From Piscinibacter sp. HJYY11 (GTDB taxonomy: Bacteria > Pseudomonadota > Gammaproteobacteria > Burkholderiales > Burkholderiaceae_C), in NCBI RefSeq assembly GCF_016735515.1, contig NZ_JAERQZ010000001.1, positions 4,700,746-4,764,745 on the forward strand: a stretch of DNA of 64,000 nucleotides, given 5' to 3'. The position numbers were made by a program, and so were the translations under genes. A model generated the notes under the pieces. That model was not told the DNA's origin. It was given only the letters and a program-made list of their open reading frames with translations, and did not search any database. Shown here piece after piece: positions 1-64,000 of this stretch; the first letter of the stretch is position 1, and the number at the start of each line of letters is the position of its first letter.

Positions 1-344
1 GTGGCGCGCGCCACGGTGTCGCCGAGCTGCGGTGCGTTGTCGGCCGCGATGGCCGGGATGAGCAACAGGCTCTGCTCGGGTGGACGGCTCGGTGCCCGGC
101 GGCCGCTCGGGCTCCAGAACGCCGAGGGCATGGAACGGCCGTTGGCCGAGACGATCTGCCAGCTCAACTCGCGCGACGAGCCGGGCCGCTGCACGGCGGC
201 GACCTGCGCCGCGGCGCGCAGCACGTCGAGCGCGGCGAAGAGCGTGCCCGGCAGGGCCTGCGGCAGCCACAGCAGACGCACGTGCAAGGGCGTGCGGCTG
301 GCGGGTGCAGGAGCGGTGTCGGGCATGGCGTCAGGTGGGCGCAT
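1..344 (-). CDS. GlxA-like transcriptional regulator, N-terminal part only (runs off left edge)
   Basis: An open frame reads leftward from an ATG at 344 (a second in-frame ATG at 326) with no stop before the window edge, so only about 114 codons are visible. The visible protein has a beta strand followed by LFAALDVLRAA and then WQIVSANGRSM. This is the arrangement at the start of the DJ-1/PfpI-type sensor domain of GlxA-like AraC-family regulators, in which a strand is followed by 'LDVLRAAN' and 'W.LVS.DG'. The DNA-binding AraC domain would lie outside the window, so the call rests only on this weak N-terminal pattern. It is divergent from the peptidase gene that starts at 439, leaving a 94-base shared upstream region. 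Confidence 0.45.
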   Translation of the reverse strand, partial: MRPPDAMPDTAPAPASRTPLHVRLLWLPQALPGTLFAALDVLRAAAQVAAVQRPGSSRELSWQIVSANGRSMPSAFWSPSGRRAPSRPPEQSLLLIPAIAADNAPQLGDTVARA

Positions 345-402
345 GGCGGAATCGGCAACTCAAATGGCGATATTGACACGCGCCATCCTGCGCCGGCGCG
401 CC

Positions 403-408
403 TAGACT
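403..408 (+). promoter_or_regulatory. Candidate -10 box ahead of the M20 peptidase
   Basis: TAGACT lies 30 bases upstream of the ATG at 439. A TTGACA hexamer at 373-378 is too far away (24-base spacer) to be its -35 partner, so only the -10 element is proposed. Confidence 0.3.
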
Positions 409-438
409 TTTTTCACGCTCACTTCTTCATGCAACGCC

Positions 439-1695
439 ATGCTTCGACACGCCCGCCTCCTTGCCCTGTGTGCTGCCCTCGCCGCATCCTTCACCGCCGT
501 GGCCGCTCCCGATGCCCGGCTGCTGGCCGCCAGCCAGAAGGCCGAACCCGAGGTGATCGAGACCCTGCGCGAGCTGGTGCACATTGAGTCGGGCACGGCC
601 AATGTCGAAGGCATCGCGAAGATCGCGGAGTATTGCGAAGGCCGCCTCAAGGCGCTGGGTGCGAAGACCGAGCGCATCAAGGCCACCAAGGGCCACGGCA
701 GCATCGTGAAGGGCAGCTTCACCGGCACCGGCACGCAGCGCATCATGCTGATCGCGCACATGGACACGGTGTACCCGGCCAACACGCTCGCCACCCAGCC
801 CTACAGGCGTGAGGGCAACAAGCTCTATGGCCCCGGCATCGCCGACGACAAGGGCGGCATCGCGGTCATCCTGCATTCGATCAAGCTGCTCAACGACGCG
901 GGTTGGAAGAACTATGCGCAGCTCACCGTGCTGCTCAACCCGGATGAAGAAGGCGGCTCCGGCGGCTCGAGCGAGCTGATCGCCACGCTGGGCGGGGAGC
1001 ACGACGTGGTGCTGTCGTTCGAGCCGACCGCGGCGAAGGCGGTGGTGAAGACCGAAGGCGTGCTGCTCGGCACCTCGGGCATCGCGTTTGCGACGATGGA
1101 AGTGCAGGGCCGCTCGGCACACGCCGGCGCCGCGCCCGATCAGGGCCGCAACGCGCTCGTCGAGCTGTCGCACCAGATCCTGCAGACGAAAGACGTGGCC
1201 AAGGGCATCCCCGGCACGCAGCTCAACTGGACGACGTCGACCTCCGGCACGGTCGGCAACCAGATCCCCGAGAAGGCGAGCGCGCATGGCGACGTGCGCC
1301 TGCAGGTGAGCGATGGTGCCGAGAAGCTGCGCGCTGCGCTGCAGGAGAAGGTCGACAGCAACCGCCTGGTGCCCGACACCACCACCACGATCAAGATGCA
1401 GGTGAACCGACCGGCCTTCAACGCCGGTGACCGCGGGCGCGCGCTCGCCCTGCATGCGCAGAAGATCTACGCCGAGCTCGACGGCCGCCCGCTGCTGCTG
1501 GTGCCGATGACCGGCGGCGGCACCGACGCGGCCTTTGCCGCGCGCTCGGGCAAGGCGGTGGTGCTGGAAAGCCTGGGCCTCGCCGGCTTCGGCTACCACG
1601 CACGCGACGAGTACATCGAGATCGACTCGATCGTGCCGCGCCTGTACCTGGCCTCGCGCCTGATGATCGACCTGGGCGCCGGCGTCGCGAAGTGA
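439..1695 (+). CDS. Exported M20 family metallopeptidase, glutamate carboxypeptidase-like
   Basis: A 418-residue protein with a Sec-type signal peptide (about residues 1-23, ending AVAA) followed by an M20 zinc peptidase domain. Visible metal and catalytic motifs are AHMDTVYP, GPGIADDKGG and NPDEEGGSGGS, then the dimerisation-domain segment around GRSAHAGAAPDQGRNAL, and near the C-terminus GGGTDAAFA. The order matches carboxypeptidase G2-like enzymes, which remove C-terminal glutamate from peptides or folates. The exact substrate cannot be read from the sequence. The length is usual for the family. It appears monocistronic, with a convergent small gene 18 bases downstream. Confidence 0.88.
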   Translation: MLRHARLLALCAALAASFTAVAAPDARLLAASQKAEPEVIETLRELVHIESGTANVEGIAKIAEYCEGRLKALGAKTERIKATKGHGSIVKGSFTGTGTQRIMLIAHMDTVYPANTLATQPYRREGNKLYGPGIADDKGGIAVILHSIKLLNDAGWKNYAQLTVLLNPDEEGGSGGSSELIATLGGEHDVVLSFEPTAAKAVVKTEGVLLGTSGIAFATMEVQGRSAHAGAAPDQGRNALVELSHQILQTKDVAKGIPGTQLNWTTSTSGTVGNQIPEKASAHGDVRLQVSDGAEKLRAALQEKVDSNRLVPDTTTTIKMQVNRPAFNAGDRGRALALHAQKIYAELDGRPLLLVPMTGGGTDAAFAARSGKAVVLESLGLAGFGYHARDEYIEIDSIVPRLYLASRLMIDLGAGVAK

Positions 1696-1713
1696 GGAGG
1701 CGCCAGGGCGCCG

Positions 1714-1995
1714 CTACTTGCGCGGCGTCTTGGCGTTGTCGGTCTTGCTGGGCCCGAAGAGCTCGTCGAAGAGGTCGTCGGGCACGGTGTTGGGGTTGTC
1801 GTCGATGTCCACGCCGTTCAGAAGATCGTAGGTCGAGCGCCGCCAGCCGCCGGGTGTGTCGTGCGGGTCGTCGGTGTGTTCTTCGGGCCTCGGTGGAGGT
1901 GGCAGGTTCGGGTCGACCCATTCGCCCAGCGGGGCGTGGTCAGAGATTCGCCAGACCAAGCGCTTGGTCTTGGCGGGGGCCTTGTGGCGGGCCAT
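1714..1995 (-). CDS. Small hydrophilic conserved-looking protein, function unknown
   Basis: A 93-residue protein that I do not recognise by name. The start is the ATG at 1995, because GGAGG lies 7 bases upstream of it; a TTG six bases earlier would sit on top of that ribosome binding site. The N-terminus is basic (MARHKAPAKTKRLVWRIS), followed by a proline-rich acidic middle (PPPPRPEEHTDDPHDTPGG), then GWRRSTYDLLNGVDI and a C-terminal DDLFDELF segment. It has no signal peptide or membrane segment. The codon pattern is consistent with a real gene. It is convergent with the M20 peptidase. Confidence 0.6.
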   Translation of the reverse strand: MARHKAPAKTKRLVWRISDHAPLGEWVDPNLPPPPRPEEHTDDPHDTPGGWRRSTYDLLNGVDIDDNPNTVPDDLFDELFGPSKTDNAKTPRK

Positions 1996-2161
1996 TCGCA
2001 ATCCTCCGGTACGGCATGGATGAAAGGAATTGCGCGCAAGCGCAAGGCCCTGAATCTACCGACCGGTGGGGGTAAGCACCAGCCAATTTCCCGAGTAGTG
2101 GAGCCCCCCGGAAGGTCTTGCCAGAGAGAACTTTTTCATTGCGTTACGACTGCCTCGTACG

Positions 2162-2593
2162 ATGTCTTTCATGAAGCCGCACATCACACTGCTGACGCTG
2201 GGCGTCGACGACCTCGAGCGCGCCGTGGCGTTCTACCGGGACGGGCTGGGCTTTCCCACACAGGGCATCGTCGGCAAGGAGTTCGAGAACGGCGCGGTGG
2301 CGTTCTTCCAGTTGCACGCTGGCCTCAAGCTCGCGCTGTGGCCGCGCAAGAGCATGGCGGCCGACAGCGGGCTGGCGGTGGGTGCACGCGGCTCGCTCGA
2401 GTTCTCGCTGGCGCACAACGTGGCGACGGAGCAGGAGGTCGATGCCGTGATGCAACAGGCTTCGCGCGCGGGAGCCACGATCGTCAAGGCGGCCCGGAAG
2501 ACGTTCTATGGGGGCTACGCCGGCTACTTCCAGGACCCTGACGGCCACCTGTGGGAGGTGGCGTTCAACCCGGGGTTCGAGTCGCTGGGTTGA
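2162..2593 (+). CDS. VOC family (glyoxalase/bleomycin resistance-like) protein
   Basis: A 143-residue protein with the vicinal oxygen chelate fold. The N-terminal strand ITLLTLGVDDLERAVAFYRDGLGF is followed near the C-terminus by GYAGYFQDPDGHLWEVAFN, the characteristic second half-module ending in a metal-ligand glutamate. Members include glyoxalase I, dioxygenases and antibiotic-binding proteins; nothing here tells which. An alternative start is the ATG at 2171 (MKPHITLL), since no ribosome binding site separates the two. It is a single gene, convergent with the tRNA. Confidence 0.85.
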   Translation: MSFMKPHITLLTLGVDDLERAVAFYRDGLGFPTQGIVGKEFENGAVAFFQLHAGLKLALWPRKSMAADSGLAVGARGSLEFSLAHNVATEQEVDAVMQQASRAGATIVKAARKTFYGGYAGYFQDPDGHLWEVAFNPGFESLG

Positions 2594-2606
2594 CGATGCA
2601 GGTCGC

Positions 2607-2681
2607 TGGTCCCGCCGACAGGAATCGAACCTGTATCTGCCGCTTAGGAGGCGGCCGTTCTATCCATTGAACTACGGCGAG
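2607..2681 (-). tRNA. tRNA-Arg (anticodon CCU), CCA end encoded
   Basis: Read on the minus strand it folds as a full cloverleaf: a 7-bp acceptor stem (one T-G wobble), a D stem GTTC/GAAC, an anticodon stem GCCGC/GCGGC with loop CTCCTAA (anticodon CCT), a 4-base variable loop, a T stem ACAGG/CCTGT with loop TTCGATT, discriminator A, and CCA. It is 72 bases long plus CCA. It lies between the VOC gene and the 3' end of tamB, only 14 bases from the latter. Confidence 0.95.
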
Positions 2682-2695
2682 GGCGGCGGATTCTC

Positions 2696-5600
2696 TCATT
2701 CCCAACGCCAGGTGCCGATGAGGTCGACCGATCTGTCCAGGCCTGATTGCAGTCGCATCACGAATCGCTGGGCGATGCGGTAGGTGACCTGGAAGCTGCC
2801 GGTGCTGGTGGTGAGGTTCTGCTCGTAGGCGACGAAGATGCGCTTGGAAAGCTGCTTGCCGACCGAGACCACGGTCTCGCGGGTGTCGCCTTCGGTCTGG
2901 CGCAGGCCGAGCTCGTCGATGCCGAAGGCCTTGGTGATGGCGGCCGGGCCGCCGTCGCCTTCGCCGGCGAGCAGCGCAAAGGCCGCGCGTTGCACGAGGG
3001 CGGCGTCGGTCTTGCCAAGGCCGTCGCTCGCGCGGCCGAGGATCAGCCACGACATCTTCTCGTTCATCGTCATCTCGGGTTCCGAGAAGATGCGCGTGCG
3101 CAGGTTGAACAAGGGGCCGGTGATCTTCACGCCCACGCGCACGGTGTCGAGGTTGGGCCTTGTCGCCTCGATGTCGAGCCGCATGTCCGTGGGCAGGCCG
3201 TTGAAGACGATGACGCCGCGGTCGATCTCGAGGTTCTGGCCGTAGTTGGCGTACTTGCCTTCGACGGCGTTGACCTCGCCCGCCAGATGCCACTTGCCCG
3301 CGGGGCGCGACACGCGCAGCTCGCCGCGCAGCTTGGTGTCGATGCCCAGGCCGCGCATGCGCAGGTTGTTGCCCAGGTTCACCAGCAGGTTGAGCGACAC
3401 GCGGTCGCCGCCGGTCGGCGGGGTGGTGGGCGGTGCATCGCGGCGGCCGGTGACGAACACGTCGTCGCCGAGGCTGGGCGAGCTGAGCAGGGTGAAGTCG
3501 ACCAGGCCTTCGTCGACGGTGAATCGGCCGTCGCTCTTGACGCTCTCGCCGTCGAGCGCGGCCGTGGCCTCCCCGGTGACGACGATGCGCCGGTCGACCC
3601 GGCCGAGCAGCTGGAACTTGTCGGCCACGAGCTTGATGTTGGCGCGCTTCTTGTCGATCTCGGCGCCGCCCTCGATGCGCACCGTGCCGTTGCCGGCACG
3701 GGCGCTGAAGGTGTTGATGCGGGCAGTGTCGCCGTCGAGCGAGATGTCGACCTGGCCGTCGGTGACGTTGACGCCTTCGACCATGTTGCGCACGCCGATG
3801 CCGGCGCCGACCATCTTGCCGGTGTACTCGAAGGCATTGAAGCGCCCGCCCAGCGTGGCGCTGATGTTCAGGCGACCGTCGAGCCGCCAGCCGGCAGGCA
3901 CCCACGCGCCCCAGGTGCCGAGGTTGGCCACCTGCGCTTCGAGCACGCCCTGCACCGGCGCGTCGACGGCGGGCCAGGCGAGCTGCGGCGAGGTGCGCAC
4001 GACGACGGCGCCGCCGAGCACGCCGAGCGTCTGGCCGGCGAGGCCGGCGGTGAAGTTCCACACGCCGTCGCGGGCGTCGAGGCCCAGGCGCAGGTCGGTG
4101 AGGCCGAGGGCCTGGGTGCCGCTTTCTTCGGTCACCGTCAGGTCGCCGCGCACGCGTTCGAGCACCACGTCGGCGGTGAAGGTGTCGGCCTGCTTGAGCA
4201 CCACCCGGCCGCCGATGACGAGGTCGCCGCCCCAGCCGAAGTTCGGGTCCATGCGGCGCAGCAGCGGGGCGACGGCGATGGGCTCGAGCTCGGCCTGCAT
4301 GTCGAGCTGCTGCGTGACGACACCGCGGCCGGCCTCCCAGTCGATGCGGCTCCACTTGAGGCCGGCGCCGAGGATGTCGGCGCGCCCGGCCGAGACGCTG
4401 GCGCGCATTGGCGGGCCACCGCGCAGCTCGAGGCCGATGTCGCGTGCCGACAGCAGCGGGGAGCTGCCGGCTTGCGTGGTGCGCACCTCGATCTGTTGCA
4501 GGGCGCCTTTCCACGACCAGGGCGGGGTGGTGTCGCGGGGATCGTGGGTGTGCAGCAGGTTGCCCGCGAGGCTGCCCTGCGCCGATGCCGAGATGAGCGT
4601 GCGCAGTGGCGCGCGCTCGGCGGGTGCGGGACCTGCGGCCGCCGCGGCGTTCCTCGCGGCAGCGCTGGGGGGGATGGCGGGGCTGGCGACCGGGGGTGGC
4701 GCCAGCGTGCGGTTGCCCTGCATGTTCTCCACCCACACCGGCGGGGCCACGCGCACTTCGCTGCGCAGCGTGAGCTGGTGCTGGCGGCCGCTGCCGCTGA
4801 GCTTGAGCTGCGTGGCGCCGATCTGCCGCTGCGACCACGCGGCCTGGGCGATGTCGACTTGCACGTCGAGCGGGGCGTCGACGTGGCTGCCGACCTGCCA
4901 GCGGGCCTGGCCTTCGCCGACCGACCATGCGCCGGCGCGCACCCCGTTCAGCGCCGCGTTGCCCTGCGTGCTGATCTCGGGCCAGCGGCCGGTGGCGCGC
5001 GCCTCGGCGGTGAGCGAGCCGGTGAGGGTCTCGGCCATCTGCGCGGCCTGGCCCTCGGGCGCGAACGCACGCAGCAGCGGGGCGACGCGGGCGAGGGCGG
5101 GGGCGCGGGCTTCGACGGTCCAGCGGTCCTGCTGGCCGCGGGCGTCGGTGGCGAGCTGGCCATCGAGGGCGACGCGGTTGCCGCCCACGTCGAGCGCGCC
5201 CTTGGCCTGCATCGGGCTGCCGTCGGCATGGCGCCAGGCCAGCTCGCCGGTGAGGGGCACGCTCGCGATGACGCTGTTGTCGAGCTTGACCTGTGCGTCG
5301 CCGCGCAGGCCGGCCAGGCGCTCCATCAGCACGCGTTTGTCGTCGGGGCCGCTGATGCGCACGCTGTCGGCGATGTGCAGGGTGGTCTCGCCGCGCAGGT
5401 TGAAGCGGTGGTCGCCGGCTCGCCAGCCGCCGCGGGGGCCGGCAGGGAACCAGGGCTTGGGGTCGAAGTCGACGAGCGCTGCCTGGGCCTTGAGCTTCCA
5501 GCCATCGGAGGCGCGGTCGGCCGTGCCGCTGAGTTCGGCGCTGGCGCCGTCGGCACGGGCGCGCAGTTCGCGCAGCTCGATGCGCTCTTCGGAGCCGGTG

Positions 5601-6988
5601 GCATCGAGCCGCAGCTGCACCGGGCGCGGCGGGTCGACGAGCTGGCCGCTCAGCTCGGCCAGCGCGGTGAAGCGCGGTGGCGCCGGGGCGCCGGTGCTGG
5701 TGCGCGGCTGCAGGGTGCCCGAGAGCTTCAGCGGGCCGCTCAGCGTCATGGCCATCAGCCGGCGGTCGAGGGCGCTCGGCTGCACCTTCGACAAGCTGGC
5801 GTCGACGGCGAAGTCGCGCCCCTTCCAGCTGGCCGTGCCTTGCAGCGTGCCGGCGGCGCGGCGCTCGTCGGCGAGCGTGGCCTCGAAGCGGTGCAGGCTC
5901 AGCTCGTCGACCTGGTCGCTGCGCCAGCGTGCATCGGCGACCAGCGTGCGCACCGGCAACTGGCGCTGGTCCCAGCGGCCGGGCTTGGTGTTCTCGAGCT
6001 TGGCGGCAAGCGTGAGCGTGCTCGCCTTGTCCACGCTCTCGGGCGTGATGCGCAGCGTGCCGTCGAGCGCGGTGAGCGGCGCCTGCTGCATCAGCGCCGA
6101 CAGGTCCAGCCCCTGGGTCTGCGCGTCGAGCTGCGGCAGTGCCCAGGGTGATTCGGGGGCGACGATCGCGCTTGCGTCGAGCGACTGGCCCTGCGCGCGC
6201 AGCTTGGCGCGCAGGTCGAAACGGGCGAGCGGGCCCTTGGACTGCGCCTCGGCCTGCCAGTCGGTGCGCAGGGCCTTGGCCCAAGGCGGGAGCGCCACGA
6301 GGCCCTGAGCGCTTTGCGTGGCCTTGAGGTCGACGTCCATCGCCATCGGGCCGAGGGTGTCGATGCGGGCGTGGCCGGTGATCAGCAGCGGGTCGAGGCG
6401 GCCGCTCAGGCGCTCGAAACGGTGCGAGCGGCCGCGGTCATGGCCCAGGTGCACGGCGCCGCGCACGTCGCGGAACGGGTGGCCGGCGAGGCCGGGCACG
6501 TGCAGCTCGCGGGCCTGCACCTCGTCGACCTGCAACTCCACCGGGAGGTGGAGGTTGCGCGGCAGCTTGAAGGGTGTGCTCTCGCCGGTCGACTCGACCG
6601 TGACCTCGACCCGCTCGGCCACCAGCGAGGCCACGTGGATGCGCGCCCACACGCCGGCATCGTGGGTGTAGTCGATGCGCAGCGTGCGCCACACCGGCCG
6701 GTCGACGATGACCTTGGTGTGGCCGACGGTCACCACGACCTGCTTCGCCTTGAAGTCGCCGCGCAGCGCGCCCTCGAGCTCGCTCACCTGCACGTTCACA
6801 CCGACGAGTGCGAGCCGCGCGATCAGCCACTGGCTGCCGGCCGTGGTGCCGGTGGCCCAGTAAAGGCCGTAGAGCGCGCCGGCGAGCAGGGCACAGAGCG
6901 CGGCCACGCTCGCGAGGCTCCACCACAGGCCGCGCCGGCGGCGGCGCGACGGTGGCGGTGGGGCGGGCGCCTCGGTGTTCCCGTCCAT
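2696..6988 (-). CDS. tamB: Translocation and assembly module inner-membrane protein TamB
   Basis: A 1430-residue protein with a basic, proline-rich N-terminus and one membrane anchor (about residues 24-45). A very long beta-rich region follows, and a C-terminal DUF490/TamB domain (last 350 or so residues) ends RSVDLIGTWRWE with the terminal aromatic residues usual for the family. TamB spans the periplasm and works with TamA in inserting outer-membrane proteins and probably in lipid transport. Its ATG shares one base with the tamA stop (TGATG), so the two are translationally coupled. The length fits the 1200-1450 residue family range. Internal codons are strongly GC-biased, which produces long spurious frames on the opposite strand. 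Confidence 0.93.
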   Translation of the reverse strand: MDGNTEAPAPPPPSRRRRRGLWWSLASVAALCALLAGALYGLYWATGTTAGSQWLIARLALVGVNVQVSELEGALRGDFKAKQVVVTVGHTKVIVDRPVWRTLRIDYTHDAGVWARIHVASLVAERVEVTVESTGESTPFKLPRNLHLPVELQVDEVQARELHVPGLAGHPFRDVRGAVHLGHDRGRSHRFERLSGRLDPLLITGHARIDTLGPMAMDVDLKATQSAQGLVALPPWAKALRTDWQAEAQSKGPLARFDLRAKLRAQGQSLDASAIVAPESPWALPQLDAQTQGLDLSALMQQAPLTALDGTLRITPESVDKASTLTLAAKLENTKPGRWDQRQLPVRTLVADARWRSDQVDELSLHRFEATLADERRAAGTLQGTASWKGRDFAVDASLSKVQPSALDRRLMAMTLSGPLKLSGTLQPRTSTGAPAPPRFTALAELSGQLVDPPRPVQLRLDATGSEERIELRELRARADGASAELSGTADRASDGWKLKAQAALVDFDPKPWFPAGPRGGWRAGDHRFNLRGETTLHIADSVRISGPDDKRVLMERLAGLRGDAQVKLDNSVIASVPLTGELAWRHADGSPMQAKGALDVGGNRVALDGQLATDARGQQDRWTVEARAPALARVAPLLRAFAPEGQAAQMAETLTGSLTAEARATGRWPEISTQGNAALNGVRAGAWSVGEGQARWQVGSHVDAPLDVQVDIAQAAWSQRQIGATQLKLSGSGRQHQLTLRSEVRVAPPVWVENMQGNRTLAPPPVASPAIPPSAAARNAAAAAGPAPAERAPLRTLISASAQGSLAGNLLHTHDPRDTTPPWSWKGALQQIEVRTTQAGSSPLLSARDIGLELRGGPPMRASVSAGRADILGAGLKWSRIDWEAGRGVVTQQLDMQAELEPIAVAPLLRRMDPNFGWGGDLVIGGRVVLKQADTFTADVVLERVRGDLTVTEESGTQALGLTDLRLGLDARDGVWNFTAGLAGQTLGVLGGAVVVRTSPQLAWPAVDAPVQGVLEAQVANLGTWGAWVPAGWRLDGRLNISATLGGRFNAFEYTGKMVGAGIGVRNMVEGVNVTDGQVDISLDGDTARINTFSARAGNGTVRIEGGAEIDKKRANIKLVADKFQLLGRVDRRIVVTGEATAALDGESVKSDGRFTVDEGLVDFTLLSSPSLGDDVFVTGRRDAPPTTPPTGGDRVSLNLLVNLGNNLRMRGLGIDTKLRGELRVSRPAGKWHLAGEVNAVEGKYANYGQNLEIDRGVIVFNGLPTDMRLDIEATRPNLDTVRVGVKITGPLFNLRTRIFSEPEMTMNEKMSWLILGRASDGLGKTDAALVQRAAFALLAGEGDGGPAAITKAFGIDELGLRQTEGDTRETVVSVGKQLSKRIFVAYEQNLTTSTGSFQVTYRIAQRFVMRLQSGLDRSVDLIGTWRWE

Positions 6989-8880
6989 CAGAAGGCGATG
7001 CCCACGCTGAAGTGCAGGCGGGCCTTGCGGACCTCTTCACCGTAAGCCCAGTCGATGCGCAGGGGCCCGACCGGGCTGCGCCAGCGCACGCCCAGCCCGT
7101 AGCCGAGGGCGGGCTTGTAGTCGGCCCATTCGTTGGTGGCATTGCCGGCGTCGACGAAGACCGCCCACCACAGGGCTGGCCGGTTCACGCTGAACGGGCG
7201 CGCGATCTCGAAGCTGCCGGTGAGCAGCTGGCGGCCGCTGGTGAGCACGCCGTTGACCAACGGGCCGAGGTCGCGGTAGCCGTAGCCACGCACCGACTCG
7301 TCGCCGCCAGCGCGGAAGAGCAGCGTGTCGGGGATGCCGACCGCGTCTTTCGCGAACACCTCGGCCACTTCGAGCCGCGTCTGCGTGAACCAGGCGCCGG
7401 GCAGCGGCCAGTAGAGCGTGTTGCGGGTGTAGACGCGGGCGAAGGGGCCGTCCTGCTGCGTCTCGGAGAGCGCGTAGCCGGCGCCGCCCTGGATCACGGT
7501 GGTGAGGCCGCGGGTCGGCAGGATGATGTCGTCGACGTCGCGCCAGGTCCAGTGGTAGTTGCCGGACACGGCGCGGCTGGTGAATTCGCCGAGCCCGTTG
7601 GTGACCGTGGCGTTGAGCAGCTCCGCGAAGATGAGGCGTTCGATGCGCTCGGTGTAGAGGGTGCGGCCGGCGCGGGCCTTCCACGAGAAGGTGGAGTCGT
7701 CATCGGTGTCGAGGCGGCTCACCCCGCCGGCCAGCAGCTTGCGGTACTGCGCGTCGCCTGGATCGGTGAGCAACTCGCCCTCCCAGGTGCGCTGCTTGCG
7801 GCCCAGCTCGAACTTGTTGCGCATCTGCACCGGGTAGCCCAGGGGCCGCAGGTGGCGGTGCTCGACCGTCAGGCGCTCGCGGGTGTTGTCGGAGAAACCC
7901 ACGCCGGCCACGGCCTGCTGCTGGGCCTGCTCGGTCACGCGCACCATCACGGGCACCGCCTTGGCCTTGTCTTCCTCCGGCTCGATGCTCACCGCCACGC
8001 TGTTGAAGAGGTTGAGCTTGAGCAGGCGCTCCTGGTAGTCGTAGAGGCGCTTCTCGCTGTAGGGCGTGCCGGGGCCGAAGTCGGCCACGTGGCGGATGCC
8101 TTCCTCGTTGTAGCGCTTCAGGCCTTCGATCTTGAGCTCGCCCAGGATGAAGAGCGGGCCGCTCTGCAGCTCCACCGCCAGGGCTGCGACGTTGGTCTTG
8201 GCGTCGACGTGCGCGATCGTCTCGCCCGCCTTGGCGGCGGCATAGCCCTCGGCGCGCAGCTGCGCCAGCGTGCCGTTCTTGGCGCTGTTCCAGGCCGACT
8301 GGCTGAAGGGCTTGCCTTCGTCGAGCGGCCAACGCTTGCGCAGACGCTCGACCAGGTCGAGGGCGTCCTTGTCGCCGGAGTCGATGCGCGTCTTCAACTC
8401 CCCTGTAACGGTCAGCTCCCACGCGCCGATGACCGCGCGCGGCCCGGGGTCGACATTGAGCGTGATGAGGGGCGTCTCGTCGGGCGGGTCGACGCGGGTG
8501 ACGGTGATGGTTGGGTTGAAGTAGCCCTCGGTCTCGAGCAGGCTGCGCGCCTGCGAGGGCGAGGCGGCGGTGAGGCGGATCAGCTCGGCATTGGTGATGC
8601 CATCGGTCTGCGGCGCATTCTGGAAGCGCGTGAGGTCGAGGTAGGTCAGCAGCAGCTGGCGCAGGTTGTCGGGCGCCTGCACTTCCACCCGGTACGACAC
8701 AGTGGCCGAGGCCGCATCGGCGGCCGATGCCGGCGGGCCGGCCGGCTGCGCGGCCTGGGCCAGGGGGGTGTTTTCAGGGGGCGGCGCGGGGGGGCTGTCC
8801 GGGTTCAGGTTCGCACAGCCCCAGAGGCTTGCCATGACCAGCAGGCCCAGGCCCTGGCGGGCCACGGAACGAAAGGTCAT
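6988..8880 (-). CDS. tamA: Translocation and assembly module outer-membrane protein TamA
   Basis: A 630-residue Omp85-family protein: three POTRA-like segments (roughly residues 60-330), then a 16-strand barrel domain carrying GGDESVRGYGYRDLGP and ending in LHFSVGIAF with a terminal aromatic. The start is the ATG at 8880, which overlaps the upstream VWA gene by 4 bases (ATGA). The leader reads ASLWGCANL with Cys22 preceded by Leu-Trp-Gly, a possible though imperfect lipobox followed by Ala at +2, so the mature protein may be lipidated. TamA partners TamB, encoded immediately downstream. Confidence 0.92.
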   Translation of the reverse strand: MTFRSVARQGLGLLVMASLWGCANLNPDSPPAPPPENTPLAQAAQPAGPPASAADAASATVSYRVEVQAPDNLRQLLLTYLDLTRFQNAPQTDGITNAELIRLTAASPSQARSLLETEGYFNPTITVTRVDPPDETPLITLNVDPGPRAVIGAWELTVTGELKTRIDSGDKDALDLVERLRKRWPLDEGKPFSQSAWNSAKNGTLAQLRAEGYAAAKAGETIAHVDAKTNVAALAVELQSGPLFILGELKIEGLKRYNEEGIRHVADFGPGTPYSEKRLYDYQERLLKLNLFNSVAVSIEPEEDKAKAVPVMVRVTEQAQQQAVAGVGFSDNTRERLTVEHRHLRPLGYPVQMRNKFELGRKQRTWEGELLTDPGDAQYRKLLAGGVSRLDTDDDSTFSWKARAGRTLYTERIERLIFAELLNATVTNGLGEFTSRAVSGNYHWTWRDVDDIILPTRGLTTVIQGGAGYALSETQQDGPFARVYTRNTLYWPLPGAWFTQTRLEVAEVFAKDAVGIPDTLLFRAGGDESVRGYGYRDLGPLVNGVLTSGRQLLTGSFEIARPFSVNRPALWWAVFVDAGNATNEWADYKPALGYGLGVRWRSPVGPLRIDWAYGEEVRKARLHFSVGIAF

Positions 8881-10061
8881 TTGCTCAGGAGGCGCATGGC
8901 TCCTTCGAGCCCCTGCAGGGTGAGCGGGAACATGCGGTTGTTCATCAGCTGCTGGATCACCGAGATGCTCTGGCGGTAGCTCCACACGCCCTGCGGCTCG
9001 GGGTTGATCCAGGCGAACTTGGGAAAGGCGTTGGTGAGCCGCTGCAGCCACTCGGCGCCGGGCTCCTCGTTGTTGTATTCGACGCTGCCGCCAGGCTGCA
9101 GGATCTCGTAGGGGCTCATCGTGGCGTCGCCCACGAAGATGAGCTTGTAGTCCTTGTTGTACTTGCGAATGATGTCCCAGGTGGGGAACTTCTCGCTGTA
9201 GCGGCGGCGGTTGTTCTTCCACATGAAGTCGTAGACGCAGTTGTGGAAGTAATAGAACTCGAGGTGCTTGAACTCGCTCTTGGTGGCGCTGAAGAGTTCT
9301 TCGACGCGGTGGATGTGCTCGTCCATCGTGCCACCCACGTCCATCAGCAGCAGCACCTTCACCTTGTTGTGCCGCTCGGGGATCATCTTGATGTCGAGCA
9401 TGCCGGCGTTCGCCGCCGTGCTGTGGATGGTGTCGTCCAGGTCGAGCTCGAGCTCGTTGCCCTCGCGCGCGAAGCGGCGCAGACGGCGCAGCGCGACCTT
9501 GATGTTGCGCGTGCCGAGCTCCAGCTGGTCGTCGTAGTCCTTGAACTGGCGCTGGTCCCAGACCTTCACTGCGCTCTTGTTGCGACTCTTGTCCTGCCCG
9601 ATGCGGATGCCCTGCGGGTTGTAGCCGTAGGCACCGAAAGGCGAGGTGCCGCCGGTGCCGATCATCTTGTTGCCGCCCTCGTGGCGCTCCTTCTGTTCCT
9701 CGAAGCGCTTCTTGAGCGTCTCCATCAGCTCGTCCCAGCCCATCTTCTCGATGGCGGCCTTCTTCTCGGGGCTCAACTCGAGCTCGAGCTTCTTTCGCAG
9801 CCAGTCGAGGGGGATGTCCTGGCTGAAGTCGGCCAGCAGCTCCACGCCCTTGAAGTAGGCGGCGAAGGCGCGGTCGAACTTGTCGTACTGGGCTTCGTCT
9901 TTCACCAGCGTGGCGCGCGACAGGTGGTAGAACTTGTCCACGGTGGGGCCGGTGTCGTCGTCGATCACACCTGCCTTGATGGCTTCGAGCAGCGTCAGGT
10001 ACTCGGGCACCGTGACCTTCAGCTTGGCGGCACGCAGGGTGTAGAAGAAGTCGATCAGCAT
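8877..10061 (-). CDS. VWA domain protein, CoxE-like
   Basis: A 394-residue protein beginning MLIDFFYTLRAAKLKVTVPEYL, typical of the CoxE/YehP-like VWA family. The first 200 residues are helical; the VWA domain holds a metal-site sequence LLMDVGGTMDEH at about residue 240, where the canonical DxSxS is DxGGT. The frame continues open upstream of 10061, but no start there has family-like sequence. Such proteins usually act with a MoxR AAA+ ATPase as a chaperone pair. Here the likely partner (12668-13510) is 2.6 kb away with three genes between. The gene overlaps tamA by 4 bases, implying a VWA-tamA-tamB transcript. Confidence 0.85.
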   Translation of the reverse strand: MLIDFFYTLRAAKLKVTVPEYLTLLEAIKAGVIDDDTGPTVDKFYHLSRATLVKDEAQYDKFDRAFAAYFKGVELLADFSQDIPLDWLRKKLELELSPEKKAAIEKMGWDELMETLKKRFEEQKERHEGGNKMIGTGGTSPFGAYGYNPQGIRIGQDKSRNKSAVKVWDQRQFKDYDDQLELGTRNIKVALRRLRRFAREGNELELDLDDTIHSTAANAGMLDIKMIPERHNKVKVLLLMDVGGTMDEHIHRVEELFSATKSEFKHLEFYYFHNCVYDFMWKNNRRRYSEKFPTWDIIRKYNKDYKLIFVGDATMSPYEILQPGGSVEYNNEEPGAEWLQRLTNAFPKFAWINPEPQGVWSYRQSISVIQQLMNNRMFPLTLQGLEGAMRLLSK

Positions 10062-10133
10062 GGCGGCATTCTCGGGCAATGGGGGCCGAAGGCGGGCGCA
10101 AACCCACCTTACCGGTTTGGAACGCCCAATGCT

Positions 10134-10139
10134 ATAAGG
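10134..10139 (+). promoter_or_regulatory. Candidate -10 box ahead of the diguanylate cyclase
   Basis: TATAAG lies 31 bases upstream of the ATG at 10171 in the 109-base region shared with the divergent VWA gene. No good -35 hexamer is evident. Confidence 0.3.
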
Positions 10140-10170
10140 ATCGCCGCCTGCCGGCTGTCCCCGACGCTCC

Positions 10171-11340
10171 ATGCCCACCTTCACCGCCACCGAGATCGCC
10201 TTTTTGATGGTGGCGTGCCAGCAGGCGGTGCTGGCGCTCGGCTGGGCGATCGGCGCCGTGGTGGTGCCCATCGACCGACGCTCCGCCCTGCAATGGGCGT
10301 GTTACGCCCTGTTGACGGGCAGCTCGGTGCTCATCTTCATCGCCGCCAGCCAGACCCGGAGCGAAGAGCTGCGCGCGCTGGCCAATCTCTGCGTGGCCAC
10401 CGGCATCGTGCTGATGGAGCGCGGCGTGCGTCAGTTCACCGGCCGGCCGGCGCCGTGGTGGCCTTACGCGCTGCTGGTGGTCGGTGTGGCCGGGCTGTCG
10501 TGGCTCGGGCTCGATCCGGGGTACGGTGCGCTGCGGGTGGCCATCGTCTCGGGGCTGGTGGCGCTCCTCTGCGCGCTGACGGCCTGGAACATCTACGTCT
10601 ACGCCCGCCGCGACCTGGGGCTTGCCTTCGGCCACCTGCTGGCCGTGCCGCTGCTGCTGGGCGCGATGGTGTTTGCCACGCGCAGTGCCCGGGCGGTGGT
10701 CTCGCCCTACACCGTGGTCGCCGAGCTGGCGGGCAACAGCTCGCTCAACATCGGCTCGGCGGTCGTCTTCCTGGTCACGGCGCTGGTGTTCCACCTCGCG
10801 CTGGTGGCGCTGGTCGGCATGCGCCTGATGGCCGAGCTGCGCCGGCTCTCCAGGACCGACGGCCTGACCGAGGTCTTCAACCGCCGCGCCATCGAAGAGC
10901 AGTTGCACGACGAAGCCCGGCGTGCGGTGCGCAGCCAGCGCCCGTTTTCCGTGCTGATGATCGATGCCGACTACTTCAAGGGCATCAACGACCGCTTCGG
11001 GCATGCCGCCGGCGATGACGCCTTGCGCCACCTGACCCGCATCATGAAAGCCCAGATGCGCGACGTCGACCGCATCGGCCGTTTCGGCGGCGAGGAGTTC
11101 GTGGCGGTGCTGCCGGGCACGGCGGCCACCGAGGCGCTCAATGCTGCCGAGCGCCTGCGCGACGCCGTGCTGCGTCGGCCGTGGGCCTGGCAGGGCGAGG
11201 TGCTGCCCCTGACCGTGAGCATTGGCGTGGCGGCGTGGCGCGGCCCCCAGGACGAGGTCCCGGCGCTGCTCAAGCGTGCCGATGCGGCCCTGTACCGCGC
11301 CAAGGCGCTGGGGCGCGACCGCTTCGAATTGGGCTCCTGA
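10171..11340 (+). CDS. Membrane-bound diguanylate cyclase (GGDEF domain)
   Basis: A 389-residue protein with about seven predicted membrane segments (residues 5-225) followed by a cytoplasmic GGDEF domain. The active site is GGEEF at 306-310. An RxxD inhibitory site (RDVD, 297-300) lies exactly five residues before it, so product feedback by c-di-GMP is expected. Upstream motifs DGLTEVFNRRA and DADYFKGINDRFGH are intact, so the enzyme should make c-di-GMP from two GTP. The membrane sensor is not a named domain I can identify. It is divergent from the VWA gene. Confidence 0.93.
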   Translation: MPTFTATEIAFLMVACQQAVLALGWAIGAVVVPIDRRSALQWACYALLTGSSVLIFIAASQTRSEELRALANLCVATGIVLMERGVRQFTGRPAPWWPYALLVVGVAGLSWLGLDPGYGALRVAIVSGLVALLCALTAWNIYVYARRDLGLAFGHLLAVPLLLGAMVFATRSARAVVSPYTVVAELAGNSSLNIGSAVVFLVTALVFHLALVALVGMRLMAELRRLSRTDGLTEVFNRRAIEEQLHDEARRAVRSQRPFSVLMIDADYFKGINDRFGHAAGDDALRHLTRIMKAQMRDVDRIGRFGGEEFVAVLPGTAATEALNAAERLRDAVLRRPWAWQGEVLPLTVSIGVAAWRGPQDEVPALLKRADAALYRAKALGRDRFELGS

Positions 11341-11422
11341 GCCCGGCTTCCCGCGAAATCAATCACGCAAAACTGGTTCGGCGCGCATGACAGCGCCGAG
11401 GGGTTTTCGCATCATCTGCGCC

Positions 11423-12070
11423 ATGAGAGCGGCAGGCATTCGAATCATCGCGACGTTGGCGCTGGCCGCGGCCGCGAGCGCCTGGGCGGGCGGCCGGCCG
11501 GACTGCCCGGTCACGCCCTTCGGCGATGCCTCGCCGGTGCAGTTCGAAGCCGGCCTGTCGGGCCGCTGCCAGGCCGAAAGCGCGCGCTGGAAGGTCGATG
11601 CGCCACGGGCCAAGCCCACCCACATCGGCCCGAGCGTCATGAGCGCCGAGTTCACCTCGCTGAGCAGCGTGCGCATGTCGTCCTTGCTGGCGGCGTTTCG
11701 CCTCGACTGGTCGGGCCTGCGCGGCAGCGAAGCGGCGGGCAGCCCCAAGGTGGAGCGCGCCGCGTTCGCGATGGGCGGCCTGGTGCGGCTGCACGACCAA
11801 CTGGCGCTGCAGACCAGCGTGGGCCTCGAGCGCACCGGCGTGCAGCGCAGCCGCGCCACCTTCAGCAGCGTGTGGCAGCCGAGCAAGCTCGGTGTGCTGT
11901 TCGCCGAATGGGCCGGCTCCGAGATCGGCACCGAAGCGCACCGCGTGGGCGGGCGCTGGTGGATCGTGCCCCGCCGGCTGTCGATCGACCTCGGCGCGCG
12001 TCGCCTGCCGGACGTGCCGGGCTGGGTCGATCAGCGCGTGGGCGTGTCGTTCAGCATGCCGCTGAACTGA
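11423..12070 (+). CDS. Exported protein of unknown function, possible outer-membrane barrel
   Basis: A 215-residue protein from the ATG at 11423, chosen because it begins a clean signal peptide (MRAAGIRIIATLALAAAASA). An in-frame ATG at 11387 would add 12 residues. I do not recognise the family. The mature part has a cysteine pair (DCPVTP and GRCQAES), alternating beta-like segments such as LALQTSVGLERTGVQRS and SIDLGARRLP, and ends VGVSFSMPLN, a pattern that suggests a small outer-membrane barrel. It lies 82 bases after the cyclase gene and is convergent with the GNAT gene. Confidence 0.6.
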   Translation: MRAAGIRIIATLALAAAASAWAGGRPDCPVTPFGDASPVQFEAGLSGRCQAESARWKVDAPRAKPTHIGPSVMSAEFTSLSSVRMSSLLAAFRLDWSGLRGSEAAGSPKVERAAFAMGGLVRLHDQLALQTSVGLERTGVQRSRATFSSVWQPSKLGVLFAEWAGSEIGTEAHRVGGRWWIVPRRLSIDLGARRLPDVPGWVDQRVGVSFSMPLN

Positions 12071-12077
12071 GGCGGCG

Positions 12078-12668
12078 TCAGCGGGGCTTGTCGAGCTGGA
12101 AGCGCAGGTGCGCTTTCACCGCCGGCCACTCGCTCGCGATGATGCTGTAGACGCAGGTGTCGCGCAGGGCGCCGTTGGGCGTGAGCTGGTGGCTGCGCAG
12201 GATGCCGTCGAGCTTGGCGCCCAGGCGCTCGATCGCGCGGCGGCTCTGCTGGTTGAAGAAGTGCGTGCGGAACTCGACCGCGATGCACTGCAGCTGCTCG
12301 AAGGCGTGCGTCAGCAGCATCAGCTTGCACTCGGTGTTGAGAGGGCCGCGCTGGGCGCTCCTGGCCGTCCAGGTGGAGCCGATCTCGACACGCCGATGCG
12401 TGGCATCGATGTGCATGTAGGTGGTCATGCCGACCATGCGGCCCTCGGCGTCGCGCACGGCGAAGGGCAGCATCGAGCCCTGTTGCTGCAGGGCGAGGCG
12501 CCGCTCGATTTCCGCGCGCATCCGCTCGGGCGCCGGGATGCTCGTGTACCAGAGCTGCCACAGCTCGCCGTCCTTCACCGCCTCGATCGCCTCGGCCTCG
12601 TGGGCCAGGCTCAGGGGCTCCAGCGTCGCGTGCTGGCCTTTCAGCGTGACCGGCGCAGCGAAGGCCAT
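12078..12668 (-). CDS. GNAT family N-acetyltransferase, RimJ/RimL-like
   Basis: A 196-residue acetyltransferase. The N-terminal LKGQHATLEPLSLAHEAEA and the later IEIG/VEIGSTWTARSAQRGPLNTE, FFNQQSRRAIERLGAKLDGI and WPAVKAHL segments match the RimJ/RimL branch, in which the first helix and the Q/R-x-x-G/A acetyl-CoA loop are recognisable. The substrate is unknown; relatives acetylate protein N-termini or antibiotics. Its ATG shares one base with the stop of the MoxR gene upstream (TGATG), so the two are coupled. Confidence 0.82.
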   Translation of the reverse strand: MAFAAPVTLKGQHATLEPLSLAHEAEAIEAVKDGELWQLWYTSIPAPERMRAEIERRLALQQQGSMLPFAVRDAEGRMVGMTTYMHIDATHRRVEIGSTWTARSAQRGPLNTECKLMLLTHAFEQLQCIAVEFRTHFFNQQSRRAIERLGAKLDGILRSHQLTPNGALRDTCVYSIIASEWPAVKAHLRFQLDKPR

Positions 12669-13510
12669 CAGCGGTTGTGGCGCTGCATGAACACGAGCTT
12701 CTCGAACAGCGACACGTCCTGTTCGTTCTTGAGCAGCGCGCCCACCAGCGGCGGCACCGAGACCTTCTCGTCCTTGCTCTGCAGCACTTCGAGCGGGATG
12801 TCCTCGGCCACCAGGAGCTTCAGCCAGTCGAGCAGCTCCGAGGTGCTCGGCTTCTTCTTCAGGCCGGGCAGGTTGCGCACGTCGTAGAAGTTCTTGAGCG
12901 CGGCGGCCAGCAGTTCCTTGCGCAGCTTGGGAAAGTGCACTTCCACGATCTTTTCCATCGTGGCGGCGTCGGGGAACTTGATGTAGTGGAAGAAGCAGCG
13001 GCGCAGGAAGGCGTCTGGCAGCTCCTTCTCGTTGTTGGAGGTGATGAACACCAGCGGGCGGTGCCGGGCCTTGATGAGCTCGCGCGTCTCGTAGACGTAG
13101 AACTCCATGCGGTCGATCTCGCGCAGCAGGTCGTTCGGGAATTCGATGTCGGCCTTGTCGATTTCGTCGATCAGCAGCACGACCGGCTGGTCGGCGGTGA
13201 AGGCCTGCCAGAGCACGCCCTTCACGATGTAGTTCTGGATGTCCTTGACCTTCTCGTCACCCAGCTGCGAATCGCGCAGGCGGCTCACCGCGTCGTACTC
13301 GTACAGGCCCTGCTGCGCCTTCGTGGTGCTCTTGATGTGCCACTGCAGCAGCGGCATGTTCAGCGCCTGCGCCACTTCCTCGGCCAGCATCGTCTTGCCG
13401 GTGCCGGGCTCGCCCTTGATCAGAAGAGGCCGCTTCAGCGTGGCTGCCGCGTTGACGGCCAGCATCAGGTCGTCGGTGGCGACGTAGTTCTCGGAACCTT
13501 GGAATTTCAT
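12668..13510 (-). CDS. MoxR family AAA+ ATPase
   Basis: A 280-residue ATPase with Walker A GEPGTGKT (33-40), Walker B VVLLIDEIDKAD, sensor-1 region FITSNNEKELPDAFLRRC and a C-terminal lid. The start at 13510 (MKFQGSENYVATDDLM) fits family alignments from memory. MoxR proteins act as chaperones for assembly of enzymes and complexes together with VWA proteins, so the CoxE-like gene at 8877-10061 is the probable partner even though it is not adjacent. It is coupled to the downstream GNAT gene by a one-base overlap. Confidence 0.92.
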   Translation of the reverse strand: MKFQGSENYVATDDLMLAVNAAATLKRPLLIKGEPGTGKTMLAEEVAQALNMPLLQWHIKSTTKAQQGLYEYDAVSRLRDSQLGDEKVKDIQNYIVKGVLWQAFTADQPVVLLIDEIDKADIEFPNDLLREIDRMEFYVYETRELIKARHRPLVFITSNNEKELPDAFLRRCFFHYIKFPDAATMEKIVEVHFPKLRKELLAAALKNFYDVRNLPGLKKKPSTSELLDWLKLLVAEDIPLEVLQSKDEKVSVPPLVGALLKNEQDVSLFEKLVFMQRHNR

Positions 13511-13542
13511 GGGGCGCGGCCGGTAGAAAGGGGTGTCGGGCC

Positions 13543-13548
13543 AGTATA
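13543..13548 (-). promoter_or_regulatory. Candidate -10 box for moxR
   Basis: On the minus strand, TATACT within TTATATACT lies 32 bases upstream of the moxR start. No convincing -35 partner is seen. Confidence 0.35.
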
Positions 13549-13633
13549 TAAGCCGCTCCCAGGGCACCGCTGTCCGCCACATGACACCGCCCGGCCCCGT
13601 CTTTTCGGCTCGGGAAGGCCCTCCGGGCGTCCC

Positions 13634-13639
13634 TATAAT
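13634..13639 (+). promoter_or_regulatory. Consensus -10 box for the cytochrome c4 gene
   Basis: A perfect TATAAT lies 37 bases upstream of the ATG at 13677. The -35 region is not consensus. Confidence 0.45.
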
Positions 13640-13676
13640 CCGCGGTCACCTTGAAGCCCCCAAGCCCCGCAGAACC

Positions 13677-14339
13677 ATGAAGAAACTGCTTTCCTCGTTC
13701 ATTGCCCTGGCCGCTTTCGCCTCCGCCGGTGTTCAGGCGCAAGACGTCAAGGCCAGCCCCGAAGCGGGGCAGAAGAAGGCTGCCATGTGCATTGGCTGCC
13801 ACAACATCCCTGGCTACCAGGCCAGCTTCCCCGAGATCCACAAGGTGCCGATGATCTCGGGCCAGGGCGGCAAGTACATCGCCGCCGCGCTCAACGCCTA
13901 CAAGAAGGGCGAGCGCAAGCACCCGACCATGCGCTCCATCGCCGGCAGCCTGACCGACCAGGACATCGCCGACCTGTCTGCCTTCTACGAGCAGCAGGGC
14001 AAGACCGCACCGGTCGCCGCCCAGACCCAGGCCGTGCCGCAGCCCAGCCCCGAAGTCGCCAAGCTGCTGACCCAGGGCAACTGCAACAGCTGCCACGGCG
14101 CCAACTACAGCACTCCCATCGACGGCAGCTACCCCAAGATCGCCGGCCAGCACGCCGACTACCTGCTGGTGGCCCTGAAGGCCTACAAGATGTCCAACAA
14201 CCCCAACGTGGGCCGCTCCAACGCCATCATGGCCGGCATGGCCCAGCCGTTCACCGCGGCGCAGCTGAAGCAGATCGCCAACTACCTGGCTTCGCTGCCG
14301 ACCGACCTGCACACGGTGCCGCAGTCGCGCTTTCGCTGA
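13677..14339 (+). CDS. Diheme cytochrome c4-like protein
   Basis: A 220-residue periplasmic cytochrome with a signal peptide (about 1-22, ending VQAQ) and two class I c-type domains. Each has a heme site: CIGCH in the first half and CNSCH in the second. The spacing of about 100 residues, the methionine-containing segments (KHPTMRSIAG and SNAIMAGMAQPF) that could supply axial ligands, and the overall length fit cytochrome c4, an electron donor to terminal oxidases. It has its own -10 box and a strong terminator, so it is probably monocistronic and well expressed. Confidence 0.92.
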   Translation: MKKLLSSFIALAAFASAGVQAQDVKASPEAGQKKAAMCIGCHNIPGYQASFPEIHKVPMISGQGGKYIAAALNAYKKGERKHPTMRSIAGSLTDQDIADLSAFYEQQGKTAPVAAQTQAVPQPSPEVAKLLTQGNCNSCHGANYSTPIDGSYPKIAGQHADYLLVALKAYKMSNNPNVGRSNAIMAGMAQPFTAAQLKQIANYLASLPTDLHTVPQSRFR

Positions 14340-14379
14340 ACCGGGCCTGGCCCGGGGCTGAACCGGGCTTGTGTCACGC

Positions 14380-14409
14380 AAAACGCCGCTGGTTTCCAGC
14401 GGCGTTTTT
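14380..14409 (+). terminator. Rho-independent terminator after the cytochrome gene
   Basis: A perfect 13-bp stem, AAAACGCCGCTGG with CCAGCGGCGTTTT, encloses a TTT loop and is followed by a T run. It lies 40 bases after the cytochrome stop codon. The A-rich left arm means it may also act on transcripts from the right. Confidence 0.92.
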
Positions 14410-14493
14410 CATTGGGTTGTCTTTCGCACAGGGCCCGTCAAGTTTTGCCGGCGGTCGCCGATAGCAACGGACAGCCGGACTGCTCGCCGCCCC

Positions 14494-15735
14494 ATGCTGA
14501 AGAAAATTCCAATCCAACAGCTCCGCCTCGGCATGCACCTCCACGCCCTGGAGGGATCGTGGCTGGACCATCCGTTCTGGAAGACCAAGTTCGTCCTGCG
14601 CGACCAGAGCGATCTCGACAAGCTCGTGGCGTCTGGCGTGCAAGCCTGCTGGATCGACAGCAGCAAGGGCCTGGACGTCGGCCTGGCGCCCGTGCCGGCG
14701 AAGGCGGCACCTGCTTCGGCGCCCGCGGCCACGCTCTCCGCCCCGCCGACGCTCACCCAGGCGACCAGCCTGTCGCAGGAAGTGAAGCGCGCCGCGGTGC
14801 TCGTGGCCAAGTCCAAGCAGGCGGTGAAGGCGTTGTTCAACGACGCCCGGCTGGGCAACGCGGTCGATGCCGAGCGCTGCCTGCCGCTGGTCGACGAGAT
14901 TGCCGGCTCCGTCTACCGCAACCCGAGCGCCATGATCAGCCTGGCCCGGCTCAAGACCCACGACGACTACTCCTACATGCACTCGGTGGCGGTGTGCGCG
15001 CTGATGGTGTCGCTCTCGCGCCAGCTCGGCCTGGACGACACCGCCACGCGTGACGCCGGCCTCGCCGGCCTGTTGCACGACATGGGCAAGGCCGTGATGC
15101 CCACCGAGGTGCTCAACAAGCCCGGCAAGCTGACCGACGACGAGTTCAAGGTGATGAAGTCGCACCCGCTGCGCGGCTACGAGATGCTGCGCGAAGGCGG
15201 CACCGCCACCGAAGGCGCGCTCGACGTCTGCCTGCACCACCACGAGAAGGTGGACGGCAGCGGCTACCCGCACGGCCTGCGCGGCGACCAGATCTCGATG
15301 CTCGCCAAGATGGGCGCGGTGTGCGACGTGTACGACGCCATCACCTCCAACCGGCCCTACAAGAACGGTTGGGACCCGGCCGAGTCGATCCGCAAGATGG
15401 CAGAGTGGCGCGGCGGGCATTTCGACGACGTGGTGTTCCAGGCCTTCGTGAAGAGCCTGGGCATCTATCCCGTGGGCTCGCTGGTGCGCATGCAGTCGGG
15501 CCGGCTCGCGGTGGTGTGCGAGCAGAACCTGGAGTCGCTGGTGTCGCCCAAGGTCAAGGTCTTCTTCTCCACCCGTTCGCAGCTGCACATCACGCCCGAG
15601 CTGCTCGACCTGTCCAGCCCGTCCTGCAGCGACCGCATCGCGGCACGCGAATCCAATGCGCAGTGGAAGTTCACCCACCTCGAGGCGCTCTGGGCCGACC
15701 CCGAGAGCCTGAAGTTGCACGGCGTGACGGCCTGA
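14494..15735 (+). CDS. HD-GYP domain c-di-GMP phosphodiesterase
   Basis: A 413-residue protein with an N-terminal DUF3391-like domain (MLKKIPIQQLRLGMHLHALE) and an alanine/proline linker (about 68-90). The HD-GYP domain has LLHDMGK with the HD pair at 195-196, a further histidine cluster CLHHHEKVDGSGYP with GYP at 257-259, and a DVYDAITSNRPYK segment. All metal-binding motifs look intact, so hydrolysis of c-di-GMP is expected. The start is the ATG at 14494; upstream in-frame sequence overlaps the terminator and lacks family features. It lies 3 kb from a diguanylate cyclase on the same strand. Confidence 0.93.
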   Translation: MLKKIPIQQLRLGMHLHALEGSWLDHPFWKTKFVLRDQSDLDKLVASGVQACWIDSSKGLDVGLAPVPAKAAPASAPAATLSAPPTLTQATSLSQEVKRAAVLVAKSKQAVKALFNDARLGNAVDAERCLPLVDEIAGSVYRNPSAMISLARLKTHDDYSYMHSVAVCALMVSLSRQLGLDDTATRDAGLAGLLHDMGKAVMPTEVLNKPGKLTDDEFKVMKSHPLRGYEMLREGGTATEGALDVCLHHHEKVDGSGYPHGLRGDQISMLAKMGAVCDVYDAITSNRPYKNGWDPAESIRKMAEWRGGHFDDVVFQAFVKSLGIYPVGSLVRMQSGRLAVVCEQNLESLVSPKVKVFFSTRSQLHITPELLDLSSPSCSDRIAARESNAQWKFTHLEALWADPESLKLHGVTA

Positions 15736-15767
15736 CCCTTCTCGAGCGCCAGGCCACCAAAGGCTCC

Positions 15768-15773
15768 TAAACT
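15768..15773 (+). promoter_or_regulatory. Candidate -10 box for the solute-binding protein operon
   Basis: TAAACT lies 31 bases upstream of the ATG at 15805, in the same position relative to the start as several other -10-like hexamers in this window. Confidence 0.3.
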
Positions 15774-15804
15774 CGCCGCTTCCTCAGAGCCTGGGAGCGC
15801 GCGA

Positions 15805-17382
15805 ATGAAACGCAGCCTGTCGTTTTTTGCTTCGTCCTTTTGTCTCGTGGTGGCCGCCACGTCCACCTCCGCACAGACCCTGCGCTGGGCATCACAAGGT
15901 GATGCGCAGACCATGGATCCTTATTCGCAAAACGAGCTTCTCACCAATGCGATGAACGGCCAGGTCTACGAGACGCTGGTCAACCGCGACAAGAAGATGG
16001 CGCTCGAGCCGGTGCTCGCCACCGAGTGGACGCAGGTGAGCCCGCTGCAATGGCGCTTCAAGCTGCGCCCGAACGTCAAGTTCCACGACGGCACGCCCTT
16101 CACCGCCGACGACGTGGTGTTCTCGGTGCAGCGCGCGGCCGAGGCTACGTCCGACATCGGCGTGTACGCCAATGCGGTCGGCAAGCCGAGGAAGGTCGAC
16201 AACCTCACCGTCGAGTTCAACCTCGCCGCGGTCAACCCGATCTTCCTGCAGCACATCAGCCTGCTGCCGATCATGAGCAAGGTGTGGGCCGAGAAGAACA
16301 AGGCCACCAAGCCGATCGACTTCAAGAACAAGGAAGAGGGCTACGCCTCGTTCAACGCCAACGGCACCGGCCCCTTCATCCTCGTCTCGCGCCAGCCCGA
16401 CGTGAAGACCGTCTACAAGCGCAACACCGCCTGGTGGGGCAAGTTCGACGGCAATGTGCAGGAGGTGGTCTACACCCCGATCAAGAGCGACGCCACGCGC
16501 GTGGCCGCGCTCGTCTCCGGCGAGATCGACCTCGTGCTCGACCCGGCACCGCAAGACCTGCCGCGCCTGCGCAACACGCCCGACGTGAAGGTGCTCGACG
16601 GCCCCGAGAACCGCATCGTCTTCATCGGCATGGACCAGCACCGCGACGAGCTGCTCTACAGCAGCGTGAAGGGCAAGAACCCCTTCAAGGACCAGCGTGT
16701 GCGCACCGCGCTCTACCAGGCGATCGACATCGAGACCATCAAGACCAAGCTGATGCGCGGGCAGTCGGCACCCACCGGCGCGATCACGCCGTCGCCGCTG
16801 GGCACCTACAACGACCCGGCGCTGGAGAAGCGCCTGCCCTACGACCTGGACGGCGCCAAGAAGCTGATGGCCGACGCCGGCTACCCGCAGGGCTTCGAGG
16901 TCACGCTCGACTGCCCCAACAACCGCTACATCAACGACGAAGAGATCTGCCAGACCCTGGCCTCGATGTGGGCGCGCCTCAACGTGAAGGTGCGCGTCAA
17001 CGCGATGCCGCGCTCGACCTACTTCCCCAAGATCCAGAAGCTCGACACCTCGATGTACATGCTGGGCTGGGGCGGTGCCATCACCGATGCCGAGACCACC
17101 TTCACGCCGGTGCTGCGCGCGCGTGGTGAAGCGGGCGTGGGCTCGTGGAACTTCAGCAACGCCAAGGACGCCAGGTTCGAGGAGCTGGCCGCGGCCTCCA
17201 GCAAGGAGCCCGACCCGAAGAAGCGCGAACAGCTGGTGAAGGCCGCGCTGGCCCGCCACAACGAGCTCGTGCTCAGCATCCCGCTGCACCGCCAGGTGAT
17301 CCCTTGGGCGATGCGCGGCAAGGTCGACGCGGTGCACCGCCCGGACAACTGGCTGGAGTGGCGCTGGGTCACGGTGAAGTGA
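15805..17382 (+). CDS. Periplasmic solute-binding protein, family 5 (peptide/nickel type)
   Basis: A 525-residue protein with a signal peptide (about 1-24). The family 5 pattern follows: TLRWASQGDAQTMDPYSQN, LEPVLATEWTQVSP, FKLRPNVKFHDGTPFTADDVVFS and a C-terminal HRQVIPWAMRGKVDAVHRPD. These proteins capture oligopeptides, dipeptides, nickel-chelates or opine-like compounds for ABC importers. No permease or ATPase genes are nearby, so it is either an orphan receptor or serves a transporter elsewhere. Its stop overlaps the GTG start of the next gene by 4 bases. Confidence 0.92.
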   Translation: MKRSLSFFASSFCLVVAATSTSAQTLRWASQGDAQTMDPYSQNELLTNAMNGQVYETLVNRDKKMALEPVLATEWTQVSPLQWRFKLRPNVKFHDGTPFTADDVVFSVQRAAEATSDIGVYANAVGKPRKVDNLTVEFNLAAVNPIFLQHISLLPIMSKVWAEKNKATKPIDFKNKEEGYASFNANGTGPFILVSRQPDVKTVYKRNTAWWGKFDGNVQEVVYTPIKSDATRVAALVSGEIDLVLDPAPQDLPRLRNTPDVKVLDGPENRIVFIGMDQHRDELLYSSVKGKNPFKDQRVRTALYQAIDIETIKTKLMRGQSAPTGAITPSPLGTYNDPALEKRLPYDLDGAKKLMADAGYPQGFEVTLDCPNNRYINDEEICQTLASMWARLNVKVRVNAMPRSTYFPKIQKLDTSMYMLGWGGAITDAETTFTPVLRARGEAGVGSWNFSNAKDARFEELAAASSKEPDPKKREQLVKAALARHNELVLSIPLHRQVIPWAMRGKVDAVHRPDNWLEWRWVTVK

Positions 17383-18137
17383 CCGGTTTCGCGCTCATCA
17401 CCGATCCCGTCTTCTACGCGGTCGCGATTCCCGCGGTGTTGCTCACGGGGCTGGCGAAGAGCGGTTTCCTGAGCGGCTTTGGTGCGCTGGCGGTGCCGCT
17501 CATGGCACTGGCCGTGCCGGTGCCGCAGGCGGCAGCGATCATGCTGCCCTTGCTGCTGGTGATGGATGCCGTCGGCCTGCAGCAGCTCTGGCGCCAGCGG
17601 GACAACGCGCTGCTGCGCCTGCTGCTGCCCGCCGGGCTGATCGGCGTGGGGGTGGGCACGCTGCTGTTCGGTGTGCTGTCCAGCAAGACGGTGTCGGCCG
17701 TCGTGGGCGCCTTGACGTTGCTCTTCCTCGCGCAGCGGCTCTTCTTTCCGCCCCGGCGCGAGGGCGTGGCGCCCTCCAGGCCGCTGGGCTTTGCGCTTGG
17801 CATCGCTTCCGGGTTCACGAGTTTCGTGTCACATGCCGGAGGCCCGCCGATCAGCGCCTACGTGCTGCCGCTGCGCATGCCGCCCTTGACCATGACCGCG
17901 ACCACGGCGGTCTTCTTTGCGGTGGTGAATTCTTCGAAGTGCATCCCTTACGCCTGGCTGGGCCTGATCGATGCACGCAACCTGGCGACCTCGCTGGTGC
18001 TGATACCGCTCGCGCCCGTCGGGGTGTGGCTCGGTGTGCGGCTCACCCGGCGCATCGACCCGACCTGGTTCTATCGGCTGGCCTACACCGGCATGTTTCT
18101 CGCCGGTGTGAAGCTGCTGTACGACGGGTTGAGCTGA
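17379..18137 (+). CDS. TauE/SafE family membrane transporter
   Basis: A 252-residue membrane protein starting at GTG 17379, where GTGA overlaps the stop of the preceding gene. It has about eight predicted membrane segments and the family's two related halves; SFVSHAGGPPISAYVLPLRM in the second half is the diagnostic loop. TauE/SafE proteins export or import sulfoacetate, sulfite and other small organic anions. The coupling to an orphan binding protein and a FAD oxidase suggests a shared substrate that cannot be named from sequence. Confidence 0.88.
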   Translation: MTGFALITDPVFYAVAIPAVLLTGLAKSGFLSGFGALAVPLMALAVPVPQAAAIMLPLLLVMDAVGLQQLWRQRDNALLRLLLPAGLIGVGVGTLLFGVLSSKTVSAVVGALTLLFLAQRLFFPPRREGVAPSRPLGFALGIASGFTSFVSHAGGPPISAYVLPLRMPPLTMTATTAVFFAVVNSSKCIPYAWLGLIDARNLATSLVLIPLAPVGVWLGVRLTRRIDPTWFYRLAYTGMFLAGVKLLYDGLS

Positions 18138-18138
18138 C

Positions 18139-19563
18139 ATGAACGCCATGCCGTCGTTGACGCGACGCAGGCTCTGCCAAGCCCTGGCAAGCGCCGGCGT
18201 GCTGACGATGGCGCCCGGCCAAGCCGAGGTGCCGCGCGAACTGCTGGTGGCCAATGTCACTGGCCTCTACACGGTGAAGGTGGCCCGCATCGAAACTCCG
18301 CGCAGCGCCGCCGAGGTGTCGGGCCTCTTGCGGGCCTGGCCCGGGCAGGTGTCGATCGGCGGCGGGCGCTACAGCATGGGCGGGCAGGTCGCCATCGCCG
18401 ACGGCCTGCACCTCGACATGCGCGAGATGAAGGCGCTCGTCTGGCTCAAGGCCGACGAGCGCCGTGTGCGCGTGCAGGCCGGCATGCGCTGGCGCGACCT
18501 GCAGGACGTGATCGACCCGCTGGGGCTCGCCGTCAAGACCATGCAGAGCTACGCCAACTTCACCGTCGGCGGGGCGGTGTCGGTCAATGCGCACGGCCGC
18601 TACGTCGGCAATGGCGGTGTCGGCCATTCGGTGCGGGCGTTGCAGCTCGTGCTGGCCGATGGCGCCATCGTCGAGGCCAGCCGCGAGCAGCGGGCCGAGC
18701 TCTTCCGCGCCGCCATTGGCGGTTATGGCGCGGTGGGGGCGATCACCGAAGTCGAGCTCGACCTCGTGCCCAACGTGCGCATGAAGCGCATCGTGCAGAA
18801 GGTGCCGCTCGAGGCGTACGCCGAGTTTTTCCAGCATGCGGTGGCCGGCGATGCGCGCAACGTGATGCACAACGCCGACCTGCTGCCGCCGCACTTCGAC
18901 CTGCCGGTGGCCATCACCTGGCGCGAGAGCGACGAGCCCCTCACCGAGCCCGCACGCCTGGTGCCGCGCGGCCAGCGGTATGCGCTGGAGCAGAACGTGG
19001 TGTGGGCCCTGACCGAGCTGCCGGGTGGCGCGAAGGTGCGCAGATCGATCCTGCACCCGCTGCTCACCGCCGACCCCGCGGTGAAGTGGCGCAATCACGA
19101 GGCCAGCCTCGACGTGGCCGAGCTCGAGCCGCGCACGCGCAGCCTCTCGACCTATGTGCTGCAGGAGTACTTCATCCCCGTGCGCCATTTCGTGCCCTCT
19201 GCTCGCGGCATGGCGCAGGTGCTGCGCAAGCACGACGTGATGGCGCTCAACATCTCGGTGCGGCACTCGCCGGCCGATGCGCTGTCGCTGCTGCCGTGGG
19301 CGAAGGAGGAGGTGTTCTCCTTCGTGCTCTATTACAAGCAGCGCGTGCATGCCTCGGCGCAAGACGCGGTCGGCCGCTGGACGCGCGAGCTGATCGAGTT
19401 AGCTCTCGCCCATGAGGGCCGTCACTACCTGCCCTACCAGTTGCACGCGACGCAGGCACAGTTCGACCTTGCCTACCCCGAGGCCGAACGACTGCGAGCG
19501 CTCAAGCGCCGTGTGGACCCGGCCGGCAAGCTCACCAACGCCATGTGGGCGCGCTACCTCTAG
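18139..19563 (+). CDS. FAD-binding (PCMH-type) oxidoreductase, sugar-lactone oxidase-like
   Basis: A 474-residue flavoprotein. The N-terminus LTRRRLCQALASAGVLTMA resembles a twin-arginine export signal. The FAD domain shows SIGGGRYSMGGQ, YANFTVGGAVSVNAHGRY and AAIGGYGAVGAITEVEL, and the C-terminal region resembles the arabinono-/galactono-lactone oxidase substrate domain, ending RVDPAGKLTNAMWARYL. The first loop has Arg-Tyr-Ser where many relatives have a His that binds FAD covalently, so FAD may be non-covalent. It begins one base after the TauE-like gene and is clearly in the same operon. Confidence 0.85.
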   Translation: MNAMPSLTRRRLCQALASAGVLTMAPGQAEVPRELLVANVTGLYTVKVARIETPRSAAEVSGLLRAWPGQVSIGGGRYSMGGQVAIADGLHLDMREMKALVWLKADERRVRVQAGMRWRDLQDVIDPLGLAVKTMQSYANFTVGGAVSVNAHGRYVGNGGVGHSVRALQLVLADGAIVEASREQRAELFRAAIGGYGAVGAITEVELDLVPNVRMKRIVQKVPLEAYAEFFQHAVAGDARNVMHNADLLPPHFDLPVAITWRESDEPLTEPARLVPRGQRYALEQNVVWALTELPGGAKVRRSILHPLLTADPAVKWRNHEASLDVAELEPRTRSLSTYVLQEYFIPVRHFVPSARGMAQVLRKHDVMALNISVRHSPADALSLLPWAKEEVFSFVLYYKQRVHASAQDAVGRWTRELIELALAHEGRHYLPYQLHATQAQFDLAYPEAERLRALKRRVDPAGKLTNAMWARYL

Positions 19564-19580
19564 CCCCTCCGGAGACCTCG

Positions 19581-19955
19581 ATGCCCTCTGCCGACACCCT
19601 CGAACGCTTCATTGCCCGCGTCGAAGCCAACGCGCATGTCGAAGCGGTGGAAGAGTTCTACGCCGCCGACTCGACGATGCAGGAGAACCAGAACCCGCCA
19701 CGCATCGGCCGCGACAAGCATGCCGAGAACGAGCGCAAGGTGATGGCGCGCGCCAGGTCGGTCAGCTCCACCTGCGTGCGGCCGGTGTTCGTGAACGGCG
19801 ACCATGTGGTGATCCGCTGGATCTTCCACTTTGAGTGGCAGGACGGCAGCCACACCCACATGGAAGAGCTGGCCTACCAGCGCTGGGAGGGCGAGCGCAT
19901 CGCCGAGGAGACCTTTTTCTACGACCCGGCCCAGCGCGTGCCGAAGAAGCCCTGA
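19581..19955 (+). CDS. NTF2-like/SnoaL-like domain protein
   Basis: A 124-residue protein with the cone-shaped NTF2-like fold signature: LERFIARVEANAHVEAVEEFYAADS at the N-terminus, then VNGDHVVIRWIFHFEWQDG and ELAYQRWEGERIAEETFFYDP at the C-terminus. Many such proteins bind or isomerise small polar molecules; no catalytic set is certain. The start is the ATG at 19581, 9 bases after a GGAG sequence. It is the last gene of the four-gene run that starts at 15805 and is convergent with the DUF1841 gene. Confidence 0.82.
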   Translation: MPSADTLERFIARVEANAHVEAVEEFYAADSTMQENQNPPRIGRDKHAENERKVMARARSVSSTCVRPVFVNGDHVVIRWIFHFEWQDGSHTHMEELAYQRWEGERIAEETFFYDPAQRVPKKP

Positions 19956-19962
19956 ACGCCGT

Positions 19963-20394
19963 TCAGCGGGTTGCGCGCCGCCGCACGCAGTCGATGTAGG
20001 CGTGCCCATCGGGCGGCCGCCCGCTGCGCTGCGACTCCCACATCATCTGGCCCAGGCACTCCATCACCTCGTGCTGCGCCTCGTGCGCCGAGCCGCGCTT
20101 GGCGGCCAGCAGCTCGTAGGCCTGCTTGATGCCGTGCGGCTGGTCGATGCTGACCTGCTCGCTGATCGAGAGGTGCATCGACAGGTGCAGGAACGGGTTG
20201 GTGCGGCCGGCCTCCACGTCGTAGACGGCGGCCAGCGCCGCCTCCAGGTCGTCGAGCTCGGCGTGGTACTCCGGGTGCTCGCCGATCCAGTCGGCGGCCA
20301 CGGTTTCCATCGGGGTCAGCGGCAGGCCGTCGCGGCGCTTGCGGTGGGCATCGCAGAAGAAGCGGCGAACGTCGTGTTGTGAGGGCGCAAACAT
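19963..20394 (-). CDS. DUF1841 family protein
   Basis: A 143-residue soluble protein beginning MFAPSQHDVRRFFCDAHRKR, with HPEYHAELDDLEAAL, NPFLHLSMHLSISEQVSIDQ and HEVMECLGQMMWESQR. This succession of histidine-rich helical motifs is characteristic of DUF1841, found mainly in beta- and gammaproteobacteria. The function is not known. The histidines around LHLSMHL and YH suggest metal binding, but this is inference. The start is the ATG at 20394; upstream in-frame sequence belongs to the region ahead of the alcohol dehydrogenase. Confidence 0.85.
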   Translation of the reverse strand: MFAPSQHDVRRFFCDAHRKRRDGLPLTPMETVAADWIGEHPEYHAELDDLEAALAAVYDVEAGRTNPFLHLSMHLSISEQVSIDQPHGIKQAYELLAAKRGSAHEAQHEVMECLGQMMWESQRSGRPPDGHAYIDCVRRRATR

Positions 20395-20506
20395 GGCCGG
20401 ATTGTCACGTTTCGAGGGGCGCCTCAATATAGAACGGGCGTGCACTTTCTGGGAAAATGCCGACATTCCCCTCTCGCCATCTTCAGAAACTCCAGGACTC
20501 CTGACC

Positions 20507-21661
20507 ATGCCCACCCGCCAATTCCTCATGACCGCCGAGAACATCATGGGCGCCGGCTGCCTGCCCGACGCCATGAGCCTCGTGCAGTCGCGCGGCTACC
20601 AGCACGCGCTGATCGTGACCGACGCACCGCTTACCGCCCTTGGCGTGACTGAGAAAGTGGCCTCGCTGCTGCGTGAGCGCGGCGTGGCGGTGACGGTGTT
20701 CGACGGTGTGCAGCCCAACCCGACGGTGTCGAACGTGAACGCCGGCCTGGCCTCGCAGCAGCAGGCGGGCGCCGACTGCATCATCTCGCTCGGCGGCGGC
20801 TCGCCGCACGACTGCGCCAAGGTGATCGCAGTGCTCGCCACCAACGGCGGCGAGGTGATGGACTACCGCGGTGCCGACAAGGTGAAGAAGGCGCCGCTGC
20901 CGCTGATCGCGATCAACACCACCGCCGGCACGGCCAGCGAGATCACGCGCTTTGCGGTCATCACCGAAGAGACGAAGCATCTGAAGATGAACATCGTCGA
21001 CCGCCAGTTGGCCCCGCTCATCTCGGTCAACGATCCCGAGCTGATGCGCGGCATGCCGGCCTCGCTGACCGCCGCCACTGGCATGGACGCGCTGACGCAT
21101 GCCGTCGAAGCGTATGTCTCCAAGCTGGCGACGCCGGTGACCGACGCCTGCGCGCTGCACGCCATCAAGCTGATCGGCCAGTACCTCCCGCGCGCCGTGG
21201 CGAACGGCAAGGAGGACATCGAGGCCCGCGAGAACATGACCGCCGCGCAGTTCCTCGCCGGCATGGCGTTCAACAACGCCTTCCTCGGCTATGTGCACGC
21301 GATGGCGCACCAGCTGGGCGGGCAATACAACCTGCCGCACGGGGTTTGCAACGCGCTGCTGCTGCCGCACGTGGAGGCGGCCAACGTGAGCGCCTGTGCG
21401 CCGCGCCTGGCCGAGGTGGCCCGTGCGCTGGGCGTGAATACCATCGACCTCGGCAACGAAGCCGCGGCCCACGCGGCCGTGAAGGCGATGCACGACCTGG
21501 CGCGTGCGGTCGGCATCCCGGCCAAGCTGTCGGAGCTCGGTGTGAAGCGCGAAGACTTCCCCATGATGGCCGTCAACGCGATGAAGGACGGCTCGGGTGC
21601 GACCAACCCACGCAAGCTGACGCAGCCCGACATCGAAGCGATCTTTGAAGCTGCGTACTGA
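20507..21661 (+). CDS. Iron-containing (group III) alcohol dehydrogenase
   Basis: A 384-residue enzyme with the NAD-binding motif SLGGGSPHDCAK and INTTAGTASEITRFAVIT. The metal-binding region runs DALTHAVEAYVS, then FLGYVHAMAHQLGGQYNLPHG with the histidine ligands. It most resembles the YiaY/1,3-propanediol/lactaldehyde branch that interconverts short-chain alcohols and aldehydes. The physiological substrate is not evident from the neighbours. The ATG at 20507 is chosen over upstream in-frame starts because family proteins begin at this point. It is convergent with the aspartoacylase-like gene (2-base gap). Confidence 0.93.
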   Translation: MPTRQFLMTAENIMGAGCLPDAMSLVQSRGYQHALIVTDAPLTALGVTEKVASLLRERGVAVTVFDGVQPNPTVSNVNAGLASQQQAGADCIISLGGGSPHDCAKVIAVLATNGGEVMDYRGADKVKKAPLPLIAINTTAGTASEITRFAVITEETKHLKMNIVDRQLAPLISVNDPELMRGMPASLTAATGMDALTHAVEAYVSKLATPVTDACALHAIKLIGQYLPRAVANGKEDIEARENMTAAQFLAGMAFNNAFLGYVHAMAHQLGGQYNLPHGVCNALLLPHVEAANVSACAPRLAEVARALGVNTIDLGNEAAAHAAVKAMHDLARAVGIPAKLSELGVKREDFPMMAVNAMKDGSGATNPRKLTQPDIEAIFEAAY

Positions 21662-21663
21662 GC

Positions 21664-22635
21664 CTATGCACGCAACGGACGCGTGCTCCGTTGCGCAAAG
21701 TAGAACCACTCGTTGCCCGGGAGGGCCGCGGGGTTCGGAAACACGATGAAGCCGTCGGCCGGCGCGCGCACCTCGGTGCCGTCGGCCCGCGTGCCGATCA
21801 GCTCGCCGGCCTGGAGCGGGTCGTAGCTTGCCCAGGCCCTGGCAAAACGGTCGCCCGGGTCGTGCAGGTCGGTCACCTCGGCAAGGCGCAGGAACTCGAT
21901 GTCGGTGCGTGCGGGCGGTGGCGCCTCGTCCACCAGGCCCAGCTGCGCGAGCGTGGCGCGGATCGCGCGGTAACCCACCTCGGGCGCCTTCGGGTCCTGG
22001 TGCTGGCCGCATTCGAGCGTGATCGCGTAGCCGCCCTGGCTGCGGGTGTATTCGGTGGTGCCCACGCCGTAGCTCGGGTCGGTGCTGAGCATCTGCGCGC
22101 GCTGGTTCGGGGCACTGCGTTGCAGCCGGTTCTTCACGCCGGCGGCGTAGGTGTCGAGCCAGCCTTCGACGATGCGGCGCGGGCCGAGTCGCAGCGCGAG
22201 CGCCTCTTCTTCGGCCGCGTGTGAAAACGGTTCGAGCGTGCCCGTGTTGTCGGCCGGGCCGATCATCGCGAAGGGCTCGCCGCCGGTGTGGAAGGAATGC
22301 AGGTCCAGCAGCACGTCGTGCTCCGCGAGCAGCGGGCACAGCGCGTTGGCAATGCGGTCTTCATAGTCCTGCGGCTCGGCCGTGGGCCGCAGGTTGCGGT
22401 TGAGGTTGCGGTCGCCGGCACGCTGGCCTTTCGAATACGCCAGCGGGTTGGTGACCGGCACGAAGGTCACGCTGCCGCGCACGAGCTTGATCGGGCCGCT
22501 GTCGAGCTCGGGGAGGATGCGCTCGATGGCGCGCGTGCCGCAGGTCTCGTTGCCATGCACGGCGCCAAGCACGATCAGGCGCTTGCCGGGTTGAAGGGCG
22601 CGATAGCTGTGTGTGCGCAGGTACGTCTGGTTCAT
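21664..22635 (-). CDS. Succinylglutamate desuccinylase/aspartoacylase family deacylase
   Basis: A 323-residue M14-like zinc deacylase. GAVHGNETCG supplies the HxxE zinc pair, RDLNR-like GDRNLNRNLRP supplies arginines, DVLLDLHSFHTGG carries the third zinc histidine, and TLECGQ the catalytic glutamate. The C-terminal 70 residues form the small beta domain with GELIGTRADGTEVRAPADGF. The family removes acyl groups from N-acyl amino acids. The start is the ATG at 22635, overlapping the kefC stop by 4 bases, so it is the third gene of a kefF-kefC operon, an unusual partner. Confidence 0.87.
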   Translation of the reverse strand: MNQTYLRTHSYRALQPGKRLIVLGAVHGNETCGTRAIERILPELDSGPIKLVRGSVTFVPVTNPLAYSKGQRAGDRNLNRNLRPTAEPQDYEDRIANALCPLLAEHDVLLDLHSFHTGGEPFAMIGPADNTGTLEPFSHAAEEEALALRLGPRRIVEGWLDTYAAGVKNRLQRSAPNQRAQMLSTDPSYGVGTTEYTRSQGGYAITLECGQHQDPKAPEVGYRAIRATLAQLGLVDEAPPPARTDIEFLRLAEVTDLHDPGDRFARAWASYDPLQAGELIGTRADGTEVRAPADGFIVFPNPAALPGNEWFYFAQRSTRPLRA

Positions 22636-24482
22636 GGGGTGATTCCTTCGCCGGGCGTCGACGACCCGTCGGGGCTCCAGCTTCCGGTGCGCAGCTTGCG
22701 CGATCGCGCTTCCTCGCGCTCCTTGGCCCAGAGCTGCTCCAATTGTTGGCGGCCTTGCTTGGCCACGGCGATGAGCTGGTCTTCGTCTTCCCGGTGCAGG
22801 CGCATCTCTTCGAGCAGCTCGATGCTGTGCTTGCGGAAGCGCAGCGCCAGGTTGCGTGCCTGGTGCGGATGCCATCCGAGGAGCTCGAGTACTGACCGGC
22901 CGCTCATCAGCGCCGAGTCGAGCGTCTCTCTTTCGATGAGCGTCACACCGCGCTCGCGCAGCCCGTAGTAGTGGGTCACGTTGCGGGCGCGGGCGACGAT
23001 GTGCAGGTGCGGGAAGTGCTCCTTCGCCATGTCGACCACCTTGAGGCTTTGCTCCACGTCGTCGATGGCCACCACCAGCACATGGGCCTTGTCGGCGCCG
23101 GCCGTGCGCATCAGGTCGAGGCGGGTCGCGTCGCCGTAGAAGGCGGGCCAGCCGAAGCGGCGCACGCCTTCCACCTGCTCGGCGTCGTGGTCGAGCACCG
23201 TGGCCGAGATGCCGTTGGCAAAGATCAGGCGGCCGACGATCTGCCCGTAGCGGCCGAAGCCCGCGATGATCACCGGCGCATGCTGCATCTCGTGGATCTC
23301 ATCGAGCTTCACGGCCTTGTGCTTGGCCAGGCGCGGCGTGAGCCACTTGTCGGTGGCGACCAGGGCCAGCGGCGTCAGCAGCATCGAGATGGCGACCGAG
23401 GCCACCAGCAGCGAGGAGGTCGGCGCGTCGATCACCCCTGCCACCGCCGCGGTCTGGAAGACGACGAAGCCCACCTCACCGCCCTGCGCCAGCAGGATCA
23501 CGAAGGGCGCGCGCTCCGCGAGCGGGATCGGGATGGCCTTGGCCATGCCCACCAGCACCAGTGTCTTGATGACGAGGAAACCCACCACGATGCCGGCCAC
23601 CAGCAGCGGCTGCTTGAGCACGACTGAAAAGTCGATGGTCATGCCGATCGCGATGAAGAAGAGGCCCAGCAGCAGGCCCTTGAAGGGCTCGATGTCGGTC
23701 TCGAGCTCGCGTCGGTATTCGCTCTCGGCGAGCAGCACGCCGGCGAGAAACGCCCCGAGCGCCATCGACAACCCGACCGAGTGCATCAGCGCCGCCGTGG
23801 CCACGACGACCAGCAGCGAGGCGGCGGTGAAGATCTCGGGGGCGTCGCTTCCGGCGATCCAGCGCAGCGCCGGGCGCAGCAGCAGGCGGCCACCGAAGAT
23901 GATCGCGGCCACCACCCCGATGGCCTTGGCCGCGCCCAGCCAGCCGCTGCCCTCGGCATGGCCGCTCACCGCGAGCAGCGGGATCAGCGCCAGGATCGGG
24001 ATCGCCGCCACGTCCTGCAGCAGCATGGTGCTGAGCATGCTCTGCCCGGAAGTGGTGGGCAGCAGGTTGCGTTCGTTGGCCACGCCGAGCCCGGTGGCGG
24101 TGGACGAGTCGGCCAGACCCAGCGAGGCGACGAGCGCGATGCGCCAGTCGACGCCGAACGCAACCGCGACGGCCGTCATCAGGGCCGCCGAGCCGAAGAG
24201 CTGCACGCTGCCCCAGCCGAAGATGGGCTTGCGCAGGGCCCACAGCCGGCGCGGCTCGAGCTCCAGGCCCACGATGAAGAGCATCAGCACCACGCCAAAC
24301 TCCGCGAAGTGCAGGATGTCCTGCGCGTCGGTCACGAGCCGCAAGCCCCAGGGGCCGATGGCGATGCCAGCGACCAGGTAGCCGATGATGGAACCGAGCC
24401 CGAGCTTCTTGGACAAGGGCACGGCCAGAACGGCCGCAGCGAGGTAGATCAGGCTGCCGGTGAGCCAACCGCCGTGTTCCAT
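22632..24482 (-). CDS. kefC: Glutathione-regulated-type K+/H+ antiporter (KefB/KefC family)
   Basis: A 616-residue protein: about twelve membrane segments (residues 5-380) of the CPA2 cation/proton antiporter family with GLADSSTATGLG and GAFLAGVLLAESEYR. A RCK/TrkA-N NAD-binding domain follows (VIIAGFGRYGQIVGRL, with DHDAEQVEGVRRFGWPAFYGDATR), then a charged C-terminal tail. KefB/C systems release K+ and acidify the cytoplasm during electrophile stress and are held shut by glutathione. I cannot tell KefB from KefC. The gene shares one base with the upstream KefF-like gene, the ancillary subunit. Confidence 0.92.
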   Translation of the reverse strand: MEHGGWLTGSLIYLAAAVLAVPLSKKLGLGSIIGYLVAGIAIGPWGLRLVTDAQDILHFAEFGVVLMLFIVGLELEPRRLWALRKPIFGWGSVQLFGSAALMTAVAVAFGVDWRIALVASLGLADSSTATGLGVANERNLLPTTSGQSMLSTMLLQDVAAIPILALIPLLAVSGHAEGSGWLGAAKAIGVVAAIIFGGRLLLRPALRWIAGSDAPEIFTAASLLVVVATAALMHSVGLSMALGAFLAGVLLAESEYRRELETDIEPFKGLLLGLFFIAIGMTIDFSVVLKQPLLVAGIVVGFLVIKTLVLVGMAKAIPIPLAERAPFVILLAQGGEVGFVVFQTAAVAGVIDAPTSSLLVASVAISMLLTPLALVATDKWLTPRLAKHKAVKLDEIHEMQHAPVIIAGFGRYGQIVGRLIFANGISATVLDHDAEQVEGVRRFGWPAFYGDATRLDLMRTAGADKAHVLVVAIDDVEQSLKVVDMAKEHFPHLHIVARARNVTHYYGLRERGVTLIERETLDSALMSGRSVLELLGWHPHQARNLALRFRKHSIELLEEMRLHREDEDQLIAVAKQGRQQLEQLWAKEREEARSRKLRTGSWSPDGSSTPGEGITP

Positions 24483-25117
24483 CAGGCGGCCTCCACCGGC
24501 AGGGGCGCCACGGCCGGCGGGCGCGCGGAGGGCGGCACCTCGCAGGCGAGGCACTGTTCCAGGCCTTCCAGCTCGGCCCAGTTGGGGTAGCTGGCCAGGC
24601 GCTCGACCAGCGTGTCGGCCTGCGATTCCAGCTCTTCAGGGCGCGTGCGGTGCGCGCCGTGCAGCACCATCGGCGGCAGGAAACGCATGCCGCACAACGT
24701 GGCTGTCTGCTCGTAAGGGGGCAGGAAGGCGTCGAAGTGGTAGCGGTTGTAGCCGGTCGGGCGGTAGGAGTCTTCGGGCCCGCCGGTGCTCGTGACGAGC
24801 CAGAGGTCCTTGCCCTGCAGCGCCGTGCCGCCCGGGCCGTAGGCCCAGCCATAGGTCAGCACCTCGTCGACCCACAGCTTCATCAGCGGGGGCATGTGGT
24901 ACCAGTGGATGGGGTGCAGCCACACCACCAACCGGGCCGAGGCGAGCGCGGCCTGCTCGGCGGCCACGTCGATCAGGTAGTCGGGGTAGAGCGCATAGAG
25001 GTCGCGCACCAGGGCGCGCTGCGCGTTGCCGGCGGCTTCGTGCAGGCGCCGGTTCACGCGTGACTGCTCCATCTGCGGATGGGCGCTGATCACCAGGATG
25101 TCTGTCGCATCGGCCAT
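24482..25117 (-). CDS. kefF: KefF/KefG-like NAD(P)H oxidoreductase, ancillary subunit of the K+ efflux system
   Basis: A 211-residue flavodoxin-fold protein starting MADATDILVISAHPQMEQSRVN. It has LVVWLHPIHWYHMPPLMKLWVDEVLTYGWAYG, a close match to the quinone reductase/KefF signature, and LWLVTSTGGPEDSYR. KefF and KefG bind FMN, reduce quinones and are needed for full activity of their KefC or KefB partner, which follows here with a one-base overlap. The C-terminal 25 residues are alanine/proline-rich and poorly conserved in appearance. No clear ribosome binding site precedes the chosen start. Confidence 0.9.
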   Translation of the reverse strand: MADATDILVISAHPQMEQSRVNRRLHEAAGNAQRALVRDLYALYPDYLIDVAAEQAALASARLVVWLHPIHWYHMPPLMKLWVDEVLTYGWAYGPGGTALQGKDLWLVTSTGGPEDSYRPTGYNRYHFDAFLPPYEQTATLCGMRFLPPMVLHGAHRTRPEELESQADTLVERLASYPNWAELEGLEQCLACEVPPSARPPAVAPLPVEAA

Positions 25118-25241
25118 GAAATGGTGGGTAAGTCTTGAGTGGGGGCCAGAAGAGTGCCCGTTAACATAACCGCAAACAGCGTCTGCGGTGCGGGGCTGCA
25201 CGTTCCGCGCCACCATCGAGGCACACCAAGGGGATACAAGC

Positions 25242-25859
25242 ATGCCGGTGATCGTGGTCGCCAATCCGAAGGGTGGTGTGGGCAAGAGCACCTTGTCCAC
25301 CAACATCGCAGGGCTGCTCGCCCACCAGGGGCATGCGGTGATGCTCGGCGACGTGGACCGGCAGCAGTCGGCCCGCACCTGGCTCAAGCTCAGGCCCGAG
25401 GGTTTGCCCCCCATCACCGGATGGGACGTGGGCCAGGACGACATCGTGCGCCCGCCCAAGGGCACGACCCACGTGGTGCTTGACACGCCCGCCGGGCTGC
25501 ACGGCAAGCGGCTCGAGCAGGTGCTGAAGATCGCCGACAAGATCATCGTGCCGCTGCAGCCCAGCATCTTCGACATCCACGCCACGCACGACTTCATCCG
25601 CGAGCTGCTCAAGAGCCGCCGCAGCGACAAGGTCGAGGTCGGCGTGGTCGGCATGCGCATCCGCGAGGGCACCATCTCGGCCGACCAGCTGAAGAGCTTT
25701 CTTGGCACCTTGGAGACGCCCGTCATCACCTTCCTTCGTGACACTCAGAACTACGTTCACCTGGCCGCGCGTGGGCTCACTTTGTGGGACGTGGCACCGA
25801 GCCGGGTCGAGCGTGACCTCCCGCAATGGCAACCCCTCATCACCTGGATCAATGCATGA
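25242..25859 (+). CDS. ParA/MinD-like ATPase
   Basis: A 205-residue protein with a deviant Walker A motif (NPKGGVGKSTLSTNIAG), LGDVDRQQSARTWL in place of the usual D-x-D-P-Q, and VVLDTPAGLHGK as Walker B region. It lacks the N-terminal DNA-binding part of plasmid ParA, and no ParB is nearby, so it belongs with the small orphan ParA-like proteins that position cellular cargo or act in cell division. The start ATG 25242 follows AAGGGGATAC. Its stop overlaps the next gene by 4 bases (ATGA). Confidence 0.88.
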   Translation: MPVIVVANPKGGVGKSTLSTNIAGLLAHQGHAVMLGDVDRQQSARTWLKLRPEGLPPITGWDVGQDDIVRPPKGTTHVVLDTPAGLHGKRLEQVLKIADKIIVPLQPSIFDIHATHDFIRELLKSRRSDKVEVGVVGMRIREGTISADQLKSFLGTLETPVITFLRDTQNYVHLAARGLTLWDVAPSRVERDLPQWQPLITWINA

Positions 25860-26308
25860 GAACGTTCGAGAAGATCTCTGACCTGCAACCCCTCGTTGGC
25901 CAGGAGCTGGGCGTGAGCGAGTGGATGACGATCACGCAGGAGCAGATCAACAAGTTCGCCGAGGCAACCGGCGACCACCAGTGGATCCACATCGACCCGG
26001 AGCGCGCCAAGGCCGGCCCCTTCGGCACGACGATCGCGCACGGCTTCCTCACGCTGAGCCTCTTGCCCGAGATGACGGCCAAGGCCTTCCGCGTCACCGA
26101 GACGCGCATGGGCGTGAACTACGGCCTGAACAAGGTGCGCTTTCCATCGCCCGTGCCGGCTGGCAGCAAGGTGCGTGGTCGCTTCAAGCTGATCGAGTAC
26201 ATCCCGCTCGAAGGCGGCGCCCAGATGACGGTCGAGTGCACGATGGAACGCGAAGGCTCCGACAAGCCCGTCTGCGTGGCCGAATCGCTGGCGCGTCGAT
26301 ATGCCTGA
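25856..26308 (+). CDS. MaoC-like (R)-specific enoyl-CoA hydratase family protein
   Basis: A 150-residue hot-dog fold protein. FAEATGDHQWIHIDPERAKAGPFGTTIAHGFLTLSL contains the hydratase 2 catalytic Asp and His arrangement (D-x4-H), and the C-terminal half has VPAGSKVRGRFKLIEY. Such enzymes hydrate trans-2-enoyl-CoA to (R)-3-hydroxyacyl-CoA and can feed polyhydroxyalkanoate synthesis. It is coupled to a ParA-like ATPase, and no PHA synthase is visible in the window. The start is the ATG at 25856 inside the parA stop. Confidence 0.9.
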   Translation: MRTFEKISDLQPLVGQELGVSEWMTITQEQINKFAEATGDHQWIHIDPERAKAGPFGTTIAHGFLTLSLLPEMTAKAFRVTETRMGVNYGLNKVRFPSPVPAGSKVRGRFKLIEYIPLEGGAQMTVECTMEREGSDKPVCVAESLARRYA

Positions 26309-26416
26309 CCTGTCGGCCTGACACCAGCCGTCCCAGTTTTCCCCAATCGGAGGGGGTGGGTGCTCCACCGGGCTCGCATACGATGCCGGCTGCAAAAACC
26401 TCCGGGGAGTACAACA

Positions 26417-27172
26417 ATGAAGGTGCTGCTGGTCGATGACCATCCGCTGATCCTGTCGGCGCTGCAGACGGTCATCAAGGGCCTGGGCGACCATGTCAAC
26501 GTGGTTGGCGCAGGCAGCGGCCGGGCCGCACGGGAAGCCTTGCAGAAGGAAGACGATTTCGACCTCGTGCTGCTCGACCTGCAGCTGGGCGACGAAAACG
26601 GCTTCGACCTGCTGACCGAGTTCCGCGCCGGCTACCCGGCGTTGCCGGTGGTGGTGGTGTCGGCCTCCGACCGTGCGAGCGATGTCATCCGCTCGATCGA
26701 CCTCGGCGCCATGGGCTTCGTGCCCAAGCGCGCGACCAACGAGACGCTCTTCGAAGCGCTGCACATGGTGATGTCGGGCGGCATCTACGTGCCGCCGATG
26801 AGCATCGGCAGCGATGCCACCCCGCCGGTGAACGGCGGCCGGCGCCGCACCGACAGCATGATCACCGCGCCCGGCCCGCTGCACGTCGTCAACCAGGAAG
26901 CCAACGGCGGGAGCTTCCAGCGCCAGCCAAGCCTCGCATCGCTCGGGCTCACGCCGCGCCAGACCGACGTGCTCGCCCTCCTGCTCAAGGGCAACCCCAA
27001 CAAGCTGATCGCGCGCGAGCTGGGCCTGTCGGTCGAGACCGTCAAGGACCACGTGGCCGCCGTACTGCGCGCCCTGAACGTGAGCTCGCGCACCCAGGCC
27101 GTGCTGGCCGTGAGCCAGATGACACAGCAGTACGGTGACTTCTCGGCCTGGCGCAACGGAAACGCCAGCTGA
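26417..27172 (+). CDS. LuxR/NarL-type response regulator
   Basis: A 251-residue regulator with a receiver domain (KVLLVDDHPLILSALQ, phospho-acceptor Asp54 in VLLLDLQLG, VVVSASD, and Lys in GFVPKRAT). A long linker (about 125-180) with a glycine-rich stretch leads to a LuxR-type HTH (LGLTPRQTDVLALLLKGNPNKLIARELGLSVETVKDHVAAVL). The start ATG 26417 follows CCGGGGAG. The kinase gene begins one base after its stop, so the two are a cotranscribed pair. A TACGAT at 26379-26384 could be the -10 box. Confidence 0.93.
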   Translation: MKVLLVDDHPLILSALQTVIKGLGDHVNVVGAGSGRAAREALQKEDDFDLVLLDLQLGDENGFDLLTEFRAGYPALPVVVVSASDRASDVIRSIDLGAMGFVPKRATNETLFEALHMVMSGGIYVPPMSIGSDATPPVNGGRRRTDSMITAPGPLHVVNQEANGGSFQRQPSLASLGLTPRQTDVLALLLKGNPNKLIARELGLSVETVKDHVAAVLRALNVSSRTQAVLAVSQMTQQYGDFSAWRNGNAS

Positions 27173-27173
27173 G

Positions 27174-29048
27174 ATGAACATCACCCAGAGTCCGGAAAAG
27201 TCCGCGCCTCTGGGTGAGGTGCAGGCCGGGGGCAACGGCTTCGACCCGGCCACCCGCGCCATGCTCGACGACCAGGCCTCGGCCGAGCGCGTGAGCGACA
27301 TCTACGCCTACCTGCCCATCACCACCGTGGCGATGGTCGTGGGGGTGGTCGTCACCGTGGCGCAGTACTGGACGCTCGTGCCCAGGGCGGGCATGGTGGC
27401 GTGGCTCATCGCCCTGGGCCTCCTGGGCGTGGCGCGTTCGCTCATGTACCGGGGCTTCAAGAAGCGCCGCAGCAACGACCGCGAATCCCTGCTGCGCTGG
27501 TACCAGGCCTGGCGTGCCACCACGCTCGTGGCCGGTTGCCTGTGGGGCCTGGCAGCGTGGTTCTTCTTTCCCTATGGCGGGGCGGCCGAGCAGCTCACCC
27601 TCATCCTCACGATCTACAGCTACTGCATGGCCGGGATGCAGATCCTCTCGCCGCAGCACAACACCTTCTACGAGTTCTGCGCGCTGTGCCTGACGCCGCT
27701 CGTGGTGCGCGTGGCGCTGCCCGGCGATACCGCCAACCTGATGCTCGCGGGCTACCTGCTCGTGATCTTCGGCATCACGATCATGCTGGCGCGCCTTTAC
27801 CGCAAGAACAACGAAGGCTTGGTGCAGATTAAGGTGCGCCTCGACCAGCTCACGCTGCAGCTGCGCGCCGAGAAGGCCGCGGCCGAGGCCGCGAGGCAGG
27901 AGGCCGAGGTGGCCAATCGCGCGAAGACCCAGTTCTTTGCGGCGGCGAGCCACGACCTGCGCCAGCCGCTGCACGCCATGGGCCTGTTTGCCGAAGCGCT
28001 GCGCCAGCGAAGCCACGACGAGGAGGTCACGCAGCTGGTGGCGAGCATCAACGGGTCGGTCGATGCGCTGGAAGGCCTCTTCTCCGAGCTGCTCGACATC
28101 ACGCGCATCGACACCGGCGGTGTCGACGTGACGCCCGAGCATTTCAACGTGGGCGACATCTTCCGCAAGCTGCGCCTGCACTTCGAGCCGGTCGCCTTCG
28201 AGAAGGGGCTCGCGCTGCGCTTCCGCGGCGCGCAACACAACCTGTACGCCGACCCGGTGCTGGTGGAGCGCATCCTGCGCAACCTCGTCTCCAACGCCAT
28301 CCGCTACACCAACGACGGCACGGTGCTCGTGAGCTGCAGACGCCGCAACGGCCGCATGCTGCTGCAGGTGTGGGACACGGGTGTGGGCATCCGCGAGCGC
28401 GAGCAGGAGCACATCTTCGAAGAGTTCTACCAGGTGCCCTACAGCGAGTCGCTCACGCCACAGCAGCGCAAGGGCCTGGGCCTGGGCCTCGCGATCGTGA
28501 AGCGCCTGGCCGGGCTGATGCAGGCGCCGCTGCGGCTGCGCTCGCAGCCGGGGCGTGGCTCGGTGTTCTCGCTCGAGTTCCCGCCGGGCAAGGCGCCGCG
28601 TGTGCGGGAGCCGAGCGACGTGCGCGGCAAGCTGCCCATCGGCCTGACGCTCGATCGCCGCTTCATCGTGGTGGTGGAAGACGAGCCCGCGGTGCGTGGC
28701 GGTCTGGAGGTCCTGCTGCGCGGCTGGGGCGCGCGGGTGCTGTCGTTCGAGACGGCCCAGGAGGCGCGTGCCTGGGCGCAGCACGCCGACCTCGCCAACG
28801 AACTGCCCGACCTGCTGATCGTCGACTACCGCCTGGAACAGGGGCACACCGGGATCGAAGTCATCCAGGCCATGCGCTCCCGCTTCGGCCAGGGCGTACC
28901 GGCCATCATGGTCACTGGCTCCACCATGACACAGCACGACAGCGAAGCCGCCGAGCACGACTTCCACCTGCTCATCAAGCCGGTCGTGCCCAACAAGCTG
29001 AGGGCGATGATCGGCTTCAAGCTGGGCGTGCGTTCAGGGTCCGCCTGA
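27174..29048 (+). CDS. Hybrid sensor histidine kinase with C-terminal receiver
   Basis: A 624-residue membrane kinase. Five or six membrane segments (about 40-215) with almost no periplasmic part are followed by a coiled-coil rich in Ala/Glu, a HisKA domain with FFAAASHDLRQPLHAMGL (His260), and an ATPase domain with NLVSNAIRYTNDG, VWDTGVGI and KGLGLGLAIVKRLA. A C-terminal receiver carries VVVEDEPAVRGGLEVLL and Asp551 in LLIVDYRLEQG. The membrane region with no extracellular sensor suggests sensing in or at the membrane. Phosphate could pass from His260 to Asp551 or directly to Asp54 of the partner regulator encoded upstream. Confidence 0.92.
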   Translation: MNITQSPEKSAPLGEVQAGGNGFDPATRAMLDDQASAERVSDIYAYLPITTVAMVVGVVVTVAQYWTLVPRAGMVAWLIALGLLGVARSLMYRGFKKRRSNDRESLLRWYQAWRATTLVAGCLWGLAAWFFFPYGGAAEQLTLILTIYSYCMAGMQILSPQHNTFYEFCALCLTPLVVRVALPGDTANLMLAGYLLVIFGITIMLARLYRKNNEGLVQIKVRLDQLTLQLRAEKAAAEAARQEAEVANRAKTQFFAAASHDLRQPLHAMGLFAEALRQRSHDEEVTQLVASINGSVDALEGLFSELLDITRIDTGGVDVTPEHFNVGDIFRKLRLHFEPVAFEKGLALRFRGAQHNLYADPVLVERILRNLVSNAIRYTNDGTVLVSCRRRNGRMLLQVWDTGVGIREREQEHIFEEFYQVPYSESLTPQQRKGLGLGLAIVKRLAGLMQAPLRLRSQPGRGSVFSLEFPPGKAPRVREPSDVRGKLPIGLTLDRRFIVVVEDEPAVRGGLEVLLRGWGARVLSFETAQEARAWAQHADLANELPDLLIVDYRLEQGHTGIEVIQAMRSRFGQGVPAIMVTGSTMTQHDSEAAEHDFHLLIKPVVPNKLRAMIGFKLGVRSGSA

Positions 29049-29080
29049 CGGCGCAGCCTCGGCCCAGCAGAACGCCGACT

Positions 29081-30775
<1,695 letters not shown>

Positions 30776-30779
<4 letters not shown>

Positions 30780-31762
30780 GAGGTCGTCATCCCGAGCTTG
30801 GCCAGCAGCTCTTGGTCGGCCTGCACGTCGGGGTTGCCGGTGGTCAGCAGCTTGTCGCCGTAGAACATGGAGTTGGCTCCGGCCAGGAAGCACAGGGTCT
30901 GTACCGCTTCGCCGAGCTGCTGGCGGCCGGCCGACAGGCGCACACGCGACCTCGGCATGGTGATGCGGGCGACCGCGATGGTGCGCACGAACTCGAGCGG
31001 GTCGAGCTTCTCGCTGCCGTGCAGCGGCGTGCCAGGCACCTGCACGAGGTTGTTGATGGGCACCGACTCGGGGTATGGGTCCATGTTGGCGAGTTCGGCG
31101 ACGAGTGCGGCGCGCTGCGTACGTGTCTCGCCCATGCCGACGATGCCGCCACAGCATACCTTCACGCCGGCGCCCCGCACGCGCTGCAGGGTGTCGAGCC
31201 GGTCCTGGAACTGGCGGGTGCTGATGATGTCGCCGTACTTGTCGGGTGCAGTGTCGATGTTGTGGTTGTAGTAGTCGAGGCCGGCTTGCTGCAGCGTCTC
31301 GGCGTGGCCGTCTTCCAGCATGCCCAGCGTGGCGCAGGTTTCCAGGCCCAGCGACTTCACGGCGCTCACCAGTTCAGCCACCTTCTCGATGTCGCGGTCC
31401 TTCGGCGAGCGCCAGGCGGCGCCCATGCAGAAGCGGGTGGCACCGGCGGCCTGCGCGCGCTTGGCGGCGTCGAGCACGGCGTCGCAGTCCATGATCTTGC
31501 TGGCCTCGACGCCGGTATCGTAGCGTGCGGCTTGCGGGCAGTAGCTGCAGTCCTCGGGGCAACCGCCGGTCTTGATCGACAGCAGCGTGGACAGCTGCAC
31601 CTCGGTCGGGTCGAAGTGCTCGCGGTGCACGGTCTGTGCGCGGTGCATCAACTCGGTGAAGGGCAGGTCGAAGAGGGCCTCGACTTCGGCCACGGTCCAG
31701 CGGCTGGCGGCCGCGGGTGCGGCAGGCTTGCGAGGGTGGACGCGGACGGCGGTTTCTTGCAT
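30776..31762 (-). CDS. bioB: Biotin synthase
   Basis: A 328-residue radical-SAM enzyme that inserts sulfur into dethiobiotin. The 4Fe-4S motif is [10 protein letters not shown], followed by [46 protein letters not shown] and [14 protein letters not shown], which also supply the [2Fe-2S] cysteines. The gene is coupled to panB by a 4-base overlap, placing biotin and pantothenate synthesis under one transcript. The other bio genes are not in the window. Confidence 0.97.
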
Positions 31763-31839
31763 GCGGGTTCCCGGGAGATGAATACGGCGGGCAGTCTAAC
31801 CAGATGCGTGCAGCAGATGGTGCTGTGCAGCAGCGGCGG

Positions 31840-32670
31840 TCAGGCAGGCTGGTAGGCCAGGCGGACGTAGATGGGCGCGAAGGCCTCGGCCTGCGTCACT
31901 TCGAGCAGGTGCTCACGGGCCAGTTCCAGCATGGCGATGAAGGTGACGACCAGCACCTGCGGGCCGCGGTTCAGCTCGAACAGGTCTTCGAAGAGCGCAA
32001 AACGGCGGCCCTGCAAGCGGCGCAGCACGATGCTCATGTGCTCGCGCACCGAGAGCTGCTCGCGGGTGATGGTGTGGTGCTGGTTGAGCTTGGCGCGTTT
32101 GAGGATGTCCTGCCAGGCGGCCCGAAGCTCGTCGACGTTGACGTCGGGGAAGCGGGGAGTGAGTGACTGTTCGATCACCACCTGTGCACGCAGGAAGTCG
32201 CGGCCCAGCACCGGCAGCGCATCGAGGCGCGCGGCGGCCAACTTGATCTGCTCGTACTCCAGGAGGCGGCGCACCAGCTCGGCACGCGGGTCTTCCGGCT
32301 CTTCGCCTTCGGCCACCTTCTTCGGCGGCAGCAGCATGCGCGACTTGATCTCGATCAGCATCGCCGCCATCAGCAGGTACTCGCTCGCCAGCTCGAGGTT
32401 GGTCTTGCGAATCTGGTCGACGTAGGCGAGGTACTGGCGCGTGACGCTGGCCAGCGGGATGTCGAGGATGTTGAAGTTCTGCTTGCGGATCAGGTAGAGC
32501 AGCAAGTCGAGCGGGCCTTCGAAGGCTTCGAGGAAGACTTCCAGCGCATCGGGCGGGATGTACAGGTCCTGCGGCAGCTGGAAGAGCGGCTCGCCATACA
32601 GGCGCGCCACGGCGATGTGGTCCACCACCTGCGGAACCACTGCCGTCTCGGGCGCCTCGTCGGGCGCCAT
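31840..32670 (-). CDS. scpA: Segregation and condensation protein A
   Basis: A 276-residue kleisin that bridges SMC heads in chromosome condensation. ALEVFLEAFEGPLDLLLYLIRKQNFNILDIPLA is the diagnostic N-terminal SMC-binding helix, with YLLMAAMLIEIKSRMLLP following. The C-terminal winged helix includes FAIFEDLF-like ALFEDLFELN and VVTFIAMLELARE. Starts at ATG 32670 or GTG 32685 are both possible; ribosome binding sites do not decide. DUF3460 lies just upstream, an order common in Burkholderiales. scpB is not in the window. Confidence 0.95.
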   Translation of the reverse strand: MAPDEAPETAVVPQVVDHIAVARLYGEPLFQLPQDLYIPPDALEVFLEAFEGPLDLLLYLIRKQNFNILDIPLASVTRQYLAYVDQIRKTNLELASEYLLMAAMLIEIKSRMLLPPKKVAEGEEPEDPRAELVRRLLEYEQIKLAAARLDALPVLGRDFLRAQVVIEQSLTPRFPDVNVDELRAAWQDILKRAKLNQHHTITREQLSVREHMSIVLRRLQGRRFALFEDLFELNRGPQVLVVTFIAMLELAREHLLEVTQAEAFAPIYVRLAYQPA

Positions 32671-32699
32671 CACCTCGGAATCCACTCGAGACAACGCGT

Positions 32700-32906
32700 T
32701 CAGCGTTTCGTGTTGTTCTGGTAGACGTACGGCTGCTGCGGCACGCGGGCTTCGCGGTATTCGGCCTGCGCCTCGCGATCCACCGGCTTGTCCCACAGCA
32801 GGGCCCGGCCACGGCGCTGCTCTTCCTCGAGCGTGGGGCGCTTGGCCTTCAGTTCATCGATGAACGAGGTGATCTCGGACTTGTACGGCTTCCAGAACAG
32901 CGGCAT
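32700..32906 (-). CDS. DUF3460 family small protein
   Basis: A 68-residue protein, MPLFWKPYKSEITSFIDELK at the start and RRGRALLWDKPVDREAQAEYREARVPQQPYVYQ in the rest. This is the DUF3460 pattern, a short protein found upstream of scpA in many Burkholderiales. The function is unknown. It has no membrane segment. The stop is 29 bases from the scpA start, so the two should be cotranscribed. A TAAAAT at 32946-32951 on the minus strand is a candidate -10 box. Confidence 0.85.
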   Translation of the reverse strand: MPLFWKPYKSEITSFIDELKAKRPTLEEEQRRGRALLWDKPVDREAQAEYREARVPQQPYVYQNNTKR

Positions 32907-32980
32907 GGCGGTCAGGGCGCCCGGAGGCGCCGGAGTGAAGCCGGGATTTTAAGCGCTCGGGGCGTGCCAACCGGTGCCGG

Positions 32981-33652
32981 TCAGGCTTCGACCCGCTTGA
33001 CCTGGCTCGCACGCCGCAGGAAGTCGTTCGGCTGGCCGACCATCCAGCGGGCCAGCTGGTCCAGCAGGTCGGAGCCCACGTCGCGTGCGGGGAACTCGGT
33101 CGTCACCGTCTCCAGGCTGTCGAAGTTGTTGAGCTGGAAGCGCACCACGCCCTGGTCATGGTCGGGCAGCAGGCGGGCGATGAAGCTCACGTCGGCCTTG
33201 AAGGTGAAGATCACCTCTTCGAGCCGGCCGTTTTCCTGGTTGCGCACCCACTTCGTGTCGGGCGTGATGCCGGCCTGGCGCAGCCGGGCCTCGAGGCGCT
33301 CGATTTCCGGCGGAAAATCCTTGCTGAGGGTGATCGTGCGGCCGGTCTTCTGGATCGCATGGATGACCACGTGGTCATGGACCTCCTGGTCGCGCAGCTG
33401 CTTGCGGCGTGCGTCGACCTTGAAATCGCTGCGCTTGAGGTTGTCGAGGGCGGTGACCTTGTCGAGCGAAAAGCGCAGCGGCGGCGTGGGTTGCAGCACG
33501 TTGAGCTGTTGCGCCAGGTCGAGCCAGTATTGCCACACCGTCTTGCAGGCGCCTTCGACCAACGCGGCATTGCGGGCCAGCAGGGCCAGGTCTTCCGTGC
33601 TTTGGGTCTTGAGCGCGTCGGCCTGGCGCTTGAGGTCGTTGAGGAAACTCAT
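32981..33652 (-). CDS. Conserved-looking cytoplasmic protein of unknown function
   Basis: A 223-residue soluble protein that I cannot assign to a named family with confidence. It starts MSFLNDLKRQADALKTQSTED, with amphipathic helices in the first 70 residues. A beta-rich middle follows (VHDHVVIHAIQKTGRTITLS, then EIERLEARLRQAGI and EEVIFTFKADVSFIARLLPDHDQG), and it ends in a helix with LDQLARWMVGQPNDFLRRA. No signal peptide, membrane segment or catalytic motif is obvious. It stands alone on the minus strand between the sulP and DUF3460 genes. Confidence 0.75.
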   Translation of the reverse strand: MSFLNDLKRQADALKTQSTEDLALLARNAALVEGACKTVWQYWLDLAQQLNVLQPTPPLRFSLDKVTALDNLKRSDFKVDARRKQLRDQEVHDHVVIHAIQKTGRTITLSKDFPPEIERLEARLRQAGITPDTKWVRNQENGRLEEVIFTFKADVSFIARLLPDHDQGVVRFQLNNFDSLETVTTEFPARDVGSDLLDQLARWMVGQPNDFLRRASQVKRVEA

Positions 33653-33686
33653 GGCGATTCACATTCTCCCAGCGCGGCAGGATAGC

Positions 33687-35360
33687 TCAGCGGGTGGGTG
33701 GAATGGCGCGTGACAGGGCCCCCCCAAGGTGGGTGGTGATGTTGTCGATGCCCAGCGCGGCGTCGAAGCCGGCGCGCCGCACCATTTCGCGCGGCTGCTC
33801 GTTCAGATCGCACAGGATGAGGCGGATGCCCTCTCGTTCGAGGGCCTTGTGAAGCTGCATCAGCGCATCGAGGCCGGAGTTGTCGATCGAGACCAGCTGG
33901 TGCATCTCCAGCACCACGGCATGGGTGCCGGGCGGCAGCTGCTGCGAGATGGCCTCGACCTTGCCGACTGCGCCGAAGAAGAGCGTGCCGTAGAGGCGGT
34001 AGACCTGCACGCCGGGCGGGCTGTCGGTGGCGAGGTCGGCGCGGAAGAGCGTGCTCATGCGGTAGATGAAGAAGCCGCAGGCCATCACCAGGCCGACTTG
34101 CACGGCCACCGTGAGGTCGAAGATCACCGTCAGCAGGAAGGTGCCCAGCAACACCGTGCGGTAAGGCACGCTGAAGCGGCGCAGGCGGGCGAACTCGTGC
34201 CACTCGCCCATGTTCCACGCGGCGAAGAGCACGATGCCGGCCAGCACGGCCAGCGGCACGTTCATCGCGAGCGGCGCGGCCACCAGCACGATGAGCAGCA
34301 GCGTCAGCGAGTGCACGATGCCGGCGACCGGTGTCTTCGCACCGGCGCGGATGCTCGTCACGGTGCGGGCGATGGTGCCGGTGACCGGGATGCCGCCGAA
34401 GAAGGGCACGACCATGTTGGCCACGCCCTGGGCCATCAGCTCCTGGTTGGGATCGTGCCGGGGCGGGCCGGTGAGGTTGTCGGCGATGCGGGCACACAGC
34501 AGCGACTCCACGCCACCCAGCAGCGCGATGGTGAGCGTGGGGATGACGAGCTCCTTGGCACTTTCCCAGCTGAAGGGCGGCAGCTCGAGTGAGGGCAGGC
34601 TCTGCGGGATGCCGCCGAAGCGGGTGCCGATGGTCTCCACCGGCATCTGCAGCCACCAGGCCAGCGCCGACAGCAGCACCAGAGCGATGATGGGCCCCGG
34701 CACGCGCGAGGCGCTGCGCAGCGTGCGCCCTTCGAGCAGCGGTGCGGGCAGCAGGGAGCCGGGGGCGAAGAGCCGCGGCCAGAAGAAGAGCATCAGCACC
34801 GTCGCAGCGCCGAGCCCGAGCGCATGCAGGTTCAGGGTGTGCAGGTGGGTCGCCAGCGTATGTACCTGCGAGAAGAAGTCGCTGGGCAGCTTGGCAATCG
34901 TGAGGCCCAGCAGATCCTTGATCTGCGAGAAGGCGATCAGCACCGCGATGCCGTTGGTGAATCCGATCACGATGGTGACGGGGATGTAGCGCACCAGCAC
35001 CCCGAGCTTGAAGAAGCCGAGCGCGAACATGAGCATGCCGGCCAAGGCGGTCGCGATCAGCAGGTTGGTGAGGCCGTAGCGCTGCACGATGCCGTAGACG
35101 ATCACGATGAATGCGCCGGCCGGCCCGCCGATCTGCACGCGCGAGCCCCCGAGCAGCGAGACGAGCAGCCCGCCGATGATGGCCGTGAAGAGACCTTGCT
35201 CGGGCTTGACGCCCGACGCAATGGCAAATGCCATGGCCAGCGGCAGGGCGACCACGCCGACGGTGATGCCGGCGCCGAGGTCAGCGAAGAAGTGCCGTCG
35301 TTCGTAGCCCTTCAGGGCATCGAGCAGGCGCGGTCGGAATGGGTGCGGTTGCAGGGACAT
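33687..35360 (-). CDS. SulP family anion transporter with STAS domain
   Basis: A 557-residue transporter: about twelve to fourteen membrane segments (30-420) beginning DLGAGITVGVVALPLAMAFAIASG and GGSRVQIGGPAGAF, then a cytoplasmic STAS domain (about 440-545) with VVLEMHQLVSIDNSGLDALMQLH. SulP proteins carry sulfate, bicarbonate, dicarboxylates or related anions, and the substrate here is unknown. The ATG at 35360 is preceded 4 bases away by GGAGG. That ribosome binding site lies in the right arm of an 8-bp stem described separately, so translation may be controlled. Confidence 0.93.
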   Translation of the reverse strand: MSLQPHPFRPRLLDALKGYERRHFFADLGAGITVGVVALPLAMAFAIASGVKPEQGLFTAIIGGLLVSLLGGSRVQIGGPAGAFIVIVYGIVQRYGLTNLLIATALAGMLMFALGFFKLGVLVRYIPVTIVIGFTNGIAVLIAFSQIKDLLGLTIAKLPSDFFSQVHTLATHLHTLNLHALGLGAATVLMLFFWPRLFAPGSLLPAPLLEGRTLRSASRVPGPIIALVLLSALAWWLQMPVETIGTRFGGIPQSLPSLELPPFSWESAKELVIPTLTIALLGGVESLLCARIADNLTGPPRHDPNQELMAQGVANMVVPFFGGIPVTGTIARTVTSIRAGAKTPVAGIVHSLTLLLIVLVAAPLAMNVPLAVLAGIVLFAAWNMGEWHEFARLRRFSVPYRTVLLGTFLLTVIFDLTVAVQVGLVMACGFFIYRMSTLFRADLATDSPPGVQVYRLYGTLFFGAVGKVEAISQQLPPGTHAVVLEMHQLVSIDNSGLDALMQLHKALEREGIRLILCDLNEQPREMVRRAGFDAALGIDNITTHLGGALSRAIPPTR

Positions 35361-35362
35361 GA

Positions 35363-35411
35363 GGCCTCCGTGTCAGTGGGGACAGATCGGTCGATCCATC
35401 CCCCGGAGGCC
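35363..35411 (-). promoter_or_regulatory. Nested RNA stem sequestering the sulP ribosome binding site
   Basis: On the minus strand GGCCTCCG (35411-35404) pairs perfectly with CGGAGGCC (35370-35363), and the latter contains the GGAGG just ahead of the sulP ATG at 35360. Between the arms a second hairpin (35403-35378) forms from GGGGATGGATC and GATCTGTCCCC, eleven pairs with two wobbles, closing a GACC tetraloop. Only seven unpaired bases (35377-35371) separate the inner hairpin from the outer right arm. The structure is seen in sequence; a role in control is inference. Confidence 0.55.
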
Positions 35412-35506
35412 CCGCGTGCTGCTTGCGCGCGAGGTAGCGCCGCCGGCGCGACAGCTGGCACACGCGAGGGTCGGCGGCCGGCCAGTGGCACATGGACGCC
35501 AGGGCC

Positions 35507-37552
35507 TCAGCGCACGCGCAGCCCCGGCGTGGCGCCGGGCCAGGGTTCGAGCACGTACAGGCCCGGGTTGTTCTTCTCATCGGCATGCGAGGCCGCAAGA
35601 ACCATGCCCTCGCTGACGCCGAACTTCATCTTTCGCGGCGCGAGGTTGGCCACCATCACGGTGAACTTGCCTTCGAGCTGCTCAGGCTGGTAGGCACTCT
35701 TGATGCCGCTGAAGACGTTGCGTGTCTTGCCCTCGCCCACGTCAAGCGTCAGGCGCAGCAGCTTGTCGGAGCCTTCGACGTGCTCGGCCTTGACGATCCT
35801 GGCAATGCGCAGGTCGACCTTGGTGAAGTCGTCGATGCCGATCTCGGGCGCGAGCGCTTCGCCGCCCGGTGCCGGCGCGGCGGCGGGCGCAGGGGCTTCG
35901 AAGAGGGCGTCGAGCTGCTTGGGGTCCACACGTTGCATCAGGTGCTTGTACTCGCCGATGGCGTGCGAGCCGAGGGCACGGCCGGCGTCGGCGAACTGAA
36001 GCGGCTCCACGCGCAGGAAGGCCTCGACCTGCGCGGCGAGCGCCGGCAGCACCGGCTTCAGGTAGATCGTGAGCACGCGGAAGGCCTCGATGCAGACGGT
36101 GCACACGTCGTGCAGCACCTCGTCCTTGCCCAGCTGCTTGGCCAGCTCCCAAGGCTTGTTCTGGTCGACGTATTCGTTGACCCGGTCGGCCAGGAGCATG
36201 ATCTCGCGCAGCGCCTTGCCGAGCTCGCGCTCGTTGTACAGCTCGACGATCGTGTTGCGGTGCGCACGCAGGCCGTCGAGCAGCGCACGCCCTTCGACGC
36301 CGATGTCACCCGACAGGCGCCCGTCGAACCGCTTGGTGATGAACCCGGCCGCGCGGCTCGCGATGTTGATGTACTTGCCGACGAGGTCGCTGTTGACGCG
36401 GGCGACGAAGTCCTCGGGGTTGAACTCCACGTCTTCCACGCGGGCGTTGAGCTTGGCCGCGAGGTAGTAGCGCAGCCATTCGGCGTTCATGCCCAGCTGC
36501 AGGTACTTGAGCGGCGAGAGCCCGGTGCCGCGGCTCTTGCTCATCTTCTCGCCGCCAAGCGACAGGAAGCCGTGCACGTTGATGTGCGTTGGCGTCTTGC
36601 GGCCGCTGAAGTGCAGCATCGCCGGCCAGAACAGGGTGTGGAAGGTGATGATGTCCTTGCCGATGAAGTGCACCTGCTCGACCTTCGGGTCGGCCATGAA
36701 GGCCTCGAAGTCGCGGCCGGTTTTGTCGAAGAGGTTCTTCAGCGAGGCGAGGTAGCCCACCGGCGCATCGAGCCACACGTAGAAGTACTTGCCCGGCGCA
36801 TCGGGGATCTCGATGCCGAAGTAGGGCGCGTCGCGGCTGATGTCCCAGTCGGCCAGGCCCACGTGGCCGTGCTCGTCGACGGTGAACCACTCCTTGATCT
36901 TGTTCAGCACCTCGGGCTGCAGGCGGCCGGCGGTGGTCGTCCAGTCCTTCAGGAACTCGATGCAGCGGTCGGACGAGAGCTGGAAGAAGTAGTGCGAGCT
37001 GCTCTTGAGCACCGGCGTGGCGCCGCTGAGAGCCGAGTACGGGTTCTTCAGCTCGGTGGGCGAGTACACCGCGCCGCAGACCTCGCAGTTGTCGCCGTAC
37101 TGGTCCTTCGCGCCGCACTTCGGGCACTCGCCCTTGATGTAGCGGTCGGGCAAGAACATGCTCTTGACCGGATCGAAGAACTGCTCGATCACCCGCTCGG
37201 CGATCAGGCCCTGCTTGCGCAGCGCGCGGTAGATGTCCTGCGCGAGCGTGTGGTTCTCGGGGCCGTCGGTCGAGTGCCAGTTGTCGAAGCCGATGTGGAA
37301 GCCGTCGAGGTACTGCTTGCGGCCCGCGGCGATCTCGGCCACGAACTGCTGGGGCGTCTTGCCGGCCTTTTCGGCCGCGATCATGATCGGTGCGCCGTGC
37401 GCGTCGTCGGCGCAGACGAAATGCACCTCGTTGCCCAGCATGCGCTGCGCCCGCACCCAGATGTCGGCCTGGATGTACTCCATCATGTGCCCGATGTGGA
37501 AGGGCGCATTGGCGTAGGGCAGGGCGGTGGTGACGAAGAGCTTGCGGGTCAT
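35507..37552 (-). CDS. metG: Methionyl-tRNA synthetase
   Basis: A 681-residue class I synthetase. The HIGH motif is at residues 19-22 ([11 protein letters not shown]), the zinc knuckle [17 protein letters not shown] lies in the connective peptide, and KMSKS is within [14 protein letters not shown]-terminal EMAP/Trbp111-like tRNA-binding domain (about 575-681) begins [15 protein letters not shown]. The length is that of the dimeric E. coli-type enzyme. It is divergent from mrp, a common arrangement. A TAGAAT at 37586-37591 on the minus strand is a plausible -10 box. Confidence 0.98.
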
Positions 37553-37664
37553 CGGGGGCCAGGCGGGAGAAGGGCGAAGCGCTTGATTCTAGGCCTGCTC
37601 CCTCTGTGGAAGAGGCCCTGCGCTAGACTGGCCTTCGCCCCTTCCTCCTTCTTCCCACACGCCC

Positions 37665-38756
37665 ATGCCTGCCACCGAAGCCGCGATCCTCGACGCGCTG
37701 AAATCCGTCATCGACCCCAACACCGGCAAGGACTTCGTCAGCACCAAGCAGATCAAGAACCTGCAGCTGTCGGGCAGCGCGGTGAGCTTCGAGGTGGAGC
37801 TGGGCTACCCCGCCAAGAGCCAGATCGAGGGCCTCGCGCATGCGCTGACGCTCGCGGCCCGAGGTGTGGCCGGCATCGACACGGTGACGCCGCGGATCAC
37901 GACCAAGGTCGTGGCCCACGCGGTGCAGCGCGGCGTGCAGCTGCTGCCGAACGTCAAGAACGTCGTCGCCGTCGCCTCCGGCAAGGGTGGCGTGGGCAAG
38001 AGCACGACCGCCGTGAACCTGGCGCTGGCCCTCGCTGCCGAAGGCGCGAGCGTGGGCGTGCTCGATGCCGACATCTACGGCCCGAGCCAGCCCACCATGC
38101 TCGGCGTGGAAGGCCGGCCGGAGAGCGCCGACGGCAAGACCATGGAGCCGAAGGAAAACCACGGCGTCCAGGTGATGTCGATCGGCTTCCTCGTCGAGCC
38201 CGACAACGCGATGATCTGGCGCGGCCCCATGGCCACCCAGGCGCTCGACCAGCTGCTGCGCCAGACCAACTGGCGCGACCTCGACTACCTGATCGTCGAC
38301 ATGCCCCCAGGCACCGGCGACATCGCCCTGACGCTCGCGCAGCGCGTGCCGCTCACCGGCGCCGTGGTGGTGACCACGCCGCAGGACATCGCGCTGATCG
38401 ACGCCAAGCGCGGCGTGCGCATGTTCGAGAAGGTGGGCGTGCCCATCCTCGGCCTCGTGGAAAACATGGCCATGCACGTGTGCTCCAACTGCGGTCACGT
38501 CGAGCACATCTTCGGTGCCGAGGGCGGCAAGAAGATGGCGGCCGAGTTCAACATCGACTACCTCGGCGCGATGCCGCTGTCGATGGGCATCCGCCAGCAA
38601 GCCGATTCGGGCACGCCGACCGTGGTGGCCGAGCCCGACGGCGAGATCGCCAGCCTCTACAAGGCGATGGCGCGCCAGGTGGCGGTGAAGATCGCCCAGC
38701 GCTCCAAGGATTTCTCGTCCAAGTTCCCGACTATCACCGTGTCGAAGAACACCTGA
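37665..38756 (+). CDS. mrp: Mrp/ApbC Fe-S cluster carrier ATPase
   Basis: A 363-residue protein with an N-terminal MIP18/DUF59 domain (about 1-95) and a MinD-like ATPase domain. The P-loop is ASGKGGVGKSTTAVNLALA, with VLDADIYGPSQPTML and VDMPPGTGDIALTLAQ following. The CxxC that binds the bridging Fe-S cluster is HVCSNCGHVEHIFG. It delivers Fe-S clusters to apoproteins. A TAGACT at 37624-37629 could be its -10 box. It is divergent from metG and convergent with the metallo-hydrolase. Confidence 0.96.
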   Translation: MPATEAAILDALKSVIDPNTGKDFVSTKQIKNLQLSGSAVSFEVELGYPAKSQIEGLAHALTLAARGVAGIDTVTPRITTKVVAHAVQRGVQLLPNVKNVVAVASGKGGVGKSTTAVNLALALAAEGASVGVLDADIYGPSQPTMLGVEGRPESADGKTMEPKENHGVQVMSIGFLVEPDNAMIWRGPMATQALDQLLRQTNWRDLDYLIVDMPPGTGDIALTLAQRVPLTGAVVVTTPQDIALIDAKRGVRMFEKVGVPILGLVENMAMHVCSNCGHVEHIFGAEGGKKMAAEFNIDYLGAMPLSMGIRQQADSGTPTVVAEPDGEIASLYKAMARQVAVKIAQRSKDFSSKFPTITVSKNT

Positions 38757-38765
38757 TCGCCGGGC

Positions 38766-39758
38766 TCAGGGCACGAAGGGCTCGAAGAGCGGCGGCATCC
38801 GGACCTCCACGCCGTCCTGACGGCCACGCTGCTGCAGGTCGGCCATCACCGTGTCGAAGTCGTCGATCAGCCAGGGCGTGGCCTGCAGCGGCTCGCTCAG
38901 CGGCAGCATGAAGTCGTCCCAGTGGATGGGAATCACGCGCTTCGCGCCGACAAGCTTCACCGTCTCGGCCCAGTAGGCGCTGCGGTAGGCCTCGTCCTTC
39001 CTGCCGAGCGTGCCGGTGCCGAGGAACACGGTCTCGGCGCGCACGCCGGCCAGCGAGCCAGGCACGATGCCGGCGCTGCCTTGCACGAGGAAGCTGCGGC
39101 CCGAGGTGTGCGTGACGGAGATGACCCACACCTCGCCCTCGCGCCATCTCGTCACGTGGGCCGGTGGCGTGAGCGGCTCGGTGATCGGCTCCTGGCCGTG
39201 GCCGCTGCTGTAGGGCGTGGGGCTGTGGCGGCTGGCGATCAGCCGGAGGGTGAACTTGCCGAGCTGCAGTGTCTCGCCCGGCTTCACGATGCGCATTTGC
39301 GCCTCGGCGAGGCCGGCGCCGCGGCCGATCTGCCGCATTGACTCGCCGCCCACCAGCAGCGCGCCGGTGCGCTGCGCGACGAGCGGCGCGTCCATCGCAT
39401 GGTCGTAGTGCGCATGCACCGGGATCACCGCCGCGAGCTTGCGGACCCCGAGCCGGCGCAGGCTCTCGTCGACGATGGTTGGATCGGGCCCAATCCGGCC
39501 GAAGAGCGTCCGCAGCACCGGCGGGCGCGAGAAGAAGCCGTCCGTCATCCAGGCCGTTTCGCCGTCGTCGAACACCAGCGTGGTGACACCCGCGAAGCGC
39601 ACACGCACCGCGGAAGTGTCGGTCGACGTGGGCAGCGTGAGCGATTGGTAGGGTGCGAGCGAAGGCCGGCGGTTGAACTGCACCACCACGAACACCACCA
39701 CCAGCAGCAAGGCTGCCAGCAGCACGACGACGAGTCGCTTCAGCAGGCGGCCGATCAC
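38766..39758 (-). CDS. Membrane-anchored MBL-fold metallo-hydrolase
   Basis: A 330-residue protein starting at GTG 39758. A single N-terminal membrane anchor (about 6-28) is followed by a metallo-beta-lactamase fold of the UlaG/NAPE-PLD-like branch: VRVRFAGVTTLVFDDGETAWMTDGF, then IPVHAHYDHAMDAP (HxHxDH metal site), ISVTHTSGRSF and VIPIHWDDFMLP. Relatives hydrolyse lactones or phosphodiesters; the substrate is unknown. Its GTGA junction overlaps the stop of the Mpo1-like gene by 4 bases. Confidence 0.87.
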   Translation of the reverse strand: MIGRLLKRLVVVLLAALLLVVVFVVVQFNRRPSLAPYQSLTLPTSTDTSAVRVRFAGVTTLVFDDGETAWMTDGFFSRPPVLRTLFGRIGPDPTIVDESLRRLGVRKLAAVIPVHAHYDHAMDAPLVAQRTGALLVGGESMRQIGRGAGLAEAQMRIVKPGETLQLGKFTLRLIASRHSPTPYSSGHGQEPITEPLTPPAHVTRWREGEVWVISVTHTSGRSFLVQGSAGIVPGSLAGVRAETVFLGTGTLGRKDEAYRSAYWAETVKLVGAKRVIPIHWDDFMLPLSEPLQATPWLIDDFDTVMADLQQRGRQDGVEVRMPPLFEPFVP

Positions 39759-40291
39759 CGGTGGGCTGGCGTCGACAGGTCGCGCAGCACGGTCGGGCCG
39801 GTGCGGCGCTCGATCTCATCCAGCAGCGGCTTGCCCCAGCCGAGCGCGAACATCGCTTCGCCGGTGACGAACATCGGCCCGACGAGCAGGCCGATCAGGT
39901 CGTCGACGAACGCCGGCTTGCGGCCTTCGTAGTAGTGGCCGATGAACTGGATCACCCAGCCCACGACGAAGCTGCCGATGCCCCACGCCAGCCACGCGGC
40001 GACGCTGTCGAGCGCGAGGCTGTGCGCGAGCAGGATCAGGATGCCGTTGGTGACGCTCACGCCGGCGCCCAGTGCGAGGTTGCCGCGGGTCAGGTACCAC
40101 ACGGTTGACGCGATCCACAGCAGCCACGCCGGCGTGACCGGGAAGCCGCCCACGCTGAACAACTCGGGCCGCGAGAGCAGCACGCCGATCGAGAACACGA
40201 TCAGCGGGATGCCGACGAAGTGGGTGGCGATGTTGCGGCGGTCGCGGTGGTACGCGGCGTACTGGACCATCAGCTCGGTGGCGTTGCGCAT
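39755..40291 (-). CDS. Mpo1-like (DUF962) membrane protein, copy 1
   Basis: A 178-residue protein with about four membrane segments. It shows YHRDRRNIATHFVGIPLIVF and VIQFIGHYYEGRKPAFVDD, the histidine motifs of the Mpo1 family. In yeast, Mpo1 is an Fe(II) dioxygenase that shortens 2-hydroxy fatty acids; bacterial roles are not established. The start is placed at ATG 40291 rather than 40303, because GGAGACAGCC precedes ATG here exactly as in the paralogue at 41633. It is coupled to the MBL gene downstream. The paralogue lies 0.8 kb away across a Crp/Fnr-type gene. Confidence 0.85.
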   Translation of the reverse strand: MRNATELMVQYAAYHRDRRNIATHFVGIPLIVFSIGVLLSRPELFSVGGFPVTPAWLLWIASTVWYLTRGNLALGAGVSVTNGILILLAHSLALDSVAAWLAWGIGSFVVGWVIQFIGHYYEGRKPAFVDDLIGLLVGPMFVTGEAMFALGWGKPLLDEIERRTGPTVLRDLSTPAHR

Positions 40292-40370
40292 GGCTGTCTC
40301 CATCGGGGTGTTATGGGGGCGATGCTAGTGCTTCTGCATGGCATGCGACTGTCAAAATTCCGACATTCCC

Positions 40371-41081
40371 ATGACACCCGCCAGCACCCCCTTCACCGAC
40401 GCCCTGCAGGCCGCTTTGCGCACCGATGCATGGTTCGGCAGTTGCCCGCCGGACTTCCAGTCAGCCTTGCTCAACCTCGGCCGGGCGGAGCAACTGCAGG
40501 TGGGTGAGCCGCTCTTCAGCCGCGGCGCGTCGGCCGAGGGCCTGTGCTGTGTGACCGCGGGTGCCTTGCGCGTGGGCGCGCTGCAACCCGACGGCAGCGA
40601 GACGCTGCTCGGCTACGTGGAGCCCTACCAGTGGTTCGGCGAGATCTCGCTGCTCGATGGCCTGCCGCGCACGCACGATGCGGTGGCCGATGCCGACACC
40701 ACCGTGTGGCAGGTGCCGCAGGCCGAGCTGCGGGACTGGCTGGATGCGCATCCCGCCCACTGGCAGGATGTCGCGCGGCTTGCCTGCGCCAAGCTGCGCA
40801 TCGCCTTCACGATGCTCGAAGACATCGCCCACCTGCCGCTGGAGCAGCGCCTGGCCAAGCGCCTGTGGCTGGTGTCGCATGGCAATGGCACGCGGCCCGA
40901 TGCGCCGCGCCGCCAGCTGCGGCTGCCGCAGGAGCACCTGGCGCTGATGCTGGGCGTGAGCCGGCAAAGCGCCAACAAGGCGCTGCGCGCGCTCGAGGAC
41001 AAGGGCGTGCTGAAGCTGCGCTACGGCGCGATCGAGCTCGTGGATGTGGCGGCGCTGGCGCGCGCCGGTGGCCTCGCCTGA
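40371..41081 (+). CDS. Crp/Fnr family transcriptional regulator
   Basis: A 236-residue regulator with an N-terminal cyclic-nucleotide-binding fold (QVGEPLFSRGASAEGLCCVTAGALRVGALQPDGSE, then GYVEPYQWFGEISLLDGLPRTHDAVA). The C-terminal winged helix has LRLPQEHLALMLGVSRQSANKALRALEDKGVLKLRYG. It lacks the cysteine cluster of Fnr. The effector is unknown. The ATG at 40371 has no ribosome binding site; a -10-like AAAAT ends 13 bases upstream, so the message may be leaderless. An in-frame ATG at 40338 would add 11 unlikely residues. It lies between two Mpo1-like genes. Confidence 0.9.
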   Translation: MTPASTPFTDALQAALRTDAWFGSCPPDFQSALLNLGRAEQLQVGEPLFSRGASAEGLCCVTAGALRVGALQPDGSETLLGYVEPYQWFGEISLLDGLPRTHDAVADADTTVWQVPQAELRDWLDAHPAHWQDVARLACAKLRIAFTMLEDIAHLPLEQRLAKRLWLVSHGNGTRPDAPRRQLRLPQEHLALMLGVSRQSANKALRALEDKGVLKLRYGAIELVDVAALARAGGLA

Positions 41082-41093
41082 CGCGAGTCCCGC

Positions 41094-41633
41094 TCAGGCC
41101 GGATGGGCCAGGTCGCGCAGGTGGGTGGGGCCGGCACGGCGCTCGATCTCGGCGAGCATCGGCTTGTTCCAGCCCATCGAGAAGAGCGCTTCGGCGGTGA
41201 CGAACATCGGCCCGACCAACAGGCCGAAGATGTCGTCGACGAAGGCCGGCTTGCGGCCTTCGTAGTAGTGCCCGAGGAACTGCATGGCCCAGCCGATGAA
41301 GAAGCTGCCGGCGCCCCAGGCCAGCCAGCTGGCCACGCTGCCTCCGGCCGCACTGTGCGCCAGGGCGACCAGCAGGCCCACCGCCAGGGTGACCGCCACG
41401 CTCAGCGTGAACGGACCACGGCGGCTCATGTACCAGGCCCCCGCGATGCAGAACGCGATCCACGCGGCGGTGACATCCAGCCGCGGCAAGGTGAGGTGCA
41501 GCCGGGCCAGCAGCACGCCGACGCCAAAGACGATCAGCGGGATGCCCACAAAATGGGTGACGATGTTGCGCTGGTCGCGGTGGTAATGGGCGTACTGCAC
41601 CAAAAGGTCCAGTGTGCTGCGATGTGCGTTCAT
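41094..41633 (-). CDS. Mpo1-like (DUF962) membrane protein, copy 2
   Basis: A 179-residue paralogue of the product of 39755-40291, clearly more than half identical by eye, with YHRDQRNIVTHFVGIPLIVF and AMQFLGHYYEGRKPAFVDD and the same C-terminal EIERRAGPTHLRDL. It has about four membrane segments. The leader GGAGACAGCC before the ATG is identical to copy 1, pointing to duplication of gene plus leader. It is convergent with the Crp/Fnr gene (12-base gap) and divergent from the C13 peptidase. Confidence 0.87.
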   Translation of the reverse strand: MNAHRSTLDLLVQYAHYHRDQRNIVTHFVGIPLIVFGVGVLLARLHLTLPRLDVTAAWIAFCIAGAWYMSRRGPFTLSVAVTLAVGLLVALAHSAAGGSVASWLAWGAGSFFIGWAMQFLGHYYEGRKPAFVDDIFGLLVGPMFVTAEALFSMGWNKPMLAEIERRAGPTHLRDLAHPA

Positions 41634-41735
41634 GGCTGTCTCCGCGAGGCGGTTTTGGTCACATTCTGGAGCGGGCCGCGGCCCGTGTGAACATGGTAGT
41701 TACACAGAGACCGATGGTGTCACGGGAAGGTACGA

Positions 41736-43136
41736 ATGCAGGGCCCGCTTGAGCAAAACCGCACCAACATGAACACATTCCGGCGATGGGCCGCGGCAGC
41801 CGTGCGCAGCGTGTTCTTCCGGAAGCCGTCGCTGGAAGGCCTGAGGATCGGGCCGCTCGGGCTGGTGCTCCTGGCCGGGCTGCTGCTGGCCACCAGCGTG
41901 GTGGTGCAACGCCTCCACATCCCGGGCCCGGCGCTCTTCTACTGGCAGTCTCTCGGTGGCGGGTGGCTCGGCACGGTGCTTTTCATCCTGGCGTGCTGGA
42001 TGGCGGCCCGCGGCACGCTGCAAGACGGTGCATCGGTGCTGCTGGCGCTGGTGTGCCTGGTGCAGATGCTGATCTCCTGGCCCTTGTGGGGCGCGTACTT
42101 CGTGGCCGAACGCTGGCTGCCGGACGGTCTTCCAGCGGGGGCCGGGGCCATGCAGTACCTGCTCTGGGTTCCGATGGGCTGGACGACCCTTGCCAATGTG
42201 GTGCTGCTCGCTCGCCATGCCGAGCGAGGCACCACGCGCGCCGGCGTCGTCCTTGTGGTGGCCGCGGCGGTGGCCGTGAGCCTGTACCTTCCGCGCAGCG
42301 GCTTCTGGTACCCCGACATGAGCGCTGCCGCCGACGAGCTCGAAGACAAGCGCCTGCAGCTCAGCCAGGAGGTGCTGGAAGCCCAGTCGGCCAGCGTGGT
42401 GTCGACCCTGCAGGCCCTGCAACCCCAGCGCCCCGGCGTGGCCGACGTCTATGCCATCACCTTTGCGCCCTACGCCGGCGAAGAAGTCTTCCGCCGTGAG
42501 AGCCGGCTCGTGAGCCAGCTGATGCAGGAGCGCTTCGACGCGCAGGGCCGCACGCTGTCGCTCATCAACCATGCCGAGACCGCACGCGAGCTGCCCTGGG
42601 CCACCGGGCTCAACCTGCGCCGCGCCATCCAGCAGGTGGCGAGCCTGATGGACCGCGAGGAAGACATCCTCTTCATCCACCTCACCTCGCACGGCGCCCG
42701 CGACGGCCGTCTCGCTGCGCAGTTCGACCCGCTGGAAGTCGACGAGCTCACGCCCGAGAAGCTGCGCGCCTGGCTCGACGAGGCCGGCGTGCGCTGGCGC
42801 GTGCTGTCCATCTCGGCGTGTTACTCGGGCTCGTGGCTGCCCGCGCTCGCCGACCCGGGCACGCTCACGATGACCGCGGCCGATGCGACGCACACCTCCT
42901 ACGGCTGCGGCCGCGGTTCCGAGCTCACCTATTTCGGGCGCGCGATGTATGCCGAGCAGCTGCGCAAGACGCGCTCGTTCGAGGCCGCGCATGCGGCGGC
43001 TCGCGAAGTGATCGATCAGCGCGAGAAGGCGGCCCGCAAGACCGACGGCTACTCCAACCCGCAGATCCAGATGGGCGAGGCGATCCGCCCCAGGCTCGCC
43101 GAGCTGGAGAAGCGGCTCGATGCTGCGGCGCAGTGA
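41736..43136 (+). CDS. Membrane-anchored C13 (legumain-like) family peptidase
   Basis: A 466-residue protein. About five membrane segments (45-190) precede a soluble caspase-like fold with [20 protein letters not shown], the catalytic His319 in [11 protein letters not shown], and Cys362 in [15 protein letters not shown]. This His-Gly/Ala-Cys arrangement is the C13 legumain/GPI-transamidase pattern. The start ATG 41736 follows GGGAAGG by 5 bases. The catalytic domain is probably periplasmic or cytoplasmic depending on topology, which I could not settle. The substrate is unknown. No immediate operon partner: dcd follows with its own -10-like box. Confidence 0.85.
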
Positions 43137-43154
43137 AGCGCCCGGCCGCCTCCC

Positions 43155-43160
43155 TACAAT
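43155..43160 (+). promoter_or_regulatory. Candidate -10 box for dcd
   Basis: TACAAT lies 31 bases upstream of the dcd ATG. No consensus -35 element is seen. Confidence 0.35.
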
Positions 43161-43191
43161 CGAGCCCCCTTCAGACCCGCGCGAGACCGGC

Positions 43192-43761
<570 letters not shown>

Positions 43762-43853
43762 GGCCCCGTCTGACAGCCGCCTGAGCCACTTCCCCGTGGC
43801 GAATCGGTGGCGCGTCGCTACGATGGCGGCTGGTCCATCTCCGGGAGCTCGCC

Positions 43854-44729
43854 ATGAAGTGGCAAGGCAATCGTGAAAGCGACAACGTCGAAGATGCCCG
43901 CGGCGGAGGCGGCGGTGGCGGCTTCTCGTTCGGTGGCGGGCGCAGCATCGGCCTCGGCAGCGTGGCGATCGCGCTCGTGGCAGGCTGGATCTTCGGCATC
44001 AACCCGCTCACCATCCTCGGCCTCATGAGCGGTGGCGGCCCGGCCCCGCAGGTGCAGCAGGCGCCCGCCGGCCGCCCGCCGGCCGATGACCAGATGGCAC
44101 GTTTCGTCTCGGTGGTGCTGGCCGACACCGAAGACGTGTGGCGCGAGCAGTTCAAGCAGATGGGCGCGACCTACCGCGACCCCAAGCTGCGCCTCTTCCG
44201 TGGCAGCGAGCCCACCGCCTGCGGCATGGGCCAGTCGGCGATGGGACCGTTCTACTGCCCGGGTGACCAGAAGGTCTACATCGACCTCAGCTTCTACGAG
44301 ACCATGCGCACGCGGCTCGGCGCGCCGGGTGACTTTGCCCAGGCCTACGTCATCGCGCACGAGGTGGGCCACCACGTGCAAAACCTGCTCGGCATCAGCG
44401 GCAAGGTCGACAGCATGCGCGGCCGCATCCCCGAGGCACAGCAGAACGCGCTCTCGGTGCGGCTCGAGTTGCAGGCCGACTGCTTTGCCGGCGTGTGGGC
44501 GCACCACGCCAACAACGCCCGCCAGATCCTGGAGCAAGGCGACGTGGAAGAAGCGCTCAACGCCGCCTCGCAGATCGGCGACGACGCGCTGCAGCGCAAG
44601 TCGCGCGGCACGGTGCAGCCCGAGACCTTCACCCACGGCACCAGCGCGCAGCGCGTCACCTGGTTCAAGCGCGGCCTGCAGAGCGGCAGCGTGAACCAGT
44701 GCAACACCTTCGAGGCGCGGCAGATCTGA
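43854..44729 (+). CDS. ypfJ: YpfJ-like neutral zinc metallopeptidase
   Basis: A 291-residue protein with a glycine-rich N-terminus ([18 protein letters not shown]), one membrane segment (about 32-55), and a zinc peptidase domain. The motif is [13 protein letters not shown] (His169, Glu170, His173), with the third-ligand region [40 protein letters not shown] precedes it. This is the family called putative neutral zinc metallopeptidase. Its substrate and role are not known. A TACGAT at 43817-43822 may be the -10 box. It is convergent with the GntR gene. Confidence 0.9.
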
Positions 44730-44738
44730 AGACGGCGG

Positions 44739-45479
44739 TCAGCCGCCGACCCAGCGCTCCTCCGACGCCTTGAGGTGCGACCGCATCGCGGCCTGCGCGG
44801 TGAGCGGGTCGCGGGCCTCGAGCGCGCGGTAGATCGCCTCGTGCTCCTTGAGCGCGGTGTTCCAGGTGCGGGTGTTCTCGAAGCGCACGCTCAGGTGCGA
44901 CGAAATCGGGCTGTGGCGTTCGTCGAACAGCTCCGACACCAGCCGCACCATCACCGAGTTGCCGGTCATCTCGGCCAGCGTGATGTGGAACTGCCGGTCG
45001 TGCCCGAGCGGCGAAAGCCCCTGCGCAATCTGCCCGCGCATCCCCTCGATGCTCTCGCGCAGGCGCGACAGCGCCTCGGGCGTGACGTGGGCGCAGGCCA
45101 GAACCGCCACGTCGCCCTCCACCGCGGCGCGCGCCTGCATGAGCTCGATCGGGCTCTCGCCCATGGCCTCAGTGCTCTTGGCCGGTCGCTCGGGCGGGTT
45201 GCACACGTAGACGCCCGAGCCGCTGCGGATCTCGACGCTCAGCTCGATGTCGAGTGCGATCAAGGCCTCGCGCAGCGAAGGTCGCGAGACCCCGAGCTGC
45301 TGCGCCAGGTCGCGCTCCGGCGGCAGCTTGCTGCCGGGCTTGAAGACGCCGCGCTGGATCAGGTCGCGGATCTGGTCGGCGATCTGCTGATAGAGGCGCC
45401 GAGTCTCGACGGGGCGGAGTTGCGAAGCGGCGGAGAGTGCGGAGGTGGGCACGGCGTGCTTTGAAAGTGGCCTGACCAT
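44739..45479 (-). CDS. FadR/FCD-type GntR transcriptional regulator of the sugar operon
   Basis: A 246-residue regulator: an N-terminal GntR winged helix (YQQIADQIRDLIQRGVFKPGSKLPPERDLAQQLGVSRPSLREALIALD) and a helical FCD effector domain with DRQFHITLAEMTGNS and KEHEAIYRALEARDPLTAQAAMRSHL, which carries the metal-binding Asp/His set. It is divergent from the transport and catabolic operon across 215 bases and most probably represses it in the absence of a pathway sugar acid. UxuR/ExuR of E. coli, which respond to hexuronates, are of the same class. Confidence 0.9.
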   Translation of the reverse strand: MVRPLSKHAVPTSALSAASQLRPVETRRLYQQIADQIRDLIQRGVFKPGSKLPPERDLAQQLGVSRPSLREALIALDIELSVEIRSGSGVYVCNPPERPAKSTEAMGESPIELMQARAAVEGDVAVLACAHVTPEALSRLRESIEGMRGQIAQGLSPLGHDRQFHITLAEMTGNSVMVRLVSELFDERHSPISSHLSVRFENTRTWNTALKEHEAIYRALEARDPLTAQAAMRSHLKASEERWVGG

Positions 45480-45598
45480 GATAGCCGACCTCCCGCTCCG
45501 GGCGCCTGATCCGTGCAAGGCGAACTTTGGCGGGATACCTATGGAAAGTACCTAAATTCGGCCTTTTTACCTCGTATGGCGGGCTGATTCCAGGCGCC

Positions 45599-45615
45599 TT
45601 TTGGTCAGGCCAGAA
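45599..45615 (+). promoter_or_regulatory. Candidate GntR operator upstream of the sugar operon
   Basis: TTTTGGTCAGGCCAGAA is an imperfect palindrome with 13 of 17 positions symmetrical and a TTGGT/CCA core, similar to TTGGTNNACCAA-type sites bound by FCD-type GntR proteins. It lies 80 bases before the TTG start of the first transporter gene. A second looser site, TTTGG (45623-45627) with CCAAA (45641-45645), is nearby. TACCTA occurs twice at 45536-45541 and 45549-45554. Confidence 0.4.
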
Positions 45616-45694
45616 GACGAATTTTGGCAAGGTGGCTTTACCAAATCTTGACCGATCACTACGATCGCTTCCCTCCACTCGCCAAGGGGTCCCT

Positions 45695-47293
45695 TTGTCC
45701 GTCCAGCTCGTCCACGACCACCTGTCCGCCCGCCTCGACAGCGGCCGGGCGCAGGTCGCGCCGGCCACCACCGTGTCAGCGACGGGCGAGCTCCTGCGGC
45801 TGGAAGGCATCTGCAAGCGCTTCTTCAACGTGGTCGCACTGTCGGGCGTGAGCCTCACGCTCCAGCGGGGCGAGGTCCACGCGGTGTGCGGCGAGAACGG
45901 TGCCGGGAAGTCGACGCTGATGAAGATCATCAGCGGCCAGTTCGCGCCCGACGAGGGCACGCTCTCGTACAAGGGGCAGCCGCGGCGCTTCGGCTCGACC
46001 CAAGAGGCCCAGGCTGCGGGCATCGCGATGATCCACCAGGAGCTGAACCTGGTGCCGCACCTGTCGGTGGCCGAAAACATCTACCTCGCCCGCGAGCCTC
46101 GCCGTGGTTGGTTCATCGACCGGGCCCGGCTCCAGGCCGATTCCACCCGCTGCCTGCAGCGCCTCGGCGTCGACATCGCGCCGCAGGCCATCGTGCGCAC
46201 GCTCTCGGTGGCGCAGCGCCAGATGGTGGAGATCGCCAAGGCACTCTCGCTCGACGCGGAGCTGCTCATCATGGACGAGCCCACCTCGTCGCTCACCGAA
46301 GCCGAGACACGCCAGCTCTTCAAGGTGATCCACGAGCTGCGCCGCGGCGGCGTGGGCATCCTGTACATCTCGCACCGGCTCGACGAGATGCAGGGCGTCG
46401 TCGACCGGGTCACCGTGCTGCGCGACGGCCGCTACATCGCCACGCACGACTTCGCCGACACCAGCGTCGACGAGATCGTCGAGCGCATGGTGGGCCGCCC
46501 GCTGGACGACAAGTTCCCGCCGGCCACGCGCACGCCCACCGACGAGGTGCTGCTGTCGGTGTCGGGCCTCACGCGCCAGGGCGCCTTCCACGACGTGCGC
46601 TTCGAGCTGCGGCGCGGCGAGATCCTCGGCTTCGCCGGCCTGATGGGCGCGGGGCGCACCGAGGTGGCCCGGGCGGTCTTCGGCGCCGACCCGGTCGACG
46701 CCGGCAGCGTGAGCCTGCGCGGCCGGGTGCTGTCGATTGCCTCGCCCATCGATGCCATCGCCGAGGGCATCGCCTACCTCTCCGAAGACCGCAAGGCCCA
46801 CGGCCTCGCGCTCGACATGACCGTCGCGCAGAACGTGACGCTCGCGCGCACCGATGCGGTGGCGGGCCGGCTCGGCTTCATCCGTTTCGCCGAGGAGGCA
46901 GCGGTGGCCCAGCGCTACGTCGACACGCTCTCGATCCGCACGCCGTCGGTGCACCAGAAGGTGCGCCATCTCTCCGGTGGCAACCAGCAGAAGGTCGTGC
47001 TCGGCAAGTGGCTCTTCCGCGATTCGCAGGTGCTCTTCTTCGACGAGCCCACGCGAGGCATCGACGTGGGCGCCAAGTACGCGATCTACCAGCTGCTCGA
47101 CGCGCTGGCCGCGCAAGGCATCGGCGTCGTGCTGATCAGCTCCGAGCTGCCCGAGATCCTCGGCATGACCGACCGCGTCGCCGTGTTCCACGAAGGGCGC
47201 ATCACCGACATCGTCGAGACGCGCCACACCACGCAAGAAGCCCTGATGCACCTGGCCTCGGGGCGTACGTTTCCTGAGCGACCTACCGCATGA
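45695..47293 (+). CDS. Sugar ABC transporter ATP-binding protein (RbsA/XylG type)
   Basis: A 532-residue tandem ATPase. The first domain has CGENGAGKSTLMKIISG, RTLSVAQRQMVEIAKAL and LLIMDEPTSSLTEAE. The second has the degenerate P-loop GLMGAGRTEVARAVFG with LSGGNQQKVVLGKWL and LFFDEPTRGIDVGAKY. Such fused ATPases drive CUT2 importers of monosaccharides. I place the start at TTG 45695, since AAGGGG lies 6 bases upstream and no ATG or GTG in frame has a better site; translation from farther upstream would run through the operator region. It overlaps the permease gene by 4 bases. Confidence 0.93.
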   Translation: MSVQLVHDHLSARLDSGRAQVAPATTVSATGELLRLEGICKRFFNVVALSGVSLTLQRGEVHAVCGENGAGKSTLMKIISGQFAPDEGTLSYKGQPRRFGSTQEAQAAGIAMIHQELNLVPHLSVAENIYLAREPRRGWFIDRARLQADSTRCLQRLGVDIAPQAIVRTLSVAQRQMVEIAKALSLDAELLIMDEPTSSLTEAETRQLFKVIHELRRGGVGILYISHRLDEMQGVVDRVTVLRDGRYIATHDFADTSVDEIVERMVGRPLDDKFPPATRTPTDEVLLSVSGLTRQGAFHDVRFELRRGEILGFAGLMGAGRTEVARAVFGADPVDAGSVSLRGRVLSIASPIDAIAEGIAYLSEDRKAHGLALDMTVAQNVTLARTDAVAGRLGFIRFAEEAAVAQRYVDTLSIRTPSVHQKVRHLSGGNQQKVVLGKWLFRDSQVLFFDEPTRGIDVGAKYAIYQLLDALAAQGIGVVLISSELPEILGMTDRVAVFHEGRITDIVETRHTTQEALMHLASGRTFPERPTA

Positions 47294-48273
47294 ACGACCG
47301 ACAGCAAGACCTCGTCCAGAAGTTCGCCGCGCTCGGCAGCCTGCTCGCGCTCACGCTGGTGTTCTCGATGATCAGCGACGCCTTCTTCACGATGGGCAAC
47401 GGCCTCACCGTCGCGCTGCAGGTGACGTCCATCGCCTACCTCGGCATCGGCGCCACCTGCGTGATCATCACCGGCGGCATCGACCTCTCGGTGGGATCCA
47501 TCCTCGCGCTGTCGGGCGTGGTGGCGGCGCTGCTCGTCAAGGCCGGCTGGCCGGTGCCGGTGGGCATGCTCGCGGGCTTGGTGATCGGCGCCGTGTGCGG
47601 CCTGGTGAACGGGCTGTGCGTGACGGTGCTCAAGCTCCCGCCCTTCATCGCCACGCTCGGCATGATGCTCGTGGCGCGCGGGATCGCGCTGCAGATCACC
47701 GAGGCGCGTGCGATCGGCGGGCTCGGCGAGAGCTTCGCCGCGCTCGGCAACGGCAGCCTCTGGCGCATCGTCAACGTGGGGGCCGATGGCTTCCCTGACG
47801 TCGTCTTCCCCGGCATTCCTTACCCGGTGCTGCTGATGATCGTGCTGGCCGTCGCCGTGGCGGTGATGCTCAACCGCAGCACGCTCGGGCGCCATCTCTA
47901 CGCCGTGGGCTCCAACGCCGAGGCGGCTCGGCTCTCGGGCGTGAACGTGGCCCGCGTCACCGTCTTCGCCTATGTGCTCTCGGGTCTGCTCGCGGGCCTG
48001 ACCGGCTGCGTGCTGATGTCGCGCCTGGTCACGGCCCAGCCGAGCGAGGGCCTCATGTACGAGCTCGATGCGATCGCCGCCGCGGTGATCGGCGGCACCT
48101 CGCTCAGCGGCGGCGTGGGCACCATCAGCGGCACGCTGATCGGCGCCTTCGTGATCGGCATCCTGCGCAACGGTCTGAACATGGGCGGCGTCTCCGCCTT
48201 CGTGCAGCAAATCATCATCGGCCTGGTCATCCTGCTCACGGTGTGGATCGACCAGATGCGCCATCGACGATGA
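47290..48273 (+). CDS. Sugar ABC transporter permease (RbsC type)
   Basis: A 327-residue permease with about ten membrane segments. IAYLGIGATCVIITGGIDLSVGSILALSG and LPPFIATLGMM are the recognisable CUT2 motifs, along with YAVGSNAEAARLSGVNV (the loop contacting the ATPase) and AVIGGTSLSGGVGTISGTLIGA. It forms the membrane channel with the ATPase encoded upstream (ATGA overlap) and the binding protein encoded 70 bases downstream. Confidence 0.95.
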   Translation: MNDRQQDLVQKFAALGSLLALTLVFSMISDAFFTMGNGLTVALQVTSIAYLGIGATCVIITGGIDLSVGSILALSGVVAALLVKAGWPVPVGMLAGLVIGAVCGLVNGLCVTVLKLPPFIATLGMMLVARGIALQITEARAIGGLGESFAALGNGSLWRIVNVGADGFPDVVFPGIPYPVLLMIVLAVAVAVMLNRSTLGRHLYAVGSNAEAARLSGVNVARVTVFAYVLSGLLAGLTGCVLMSRLVTAQPSEGLMYELDAIAAAVIGGTSLSGGVGTISGTLIGAFVIGILRNGLNMGGVSAFVQQIIIGLVILLTVWIDQMRHRR

Positions 48274-48280
48274 ACCCCCA

Positions 48281-48298
48281 CCGGGCGGCACAGCCCGG
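48281..48298 (+). other. Intercistronic hairpin between permease and binding-protein genes
   Basis: CCGGGC and GCCCGG form a perfect 6-bp stem around a GGCACA loop, 8 bases after the permease stop. There is no T tail. Such hairpins often protect the 3' end of an upstream message or set unequal expression of a binding protein relative to its transporter; that function here is inference. Confidence 0.45.
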
Positions 48299-48343
48299 CA
48301 TTCCACACAGAGTCAAACGTTCATTGAAGCAGAAGGAGACAAC

Positions 48344-49300
48344 ATGAGACACGTGATGAAGCATCTGGCGGGTGCGGCGGTGGCCGCCGTCCTTGGCCTG
48401 GCGAGTGTTGCCGCGGTGGCGGCCGACAAGGAGATCGCGGTGATCGTGAAGACGACCAACAGCGACTTCTGGCAGAACGTGAAGAAGGGCGCCAACGACG
48501 GCGTGGCCGGCATCAAGGGCTACACCACCACCTTCCAAGGCGCGGCGTCCGACACCGACCTCGCGGGCCAGGTAGCGCTGGTGGAGAACGCGGTCAACCG
48601 CAAGGTGGCCGGCATCGTGCTCGCCCCGAGCGACCCGGACGCGCTGATCCCGGCGATGAAGAAGGCCTGGGAAGCGAAGATCCCGGTGATCCTGATCGAC
48701 TCGGCCGCGTCGGATGCCGGCAAGAACTACTACCAGTCGTTCCTGGCGACCGACAACAAGAAGGCCGGCGAGCTGTGCGCGCAGGCGCTCATCGCCAAGA
48801 TCGGCACCACCGGCAAGATCGCGATCATGTCGTACACCGCCGGCTCCGGCTCCGAGATCGGGCGCGTGGGCGGCTTCAAGGACTACATCGCCAAGCACTC
48901 CAAGCTTCAGGTCGTCGGCCCGTTCTATTCCAACTCGCAGATGGGCACGGCGCTCAACCAGACGACCGACGTGCTGGCCGCCAATGCCGACCTGAAAGGC
49001 ATCTTCGGCGCCAACGAGCCCACCGCCATCGGCATGGGCCGCGCGCTGGTGCAGGCCGGCAAGGCGGGCAAGGTGGTGGCCATCGGCTTCGACGGCAACG
49101 CCGACCTTCAGGGCTTCATCAAGGACGGCACGCTGGAGGCCATCGCCGTGCAGAGCGCCTACCAGATGGGCAGCCTGGGCGTGAAGACGGCCGTCGAGGT
49201 GGCGCAGGGCAAGAAGGTGCCGAAGTTCCGCGACACCGGTGTCGTGATGGTGACCAAGGCCAACATCGACAAGCCCGAGGCGAAGAACGTCCTTTACTGA
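48344..49300 (+). CDS. Periplasmic sugar-binding protein (RbsB type)
   Basis: A 318-residue protein with a signal peptide (about 1-27, ending AVAA) and the periplasmic binding protein 4 fold: KEIAVIVKTTNSDFWQNVKKGANDG, AGIVLAPSDPDALIPAMKKAWEAKIPVILIDS, SGSEIGRVGGFKDYI and KGIFGANEPTAIGMGRAL. It is the substrate receptor of the CUT2 importer. A strong AGAAGGAGA ribosome binding site precedes the ATG, consistent with the excess of binding protein needed. The ligand is inferred from the downstream enzymes to be L-galactose, L-fucose or a similar sugar. Confidence 0.94.
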   Translation: MRHVMKHLAGAAVAAVLGLASVAAVAADKEIAVIVKTTNSDFWQNVKKGANDGVAGIKGYTTTFQGAASDTDLAGQVALVENAVNRKVAGIVLAPSDPDALIPAMKKAWEAKIPVILIDSAASDAGKNYYQSFLATDNKKAGELCAQALIAKIGTTGKIAIMSYTAGSGSEIGRVGGFKDYIAKHSKLQVVGPFYSNSQMGTALNQTTDVLAANADLKGIFGANEPTAIGMGRALVQAGKAGKVVAIGFDGNADLQGFIKDGTLEAIAVQSAYQMGSLGVKTAVEVAQGKKVPKFRDTGVVMVTKANIDKPEAKNVLY

Positions 49301-49336
49301 TCACGCCTCGAGCACGCCCGCCACCGAGACGCGCGC

Positions 49337-50353
49337 ATGAAGCACACCGATCGCCGCAAGCTGCCGCGTGCCGACCTGTCGGTGCCGGTGTTCGGCCTCG
49401 GGTGCGCGCAGCTCGGCGGGCTGTTCCAGCCCATGACCGACGCTGGCGCCGGGGAGCTCGTGGACGCGGCGTGGGGCGAAGGGGTGCGCTTCTTCGACAC
49501 CGCGCCGTACTACGGCTACACGCTGTCGGAACGCCGCCTGGGTGCAGCACTCGCGCGCCGCCCGCGCGAGGACCACCTGCTCAGCACCAAGGTCGGCCGC
49601 CTGATGGTCCCCGACGCCAGCGTGCGGCCTGGCGATGATGGCTTCGCAGAGCCCTTGCCCTTCAGGCCGCGCTACGACTACAGCCATGCCGGCGTGATGC
49701 GCTCGTTCGAGGACAGCCTGCAGCGCCTCGGCGTGGCCAAGGTCGACATCCTCTTCGTCCACGACATCGGCCGCGTCACCCACGGCGAGCGTCATGCTCA
49801 CCACTGGGAGCAGCTCACGCGCGGCGGCGGCTTCCGTGCCCTGGAGACGCTGCGCCACGAAGGGCGCATACGGGCCTTCGGCCTGGGCGTGAACGAATGG
49901 GAGGTCGTGCACGACGCGCTGCAGGAGGCCGACCTCGACATCAGCATGCTGGCCGGCCGCTACACGCTGCTCGAGCAGCACAGCTTGTCGCCGCTGCTCG
50001 CCGAGAGCGCGCGGCGCGGGCATGCCATCGTGGTGGCCGGGCCCTTCAACTCCGGCGTGCTCGCCGGCGGCGGCCACTTCAACTACGGCCGCGCGCCCGC
50101 GGGCGTGCTCGAGCGTGTGTCGCGGCTCGAGGCGGTGTGCCGCGAGTTCGAGGTGCCCTTGCCCGCCGCGGCGCTGCAGTTCCCGCTGGCGCACCCGGCC
50201 GTGGTGTCGTGCGTCGCGGGCGCGCACGATGCCGCCCAGCTGCGCCAGAACCTCGCCTGGCTGCGCCACCCGGTGCCCGATGCGCTCTGGCTCGCACTGC
50301 GCGACCGCGGGCTTCTCGACGAACGCGCGCCCTTGCCGCGCCAAGGCAGCTGA
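49337..50353 (+). CDS. Aldo/keto reductase, L-galactose/L-fucose (D-threo-aldose) 1-dehydrogenase-like
   Basis: A 338-residue AKR. The tetrad residues are visible in RFFDTAPYYGYTLSERRLG (Asp, Tyr), STKVGR (Lys) and FVHDIGR (His). PVFGLGCAQLGGLF and FNSGVLAGG with FNYGRAP are shared with D-threo-aldose 1-dehydrogenases and plant L-galactose dehydrogenase, which oxidise L-galactose, L-fucose or D-arabinose at C1 to the lactone. It precedes the lactonase by one base. The choice among these three sugars cannot be made from sequence. Confidence 0.88.
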   Translation: MKHTDRRKLPRADLSVPVFGLGCAQLGGLFQPMTDAGAGELVDAAWGEGVRFFDTAPYYGYTLSERRLGAALARRPREDHLLSTKVGRLMVPDASVRPGDDGFAEPLPFRPRYDYSHAGVMRSFEDSLQRLGVAKVDILFVHDIGRVTHGERHAHHWEQLTRGGGFRALETLRHEGRIRAFGLGVNEWEVVHDALQEADLDISMLAGRYTLLEQHSLSPLLAESARRGHAIVVAGPFNSGVLAGGGHFNYGRAPAGVLERVSRLEAVCREFEVPLPAAALQFPLAHPAVVSCVAGAHDAAQLRQNLAWLRHPVPDALWLALRDRGLLDERAPLPRQGS

Positions 50354-50354
50354 C

Positions 50355-51194
50355 ATGCACATCATCGACGCCCACCAGCACTTCTGGCGGCTTGCCGACC
50401 GCACCGGCCACTGGCCGCCACCGGCGCTGGCCGAGATCCACCGCGACTTCGGCCCGGAGGACCTGCTGCCCCTGCTCGAGCGCTGCAGGGTGGCTGGCAC
50501 GGTGCTCGTGCAGTCGCTGCCCACCGTGGCCGACACCGAGCAGCTCCTGCGCATCGCCGACCGGCACGACTTCGTGCGCGGCGTGGTGGGCTGGGTGGAC
50601 ATGAAAGCCCCCGATGCCCCCGCCCAGATCGCCCGGCTGGCCCGGCACCCGCGCCTCAAGGGCCTGCGCCCGATGCTGCAGGACCTGGGCGACGATCGCT
50701 GGATCGCCGCCCCCTCGCTCGATGCCGCCGTGGGCGCGATGCTGGAGCACGGCCTGTGCTTCGACGCGCTCGTGCTGCCGCGGCACCTGCGAGCGCTGCT
50801 CGAATTCGCGCAGCGCCATCCCGCGCTGCCGATCGTGATCGACCACGCCGCCAAGCCCGTGATTCCGCGGGGCGAGCTCACGGCGTGGCGGCACGACCTC
50901 GGCGCACTGGCGGCCCTCACCCAGGTGCATTGCAAGCTCTCGGGCCTGCTCACCGAGGCCGGACCGTTCCCGCACGAGCTGCGCCTGCAGCCGTGGATGG
51001 AAGTGGTGTACGGCCTTTTCGGGCCGCAGCGCCTCATCTGGGGCAGCGACTGGCCGGTGCTGCGGCTGGCGGGCAGCTACGAGGGCTGGCTCGCGATGGC
51101 CATCCGCTTCTGCGAAGCGCAACCCGGTGCCGACAGCGGCACTCTCGATGCGGTCTTCGGCGGCAACGCACGCCGCGTCTACCGGCTCGGCTGA
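50355..51194 (+). CDS. cog3618 amidohydrolase, L-fucono/L-galactono-lactonase-like
   Basis: A 279-residue TIM-barrel hydrolase beginning MHIIDAHQHFWRLADRTGHWPP with the HxH metal site, continuing with PRLKGLRPMLQDL, PIVIDHAAKPVI, VHCKLSGLLTEA and LIWGSDWPVLRLAG (terminal catalytic Asp). The cog3618 branch includes characterised L-fucono-1,5-lactonase and rhamnono-lactonase. It would hydrolyse the product of the preceding dehydrogenase to L-galactonate or L-fuconate. It lacks a signal peptide, so acts in the cytoplasm. Confidence 0.9.
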   Translation: MHIIDAHQHFWRLADRTGHWPPPALAEIHRDFGPEDLLPLLERCRVAGTVLVQSLPTVADTEQLLRIADRHDFVRGVVGWVDMKAPDAPAQIARLARHPRLKGLRPMLQDLGDDRWIAAPSLDAAVGAMLEHGLCFDALVLPRHLRALLEFAQRHPALPIVIDHAAKPVIPRGELTAWRHDLGALAALTQVHCKLSGLLTEAGPFPHELRLQPWMEVVYGLFGPQRLIWGSDWPVLRLAGSYEGWLAMAIRFCEAQPGADSGTLDAVFGGNARRVYRLG

Positions 51195-51205
51195 AGGCAC
51201 CCCGC

Positions 51206-51535
51206 ATGCAACGCATGGGCATGGTCATCGGCATCGCAGCGGAGCACATCGCCGAGTACAAGCGCCTGCACGCCGGCGTGTGGCCCGGCGTGCTCGAGCG
51301 CATTCACCGCTCGCACATCCGCAACTACAGCATCTTCCTGCGCGAGCCGGAGAACCTGCTGTTCGGCTACTGGGAGTACCACGGCCGCGATTTCGAGGCC
51401 GACATGGCGGCCATCGCCGCCGACCCCGAGACGCAACGCTGGTGGCGCCTGTGCGGCCCGTGCCAGGTGCCGCTTGCGTCCCGACAACCCGGCGAACACT
51501 GGGCCTCGATGGCCTCCGTGTTCCACGTCGACTGA
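51206..51535 (+). CDS. L-rhamnose/L-fucose mutarotase family protein
   Basis: A 109-residue protein of the RhaM fold. RMGMVIGIAAEHIAEYKRLHAGVWPGVLERI and the IRNYSIFLREPENLLFGYWEYHG segment match the RhaM/FucM-like family, with the conserved His in LHAGVWP and Tyr in YWEYHG. It speeds interconversion of alpha and beta anomers of a 6-deoxy- or L-sugar so the dehydrogenase gets its preferred form. It lies 11 bases after the lactonase gene. Confidence 0.9.
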   Translation: MQRMGMVIGIAAEHIAEYKRLHAGVWPGVLERIHRSHIRNYSIFLREPENLLFGYWEYHGRDFEADMAAIAADPETQRWWRLCGPCQVPLASRQPGEHWASMASVFHVD

Positions 51536-51557
51536 ACCGAAGTCCACCAGGAAAGAC

Positions 51558-52568
51558 ATGCTGACCGTCATCTGCCAGACCCCTCGCGAGTTGCGCGCCG
51601 AAGAGCGCCCGTGCCCCACGCCCGGGCCCGACGAGGTGCTGCTGCGCGTCAAGCGTGTCGGTGTCTGCGGTACCGACCTGCACATCTTCACCGGCCACCA
51701 GCCCTACCTCGCCTATCCGCGTGTGATGGGGCATGAGCTGTCGGGCGTCGTGGAGTGGGCGCCCCGTGCGAGCGGCCTGCGCGCCGGCGACCCAGTCTTC
51801 GTGATGCCCTACCTCTCGTGCGGCCGTTGCATCGCCTGCCGCCAGGGCAAGACCAACTGCTGCGTCGACATCCAGGTGCTGGGCGTCCACCGAGACGGTG
51901 CCTTCACCGAATACCTCTGCGTGCCCGCGGGCTTCGTGCACAAGGCCGACGGCGTGTCGCTCGACCAGGCGGCGATGGTCGAATTCCTCTCGATCGGCGC
52001 GCATGCGGTGCGGCGGGGCATGGTGCGTGCGGGCCAGCGGGTGCTGGTGGTCGGTGCCGGGCCCATCGGCATGGCAGCGGCGATCTTCTCCGGCCAGCAG
52101 GGCGCCGCGGTGACCGCCCTCGACACGCGCCGCGACCGCCTCGAGTTCTGCGAGCGCCACCTGCAGGTGAGCGCCACGGTACAGATCGGCGAGGACGACG
52201 AGGCCCGCCTCTCGGCGCTCACCGATGGCGAGTTCTTCGACGTGGTGTTCGACGCCACCGGCAACGCGCGTGCGATGGAGCGCGGCTTCAAGTTCGTGGC
52301 GCACGGCGGCAGCTACGTGATGGTGTCGGTGGTGCGCGATGCGATCACCTTCTCCGACCCCGAATTCCACAAGCGCGAGACCACGCTGCTGGGCAGCCGC
52401 AACGCGACGATGGAGGATTTCGAGACCGTGCTCTCTGCGATGCGAGCGGGCCGGGTGCCCACTGATGCGCTGAACACCCACCGCATGCCGCTCGCCCGCG
52501 TGCCCGACGATTTCGCCTCGCTGCTCGACCCGGCGCAAGGCGTGGTGAAGGCCATCGTCGAATGCTGA
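51558..52568 (+). CDS. Zinc-dependent dehydrogenase, L-galactonate 5-dehydrogenase (LgoD)-like
   Basis: A 336-residue MDR enzyme with catalytic zinc residues in VGVCGTDLHIFTG and MGHELSG, structural zinc cysteines in SCGRCIACRQGKTNCC, and Rossmann motif VVGAGPIGMAA. Several segments (YPRVMGHE, CRQGKTNCC, IGAHAVRR, FSDPEFHKRETTLLGSRNAT) resemble E. coli LgoD as I recall it. LgoD oxidises L-galactonate at C5 to D-tagaturonate, exactly the substrate of the next gene's family. The start ATG 51558 follows AGGAAAG. It overlaps the next gene by 7 bases. Confidence 0.87.
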   Translation: MLTVICQTPRELRAEERPCPTPGPDEVLLRVKRVGVCGTDLHIFTGHQPYLAYPRVMGHELSGVVEWAPRASGLRAGDPVFVMPYLSCGRCIACRQGKTNCCVDIQVLGVHRDGAFTEYLCVPAGFVHKADGVSLDQAAMVEFLSIGAHAVRRGMVRAGQRVLVVGAGPIGMAAAIFSGQQGAAVTALDTRRDRLEFCERHLQVSATVQIGEDDEARLSALTDGEFFDVVFDATGNARAMERGFKFVAHGGSYVMVSVVRDAITFSDPEFHKRETTLLGSRNATMEDFETVLSAMRAGRVPTDALNTHRMPLARVPDDFASLLDPAQGVVKAIVEC

Positions 52569-53707
52569 ACGATCGCGCCGCGCTGCCGATCCTGCAGTTC
52601 GGCACCAGCCGCTTTCTTCAGGCGCACGTCGACCTCTTCGTGTCACAGGCCCTTGCGGAAGGCCGGGCGCTCGGGCCGATCGCCGTGGTGCAGACGACGC
52701 GCAGCGCCGAGAGCGCGGCGCGCGTGCGGGCGCTCTCGGCCGGGGGAGGCTACCCGGTGCGCGTGCGTGGCCTGCAGCGCGGCATGCCGGTCGACGTGGA
52801 GCTGCGCGGGGAGGCGGTGCACGAGGCGCTCGACGCGGCATCGGCCTGGCCGCGCGTGCGTGAGCTCGCCTGCGGCGCCCAGGTGATCGTCTCCAACACC
52901 GGAGACGCCGGCTATGCGCTCGACCCGCTCGACGACGCCCGCCTGCTGCACGAAGCGGCGAGCGTGCCGCGCAGCTTTCCGGCGAAGCTCGTAGTGCTGC
53001 TGCATGCGCGCTGGCAGGCCGCGCCGGAGTCGCCGCTGTCGATCTACCCCTGCGAGCTCGTGGCGCGCAACGGCGAGGTGCTGCGCAGCGTGGTACTGCA
53101 GCTCGCGCGGGCCTGGTCGGCGCCGGAGGCGTTCATCGCCTACCTCGGGCAGCACTGCTGCTGGGCCAACTCGCTGGTCGACCGCATCGTGTCGGACGCG
53201 ATCGCGCCGGTGGGCGCGGTCGCCGAGCCCTATGCGCTGTGGGCCATCGAGCGGCAGCCGGGACTGGTGCTGCCGTGCACGCACGAGTCGATATTGCTCA
53301 CCGACGAGCTGGCGCGCCACGAGCGCCTGAAGCTGCTGCTGCTCAACCTCGGCCACACCTTCCTCGCCGAGCGCTGGCTGCAGGCCGGCCGGCCGCCGGG
53401 CTCGACGGTGCTGCAGGCCATGCACGACGAGGCCCAGCGTGCCGAGCTCGAGGCCCTGTGGGCCGAGGAGGTGCTGCCGGTGTTCGAGGCGCTGGGTGAG
53501 CGCGAGGCGGCGCTCGACTACCTCGACGCGCTGCGCGACCGGCTGCTCAACCCCTTCCTCGCACACCGCCTGGCCGACATCGCGCAGAACCACGAGCAGA
53601 AGAAGCAACGCCGCCTCGCGCCTGCCGTGCAGCTGGCCCGCGAGCTGCGGCTGCCGCTTGCGCAGCGCCGGCTGCGCCTGGCCCTGCACAGCCCGATAAC
53701 CGCGTGA
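52562..53707 (+). CDS. Mannitol dehydrogenase family protein, tagaturonate reductase (UxaB)-like
   Basis: A 381-residue NAD-dependent enzyme. ILQFGTSRFLQAHVDLFVSQAL is the Rossmann start of the polyol-dehydrogenase family, VIVSNTGDAGY and PCELVARNG follow, CCWANSLVDRIVSDAI is the substrate loop, and LLNLGHTFLAE contains the lysine/histidine region. It is about 100 residues shorter than E. coli UxaB. Family members reduce D-tagaturonate to D-altronate or fructuronate to mannonate. Position between LgoD-like and UxaA-like genes favours tagaturonate. Confidence 0.82.
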   Translation: MLNDRAALPILQFGTSRFLQAHVDLFVSQALAEGRALGPIAVVQTTRSAESAARVRALSAGGGYPVRVRGLQRGMPVDVELRGEAVHEALDAASAWPRVRELACGAQVIVSNTGDAGYALDPLDDARLLHEAASVPRSFPAKLVVLLHARWQAAPESPLSIYPCELVARNGEVLRSVVLQLARAWSAPEAFIAYLGQHCCWANSLVDRIVSDAIAPVGAVAEPYALWAIERQPGLVLPCTHESILLTDELARHERLKLLLLNLGHTFLAERWLQAGRPPGSTVLQAMHDEAQRAELEALWAEEVLPVFEALGEREAALDYLDALRDRLLNPFLAHRLADIAQNHEQKKQRRLAPAVQLARELRLPLAQRRLRLALHSPITA

Positions 53708-53731
53708 TACACCCCCGACGAGAGGTTTTCC

Positions 53732-55261
53732 ATGAGCACAGCGCCGTCGCCCCTGATCCTGCTGAGCGAAGCCGACAACGTGGCGGTTGCGCGCCACGAC
53801 ATCGCCGCCGGCACGGCGCTCGCGGCGGGCCCGGTGCAGGTGGTGAGCCGCCAGGCGATCCCCTCCGGCCACAAGCTCGCGTTGCGGCGCATCGCCGCGG
53901 GCGAGGTCGTGCGCAAGTACGGGCAGGTGATCGGGCTCGCCAGCGAAGACATCGCGCCCGGCGACCACGTGCACGGGCACAACCTCGGCATGGGAGGCGA
54001 CACGCACGACCACGCGGCCGGCCGCGACTACCGGCGCACGCCGCTGGCCAACCCGCCGGCCACCTTCCAGGGGATCATGCGCCGCGATGGGCGCGTGGGC
54101 ACGCGCAACTACCTCGGCGTGATCGCGAGCGTCAATTGCTCGGCCACCGTGTGCCGCTACATCGCCGAGGCCTTCAAAGGCGACGCGCTGCGCGACCACC
54201 CGAATGTCGACGGCGTGGTCGCCATCACGCACGGCAGCGGCTGCGGCATGAGCGGCGGCGGAGAGGGCATCGAGCTGCTGCGGCGCACGCTGCGCGGCTA
54301 TGCCGACCATTCCAATTTCGCCGGCGTGCTGGTGGTCGGCCTCGGCTGCGAGGTGAACCAGGTCGCGCCGCTGGTGGAGAGTCTCAACGCGCGCGAGCCG
54401 GGCCTGGTCGCCGCGATGACCATCCAGGACGAAGGCGGCACGCGCGAGGCGGTGGCGCAGGGCCAGGCGATGCTGCGCGAGATGCTGCCGCTCGCCAACG
54501 CGGTGACCCGCACCGAGGTGTCCGCGAGTCACCTGGTGGTGGGCCTGCAGTGCGGCGGCTCCGATGGCTACTCCGGCATCAGCGCCAACCCGGCGCTCGG
54601 CGCGGCGGTCGACCTGCTCGTGGCGAATGGCGGCACCGCCATCCTCTCCGAGACGCCTGAGGTGTACGGCGCCGAACACCTGCTGACCGCGCGTGCCGCC
54701 TCGGCCGCGGTGGCCGACCGGCTGATGCAGCGCATCCGCTGGTGGGAGGACTACACCCGGGTGCACCATGGCGACATGAACAACAACCCGTCGCCGGGCA
54801 ACAAGGCCGGCGGGATCACGACCATCCTCGAGAAGTCGCTCGGTGCGGTGGCCAAGGGTGGCAGCACCGGGCTGATGGCGGTCTACGAATACGCCGAGCC
54901 GGTGCGCGAGCGCGGCCTGGTGTTCATGGACACGCCGGGCTACGACCCGGTCTCGGCCACCGGGCAGGTGGCGGGTGGTGCCAACCTCATCTGCTTCACC
55001 ACCGGTCGCGGCTCCACCTACGGCTGCAAGCCCACCCCTTCGCTCAAGCTCGCCACGAACAACACGCTTTTCAAGCGCATGAGCCTCGACATGGACTTCA
55101 ACTGCGGCGAGATCGTCGAAGGCCGGCAGACCGTGGCCGAGGCCGGCGCCGCGCTCTTCGCGCTGATGCTCGCCACGGCGTCGGGCCAGCGCACCTGCAG
55201 CGAACTGCATGGGATGGGCGACAACGAGTTCGTGCCCTGGCAACTTGGGGCGGTGATGTGA
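53732..55261 (+). CDS. Altronate dehydratase family protein (UxaA-like)
   Basis: A 509-residue two-part dehydratase: an N-terminal SAF domain (about 8-85, ending GHNLGMGG) and a long C-terminal UxaA/GarD domain with GRVGTRNYLGVIASVNCSATV, THGSGCGMSGGGEG, GLQCGGSDGYSGISANPALG, NPSPGNKAGGITTI and STYGCKPTPSLKLATNN. UxaA converts D-altronate to 2-keto-3-deoxygluconate. Relatives act on other aldonates, so L-fuconate or D-arabinonate could also be substrates. The cysteines suggest an Fe-dependent site. Its stop overlaps the next GTG start (GTGA). Confidence 0.9.
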   Translation: MSTAPSPLILLSEADNVAVARHDIAAGTALAAGPVQVVSRQAIPSGHKLALRRIAAGEVVRKYGQVIGLASEDIAPGDHVHGHNLGMGGDTHDHAAGRDYRRTPLANPPATFQGIMRRDGRVGTRNYLGVIASVNCSATVCRYIAEAFKGDALRDHPNVDGVVAITHGSGCGMSGGGEGIELLRRTLRGYADHSNFAGVLVVGLGCEVNQVAPLVESLNAREPGLVAAMTIQDEGGTREAVAQGQAMLREMLPLANAVTRTEVSASHLVVGLQCGGSDGYSGISANPALGAAVDLLVANGGTAILSETPEVYGAEHLLTARAASAAVADRLMQRIRWWEDYTRVHHGDMNNNPSPGNKAGGITTILEKSLGAVAKGGSTGLMAVYEYAEPVRERGLVFMDTPGYDPVSATGQVAGGANLICFTTGRGSTYGCKPTPSLKLATNNTLFKRMSLDMDFNCGEIVEGRQTVAEAGAALFALMLATASGQRTCSELHGMGDNEFVPWQLGAVM

Positions 55262-56241
55262 GGCGCTCGTCACCACCCCTTCGCGTGGCCTGTCTGGGCG
55301 AGTGCATGGTCGAGCTGCGCGAATCGGCCACGCCGGGGCTGCTCGCACAAGGCATTGCCGGCGACACGTACAACACGGCGGTGTACCTGCGTCGGCTCAC
55401 CTCGCCCGCCGACTTGCGTGTCGACTGCGCCACCTGCGTGGGCGGCGATCTCTTCGCACCCAGGCTCTTCGAGGCGTGGCGAGCCGAAGGCATCGGCGAA
55501 TCACTCGTGCGCACCGTGCCGGATCGAAGCACCGGTCTCTACGCGATCCGAACCGATGCGCACGGCGAGCGCCACTTCAGCTACTGGCGAGAGCGCAGCG
55601 CCGCGCGGGCTTACTTCGAGGGCGAGCCTTCGCCGCTCGAACAGCAGGCAGGCGAGATCGACGTGCTCTACCTGAGCGGCATCAGCCTCGCGATCATGGG
55701 CCCGGAGCTGCCTCCCCGACTTCGCGCGCTGCTGCACGGCCTGCGCTCGCGTGGTGCCCGTATCGTGTTCGACAACAACTACCGGCCGCGCCTGTGGGCC
55801 AGCCGAGGCGCTGCGCAGTCGGTGTTTGCGCAGCTCTACGAGATGGCCGACATCGCGCTCGTCACCCTCGAAGACGAGATGGCGCTGCAGGGGCTTGCGT
55901 CCGACGAACTCGCCTTGCAACGCACGCTTGACCTGCCTTGCGCCGAGGTGGTGGTCAAGCGTGGCGCACGGCCCACGCTCGTGCGACAGTTGGGCCACAC
56001 CCCGATCGAGGTGCCGGTGCAGACCGTGTCACGCGTCGTCGACACCACTGCGGCCGGCGACTCGTTCGCGGCGGGCTACCTAGCGAAGCGGGTGATGGGT
56101 GAGTCGGCCGTCGCGGCGGCCGAGTGGGGCAATCGGCTGGCCGCCACCGTTATCCAGCATCCTGGCGCCATCGTGCCGCCGGAGGCGATGGCGTGGGCCA
56201 CACGCCCCGCAGACCCAAGTCCCAATCGCGGCCTGCCTTGA
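55258..56241 (+). CDS. kdgK: PfkB family kinase, 2-keto-3-deoxygluconate kinase-like
   Basis: A 327-residue sugar kinase starting at GTG 55258 inside the dehydratase stop. CLGECMVELRESATPG is the KdgK-type start, with GGDLFAPRLFEAWRAEGI, FSYWRERSAAR (substrate contacts), VFDNNYRPRLWAS and the ATP/catalytic motif VDTTAAGDSFAAGYL. It would phosphorylate KDG from the dehydratase to KDPG, cleaved by KDPG aldolase (not in the window) to pyruvate and glyceraldehyde 3-phosphate. Confidence 0.9.
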   Translation: MRRSSPPLRVACLGECMVELRESATPGLLAQGIAGDTYNTAVYLRRLTSPADLRVDCATCVGGDLFAPRLFEAWRAEGIGESLVRTVPDRSTGLYAIRTDAHGERHFSYWRERSAARAYFEGEPSPLEQQAGEIDVLYLSGISLAIMGPELPPRLRALLHGLRSRGARIVFDNNYRPRLWASRGAAQSVFAQLYEMADIALVTLEDEMALQGLASDELALQRTLDLPCAEVVVKRGARPTLVRQLGHTPIEVPVQTVSRVVDTTAAGDSFAAGYLAKRVMGESAVAAAEWGNRLAATVIQHPGAIVPPEAMAWATRPADPSPNRGLP

Positions 56242-56253
56242 GGCGGACAGTCG

Positions 56254-57018
56254 ATGCACACAACCCCTTCCAGTCGCCTGCAAGGCAAGACGGCCTTCGT
56301 CACCGCCGCCGGCCAGGGCATCGGTCGCGCCACCGCCGAAGCCTTCGTGCGTGAAGGTGCGCGCGTGATCGCGGCCGACATCAACGCTGAGCTGCTGGAA
56401 TCGCTTGCGCGCGACACCGGCTGCGAGATCCGCCGCCTCGACGTGACCGACGCCGCCGCCGTGCGCGACACCGTGGGCGCGCTCGGGCCGCTGCAGGTGC
56501 TCTTCAACGGCGCCGGCTACGTGCATGCCGGGACCTTGCTCGAATGCGAAGACGCCGACTGGAACTTCTCCTTCGAGCTCAATGTGCGATCGATGTACCG
56601 CGTCATCCGCGCCGCGCTGCCCGCGATGCTCGAGCAGGGTGGCGGCTCCATCGTCAACATGGCCTCGATTGCCGGCCTGAAGGGCGTGCCCAACCGCTTC
56701 GCTTACAGCACCACCAAGGCGGCGGTGGTGGGGCTCACCAAGTCGATCGCGGCCGACTTCGTGGGCCGTGGCATCCGCTGCAACGCCATCTGCCCGGGCA
56801 CGGTGCAGTCGCCTTCGCTGCGCGAGCGCATCAGCGCCCAGGCCCGCGCCAGCGGGCAGAGCGTCGAGCAGGTCGAGGCCGCCTTCGTGGCGCGCCAGCC
56901 TGTCGGCCGCATCGGCCGCCCGGAAGAGATCGCTGCGTTGGCGGTCTACCTCGCGAGCGACGAGTCGAGCTTCACCACGGGCACCGCGCTGGTGATCGAT
57001 GGCGGCTGGTCCAACTGA
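56254..57018 (+). CDS. SDR, 2-keto-3-deoxy-L-fuconate dehydrogenase-like
   Basis: A 254-residue classical short-chain dehydrogenase: KTAFVTAAGQGIGRATAEAF binds NAD, NGAG is the second motif, the catalytic set is Ser in NMASIAG and Tyr-Lys in FAYSTTKAA, and RCNAICPGTVQSPSLRERI is a distinctive segment. The sequence is strongly reminiscent of 2-keto-3-deoxy-L-fuconate 4-dehydrogenases of the L-fucose route. It is the last gene of the operon, 12 bases after the kinase. It would serve the 6-deoxy branch, since KDG itself is handled by the kinase. Confidence 0.85.
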   Translation: MHTTPSSRLQGKTAFVTAAGQGIGRATAEAFVREGARVIAADINAELLESLARDTGCEIRRLDVTDAAAVRDTVGALGPLQVLFNGAGYVHAGTLLECEDADWNFSFELNVRSMYRVIRAALPAMLEQGGGSIVNMASIAGLKGVPNRFAYSTTKAAVVGLTKSIAADFVGRGIRCNAICPGTVQSPSLRERISAQARASGQSVEQVEAAFVARQPVGRIGRPEEIAALAVYLASDESSFTTGTALVIDGGWSN

Positions 57019-57046
57019 TTTCGTTGAACGCAAACGTCCGTGCCGA

Positions 57047-57319
57047 TCAGCGCCGCTCCAGCGTGCCGAGCCAGTCGCAACGCAGGCGGCCGCGCCGGTG
57101 CAGCGAGCGGCGCAGCGCCACGTACAGCGTGGGCGCCAGGAAGAGGACCGCGCAGCCCAGCGCCATGCCCGGCCACCAGAGGATCAGCGCTGCCGGCTCC
57201 CCCATCCAGCCGAGCAGCCAGGCGGTGAGCACGCCGTCCCAGGCGTGGTATTCGAGCGGGTTCTCCGGCTTGTGGGCGACTTGCCAGAGCTTGATGTCCT
57301 GGAGCTGCTGCAAGGTCAT
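57047..57319 (-). CDS. Small membrane protein, function unknown
   Basis: A 90-residue protein beginning MTLQQLQDIKLWQVAHKPENPLEYHAWD, with two predicted membrane segments (about 29-46 and 51-68) and a basic C-terminus (RRSLHRRGRLRCDWLGTLERR). I do not recognise a named family, though short proteins of this layout are common in Burkholderiales. The codon pattern and a GGGAGAG ahead of the ATG support a real gene. It is convergent with the sugar operon and 87 bases from the DsbA-like gene start side. Confidence 0.65.
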   Translation of the reverse strand: MTLQQLQDIKLWQVAHKPENPLEYHAWDGVLTAWLLGWMGEPAALILWWPGMALGCAVLFLAPTLYVALRRSLHRRGRLRCDWLGTLERR

Positions 57320-57406
57320 GGCGCTCTCCCGTCGAGGAAGGGCCCTTCAGCGTAGAGGCAAGCGCAGCGGCTGAAAACCCCTATGTCGCAAACCCCTGAG
57401 CTTCGC

Positions 57407-58048
57407 TCAGGCAAGCAGGGCGAGCTGCTCCGACAGCGGCTTCTCGCCGAACAGCCATTGCCCCGGCAGGAGGCGCATGCCCTGCTCGCTGGGCCACACC
57501 AGCGCCGGCACGCCGTGCATGCCGACCGACTTCATCACCTTCTTGGCGCGCACCACCCGCTTGGCGGTGGTGGCGGCGAGCGTGGGCTGGGCGAGGCGCT
57601 GCTCCCAGGTCTCGGGGTCGTCGCCGAGCGACGCAGCCAGGGCCTGCGCGATGACGCTGCGGTCGCTGATGTCTCGGCCGGCCACGAAGCGCTCGCGCTG
57701 CAATGCGTGCAAGGCATCGAGCTCGCGCCGCACGTCCCACAGCGAGACGGCGGTGAGCGCTTCCGTCGCGGCGGTACTGTCGAAGGGCAGCTCCGGGTTG
57801 GCGAGCACCTTGCGCTTGTAGAGATCGCTGAAGCGTTGCCCGCTCATCGCGGCGATGCGCGCGTCGGCCTGCTCGATGTGGCGGGCCATCTCGGGGTCGA
57901 GCGTCTTGCCGGGTGCGGCGAAAAGCCCGCTGGGCACGGGCTCGACGATGCACCCCCCCAGATCTGCCAGCCCGTGGATGGCGGGCATGGCGCCGTAGCA
58001 CCATCCGCACAACGGGTCGTAGAGGTAGATCAGGTGGTCAATGGCCAT
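57407..58048 (-). CDS. DsbA-like thioredoxin-fold protein (CGWC), cytoplasmic
   Basis: A 213-residue protein with IYLYDPLCGWCYGAMPAI near the N-terminus, the CxxC redox site of the predicted disulfide isomerase group COG3531. A helical insertion follows (residues 50-140), then SVGMHGVPALVWPSEQGMRLLPG with the cis-proline loop (VPALV). It lacks a signal peptide, so it should act in the cytoplasm. The start ATG 58048 is the point where family-like sequence begins; the open frame upstream is spurious. Substrate unknown. Confidence 0.85.
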   Translation of the reverse strand: MAIDHLIYLYDPLCGWCYGAMPAIHGLADLGGCIVEPVPSGLFAAPGKTLDPEMARHIEQADARIAAMSGQRFSDLYKRKVLANPELPFDSTAATEALTAVSLWDVRRELDALHALQRERFVAGRDISDRSVIAQALAASLGDDPETWEQRLAQPTLAATTAKRVVRAKKVMKSVGMHGVPALVWPSEQGMRLLPGQWLFGEKPLSEQLALLA

Positions 58049-58166
58049 CCGGCGAGTATGCGACAGCCTCCAGCGCCCGACGCCCGGGCGCCGATGGCCG
58101 GCAGCCTGGTGGCGCCGGGCGGCAGCCCACAGCGGCTGCAGTGGCGCGGCCGCGACGCTTGGCCCT

Positions 58167-58811
58167 TCAGTACGCGGCGGTGAACCGGCGCTGCACGTGC
58201 CGGGGCGTCTCGACCTCGTCGACGATGGCCACGGCCAGGTCGGCCACCGAGATGCCGGCGGGGGCGCCGCTGGCGTCGAACAGCACCTCGTCACCGCCGA
58301 TGCGGAAGGCCCCGCGCCGCTCGCCGGGGGCGAGCATCACCGCCGGCGAGACGAAGGTCCAGTCGAGCGAGCTTTCCTGGCGCACCAGGTTGAGCGCCTC
58401 GCGGGCGGCAAGGGCCCCCTGCTTCCACTCGGCGGGGAACTCTGGGGTGTCGACCAGCTGGACGCCGGGCGCGACGTAGAGGCTGCCGGCGCCACCCACC
58501 AGCAGCACGCGCTTGACGCCGCTGCGTTTCACGCCGTCGAGGATGGCGCGGGTGCCTTGCAGGAAGACGTCGTGGATCTTCGGCTCCTGCCAGCCGGGGT
58601 TGTAGGCGCTGACCACCGCGTCGTTGCCTTCCACTGCCTGCGCGACCTCGGCGCTCTGCAGCGCGTCGGCCTTCACCACGGTGAGGCCCGGCCGGGCGGT
58701 CAGCTTGCCGGGGTTGCGGGCGAGGGCGGTGACGTGGTGGCCGCGGCGCAGCAGCTCTTCCAGCAAGGCGGTGCCGACGAAGCCGGTGGCGCCGATGAGG
58801 GCGATCTTCAT
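58167..58811 (-). CDS. NAD(P)-binding protein, NmrA/YwnB-like atypical SDR
   Basis: A 214-residue Rossmann protein with the MKIALIGATGFVGTALLEELLRRGH dinucleotide-binding start, ALARNP, NDAVVSAYNPGW and a C-terminal LDWTFVSPAVMLAPGERRG with DLAVAIVDEVETP. This is the atypical SDR group that includes NmrA-like regulators and quinone or flavin reductases; the classical YxxxK site is absent. It is divergent from a LysR gene across 102 bases and probably controlled by it. Confidence 0.87.
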   Translation of the reverse strand: MKIALIGATGFVGTALLEELLRRGHHVTALARNPGKLTARPGLTVVKADALQSAEVAQAVEGNDAVVSAYNPGWQEPKIHDVFLQGTRAILDGVKRSGVKRVLLVGGAGSLYVAPGVQLVDTPEFPAEWKQGALAAREALNLVRQESSLDWTFVSPAVMLAPGERRGAFRIGGDEVLFDASGAPAGISVADLAVAIVDEVETPRHVQRRFTAAY

Positions 58812-58850
58812 GGGTGTTTCTCCATCACGTTGCGAATGGGTGTGACGATA

Positions 58851-58915
58851 TGGGCTTCACAATCAGCCGGGAAGTCGTTCAAATCCAAGAACTTCTTTAA
58901 GCTGGGCTTCACAAT
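58851..58915 (+). repeat. 13-bp direct repeat pair between the SDR gene and lysR
   Basis: TGGGCTTCACAAT occurs at 58851-58863 and again, without mismatch, at 58903-58915. The second copy covers the first two bases of the lysR start codon. The spacing of 52 bases is about five helical turns. It may be a binding site for the LysR protein, but could also be a relic of local duplication. Confidence 0.5.
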
Positions 58916-59816
58916 GGACGATCTCCGGCGCATGGCCGTCTTTGCCGCGGTGGTGCAGCACGGCTCCATGAGCGCCGCCGCGCGGGCGTTGCGCATGAGC
59001 ACCTCGGCGGTGAGCCAGCAGCTGCGCCTGCTGGAGCAGGGCAGCGGCGTGACGCTGCTGCACCGCTCCACCCGCAAGCTCTCGCTCACCGACACCGGCG
59101 CCCGTTTTGCCGAGCACTGCCAGGCGATGGTGAGTGCCGCGTCGCAGGCCAAAGCCCAGCTGGCGCTCGCGCACGATGCGCCGAGCGGCGAGCTGCGCAT
59201 GTCGGCCCCGGTCGGCTTCGCTCGCCACATCGGCCCGGCGCTCGCCCCGCTGCTCGCCGACCACCCGGCGCTCACGCTGCGGCTGCTGGTCGACGACACG
59301 ATGATCAACCTCGTCGATGCGCGCATCGACCTCGCCTTGCGCGCCGGCCGCCTGCCCGACTCGACCTGGGTCGCACGCAGGCTGTGCGACTTCGACTGGG
59401 TGCTGTGTGCCTCGCCCGACTACCTGCGCCGCCACGGCGAGCCGACGACACCGTCTGAGCTGGCGCGGCACCAGTGGCTGGTCGGCTCGCGCGACGGCTC
59501 GGCCCTGCAGATCGAGCTGGCAGGCCCCGAAGGCGCGAAGGAGACGCTGCGCGTCGAGGCCCGCATCGCGAGCAACAACCAGCTGAGCCTTGAGCAGATG
59601 TGCGCGGCGGGCCTGGGCGTGGGCATGCTGACCCACCCCGACGTGCACGCCTTGTTGAGCACCGGCGCGCTGCAGCGCGTGCTGCCGGCCTGGCGTTTGG
59701 CGCCGATCCCGGTGTGGGCCGTCACGCCCCAGCGCGACAACCAGCCGGCGAAGGTGCGCCATGCCATCGAGGCGCTGCGGGCGCACTTCGAGGCCACGCC
59801 CGGCACACGCCGGTGA
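58914..59816 (+). CDS. LysR family transcriptional regulator
   Basis: A 300-residue regulator: an N-terminal winged helix (MDDLRRMAVFAAVVQHGSMSAAARALRMSTSAVSQQLRLLE) and a substrate-binding domain (about 90-295) with GELRMSAPVGFARHIGPAL and GLGVGMLTHPDVH. The type is that of the CrgA/AaeR-like group that controls a divergent oxidoreductase gene. The ligand is unknown. No ribosome binding site is obvious ahead of the ATG, where the second copy of the direct repeat lies. Convergent with the lldD-like gene. Confidence 0.93.
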   Translation: MDDLRRMAVFAAVVQHGSMSAAARALRMSTSAVSQQLRLLEQGSGVTLLHRSTRKLSLTDTGARFAEHCQAMVSAASQAKAQLALAHDAPSGELRMSAPVGFARHIGPALAPLLADHPALTLRLLVDDTMINLVDARIDLALRAGRLPDSTWVARRLCDFDWVLCASPDYLRRHGEPTTPSELARHQWLVGSRDGSALQIELAGPEGAKETLRVEARIASNNQLSLEQMCAAGLGVGMLTHPDVHALLSTGALQRVLPAWRLAPIPVWAVTPQRDNQPAKVRHAIEALRAHFEATPGTRR

Positions 59817-59832
59817 GCCGCTCAGGTGGGCG

Positions 59833-60984
59833 TCACTGCGGCACGGTGCCGGGAATGAGGATGCGCCGGTCGACGTTGCGGATGTCGGTGTGGCCGCAGA
59901 AGGCCATGCTCACGTCGAGCTCCTTGTAGATGAGCTCAAGGCACTTGGCCACGCCTGCCTCGCCGAGCGCGCCCAGGCCGTAGAGGAACGAGCGGCCGAT
60001 CAGCGTGCCGCGGGCACCGAGCGCCACGGCCTTGAGCACGTCCTGCCCGGAGCGGATGCCGCCGTCCATCCACACCTCGATCTTCGAGCCCACCTCGCGG
60101 GCGATCTCGGGCAATGCGGCGATGGAGGACGGCGCGCCGTCGAGCTGCCGCCCGCCGTGGTTGGAGACGATCAGTGCGTCAGCACCGCTGCTCGCGGCGT
60201 AGCGTGCGTCTTCCACGTCCATGATGCCCTTGAGGATGAGCCGGCCGCCCCAGCGCTTCTTGATCCACTCGACGTCGTTCCAGTCGAGCTTGGGGTCGAA
60301 CTGCTCGCGCGTCCAGGTGCTGAGCGAAGTGACGTCGCTCACGCCCTTGGCGTGGCCGATGAGGTTGCCGAAGCTGTGGCGCCGGGTCGTCGCCATGCCC
60401 CAGCACCAGCGCGGCTTGGTCATCAGGTTGAGGATGTTGGCGATCGTCGGCTTGGGCGGCGCGGTCAAGCCGTTCTTGATGTCCTTGTGGCGCTGGCCGA
60501 GCACCTGCAGGTCGAGCGTCAACATCAGCGCCGATACGCCGGCGGCCTTGGCGCGGTCCATCAGGCGCTCCATGAAGTCGCGGTCGCGCATCCAGTAGAG
60601 CTGGAACCAGAAAGGCGACTTGGTGTGCGCGCGGATGTCCTCGATCGAGCAGATGCTCATCGTCGACAGCGTGAAGGGGACGCCGAACTTTTCAGCCGCC
60701 TTGGCCGCGAGGATCTCGCCATCGGCGTGCTGCATGCCGGTGAGGCCGGTGGGGGCGATGGCGACCGGCATGATCGCCGGCGTGCCCGCCATCGTGGTGC
60801 GCAGCGTGCGGCCTTCCATGTTGACCGCGACACGTTGCCGCAAGAGGATCTTCTGGAAGTCGGCCTCGTTGGCGCGGTAGGTGCCTTCGGTCCACGAGCC
60901 GGAGTCGGCGTAGTCGTAGAACATGCGCGGCACGCGCCGCTTGGCGAGGACGCGCAGGTCCTCGATGCAGGTGATGGGGGTCAT
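59833..60984 (-). CDS. lldD: FMN-dependent alpha-hydroxy-acid oxidase, L-lactate dehydrogenase (LldD)-like
   Basis: A 383-residue TIM-barrel flavoprotein: CIEDLRVLAKRRVPRMFYDYADSGSW, then MPVAIAPTGLTGMQHADGE, FWFQLYWMRDRDF, ALMLTLDLQVLGQRHKD, and the active-site ALIVSNHGGRQLDGAPSS with the catalytic His-Arg, followed by EVWMDGGIRSGQDVLKA. Enzymes of this type oxidise L-lactate, glycolate or mandelate to the keto acid and pass electrons to quinone or oxygen. It lies next to the cupredoxin gene (10-base gap), so they could share a transcript. Confidence 0.9.
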   Translation of the reverse strand: MTPITCIEDLRVLAKRRVPRMFYDYADSGSWTEGTYRANEADFQKILLRQRVAVNMEGRTLRTTMAGTPAIMPVAIAPTGLTGMQHADGEILAAKAAEKFGVPFTLSTMSICSIEDIRAHTKSPFWFQLYWMRDRDFMERLMDRAKAAGVSALMLTLDLQVLGQRHKDIKNGLTAPPKPTIANILNLMTKPRWCWGMATTRRHSFGNLIGHAKGVSDVTSLSTWTREQFDPKLDWNDVEWIKKRWGGRLILKGIMDVEDARYAASSGADALIVSNHGGRQLDGAPSSIAALPEIAREVGSKIEVWMDGGIRSGQDVLKAVALGARGTLIGRSFLYGLGALGEAGVAKCLELIYKELDVSMAFCGHTDIRNVDRRILIPGTVPQ

Positions 60985-60994
60985 GCCCCGGAGC

Positions 60995-61687
60995 TTATCC
61001 CCTGCGACGACGCGGCACGAAGTTCAACTGCGTACTCGTTTTCACCGGCGTCGCGCTCACCTGCACCGGCACGGCCGTCTGTTCCTGCAGCTGGTCGGGG
61101 TGCCAGATCGTGAGGCTGGCCCCGCCATCGGGCACGCCGTCGATGGTGACGACACCGTTGGCGTCGGTCTTGCCGAACCAGGGCGTGTCGGCCACGTAGA
61201 CCTGGCCGCGCATCGAGCCGTGGATGTGGCAGCCCAGGCCGATGGGGCCGGCTGCATCCATCTTCAGGTCGGCGCTGGACATGCCTGATTTTTTCTTGGC
61301 CGGGCCGCTCGGGTAGGCATCGGTGCCGCCCTTGGCCTCGGCGATCGGGTCGGCGTCGAGGCGCAGCTCGAAGGTCTTGGCCGGCGCGATGGCGCCCAGC
61401 GGGCCGCTTGGTGTGGAGCGCACGTGGTGGTCGTAGGCGTCCTTGTTGACAAAGCGCAGCGTCGTGCCCACCGGCACCACGGTGAGGAAGGGGATGAAGC
61501 GCGAGCCTTCCTGCGTGATGAGCACCGGCTTCGACGACGGCGTGACCGTGCCCTTGGTGGCGGCCTGCACCAGCACCACGACGTCGGGCGCGGGCTTGCC
61601 GTCCTTGTCGGTCACAGTGAGCTGCACGGTGCCGGCGTGGACGGTGGTGGCGGCCAGGGCCAGCAGGGCCAGGAGGTGTCGTGTCAT
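60995..61687 (-). CDS. Exported cupredoxin-like copper protein
   Basis: A 230-residue protein with a signal peptide (about 1-18, ending TVHA) and a cupredoxin/plastocyanin-like fold. Candidate type 1 copper ligands are His in AYDHHVRST and Cys-His-Met in GLGCHIHGSMRGQVYV. The domain opens with TVQLTVTDKDGKPAPDVVV, a beta-sandwich start, and has a C-terminal extension with VTIDGVPDGGASLTIWHPD. Some relatives carry the annotation 'methylamine utilization protein' but the role is not proven. A likely periplasmic electron carrier. Confidence 0.82.
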   Translation of the reverse strand: MTRHLLALLALAATTVHAGTVQLTVTDKDGKPAPDVVVLVQAATKGTVTPSSKPVLITQEGSRFIPFLTVVPVGTTLRFVNKDAYDHHVRSTPSGPLGAIAPAKTFELRLDADPIAEAKGGTDAYPSGPAKKKSGMSSADLKMDAAGPIGLGCHIHGSMRGQVYVADTPWFGKTDANGVVTIDGVPDGGASLTIWHPDQLQEQTAVPVQVSATPVKTSTQLNFVPRRRRG

Positions 61688-61711
61688 GGTGTCGTCTCCC
61701 TCAGGTGTTGC

Positions 61712-62137
61712 TCACGGTGTGTTGATGATGTCGCGGTGCATCGGCGCGAGTTTCGCGAGAAGCTTGTTCTGCGTCGAGAAGGCGATGCCCTGCGCGTTCA
61801 TGCTGTCTTGCAGCACCTCGACCAGCGCGTTGAAGTCGCGCTTGGTGATGTCCATTCCGGCGTGGGCCTTCTTCATGTCGGGGCCCTTGAGCTTGCAGGG
61901 ACCTCCGGAGACCTCGCAGAACTGTGCCACGAGCTGCGCCTTCACGTGCTTGTGGTCCACGTCCTTGAAGAAGGGATTCATGCGCTTGTCGGCGAGCAGT
62001 CGCGTCATGAAGTCGTCCATCAGCGTCGTGAGGCCGGGCTGGCCGCCGAGCTGCTGGTAGAGCGAGTCGTCGGCCTGCGCGTGCGCAGCACCGGTGAGCG
62101 CGACCAGAAAGGCGAGGGTGCGGAGCAGGTGTTTCAT
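61712..62137 (-). CDS. Secreted group 1 truncated hemoglobin
   Basis: A 141-residue protein with a signal peptide (about 1-22, ending AHAQA) and a truncated globin. LYQQLGGQPGLTTLMDDFMTR and the proximal His92 in KKAHAGMDIT are visible. The helix B10 position that is Tyr in most group 1 members is Met44 here, and Cys74 and Cys81 in FCEVSGGPC could form a disulfide in the periplasm. The gene lies 17 bases from the DUF3034 stop and 24 bases before the cupredoxin, so the three are probably cotranscribed. Oxygen, NO or redox role unknown. Confidence 0.88.
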   Translation of the reverse strand: MKHLLRTLAFLVALTGAAHAQADDSLYQQLGGQPGLTTLMDDFMTRLLADKRMNPFFKDVDHKHVKAQLVAQFCEVSGGPCKLKGPDMKKAHAGMDITKRDFNALVEVLQDSMNAQGIAFSTQNKLLAKLAPMHRDIINTP

Positions 62138-62154
62138 CTGGAGGCTCCCGTGGA

Positions 62155-63057
62155 TCAGAACGCGACCTGCGCCGACACGTAGGCGCCGGTCTGCCGCTTG
62201 TTGACGACACCCGGCACGATCTTGCCGGCATCGACGTAGGCGAGCGTGAGCGAGAAATGCTTGCTCGGCGCCCACGCGATGAACACATCGGCCCAGTCGT
62301 CTTCGTCGAGCGCACCGGCGCCGAGCGCCGTGTTGTCGCGGAAGTTGTCGGGCTTGGCGCGGTACTCGGCGCCGATGGCGAGGTCTCGCCGCAAGAGCCA
62401 CGCAAGCGACACCTCGGGTTGAACGCGGTAGCTGGTGTGGCCGGTGGCACCGAAGCCGAGCAGGCCGTTCTGGTTGGCCTTGGTCGCGCGCAGCGTGCCG
62501 TTGACGAGGATGCCCGGCGCAAGGAAGAGCTTGGTGGCGCTGACGTAGACGTCGGTGCCGCTGTCCTTTACGCCGAAGGCGGTGAGCGTGGGCTGCAGCG
62601 CGCCGGCATCCGACTTCTTGTGCTGTACGCCGATGGCCACCTGCGGCAGCCAGGTGTCGCTGTCGAGCACCGCATCGCCGAACACGCGCAGCTTCACGCC
62701 GACGATGTCCTGCTTGAGCTTGAGGCCCGGCAGACCGAGCGTGGTGCCCACCGGGCCGGTGTCGAAGGATTGTTTCGCGAACGAGACTTCGATCCGGTCG
62801 TCATACGCGACGGCGGCGCCGTAGGCGTTGACCGCGAAGTCCTGCGTCTTCACGCGGGTGGCGAAAGCCGAGCCGCCGAATTCGCCGGCGGTGCCGTAGC
62901 CACCGGTCACCGCCCAGGGCGTGAGGCCGCCGCCGGCCGCGCCCTCGATGTTGCTGACGCCGCCGGTCAGCAGCAGCTTGCCGCCGAAGGCGAAGGCCGA
63001 AGAGCTGGCGCAGGCGAGGGCCAGCGTGGCCAGTGCGAAACGATGGTGTCTGGGCAT
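62155..63057 (-). CDS. DUF3034 family outer-membrane protein
   Basis: A 300-residue protein. The start is the ATG at 63057, preceded by GAGGAGA; an upstream in-frame ATG at 63087 would abut the dinB stop. The signal peptide (about 1-23) is followed by GGKLLLTGGVSNIEGAAGGGLTPW, the DUF3034 hallmark, then many alternating beta strands ending RQTGAYVSAQVAF with a terminal Phe, as in outer-membrane barrels. Function unknown. It heads the DUF3034-globin-cupredoxin group. Confidence 0.87.
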   Translation of the reverse strand: MPRHHRFALATLALACASSSAFAFGGKLLLTGGVSNIEGAAGGGLTPWAVTGGYGTAGEFGGSAFATRVKTQDFAVNAYGAAVAYDDRIEVSFAKQSFDTGPVGTTLGLPGLKLKQDIVGVKLRVFGDAVLDSDTWLPQVAIGVQHKKSDAGALQPTLTAFGVKDSGTDVYVSATKLFLAPGILVNGTLRATKANQNGLLGFGATGHTSYRVQPEVSLAWLLRRDLAIGAEYRAKPDNFRDNTALGAGALDEDDWADVFIAWAPSKHFSLTLAYVDAGKIVPGVVNKRQTGAYVSAQVAF

Positions 63058-63087
63058 CGGGTGTTTCTCCTCATCTCCATGACGCAT

Positions 63088-64000
63088 CTACGCAGCCGAT
63101 GCGTCATCGGATGCATCGAAGGACGCATCGAACAGCGGCAGCGGCGCATGGTAAGCGGGCACTGGCTCTTGTGCCACCGGGGCTTCGGTGGCGTGAGGAT
63201 TGAGCAACTCCGTGAGCTTGGCCAGGTTGCCGGCGCGCACGCCGAGCAGCCGCAGTCGCCGCGTGAGGTCGGCGCGCTTCAAGCACTCGCCGGCGGCGCG
63301 GCGGATGGTCTTCGCGTCCATCGTGTGCGCGGGCAGGGTGAGGTCGCGCGTGACGATCTTGAAATCGTCGAAGCGCAGCTTGATGCCGATGGTCTTGGCG
63401 GCGTAGCCCTTGCGGCTGAGGTCGTCGGCCAGCTCGACGCAGAGGTCGGTGAAGATGGGCGTGAGCACGTGCCGGTCGCGCACCGCGTGCAGGTCGCGCT
63501 CGAAGGTGGTCTCGCGGCTCATTGAGACCGGCTCGCTGTGCGTGACCACCGGCCGGTCGTCGCGGCCATGCGTGGCGGCGTGCAGCCACGCGCCGTAGCT
63601 GCGGCCGAAACGTTCGACGAGGAAGAGGGGGTCGGCCGCGGCGATGTCACCCAGCGTGTGCAGGCCGAGCGCGGCGAGCTTCTCGCTCGACTTGGGGCCG
63701 ATGCCGTTGAGCTTGCGCGCGGCCAGCGGCCAGATGCGCGCGGGGATGTCGTCGTGCGTCAGCAGCGTGAGGCCGTCGGGCTTGTCGAATTCGGAGCAGA
63801 GCTTGGAGAGCAGCTTGTTCGGCGTGATGCCCACCGAGCAGGTGAGGCCGCCGGTCGCTTCGCGCACCGCGTCTTTCAGTTGCTGGCCGATGGCGCGGCC
63901 GCCATCGTCGTGCACGCCCGGCAGGTCGGTCAGGTCGATGTAGATCTCGTCGATGCCGCGGTCTTCCACCAGCGGGGCGATGCGGCGCACCGCGGCCTTG
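63088..64000 (-). CDS. dinB: DNA polymerase IV, C-terminal part (runs off right edge)
   Basis: About 304 codons of a Y-family polymerase, entering from the right edge. Palm residues are seen in RGIDEIYIDLTDLPG (Asp-Glu catalytic pair), then TCSVGITPNKLLSKLCSEFDKPDG, the helix-hairpin-helix KLNGIGPKSSEKLAALGLHTLGD, the little-finger region (about RETTFERDLHA to LRLLGVRAGNL), and a C-terminal PLPLFDASF resembling a beta-clamp binding motif. The N-terminal catalytic Asp lies outside the window. Error-prone translesion synthesis is expected. Confidence 0.93.
   Translation of the reverse strand, partial: KAAVRRIAPLVEDRGIDEIYIDLTDLPGVHDDGGRAIGQQLKDAVREATGGLTCSVGITPNKLLSKLCSEFDKPDGLTLLTHDDIPARIWPLAARKLNGIGPKSSEKLAALGLHTLGDIAAADPLFLVERFGRSYGAWLHAATHGRDDRPVVTHSEPVSMSRETTFERDLHAVRDRHVLTPIFTDLCVELADDLSRKGYAAKTIGIKLRFDDFKIVTRDLTLPAHTMDAKTIRRAAGECLKRADLTRRLRLLGVRAGNLAKLTELLNPHATEAPVAQEPVPAYHAPLPLFDASFDASDDASAA

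Follow-up and report, generated by a model that had tools for sequence, protein, structure and literature searches.

A twelve-gene operon predicted to take up and degrade L-galactose, and most likely L-fucose, with two exits

The window (the whole 64 kb stretch of DNA analysed here) contains an operon that raises two questions: which sugar enters it, and why both a kinase and an SDR follow its dehydratase. The first-pass annotation had answered with a complete route from L-galactose to KDPG and an L-fucose branch. The first part is supported by homology and context, but the L-fucose branch stands in part only, as neither a FucD gene nor a linked hydrolase was found. We put at roughly two in three the probability that the operon is a regulated uptake and degradation unit for L-galactose, most likely also for L-fucose, with two exits. 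A paper describing exactly such an operon was not found in the open literature.

Operon layout and the sugar-to-acid steps

The operon (44739-57018) consists of twelve genes, a divergent one on the minus strand and eleven on the plus strand, as had been described, with spacings of -7 to +70 bases. Using our own start choices, the transporter ATPase and permease genes overlap by 4 bases, and the following gaps are 70 bases to the binding protein, 36 to the aldo/keto reductase (AKR), 1 to the lactonase, 11 to the mutarotase and 22 to LgoD. LgoD and UxaB overlap by 7 bases, 24 bases separate UxaB from UxaA, UxaA and KdgK overlap by 4, and the SDR gene follows after 12. The search for the same gene order elsewhere, proposed as a check, was successful: all twelve genes recur, in identical order, in a sister genome (G003), at 84-97% identity per protein to the window genome (G000) over the twelve genes compared, so the order is not due to chance. 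Among the NCBIfam matches listed, every score of an operon protein lies below its cut-off, and all substrates given below are predicted.

A CUT2 system would import the sugar. It comprises an ATPase (45695..47293, plus strand, start uncertain; NCBIfam AraG/RbsA families, 558-564 bits), a permease (47290..48273, plus; NCBIfam) and a periplasmic sugar-binding protein (48344..49300, plus; NCBIfam D-allose/ribose-binding families). The AKR (49337..50353, plus; PF00248), a predicted L-galactose/L-fucose 1-dehydrogenase, would oxidise C1; its five best PDB matches are all L-galactose dehydrogenases, with moderate similarity (71-100 bits). The lactone would be opened by a cog3618-type sugar lactonase (50355..51194, plus; PF04909, Amidohydro_2), for which the sole NCBIfam match is L-fucono-1,5-lactonase (191.9 bits, cut-off 400) and which matches 4dlf at 134 bits. 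The next gene (51206..51535, plus) had been read as a RhaM-type mutarotase. Its product matches the L-fucose mutarotase 7byu at 201 bits over 108 residues, versus 26-36 bits for YiiL, RhaU and other L-rhamnose mutarotases; the L-rhamnose reading was therefore rejected, and a FucM-type enzyme supplying the right anomer is predicted instead.

Related loci were collected with an LgoD scan, which matched 405 stretches, 321 of them encoding relatives; the best 80 of these 321 were used for locus comparisons. Loci L047-L050 and L076, where the gene caller missed LgoD/UxaB though tblastn matched, are outside the locus counts. Protein searches scored 7999 candidates each. AKR, lactonase (of either type) or mutarotase genes were present in 18/29 LgoD-UxaB loci with CUT2 genes versus 0/14 of those with only PAAT genes, counts that keep L032/L111, L037/L092 and L046/L128, each pair being one contig reached twice. 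Such a split is expected if CUT2 systems import the sugar and PAAT systems the acid.

From L-galactonate to KDPG

The predicted path from L-galactose through L-galactonate, D-tagaturonate, D-altronate and KDG to KDPG is supported by homology and gene context. Two dehydrogenases would invert C5 of L-galactonate. The first, an LgoD-like L-galactonate 5-dehydrogenase of the Zn-ADH type (51558..52568, plus) leading to D-tagaturonate, shares 43% of 335 aligned positions with E. coli LgoD, which bears out the assignment (best NCBIfam match PRK10083, 186.6 bits, cut-off 376). The second would turn D-tagaturonate back to D-altronate, and is a UxaB-like reductase (52562..53707, plus; PRK03643, 190.8 bits, cut-off 359). 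Here the family was named correctly, but the protein is a short form (381 versus 483 aa), only 31% identical to E. coli UxaB.

The UxaA-family sugar-acid dehydratase (53732..55261, plus; PF08666, PF04295, PF20629) is a predicted D-altronate, perhaps also L-fuconate, dehydratase, and would form KDG. Membership of the UxaA/GarD family was upheld, but not a specific kinship to UxaA, the identity being 37% to E. coli UxaA versus 38% to GarD. Four cysteines are invariant in all 58 aligned sequences. The protein groups, with a support of 0.98, with 23 others that without exception adjoin LgoD and UxaB, and this linkage to LgoD supports the UxaA and UxaB assignments despite identities of 37% and 31% to the E. 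coli enzymes. Four LgoD-UxaB-linked UxaA proteins (L060, L105, L124, L127) belong instead to the second dehydratase clade. For annotation, the distance of the UxaA- and UxaB-like proteins from their E. coli namesakes is a warning. A second GD_AH gene of the genome was considered as an alternative dehydratase and rejected, being GarD (918.8 bits, cut-off 730.85).

KDG would be converted to KDPG by a PfkB-family KDG kinase (55258..56241, plus, start at 55258 or 55306). Its closest structure is the ketodeoxygluconokinase 3lhx (255 bits) and it scores 307.8 bits with the NCBIfam KdgK profile NF052444 (cut-off 400), in agreement with the earlier assignment. KDPG would then be split by an aldolase encoded elsewhere: the KDPG aldolase (Eda) family PF01081 has two matches in the genome, outside the operon, one of which (G000:C1:4834651, 236 bits) adjoins an IlvD/EDD gene at 4832980. 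Four IlvD/EDD genes are carried by the genome. No UxaC match was found in the whole genome, and D-galacturonate was rejected as the entry compound on this ground, as had been argued.

The operon looks like a variation on described sugar routes, the closest being those of Acidovorax avenae, Luteolibacter (lgu) and Bacteroides. From L-galactonate on, the reactions are identical to those of E. coli LgoT/LgoD/LgoR with UxaB/UxaA/KdgK/Eda, but there the entry compound is the acid. E. coli lgoR is divergent to lgoD, like the regulator gene here, whereas lgoD, uxaB and uxaA are far apart from one another. LgoR is of the GntR type. Luteolibacter lguABCDEF has the same AKR, LgoD-, UxaB- and UxaA-type, KDG kinase and KDPG aldolase chemistry, and the steps of this dual L-glucose/L-galactose pathway are reported as demonstrated by assay and gene disruption (PMC12632266). 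Its aldolase is inside the cluster and its kinase, a PPi-using one, outside, whereas in the window operon the kinase is inside and the aldolase elsewhere; neither an importer nor a lactonase nor an SDR appears in the legend of Figure 3, one gene by lguG is annotated rbsD, and LguA is described as inactive on L-fucose (PMC12632266). The same source gives BVU_0219 and BVU_0222 as L-galactose pathway genes of Phocaeicola (Bacteroides) vulgatus (PMC12632266). This organism shares an L-galactose dehydrogenase and an L-galactonate dehydrogenase with the window operon, but belongs to another phylum. Its L-galactose pathway includes a lactonase and, to our knowledge, no SDR branch.

The SDR and a second exit

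The last gene (56254..57018, plus) encodes an SDR that, by its sequence, is a close relative of L-2-keto-3-deoxyfuconate (L-KDF) 4-dehydrogenases (8Y11, 331 bits), and may also act on related 2-keto-3-deoxy acids. All substrate residues checked are kept (R148, Y151, T183, L189, R192, F211, R214, W252), and R148, T183, R192 and R214 form the R-T-R-R motif of type 1 L-KDFDH (FucF). W252 of the solved L-KDFDH contacts the methyl group of L-fucose (PMC11199699). However, this position is V in 6/12 FucD-linked SDRs, so W252 is no proof of a role in L-fucose use.

The proposed L-fucose branch gains from the SDR residues and the L-fucose-type mutarotase, but lacks two enzymes. The first-pass annotation had named no enzyme for the dehydration of L-fuconate. 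With a query verified as FucD by 2hne (550 bits), the search for an L-fuconate dehydratase of the FucD type gave no match in the window genome at E<=1e-100 (best partial match 51 bits); 10/299 genomes were positive. No FAH-family (FucG) hydrolase is present in the operon. The non-phosphorylating L-fucose route III consists of FucM, FucA, FucB, FucC, FucF and FucG (PMC11199699). Its mutarotase, lactonase and SDR types are all in the window operon, but its FucD-type FucC and its FucG are the ones missing from genome and operon, respectively, and its 1-dehydrogenase is SDR-type in place of the AKR.

Neighbourhoods in relatives point to another position for the SDR. In the SDR tree, the window SDR groups with SDRs that adjoin FAH genes (20/20), in most cases also a UxaA-family gene (14/20), a grouping that is new here. 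Among 299 genomes searched, SDR matches at E<=1e-60 occur in 14/14 genomes with a CUT2-LgoD-UxaB locus, the window genome included, versus 77/285 others; the 14 are not independent, G002, G005 and G008 being of one genus. Six of the 14 have no UxaA in the fetched L-galactose locus, and all six carry SDR-FAH-UxaA elsewhere, while no such triple was seen around the SDR genes of the eight with UxaA in the locus (UxaA was judged from fetched loci, and the G084 contig ends 393 bases past UxaB). Tree and triples together suggest that a UxaA-type dehydratase probably supplies the SDR directly, which would give the pathway a second way out alongside the kinase; the SDR is then not necessarily a side branch for L-fucose alone.

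This exit would be phosphate-free, the SDR oxidising C4 of the 2-keto-3-deoxy acid. Its best substrate would be L-KDF, the 6-deoxy product of L-fucose, which has no 6-hydroxyl and therefore offers KdgK nothing to phosphorylate there. L-KDFDH is reported to act on L-KDF, L-KDGal, D-KDP and weakly on D-KDG, the last being a 105-fold poorer substrate than L-KDF for the solved enzyme (PMC11199699), and a UxaA-family relative used D-altronate and L-fuconate at 12% and 5.6% of the D-arabinonate rate (PMC6336799). We tentatively propose, at somewhat less than even odds, that one UxaA-family dehydratase serves both sugars, that the missing 6-hydroxyl sorts its products (KDG to KdgK, L-KDF to the SDR), and that SDR-FAH(-UxaA) operons were the source of the SDR, taken up in place of the FucD-FAH-SDR cassette that other Burkholderiales have on the same LgoD-UxaB core. 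The operon offers a clear test of how a single dehydratase could feed two exits.

An unlinked FAH-family hydrolase would complete the route, yielding pyruvate together with L-lactate or glycerate. The closest FAH of the window genome (L154, G000:C1:2693799) matches 8gsr at 332 bits and NF053535 at 427.7 bits (cut-off 500). Its candidacy as dedicated SDR partner is weakened: it is also found in the same-genus genomes G001 and G009, both without an SDR match, a midpoint-rooted tree places it in neither of the two SDR-linked FAH groups, and it is flanked by a cyclopropane-synthase-like gene on one side and an EAL/GGDEF gene on the other. No copy of the operator motif described below was found near it in a genome scan allowing one mismatch.

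It is unlikely that the operon serves only L-galactose (or L-galactonate), with L-fucose unused and the SDR a passenger or relic of an SDR-FAH operon that lost its FAH partner and contributes little. The missing FucD and linked FAH would fit, as would the SDR gene being the last (3'-most) of the operon and its absence from the other AKR-type operons with UxaA (L041, L043, L096, L113, L130); against this, the SDRs of G000 and G003 are 91% identical, like their LgoD proteins, no substrate residue that was checked has been lost, every CUT2-locus genome has an SDR match, and the mutarotase is of the L-fucose type.

Less likely still is a main route without phosphorylation, from the UxaA-type dehydratase through SDR and FAH to pyruvate and glycerate (L-galactose) or L-lactate (L-fucose), with KdgK secondary: the six SDR-FAH-UxaA triples and an FMN-dependent L-lactate dehydrogenase gene 2.8 kb downstream of the operon favour it, but what the operon encodes is a KDG kinase, not a hydrolase, 13/29 LgoD-UxaB-UxaA loci carry a PfkB kinase, 9 of those 13 without an SDR in the locus, and D-KDG is the poor substrate noted above. 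Such an end is reportedly that of the A. avenae L-galactose pathway (Watanabe et al. 2019, Mol Microbiol), in which a pair of dehydrogenases is said to invert C5 of L-galactonate, giving D-altronate, and which reportedly overlaps L-fucose route III. In the window operon, by contrast, the KDG kinase is in and the FAH hydrolase out. A. avenae ACAV_RS08155 is a UxaA-family dehydratase linked to L-galactose metabolism (PMC6336799), and ACAV_RS08210 its L-KDFDH (PMC11199699).

Regulator, presumed operator and a modular kit

With the two-exit reading, an L-sugar pathway known from few cases appears as a modular kit in Burkholderiales. LgoD, short UxaB, GntR and operator make up a conserved core. The front ends (CUT2 sugar import with AKR/lactonase/mutarotase, or PAAT acid import) and the exits (KDG kinase, SDR-FAH-UxaA or SDR-FAH-FucD) are swappable. 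Individual genes for L-galactose use can thereby be named and put to the test, and the regulon can be delimited by means of the conserved presumed regulator site.

The divergent gene (44739..45479, minus; start uncertain, 45518, 45479 or 45452) encodes an ExuR/UxuR-like GntR/FCD regulator (PF00392 and PF07729; ExuR profile 127 bits, cut-off 396), and a GntR gene is divergent in many related loci. It would control the operon through paired TGGTMAGGCCA sites. This conserved presumed operator marks the operon promoter at 45602..45643, with TGGTCAGGCCA at 45602 (plus) and TGGTAAAGCCA at 45633 (minus), 31 bases apart. A sigma-70 promoter scan found none, and searching the open literature for the motif strings gave no title concerning this regulator.

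The motif is present in 43/44 regulator-adjacent regions, a count that includes L032/L111, L037/L092 and L046/L128 (same contigs twice) and five Ralstonia regions from both sides, and in 35/36 once duplicates are removed, L045_PAATp being the sole region without a site. This duplicate-free set holds 88 sites in 13.3 kb, versus 0.3 expected from 20 single-base shuffles. A pair 28-34 bases apart was found in 19/36 regions; the five Ralstonia regions are among those without it.

Scanning the genome for TTGGTMAGGCCA with at most one mismatch gave 47 matches, versus 14 for the backward control. No two lie within 100 bases of each other except the operon's own three sites, and of 30/47 matches inspected (one being the operon's) 24 are inside predicted genes. 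A wider regulon was rejected on these scattered single matches. Within the 64 kb window, the motif is confined to the 45602/45633 pair and a third copy, TGGTCAGGCCA at 45468..45478 (minus), which overlaps a possible GntR start codon and may be a coding coincidence.

Gene content and the predicted L-galactose route

The operon (window 44739-57018) comprises eleven plus-strand genes, with gaps of -7 to +70 bases between neighbours, and a minus-strand gene for a GntR/FCD regulator, which bears out the gene set described by the first-pass annotation. Sister genome G003 has the identical twelve-gene order, with 84-97% identity per protein. The host genome (5.6 Mb, two contigs) lies near Piscinibacter/Rhizobacter, judging from its nearest named proteins. 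Outside the operon, a 466 aa protein (window 41736-43136, plus strand) carries a peptidase C13 domain (72.5 bits); its gene immediately precedes a dCTP deaminase-like gene.

The plus-strand genes include an importer of CUT2 families (ATPase, permease, binding protein) and an AKR for which L-galactose dehydrogenases fill the top five places among solved structures (71-100 bits). The lactonase matches the L-fucono-1,5-lactonase family at 192 bits, under the curated cut-off of 400, and structure 4dlf at 134 bits. The mutarotase scores 201 bits against L-fucose mutarotase 7byu, versus 26-36 bits against YiiL, RhaU and L-rhamnose mutarotases. They are accompanied by a LgoD-like Zn-ADH (43% identity to E. 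coli LgoD), a short, 381 aa UxaB-like protein (31% to E. coli UxaB), a UxaA-like protein (37% to UxaA, 38% to GarD), a kinase (ketodeoxygluconokinase 3lhx, 255 bits) and an SDR (L-2-keto-3-deoxyfuconate (L-KDF) 4-dehydrogenase 8Y11, 331 bits). Four cysteines of the UxaA-like protein are invariant in 58/58 aligned sequences; four conserved cysteines are the proposed iron ligands of this family in the part of PMC6336799 consulted. The SDR conserves R148, Y151, T183, L189, R192, F211, R214 and W252, described in an excerpt of PMC11199699 as catalytic and substrate-pocket positions of the L-KDF dehydrogenase (L-KDFDH).

Judged by these families, the genes would together encode conversion of L-galactose, via L-galactono-lactone, L-galactonate, D-tagaturonate, D-altronate and KDG, to KDPG. 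An aldolase of fitting family is found outside the operon (G000:C1:4834651, in the window's own genome), adjoining an IlvD/EDD-family gene. A genome-wide search gave no UxaC match, so D-galacturonate is not the entry point, as the first-pass annotation had held for the operon.

The pathway chemistry is already known from Luteolibacter, Bacteroides, E. coli and Acidovorax avenae, and the operon is thus a variant within a known type. What sets it apart is that a kinase exit lies beside an SDR exit, that no L-fuconate dehydratase (FucD) was found, and that the SDR has a separate origin. In A. avenae, L-galactonate is reportedly inverted at C5 to D-altronate, overlapping with the L-fucose route. 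Bacteroides has the first half of the chemistry and E. coli the second. The same chemistry was proven in Luteolibacter, according to an excerpt of PMC12632266, and the available part of PMC6336799 mentions the A. avenae UxaA-family enzyme in an L-galactose metabolism then unidentified.

Two proposed exits and the place of L-fucose

We give a probability of about two in three to the operon serving uptake and degradation of L-galactose, and most likely of L-fucose too, with the SDR as a second exit. The SDR would act directly after the UxaA-type dehydratase, so that the dehydration product would have two exits, the kinase and the C4 dehydrogenase. L-KDF, formed from L-fucose, lacks a 6-hydroxyl and cannot become a 6-phosphate; the product derived from L-galactose would go to the kinase, and the one derived from L-fucose to the SDR. 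In the portion of PMC11199699 seen, L-KDFDH prefers L-KDF 5.3-fold over L-KDGal, 12-fold over D-KDP and 105-fold over D-KDG, and D-altronate and L-fuconate are both dehydrated as minor substrates by a UxaA-family relative (PMC6336799, in part). For these reasons a single UxaA-family dehydratase could conceivably serve both sugars, kinase and SDR dividing the products, a proposal that we hold tentatively.

Both readings are weakened by two results. In the L-KDFDH structure, W252 touches the methyl group of L-fucose (PMC11199699, excerpt), but its position is V in 6/12 FucD-linked SDRs, so W252 does not prove that the window SDR acts on L-fucose; and the nearest tree neighbours of that SDR, at loci L193 and L195, are each paired with FAH but have no UxaA gene. 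No FAH hydrolase is present within the operon, a further weak point of the two-exit reading; a non-phosphorylating main route via the SDR, KdgK being secondary, appears unlikely. The closest FAH gene of the genome is only a candidate hydrolase for the two-exit route, since it is unlinked to the operon and occurs also in genomes without an SDR match.

A fuller L-fucose cassette of SDR, FAH hydrolase and FucD stands on the same core in relatives G006, G076, G106 and G239 and in five Ralstonia-type loci; most of these also have an L-fucose dehydrogenase of SDR type. At one such locus, L040, FucD (2hne, 550 bits) and L-fucose dehydrogenase (NCBIfam, 403 bits, cut-off 300) were verified. A FucD search of 299 genomes at E<=1e-100 gave 10 positives and no match in the window's genome, whose best partial match reaches 51 bits.

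An FMN-dependent L-lactate dehydrogenase gene (PRK11197, 422.6 bits, cut-off 376) lies 2.8 kb 3' of the operon (59833-60984, minus strand), and G003 has a 94% identical one within the same fetched stretch. L-lactate is one of the end products of L-fucose route III.

Presumed regulatory motif and comparison of LgoD-UxaB loci

Comparison of regulator-adjacent regions revealed the motif TGGTMAGGCCA, with at most one mismatch in 43/44 regions. It has 105 sites in 16.6 kb of regulator-adjacent DNA, versus 0.3 expected from single-base shuffles, and 298 in 1.92 Mb of whole loci. With duplicates removed, it occurs in 35/36 regions, and two sites stand 28-34 bases apart in 19/36, including the window (31 bases). 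All three window copies precede this operon; among the genome matches listed, there was neither a further site pair nor a copy near the L-lactate dehydrogenase gene. Since the motif precedes CUT2 and PAAT versions and lies between the two arms in Ralstonia, the signal is probably an intermediate that all of these arrangements share.

Scanning named genomes with the LgoD-like protein yielded 321 relatives, of which the best 80 were used. UxaB was searched in 299 genomes, the window's own included: 23 were positive, 19 with a match of at least 54% identity. The comparison covered 100 loci (20 + 80), in which three contigs are represented twice; our gene calls placed LgoD and UxaB together in 51. 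AKR, lactonase or mutarotase genes occurred in 18/29 of these with a CUT2 importer, 0/14 of the PAAT-only loci and 2/8 of the remainder, which fits CUT2 importing a neutral sugar and PAAT an acid. Among 29 loci with LgoD, UxaB and UxaA, counted besides the window, 13 had a PfkB kinase, 10 an SDR, 4 both (L046 and L128 being a single contig) and 10 neither.

PAAT-type importer genes (PF00497 binding protein), candidates for an L-galactonate importer, precede LgoD-UxaB-UxaA in L033, L037, L039, L090, L100, L116, L122 and L126. Caballeronia-type loci L056-L059, L061-L063 and L065-L073 have a 77-78% identical LgoD without UxaB or regulator, adjoining Sir2-family and aminotransferase class V genes. 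At L032, L034, L035 and L036, LgoD-UxaB has two additional neighbours: a second sugar-binding protein and a gene of the NAD-dependent epimerase/dehydratase family.

Origin of the SDR

In the tree, the window SDR groups apart from those of FucD cassettes. All 20 other members of its clade with the G003 SDR adjoin an FAH gene, and 14/20 also have a UxaA-family gene nearby, some with TRAP transporters. An SDR match was found in 14/14 genomes with a CUT2-LgoD-UxaB locus, versus 77/285 others. Six of the 14 (G002, G005, G008, G084, G101, G152) lack UxaA in that locus, an absence certain in five (the G084 contig ends just after UxaB), three of which belong to one genus and are not independent, so that Fisher tests of this contrast give values that are too favourable. 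All six carry SDR-FAH-UxaA elsewhere, one gene separating FAH from UxaA in G152; the triple was not seen at the SDR loci of the other eight.

SDR-FAH-UxaA groups were seen at L159, L160, L194, L196, L198, L200, L201, L205, L207, L208 and L211; several of them include TRAP transporters, a Zn-ADH and a member of the enolase family with 28-30% identity to FucD. Such groups probably represent a separate sugar-acid pathway.
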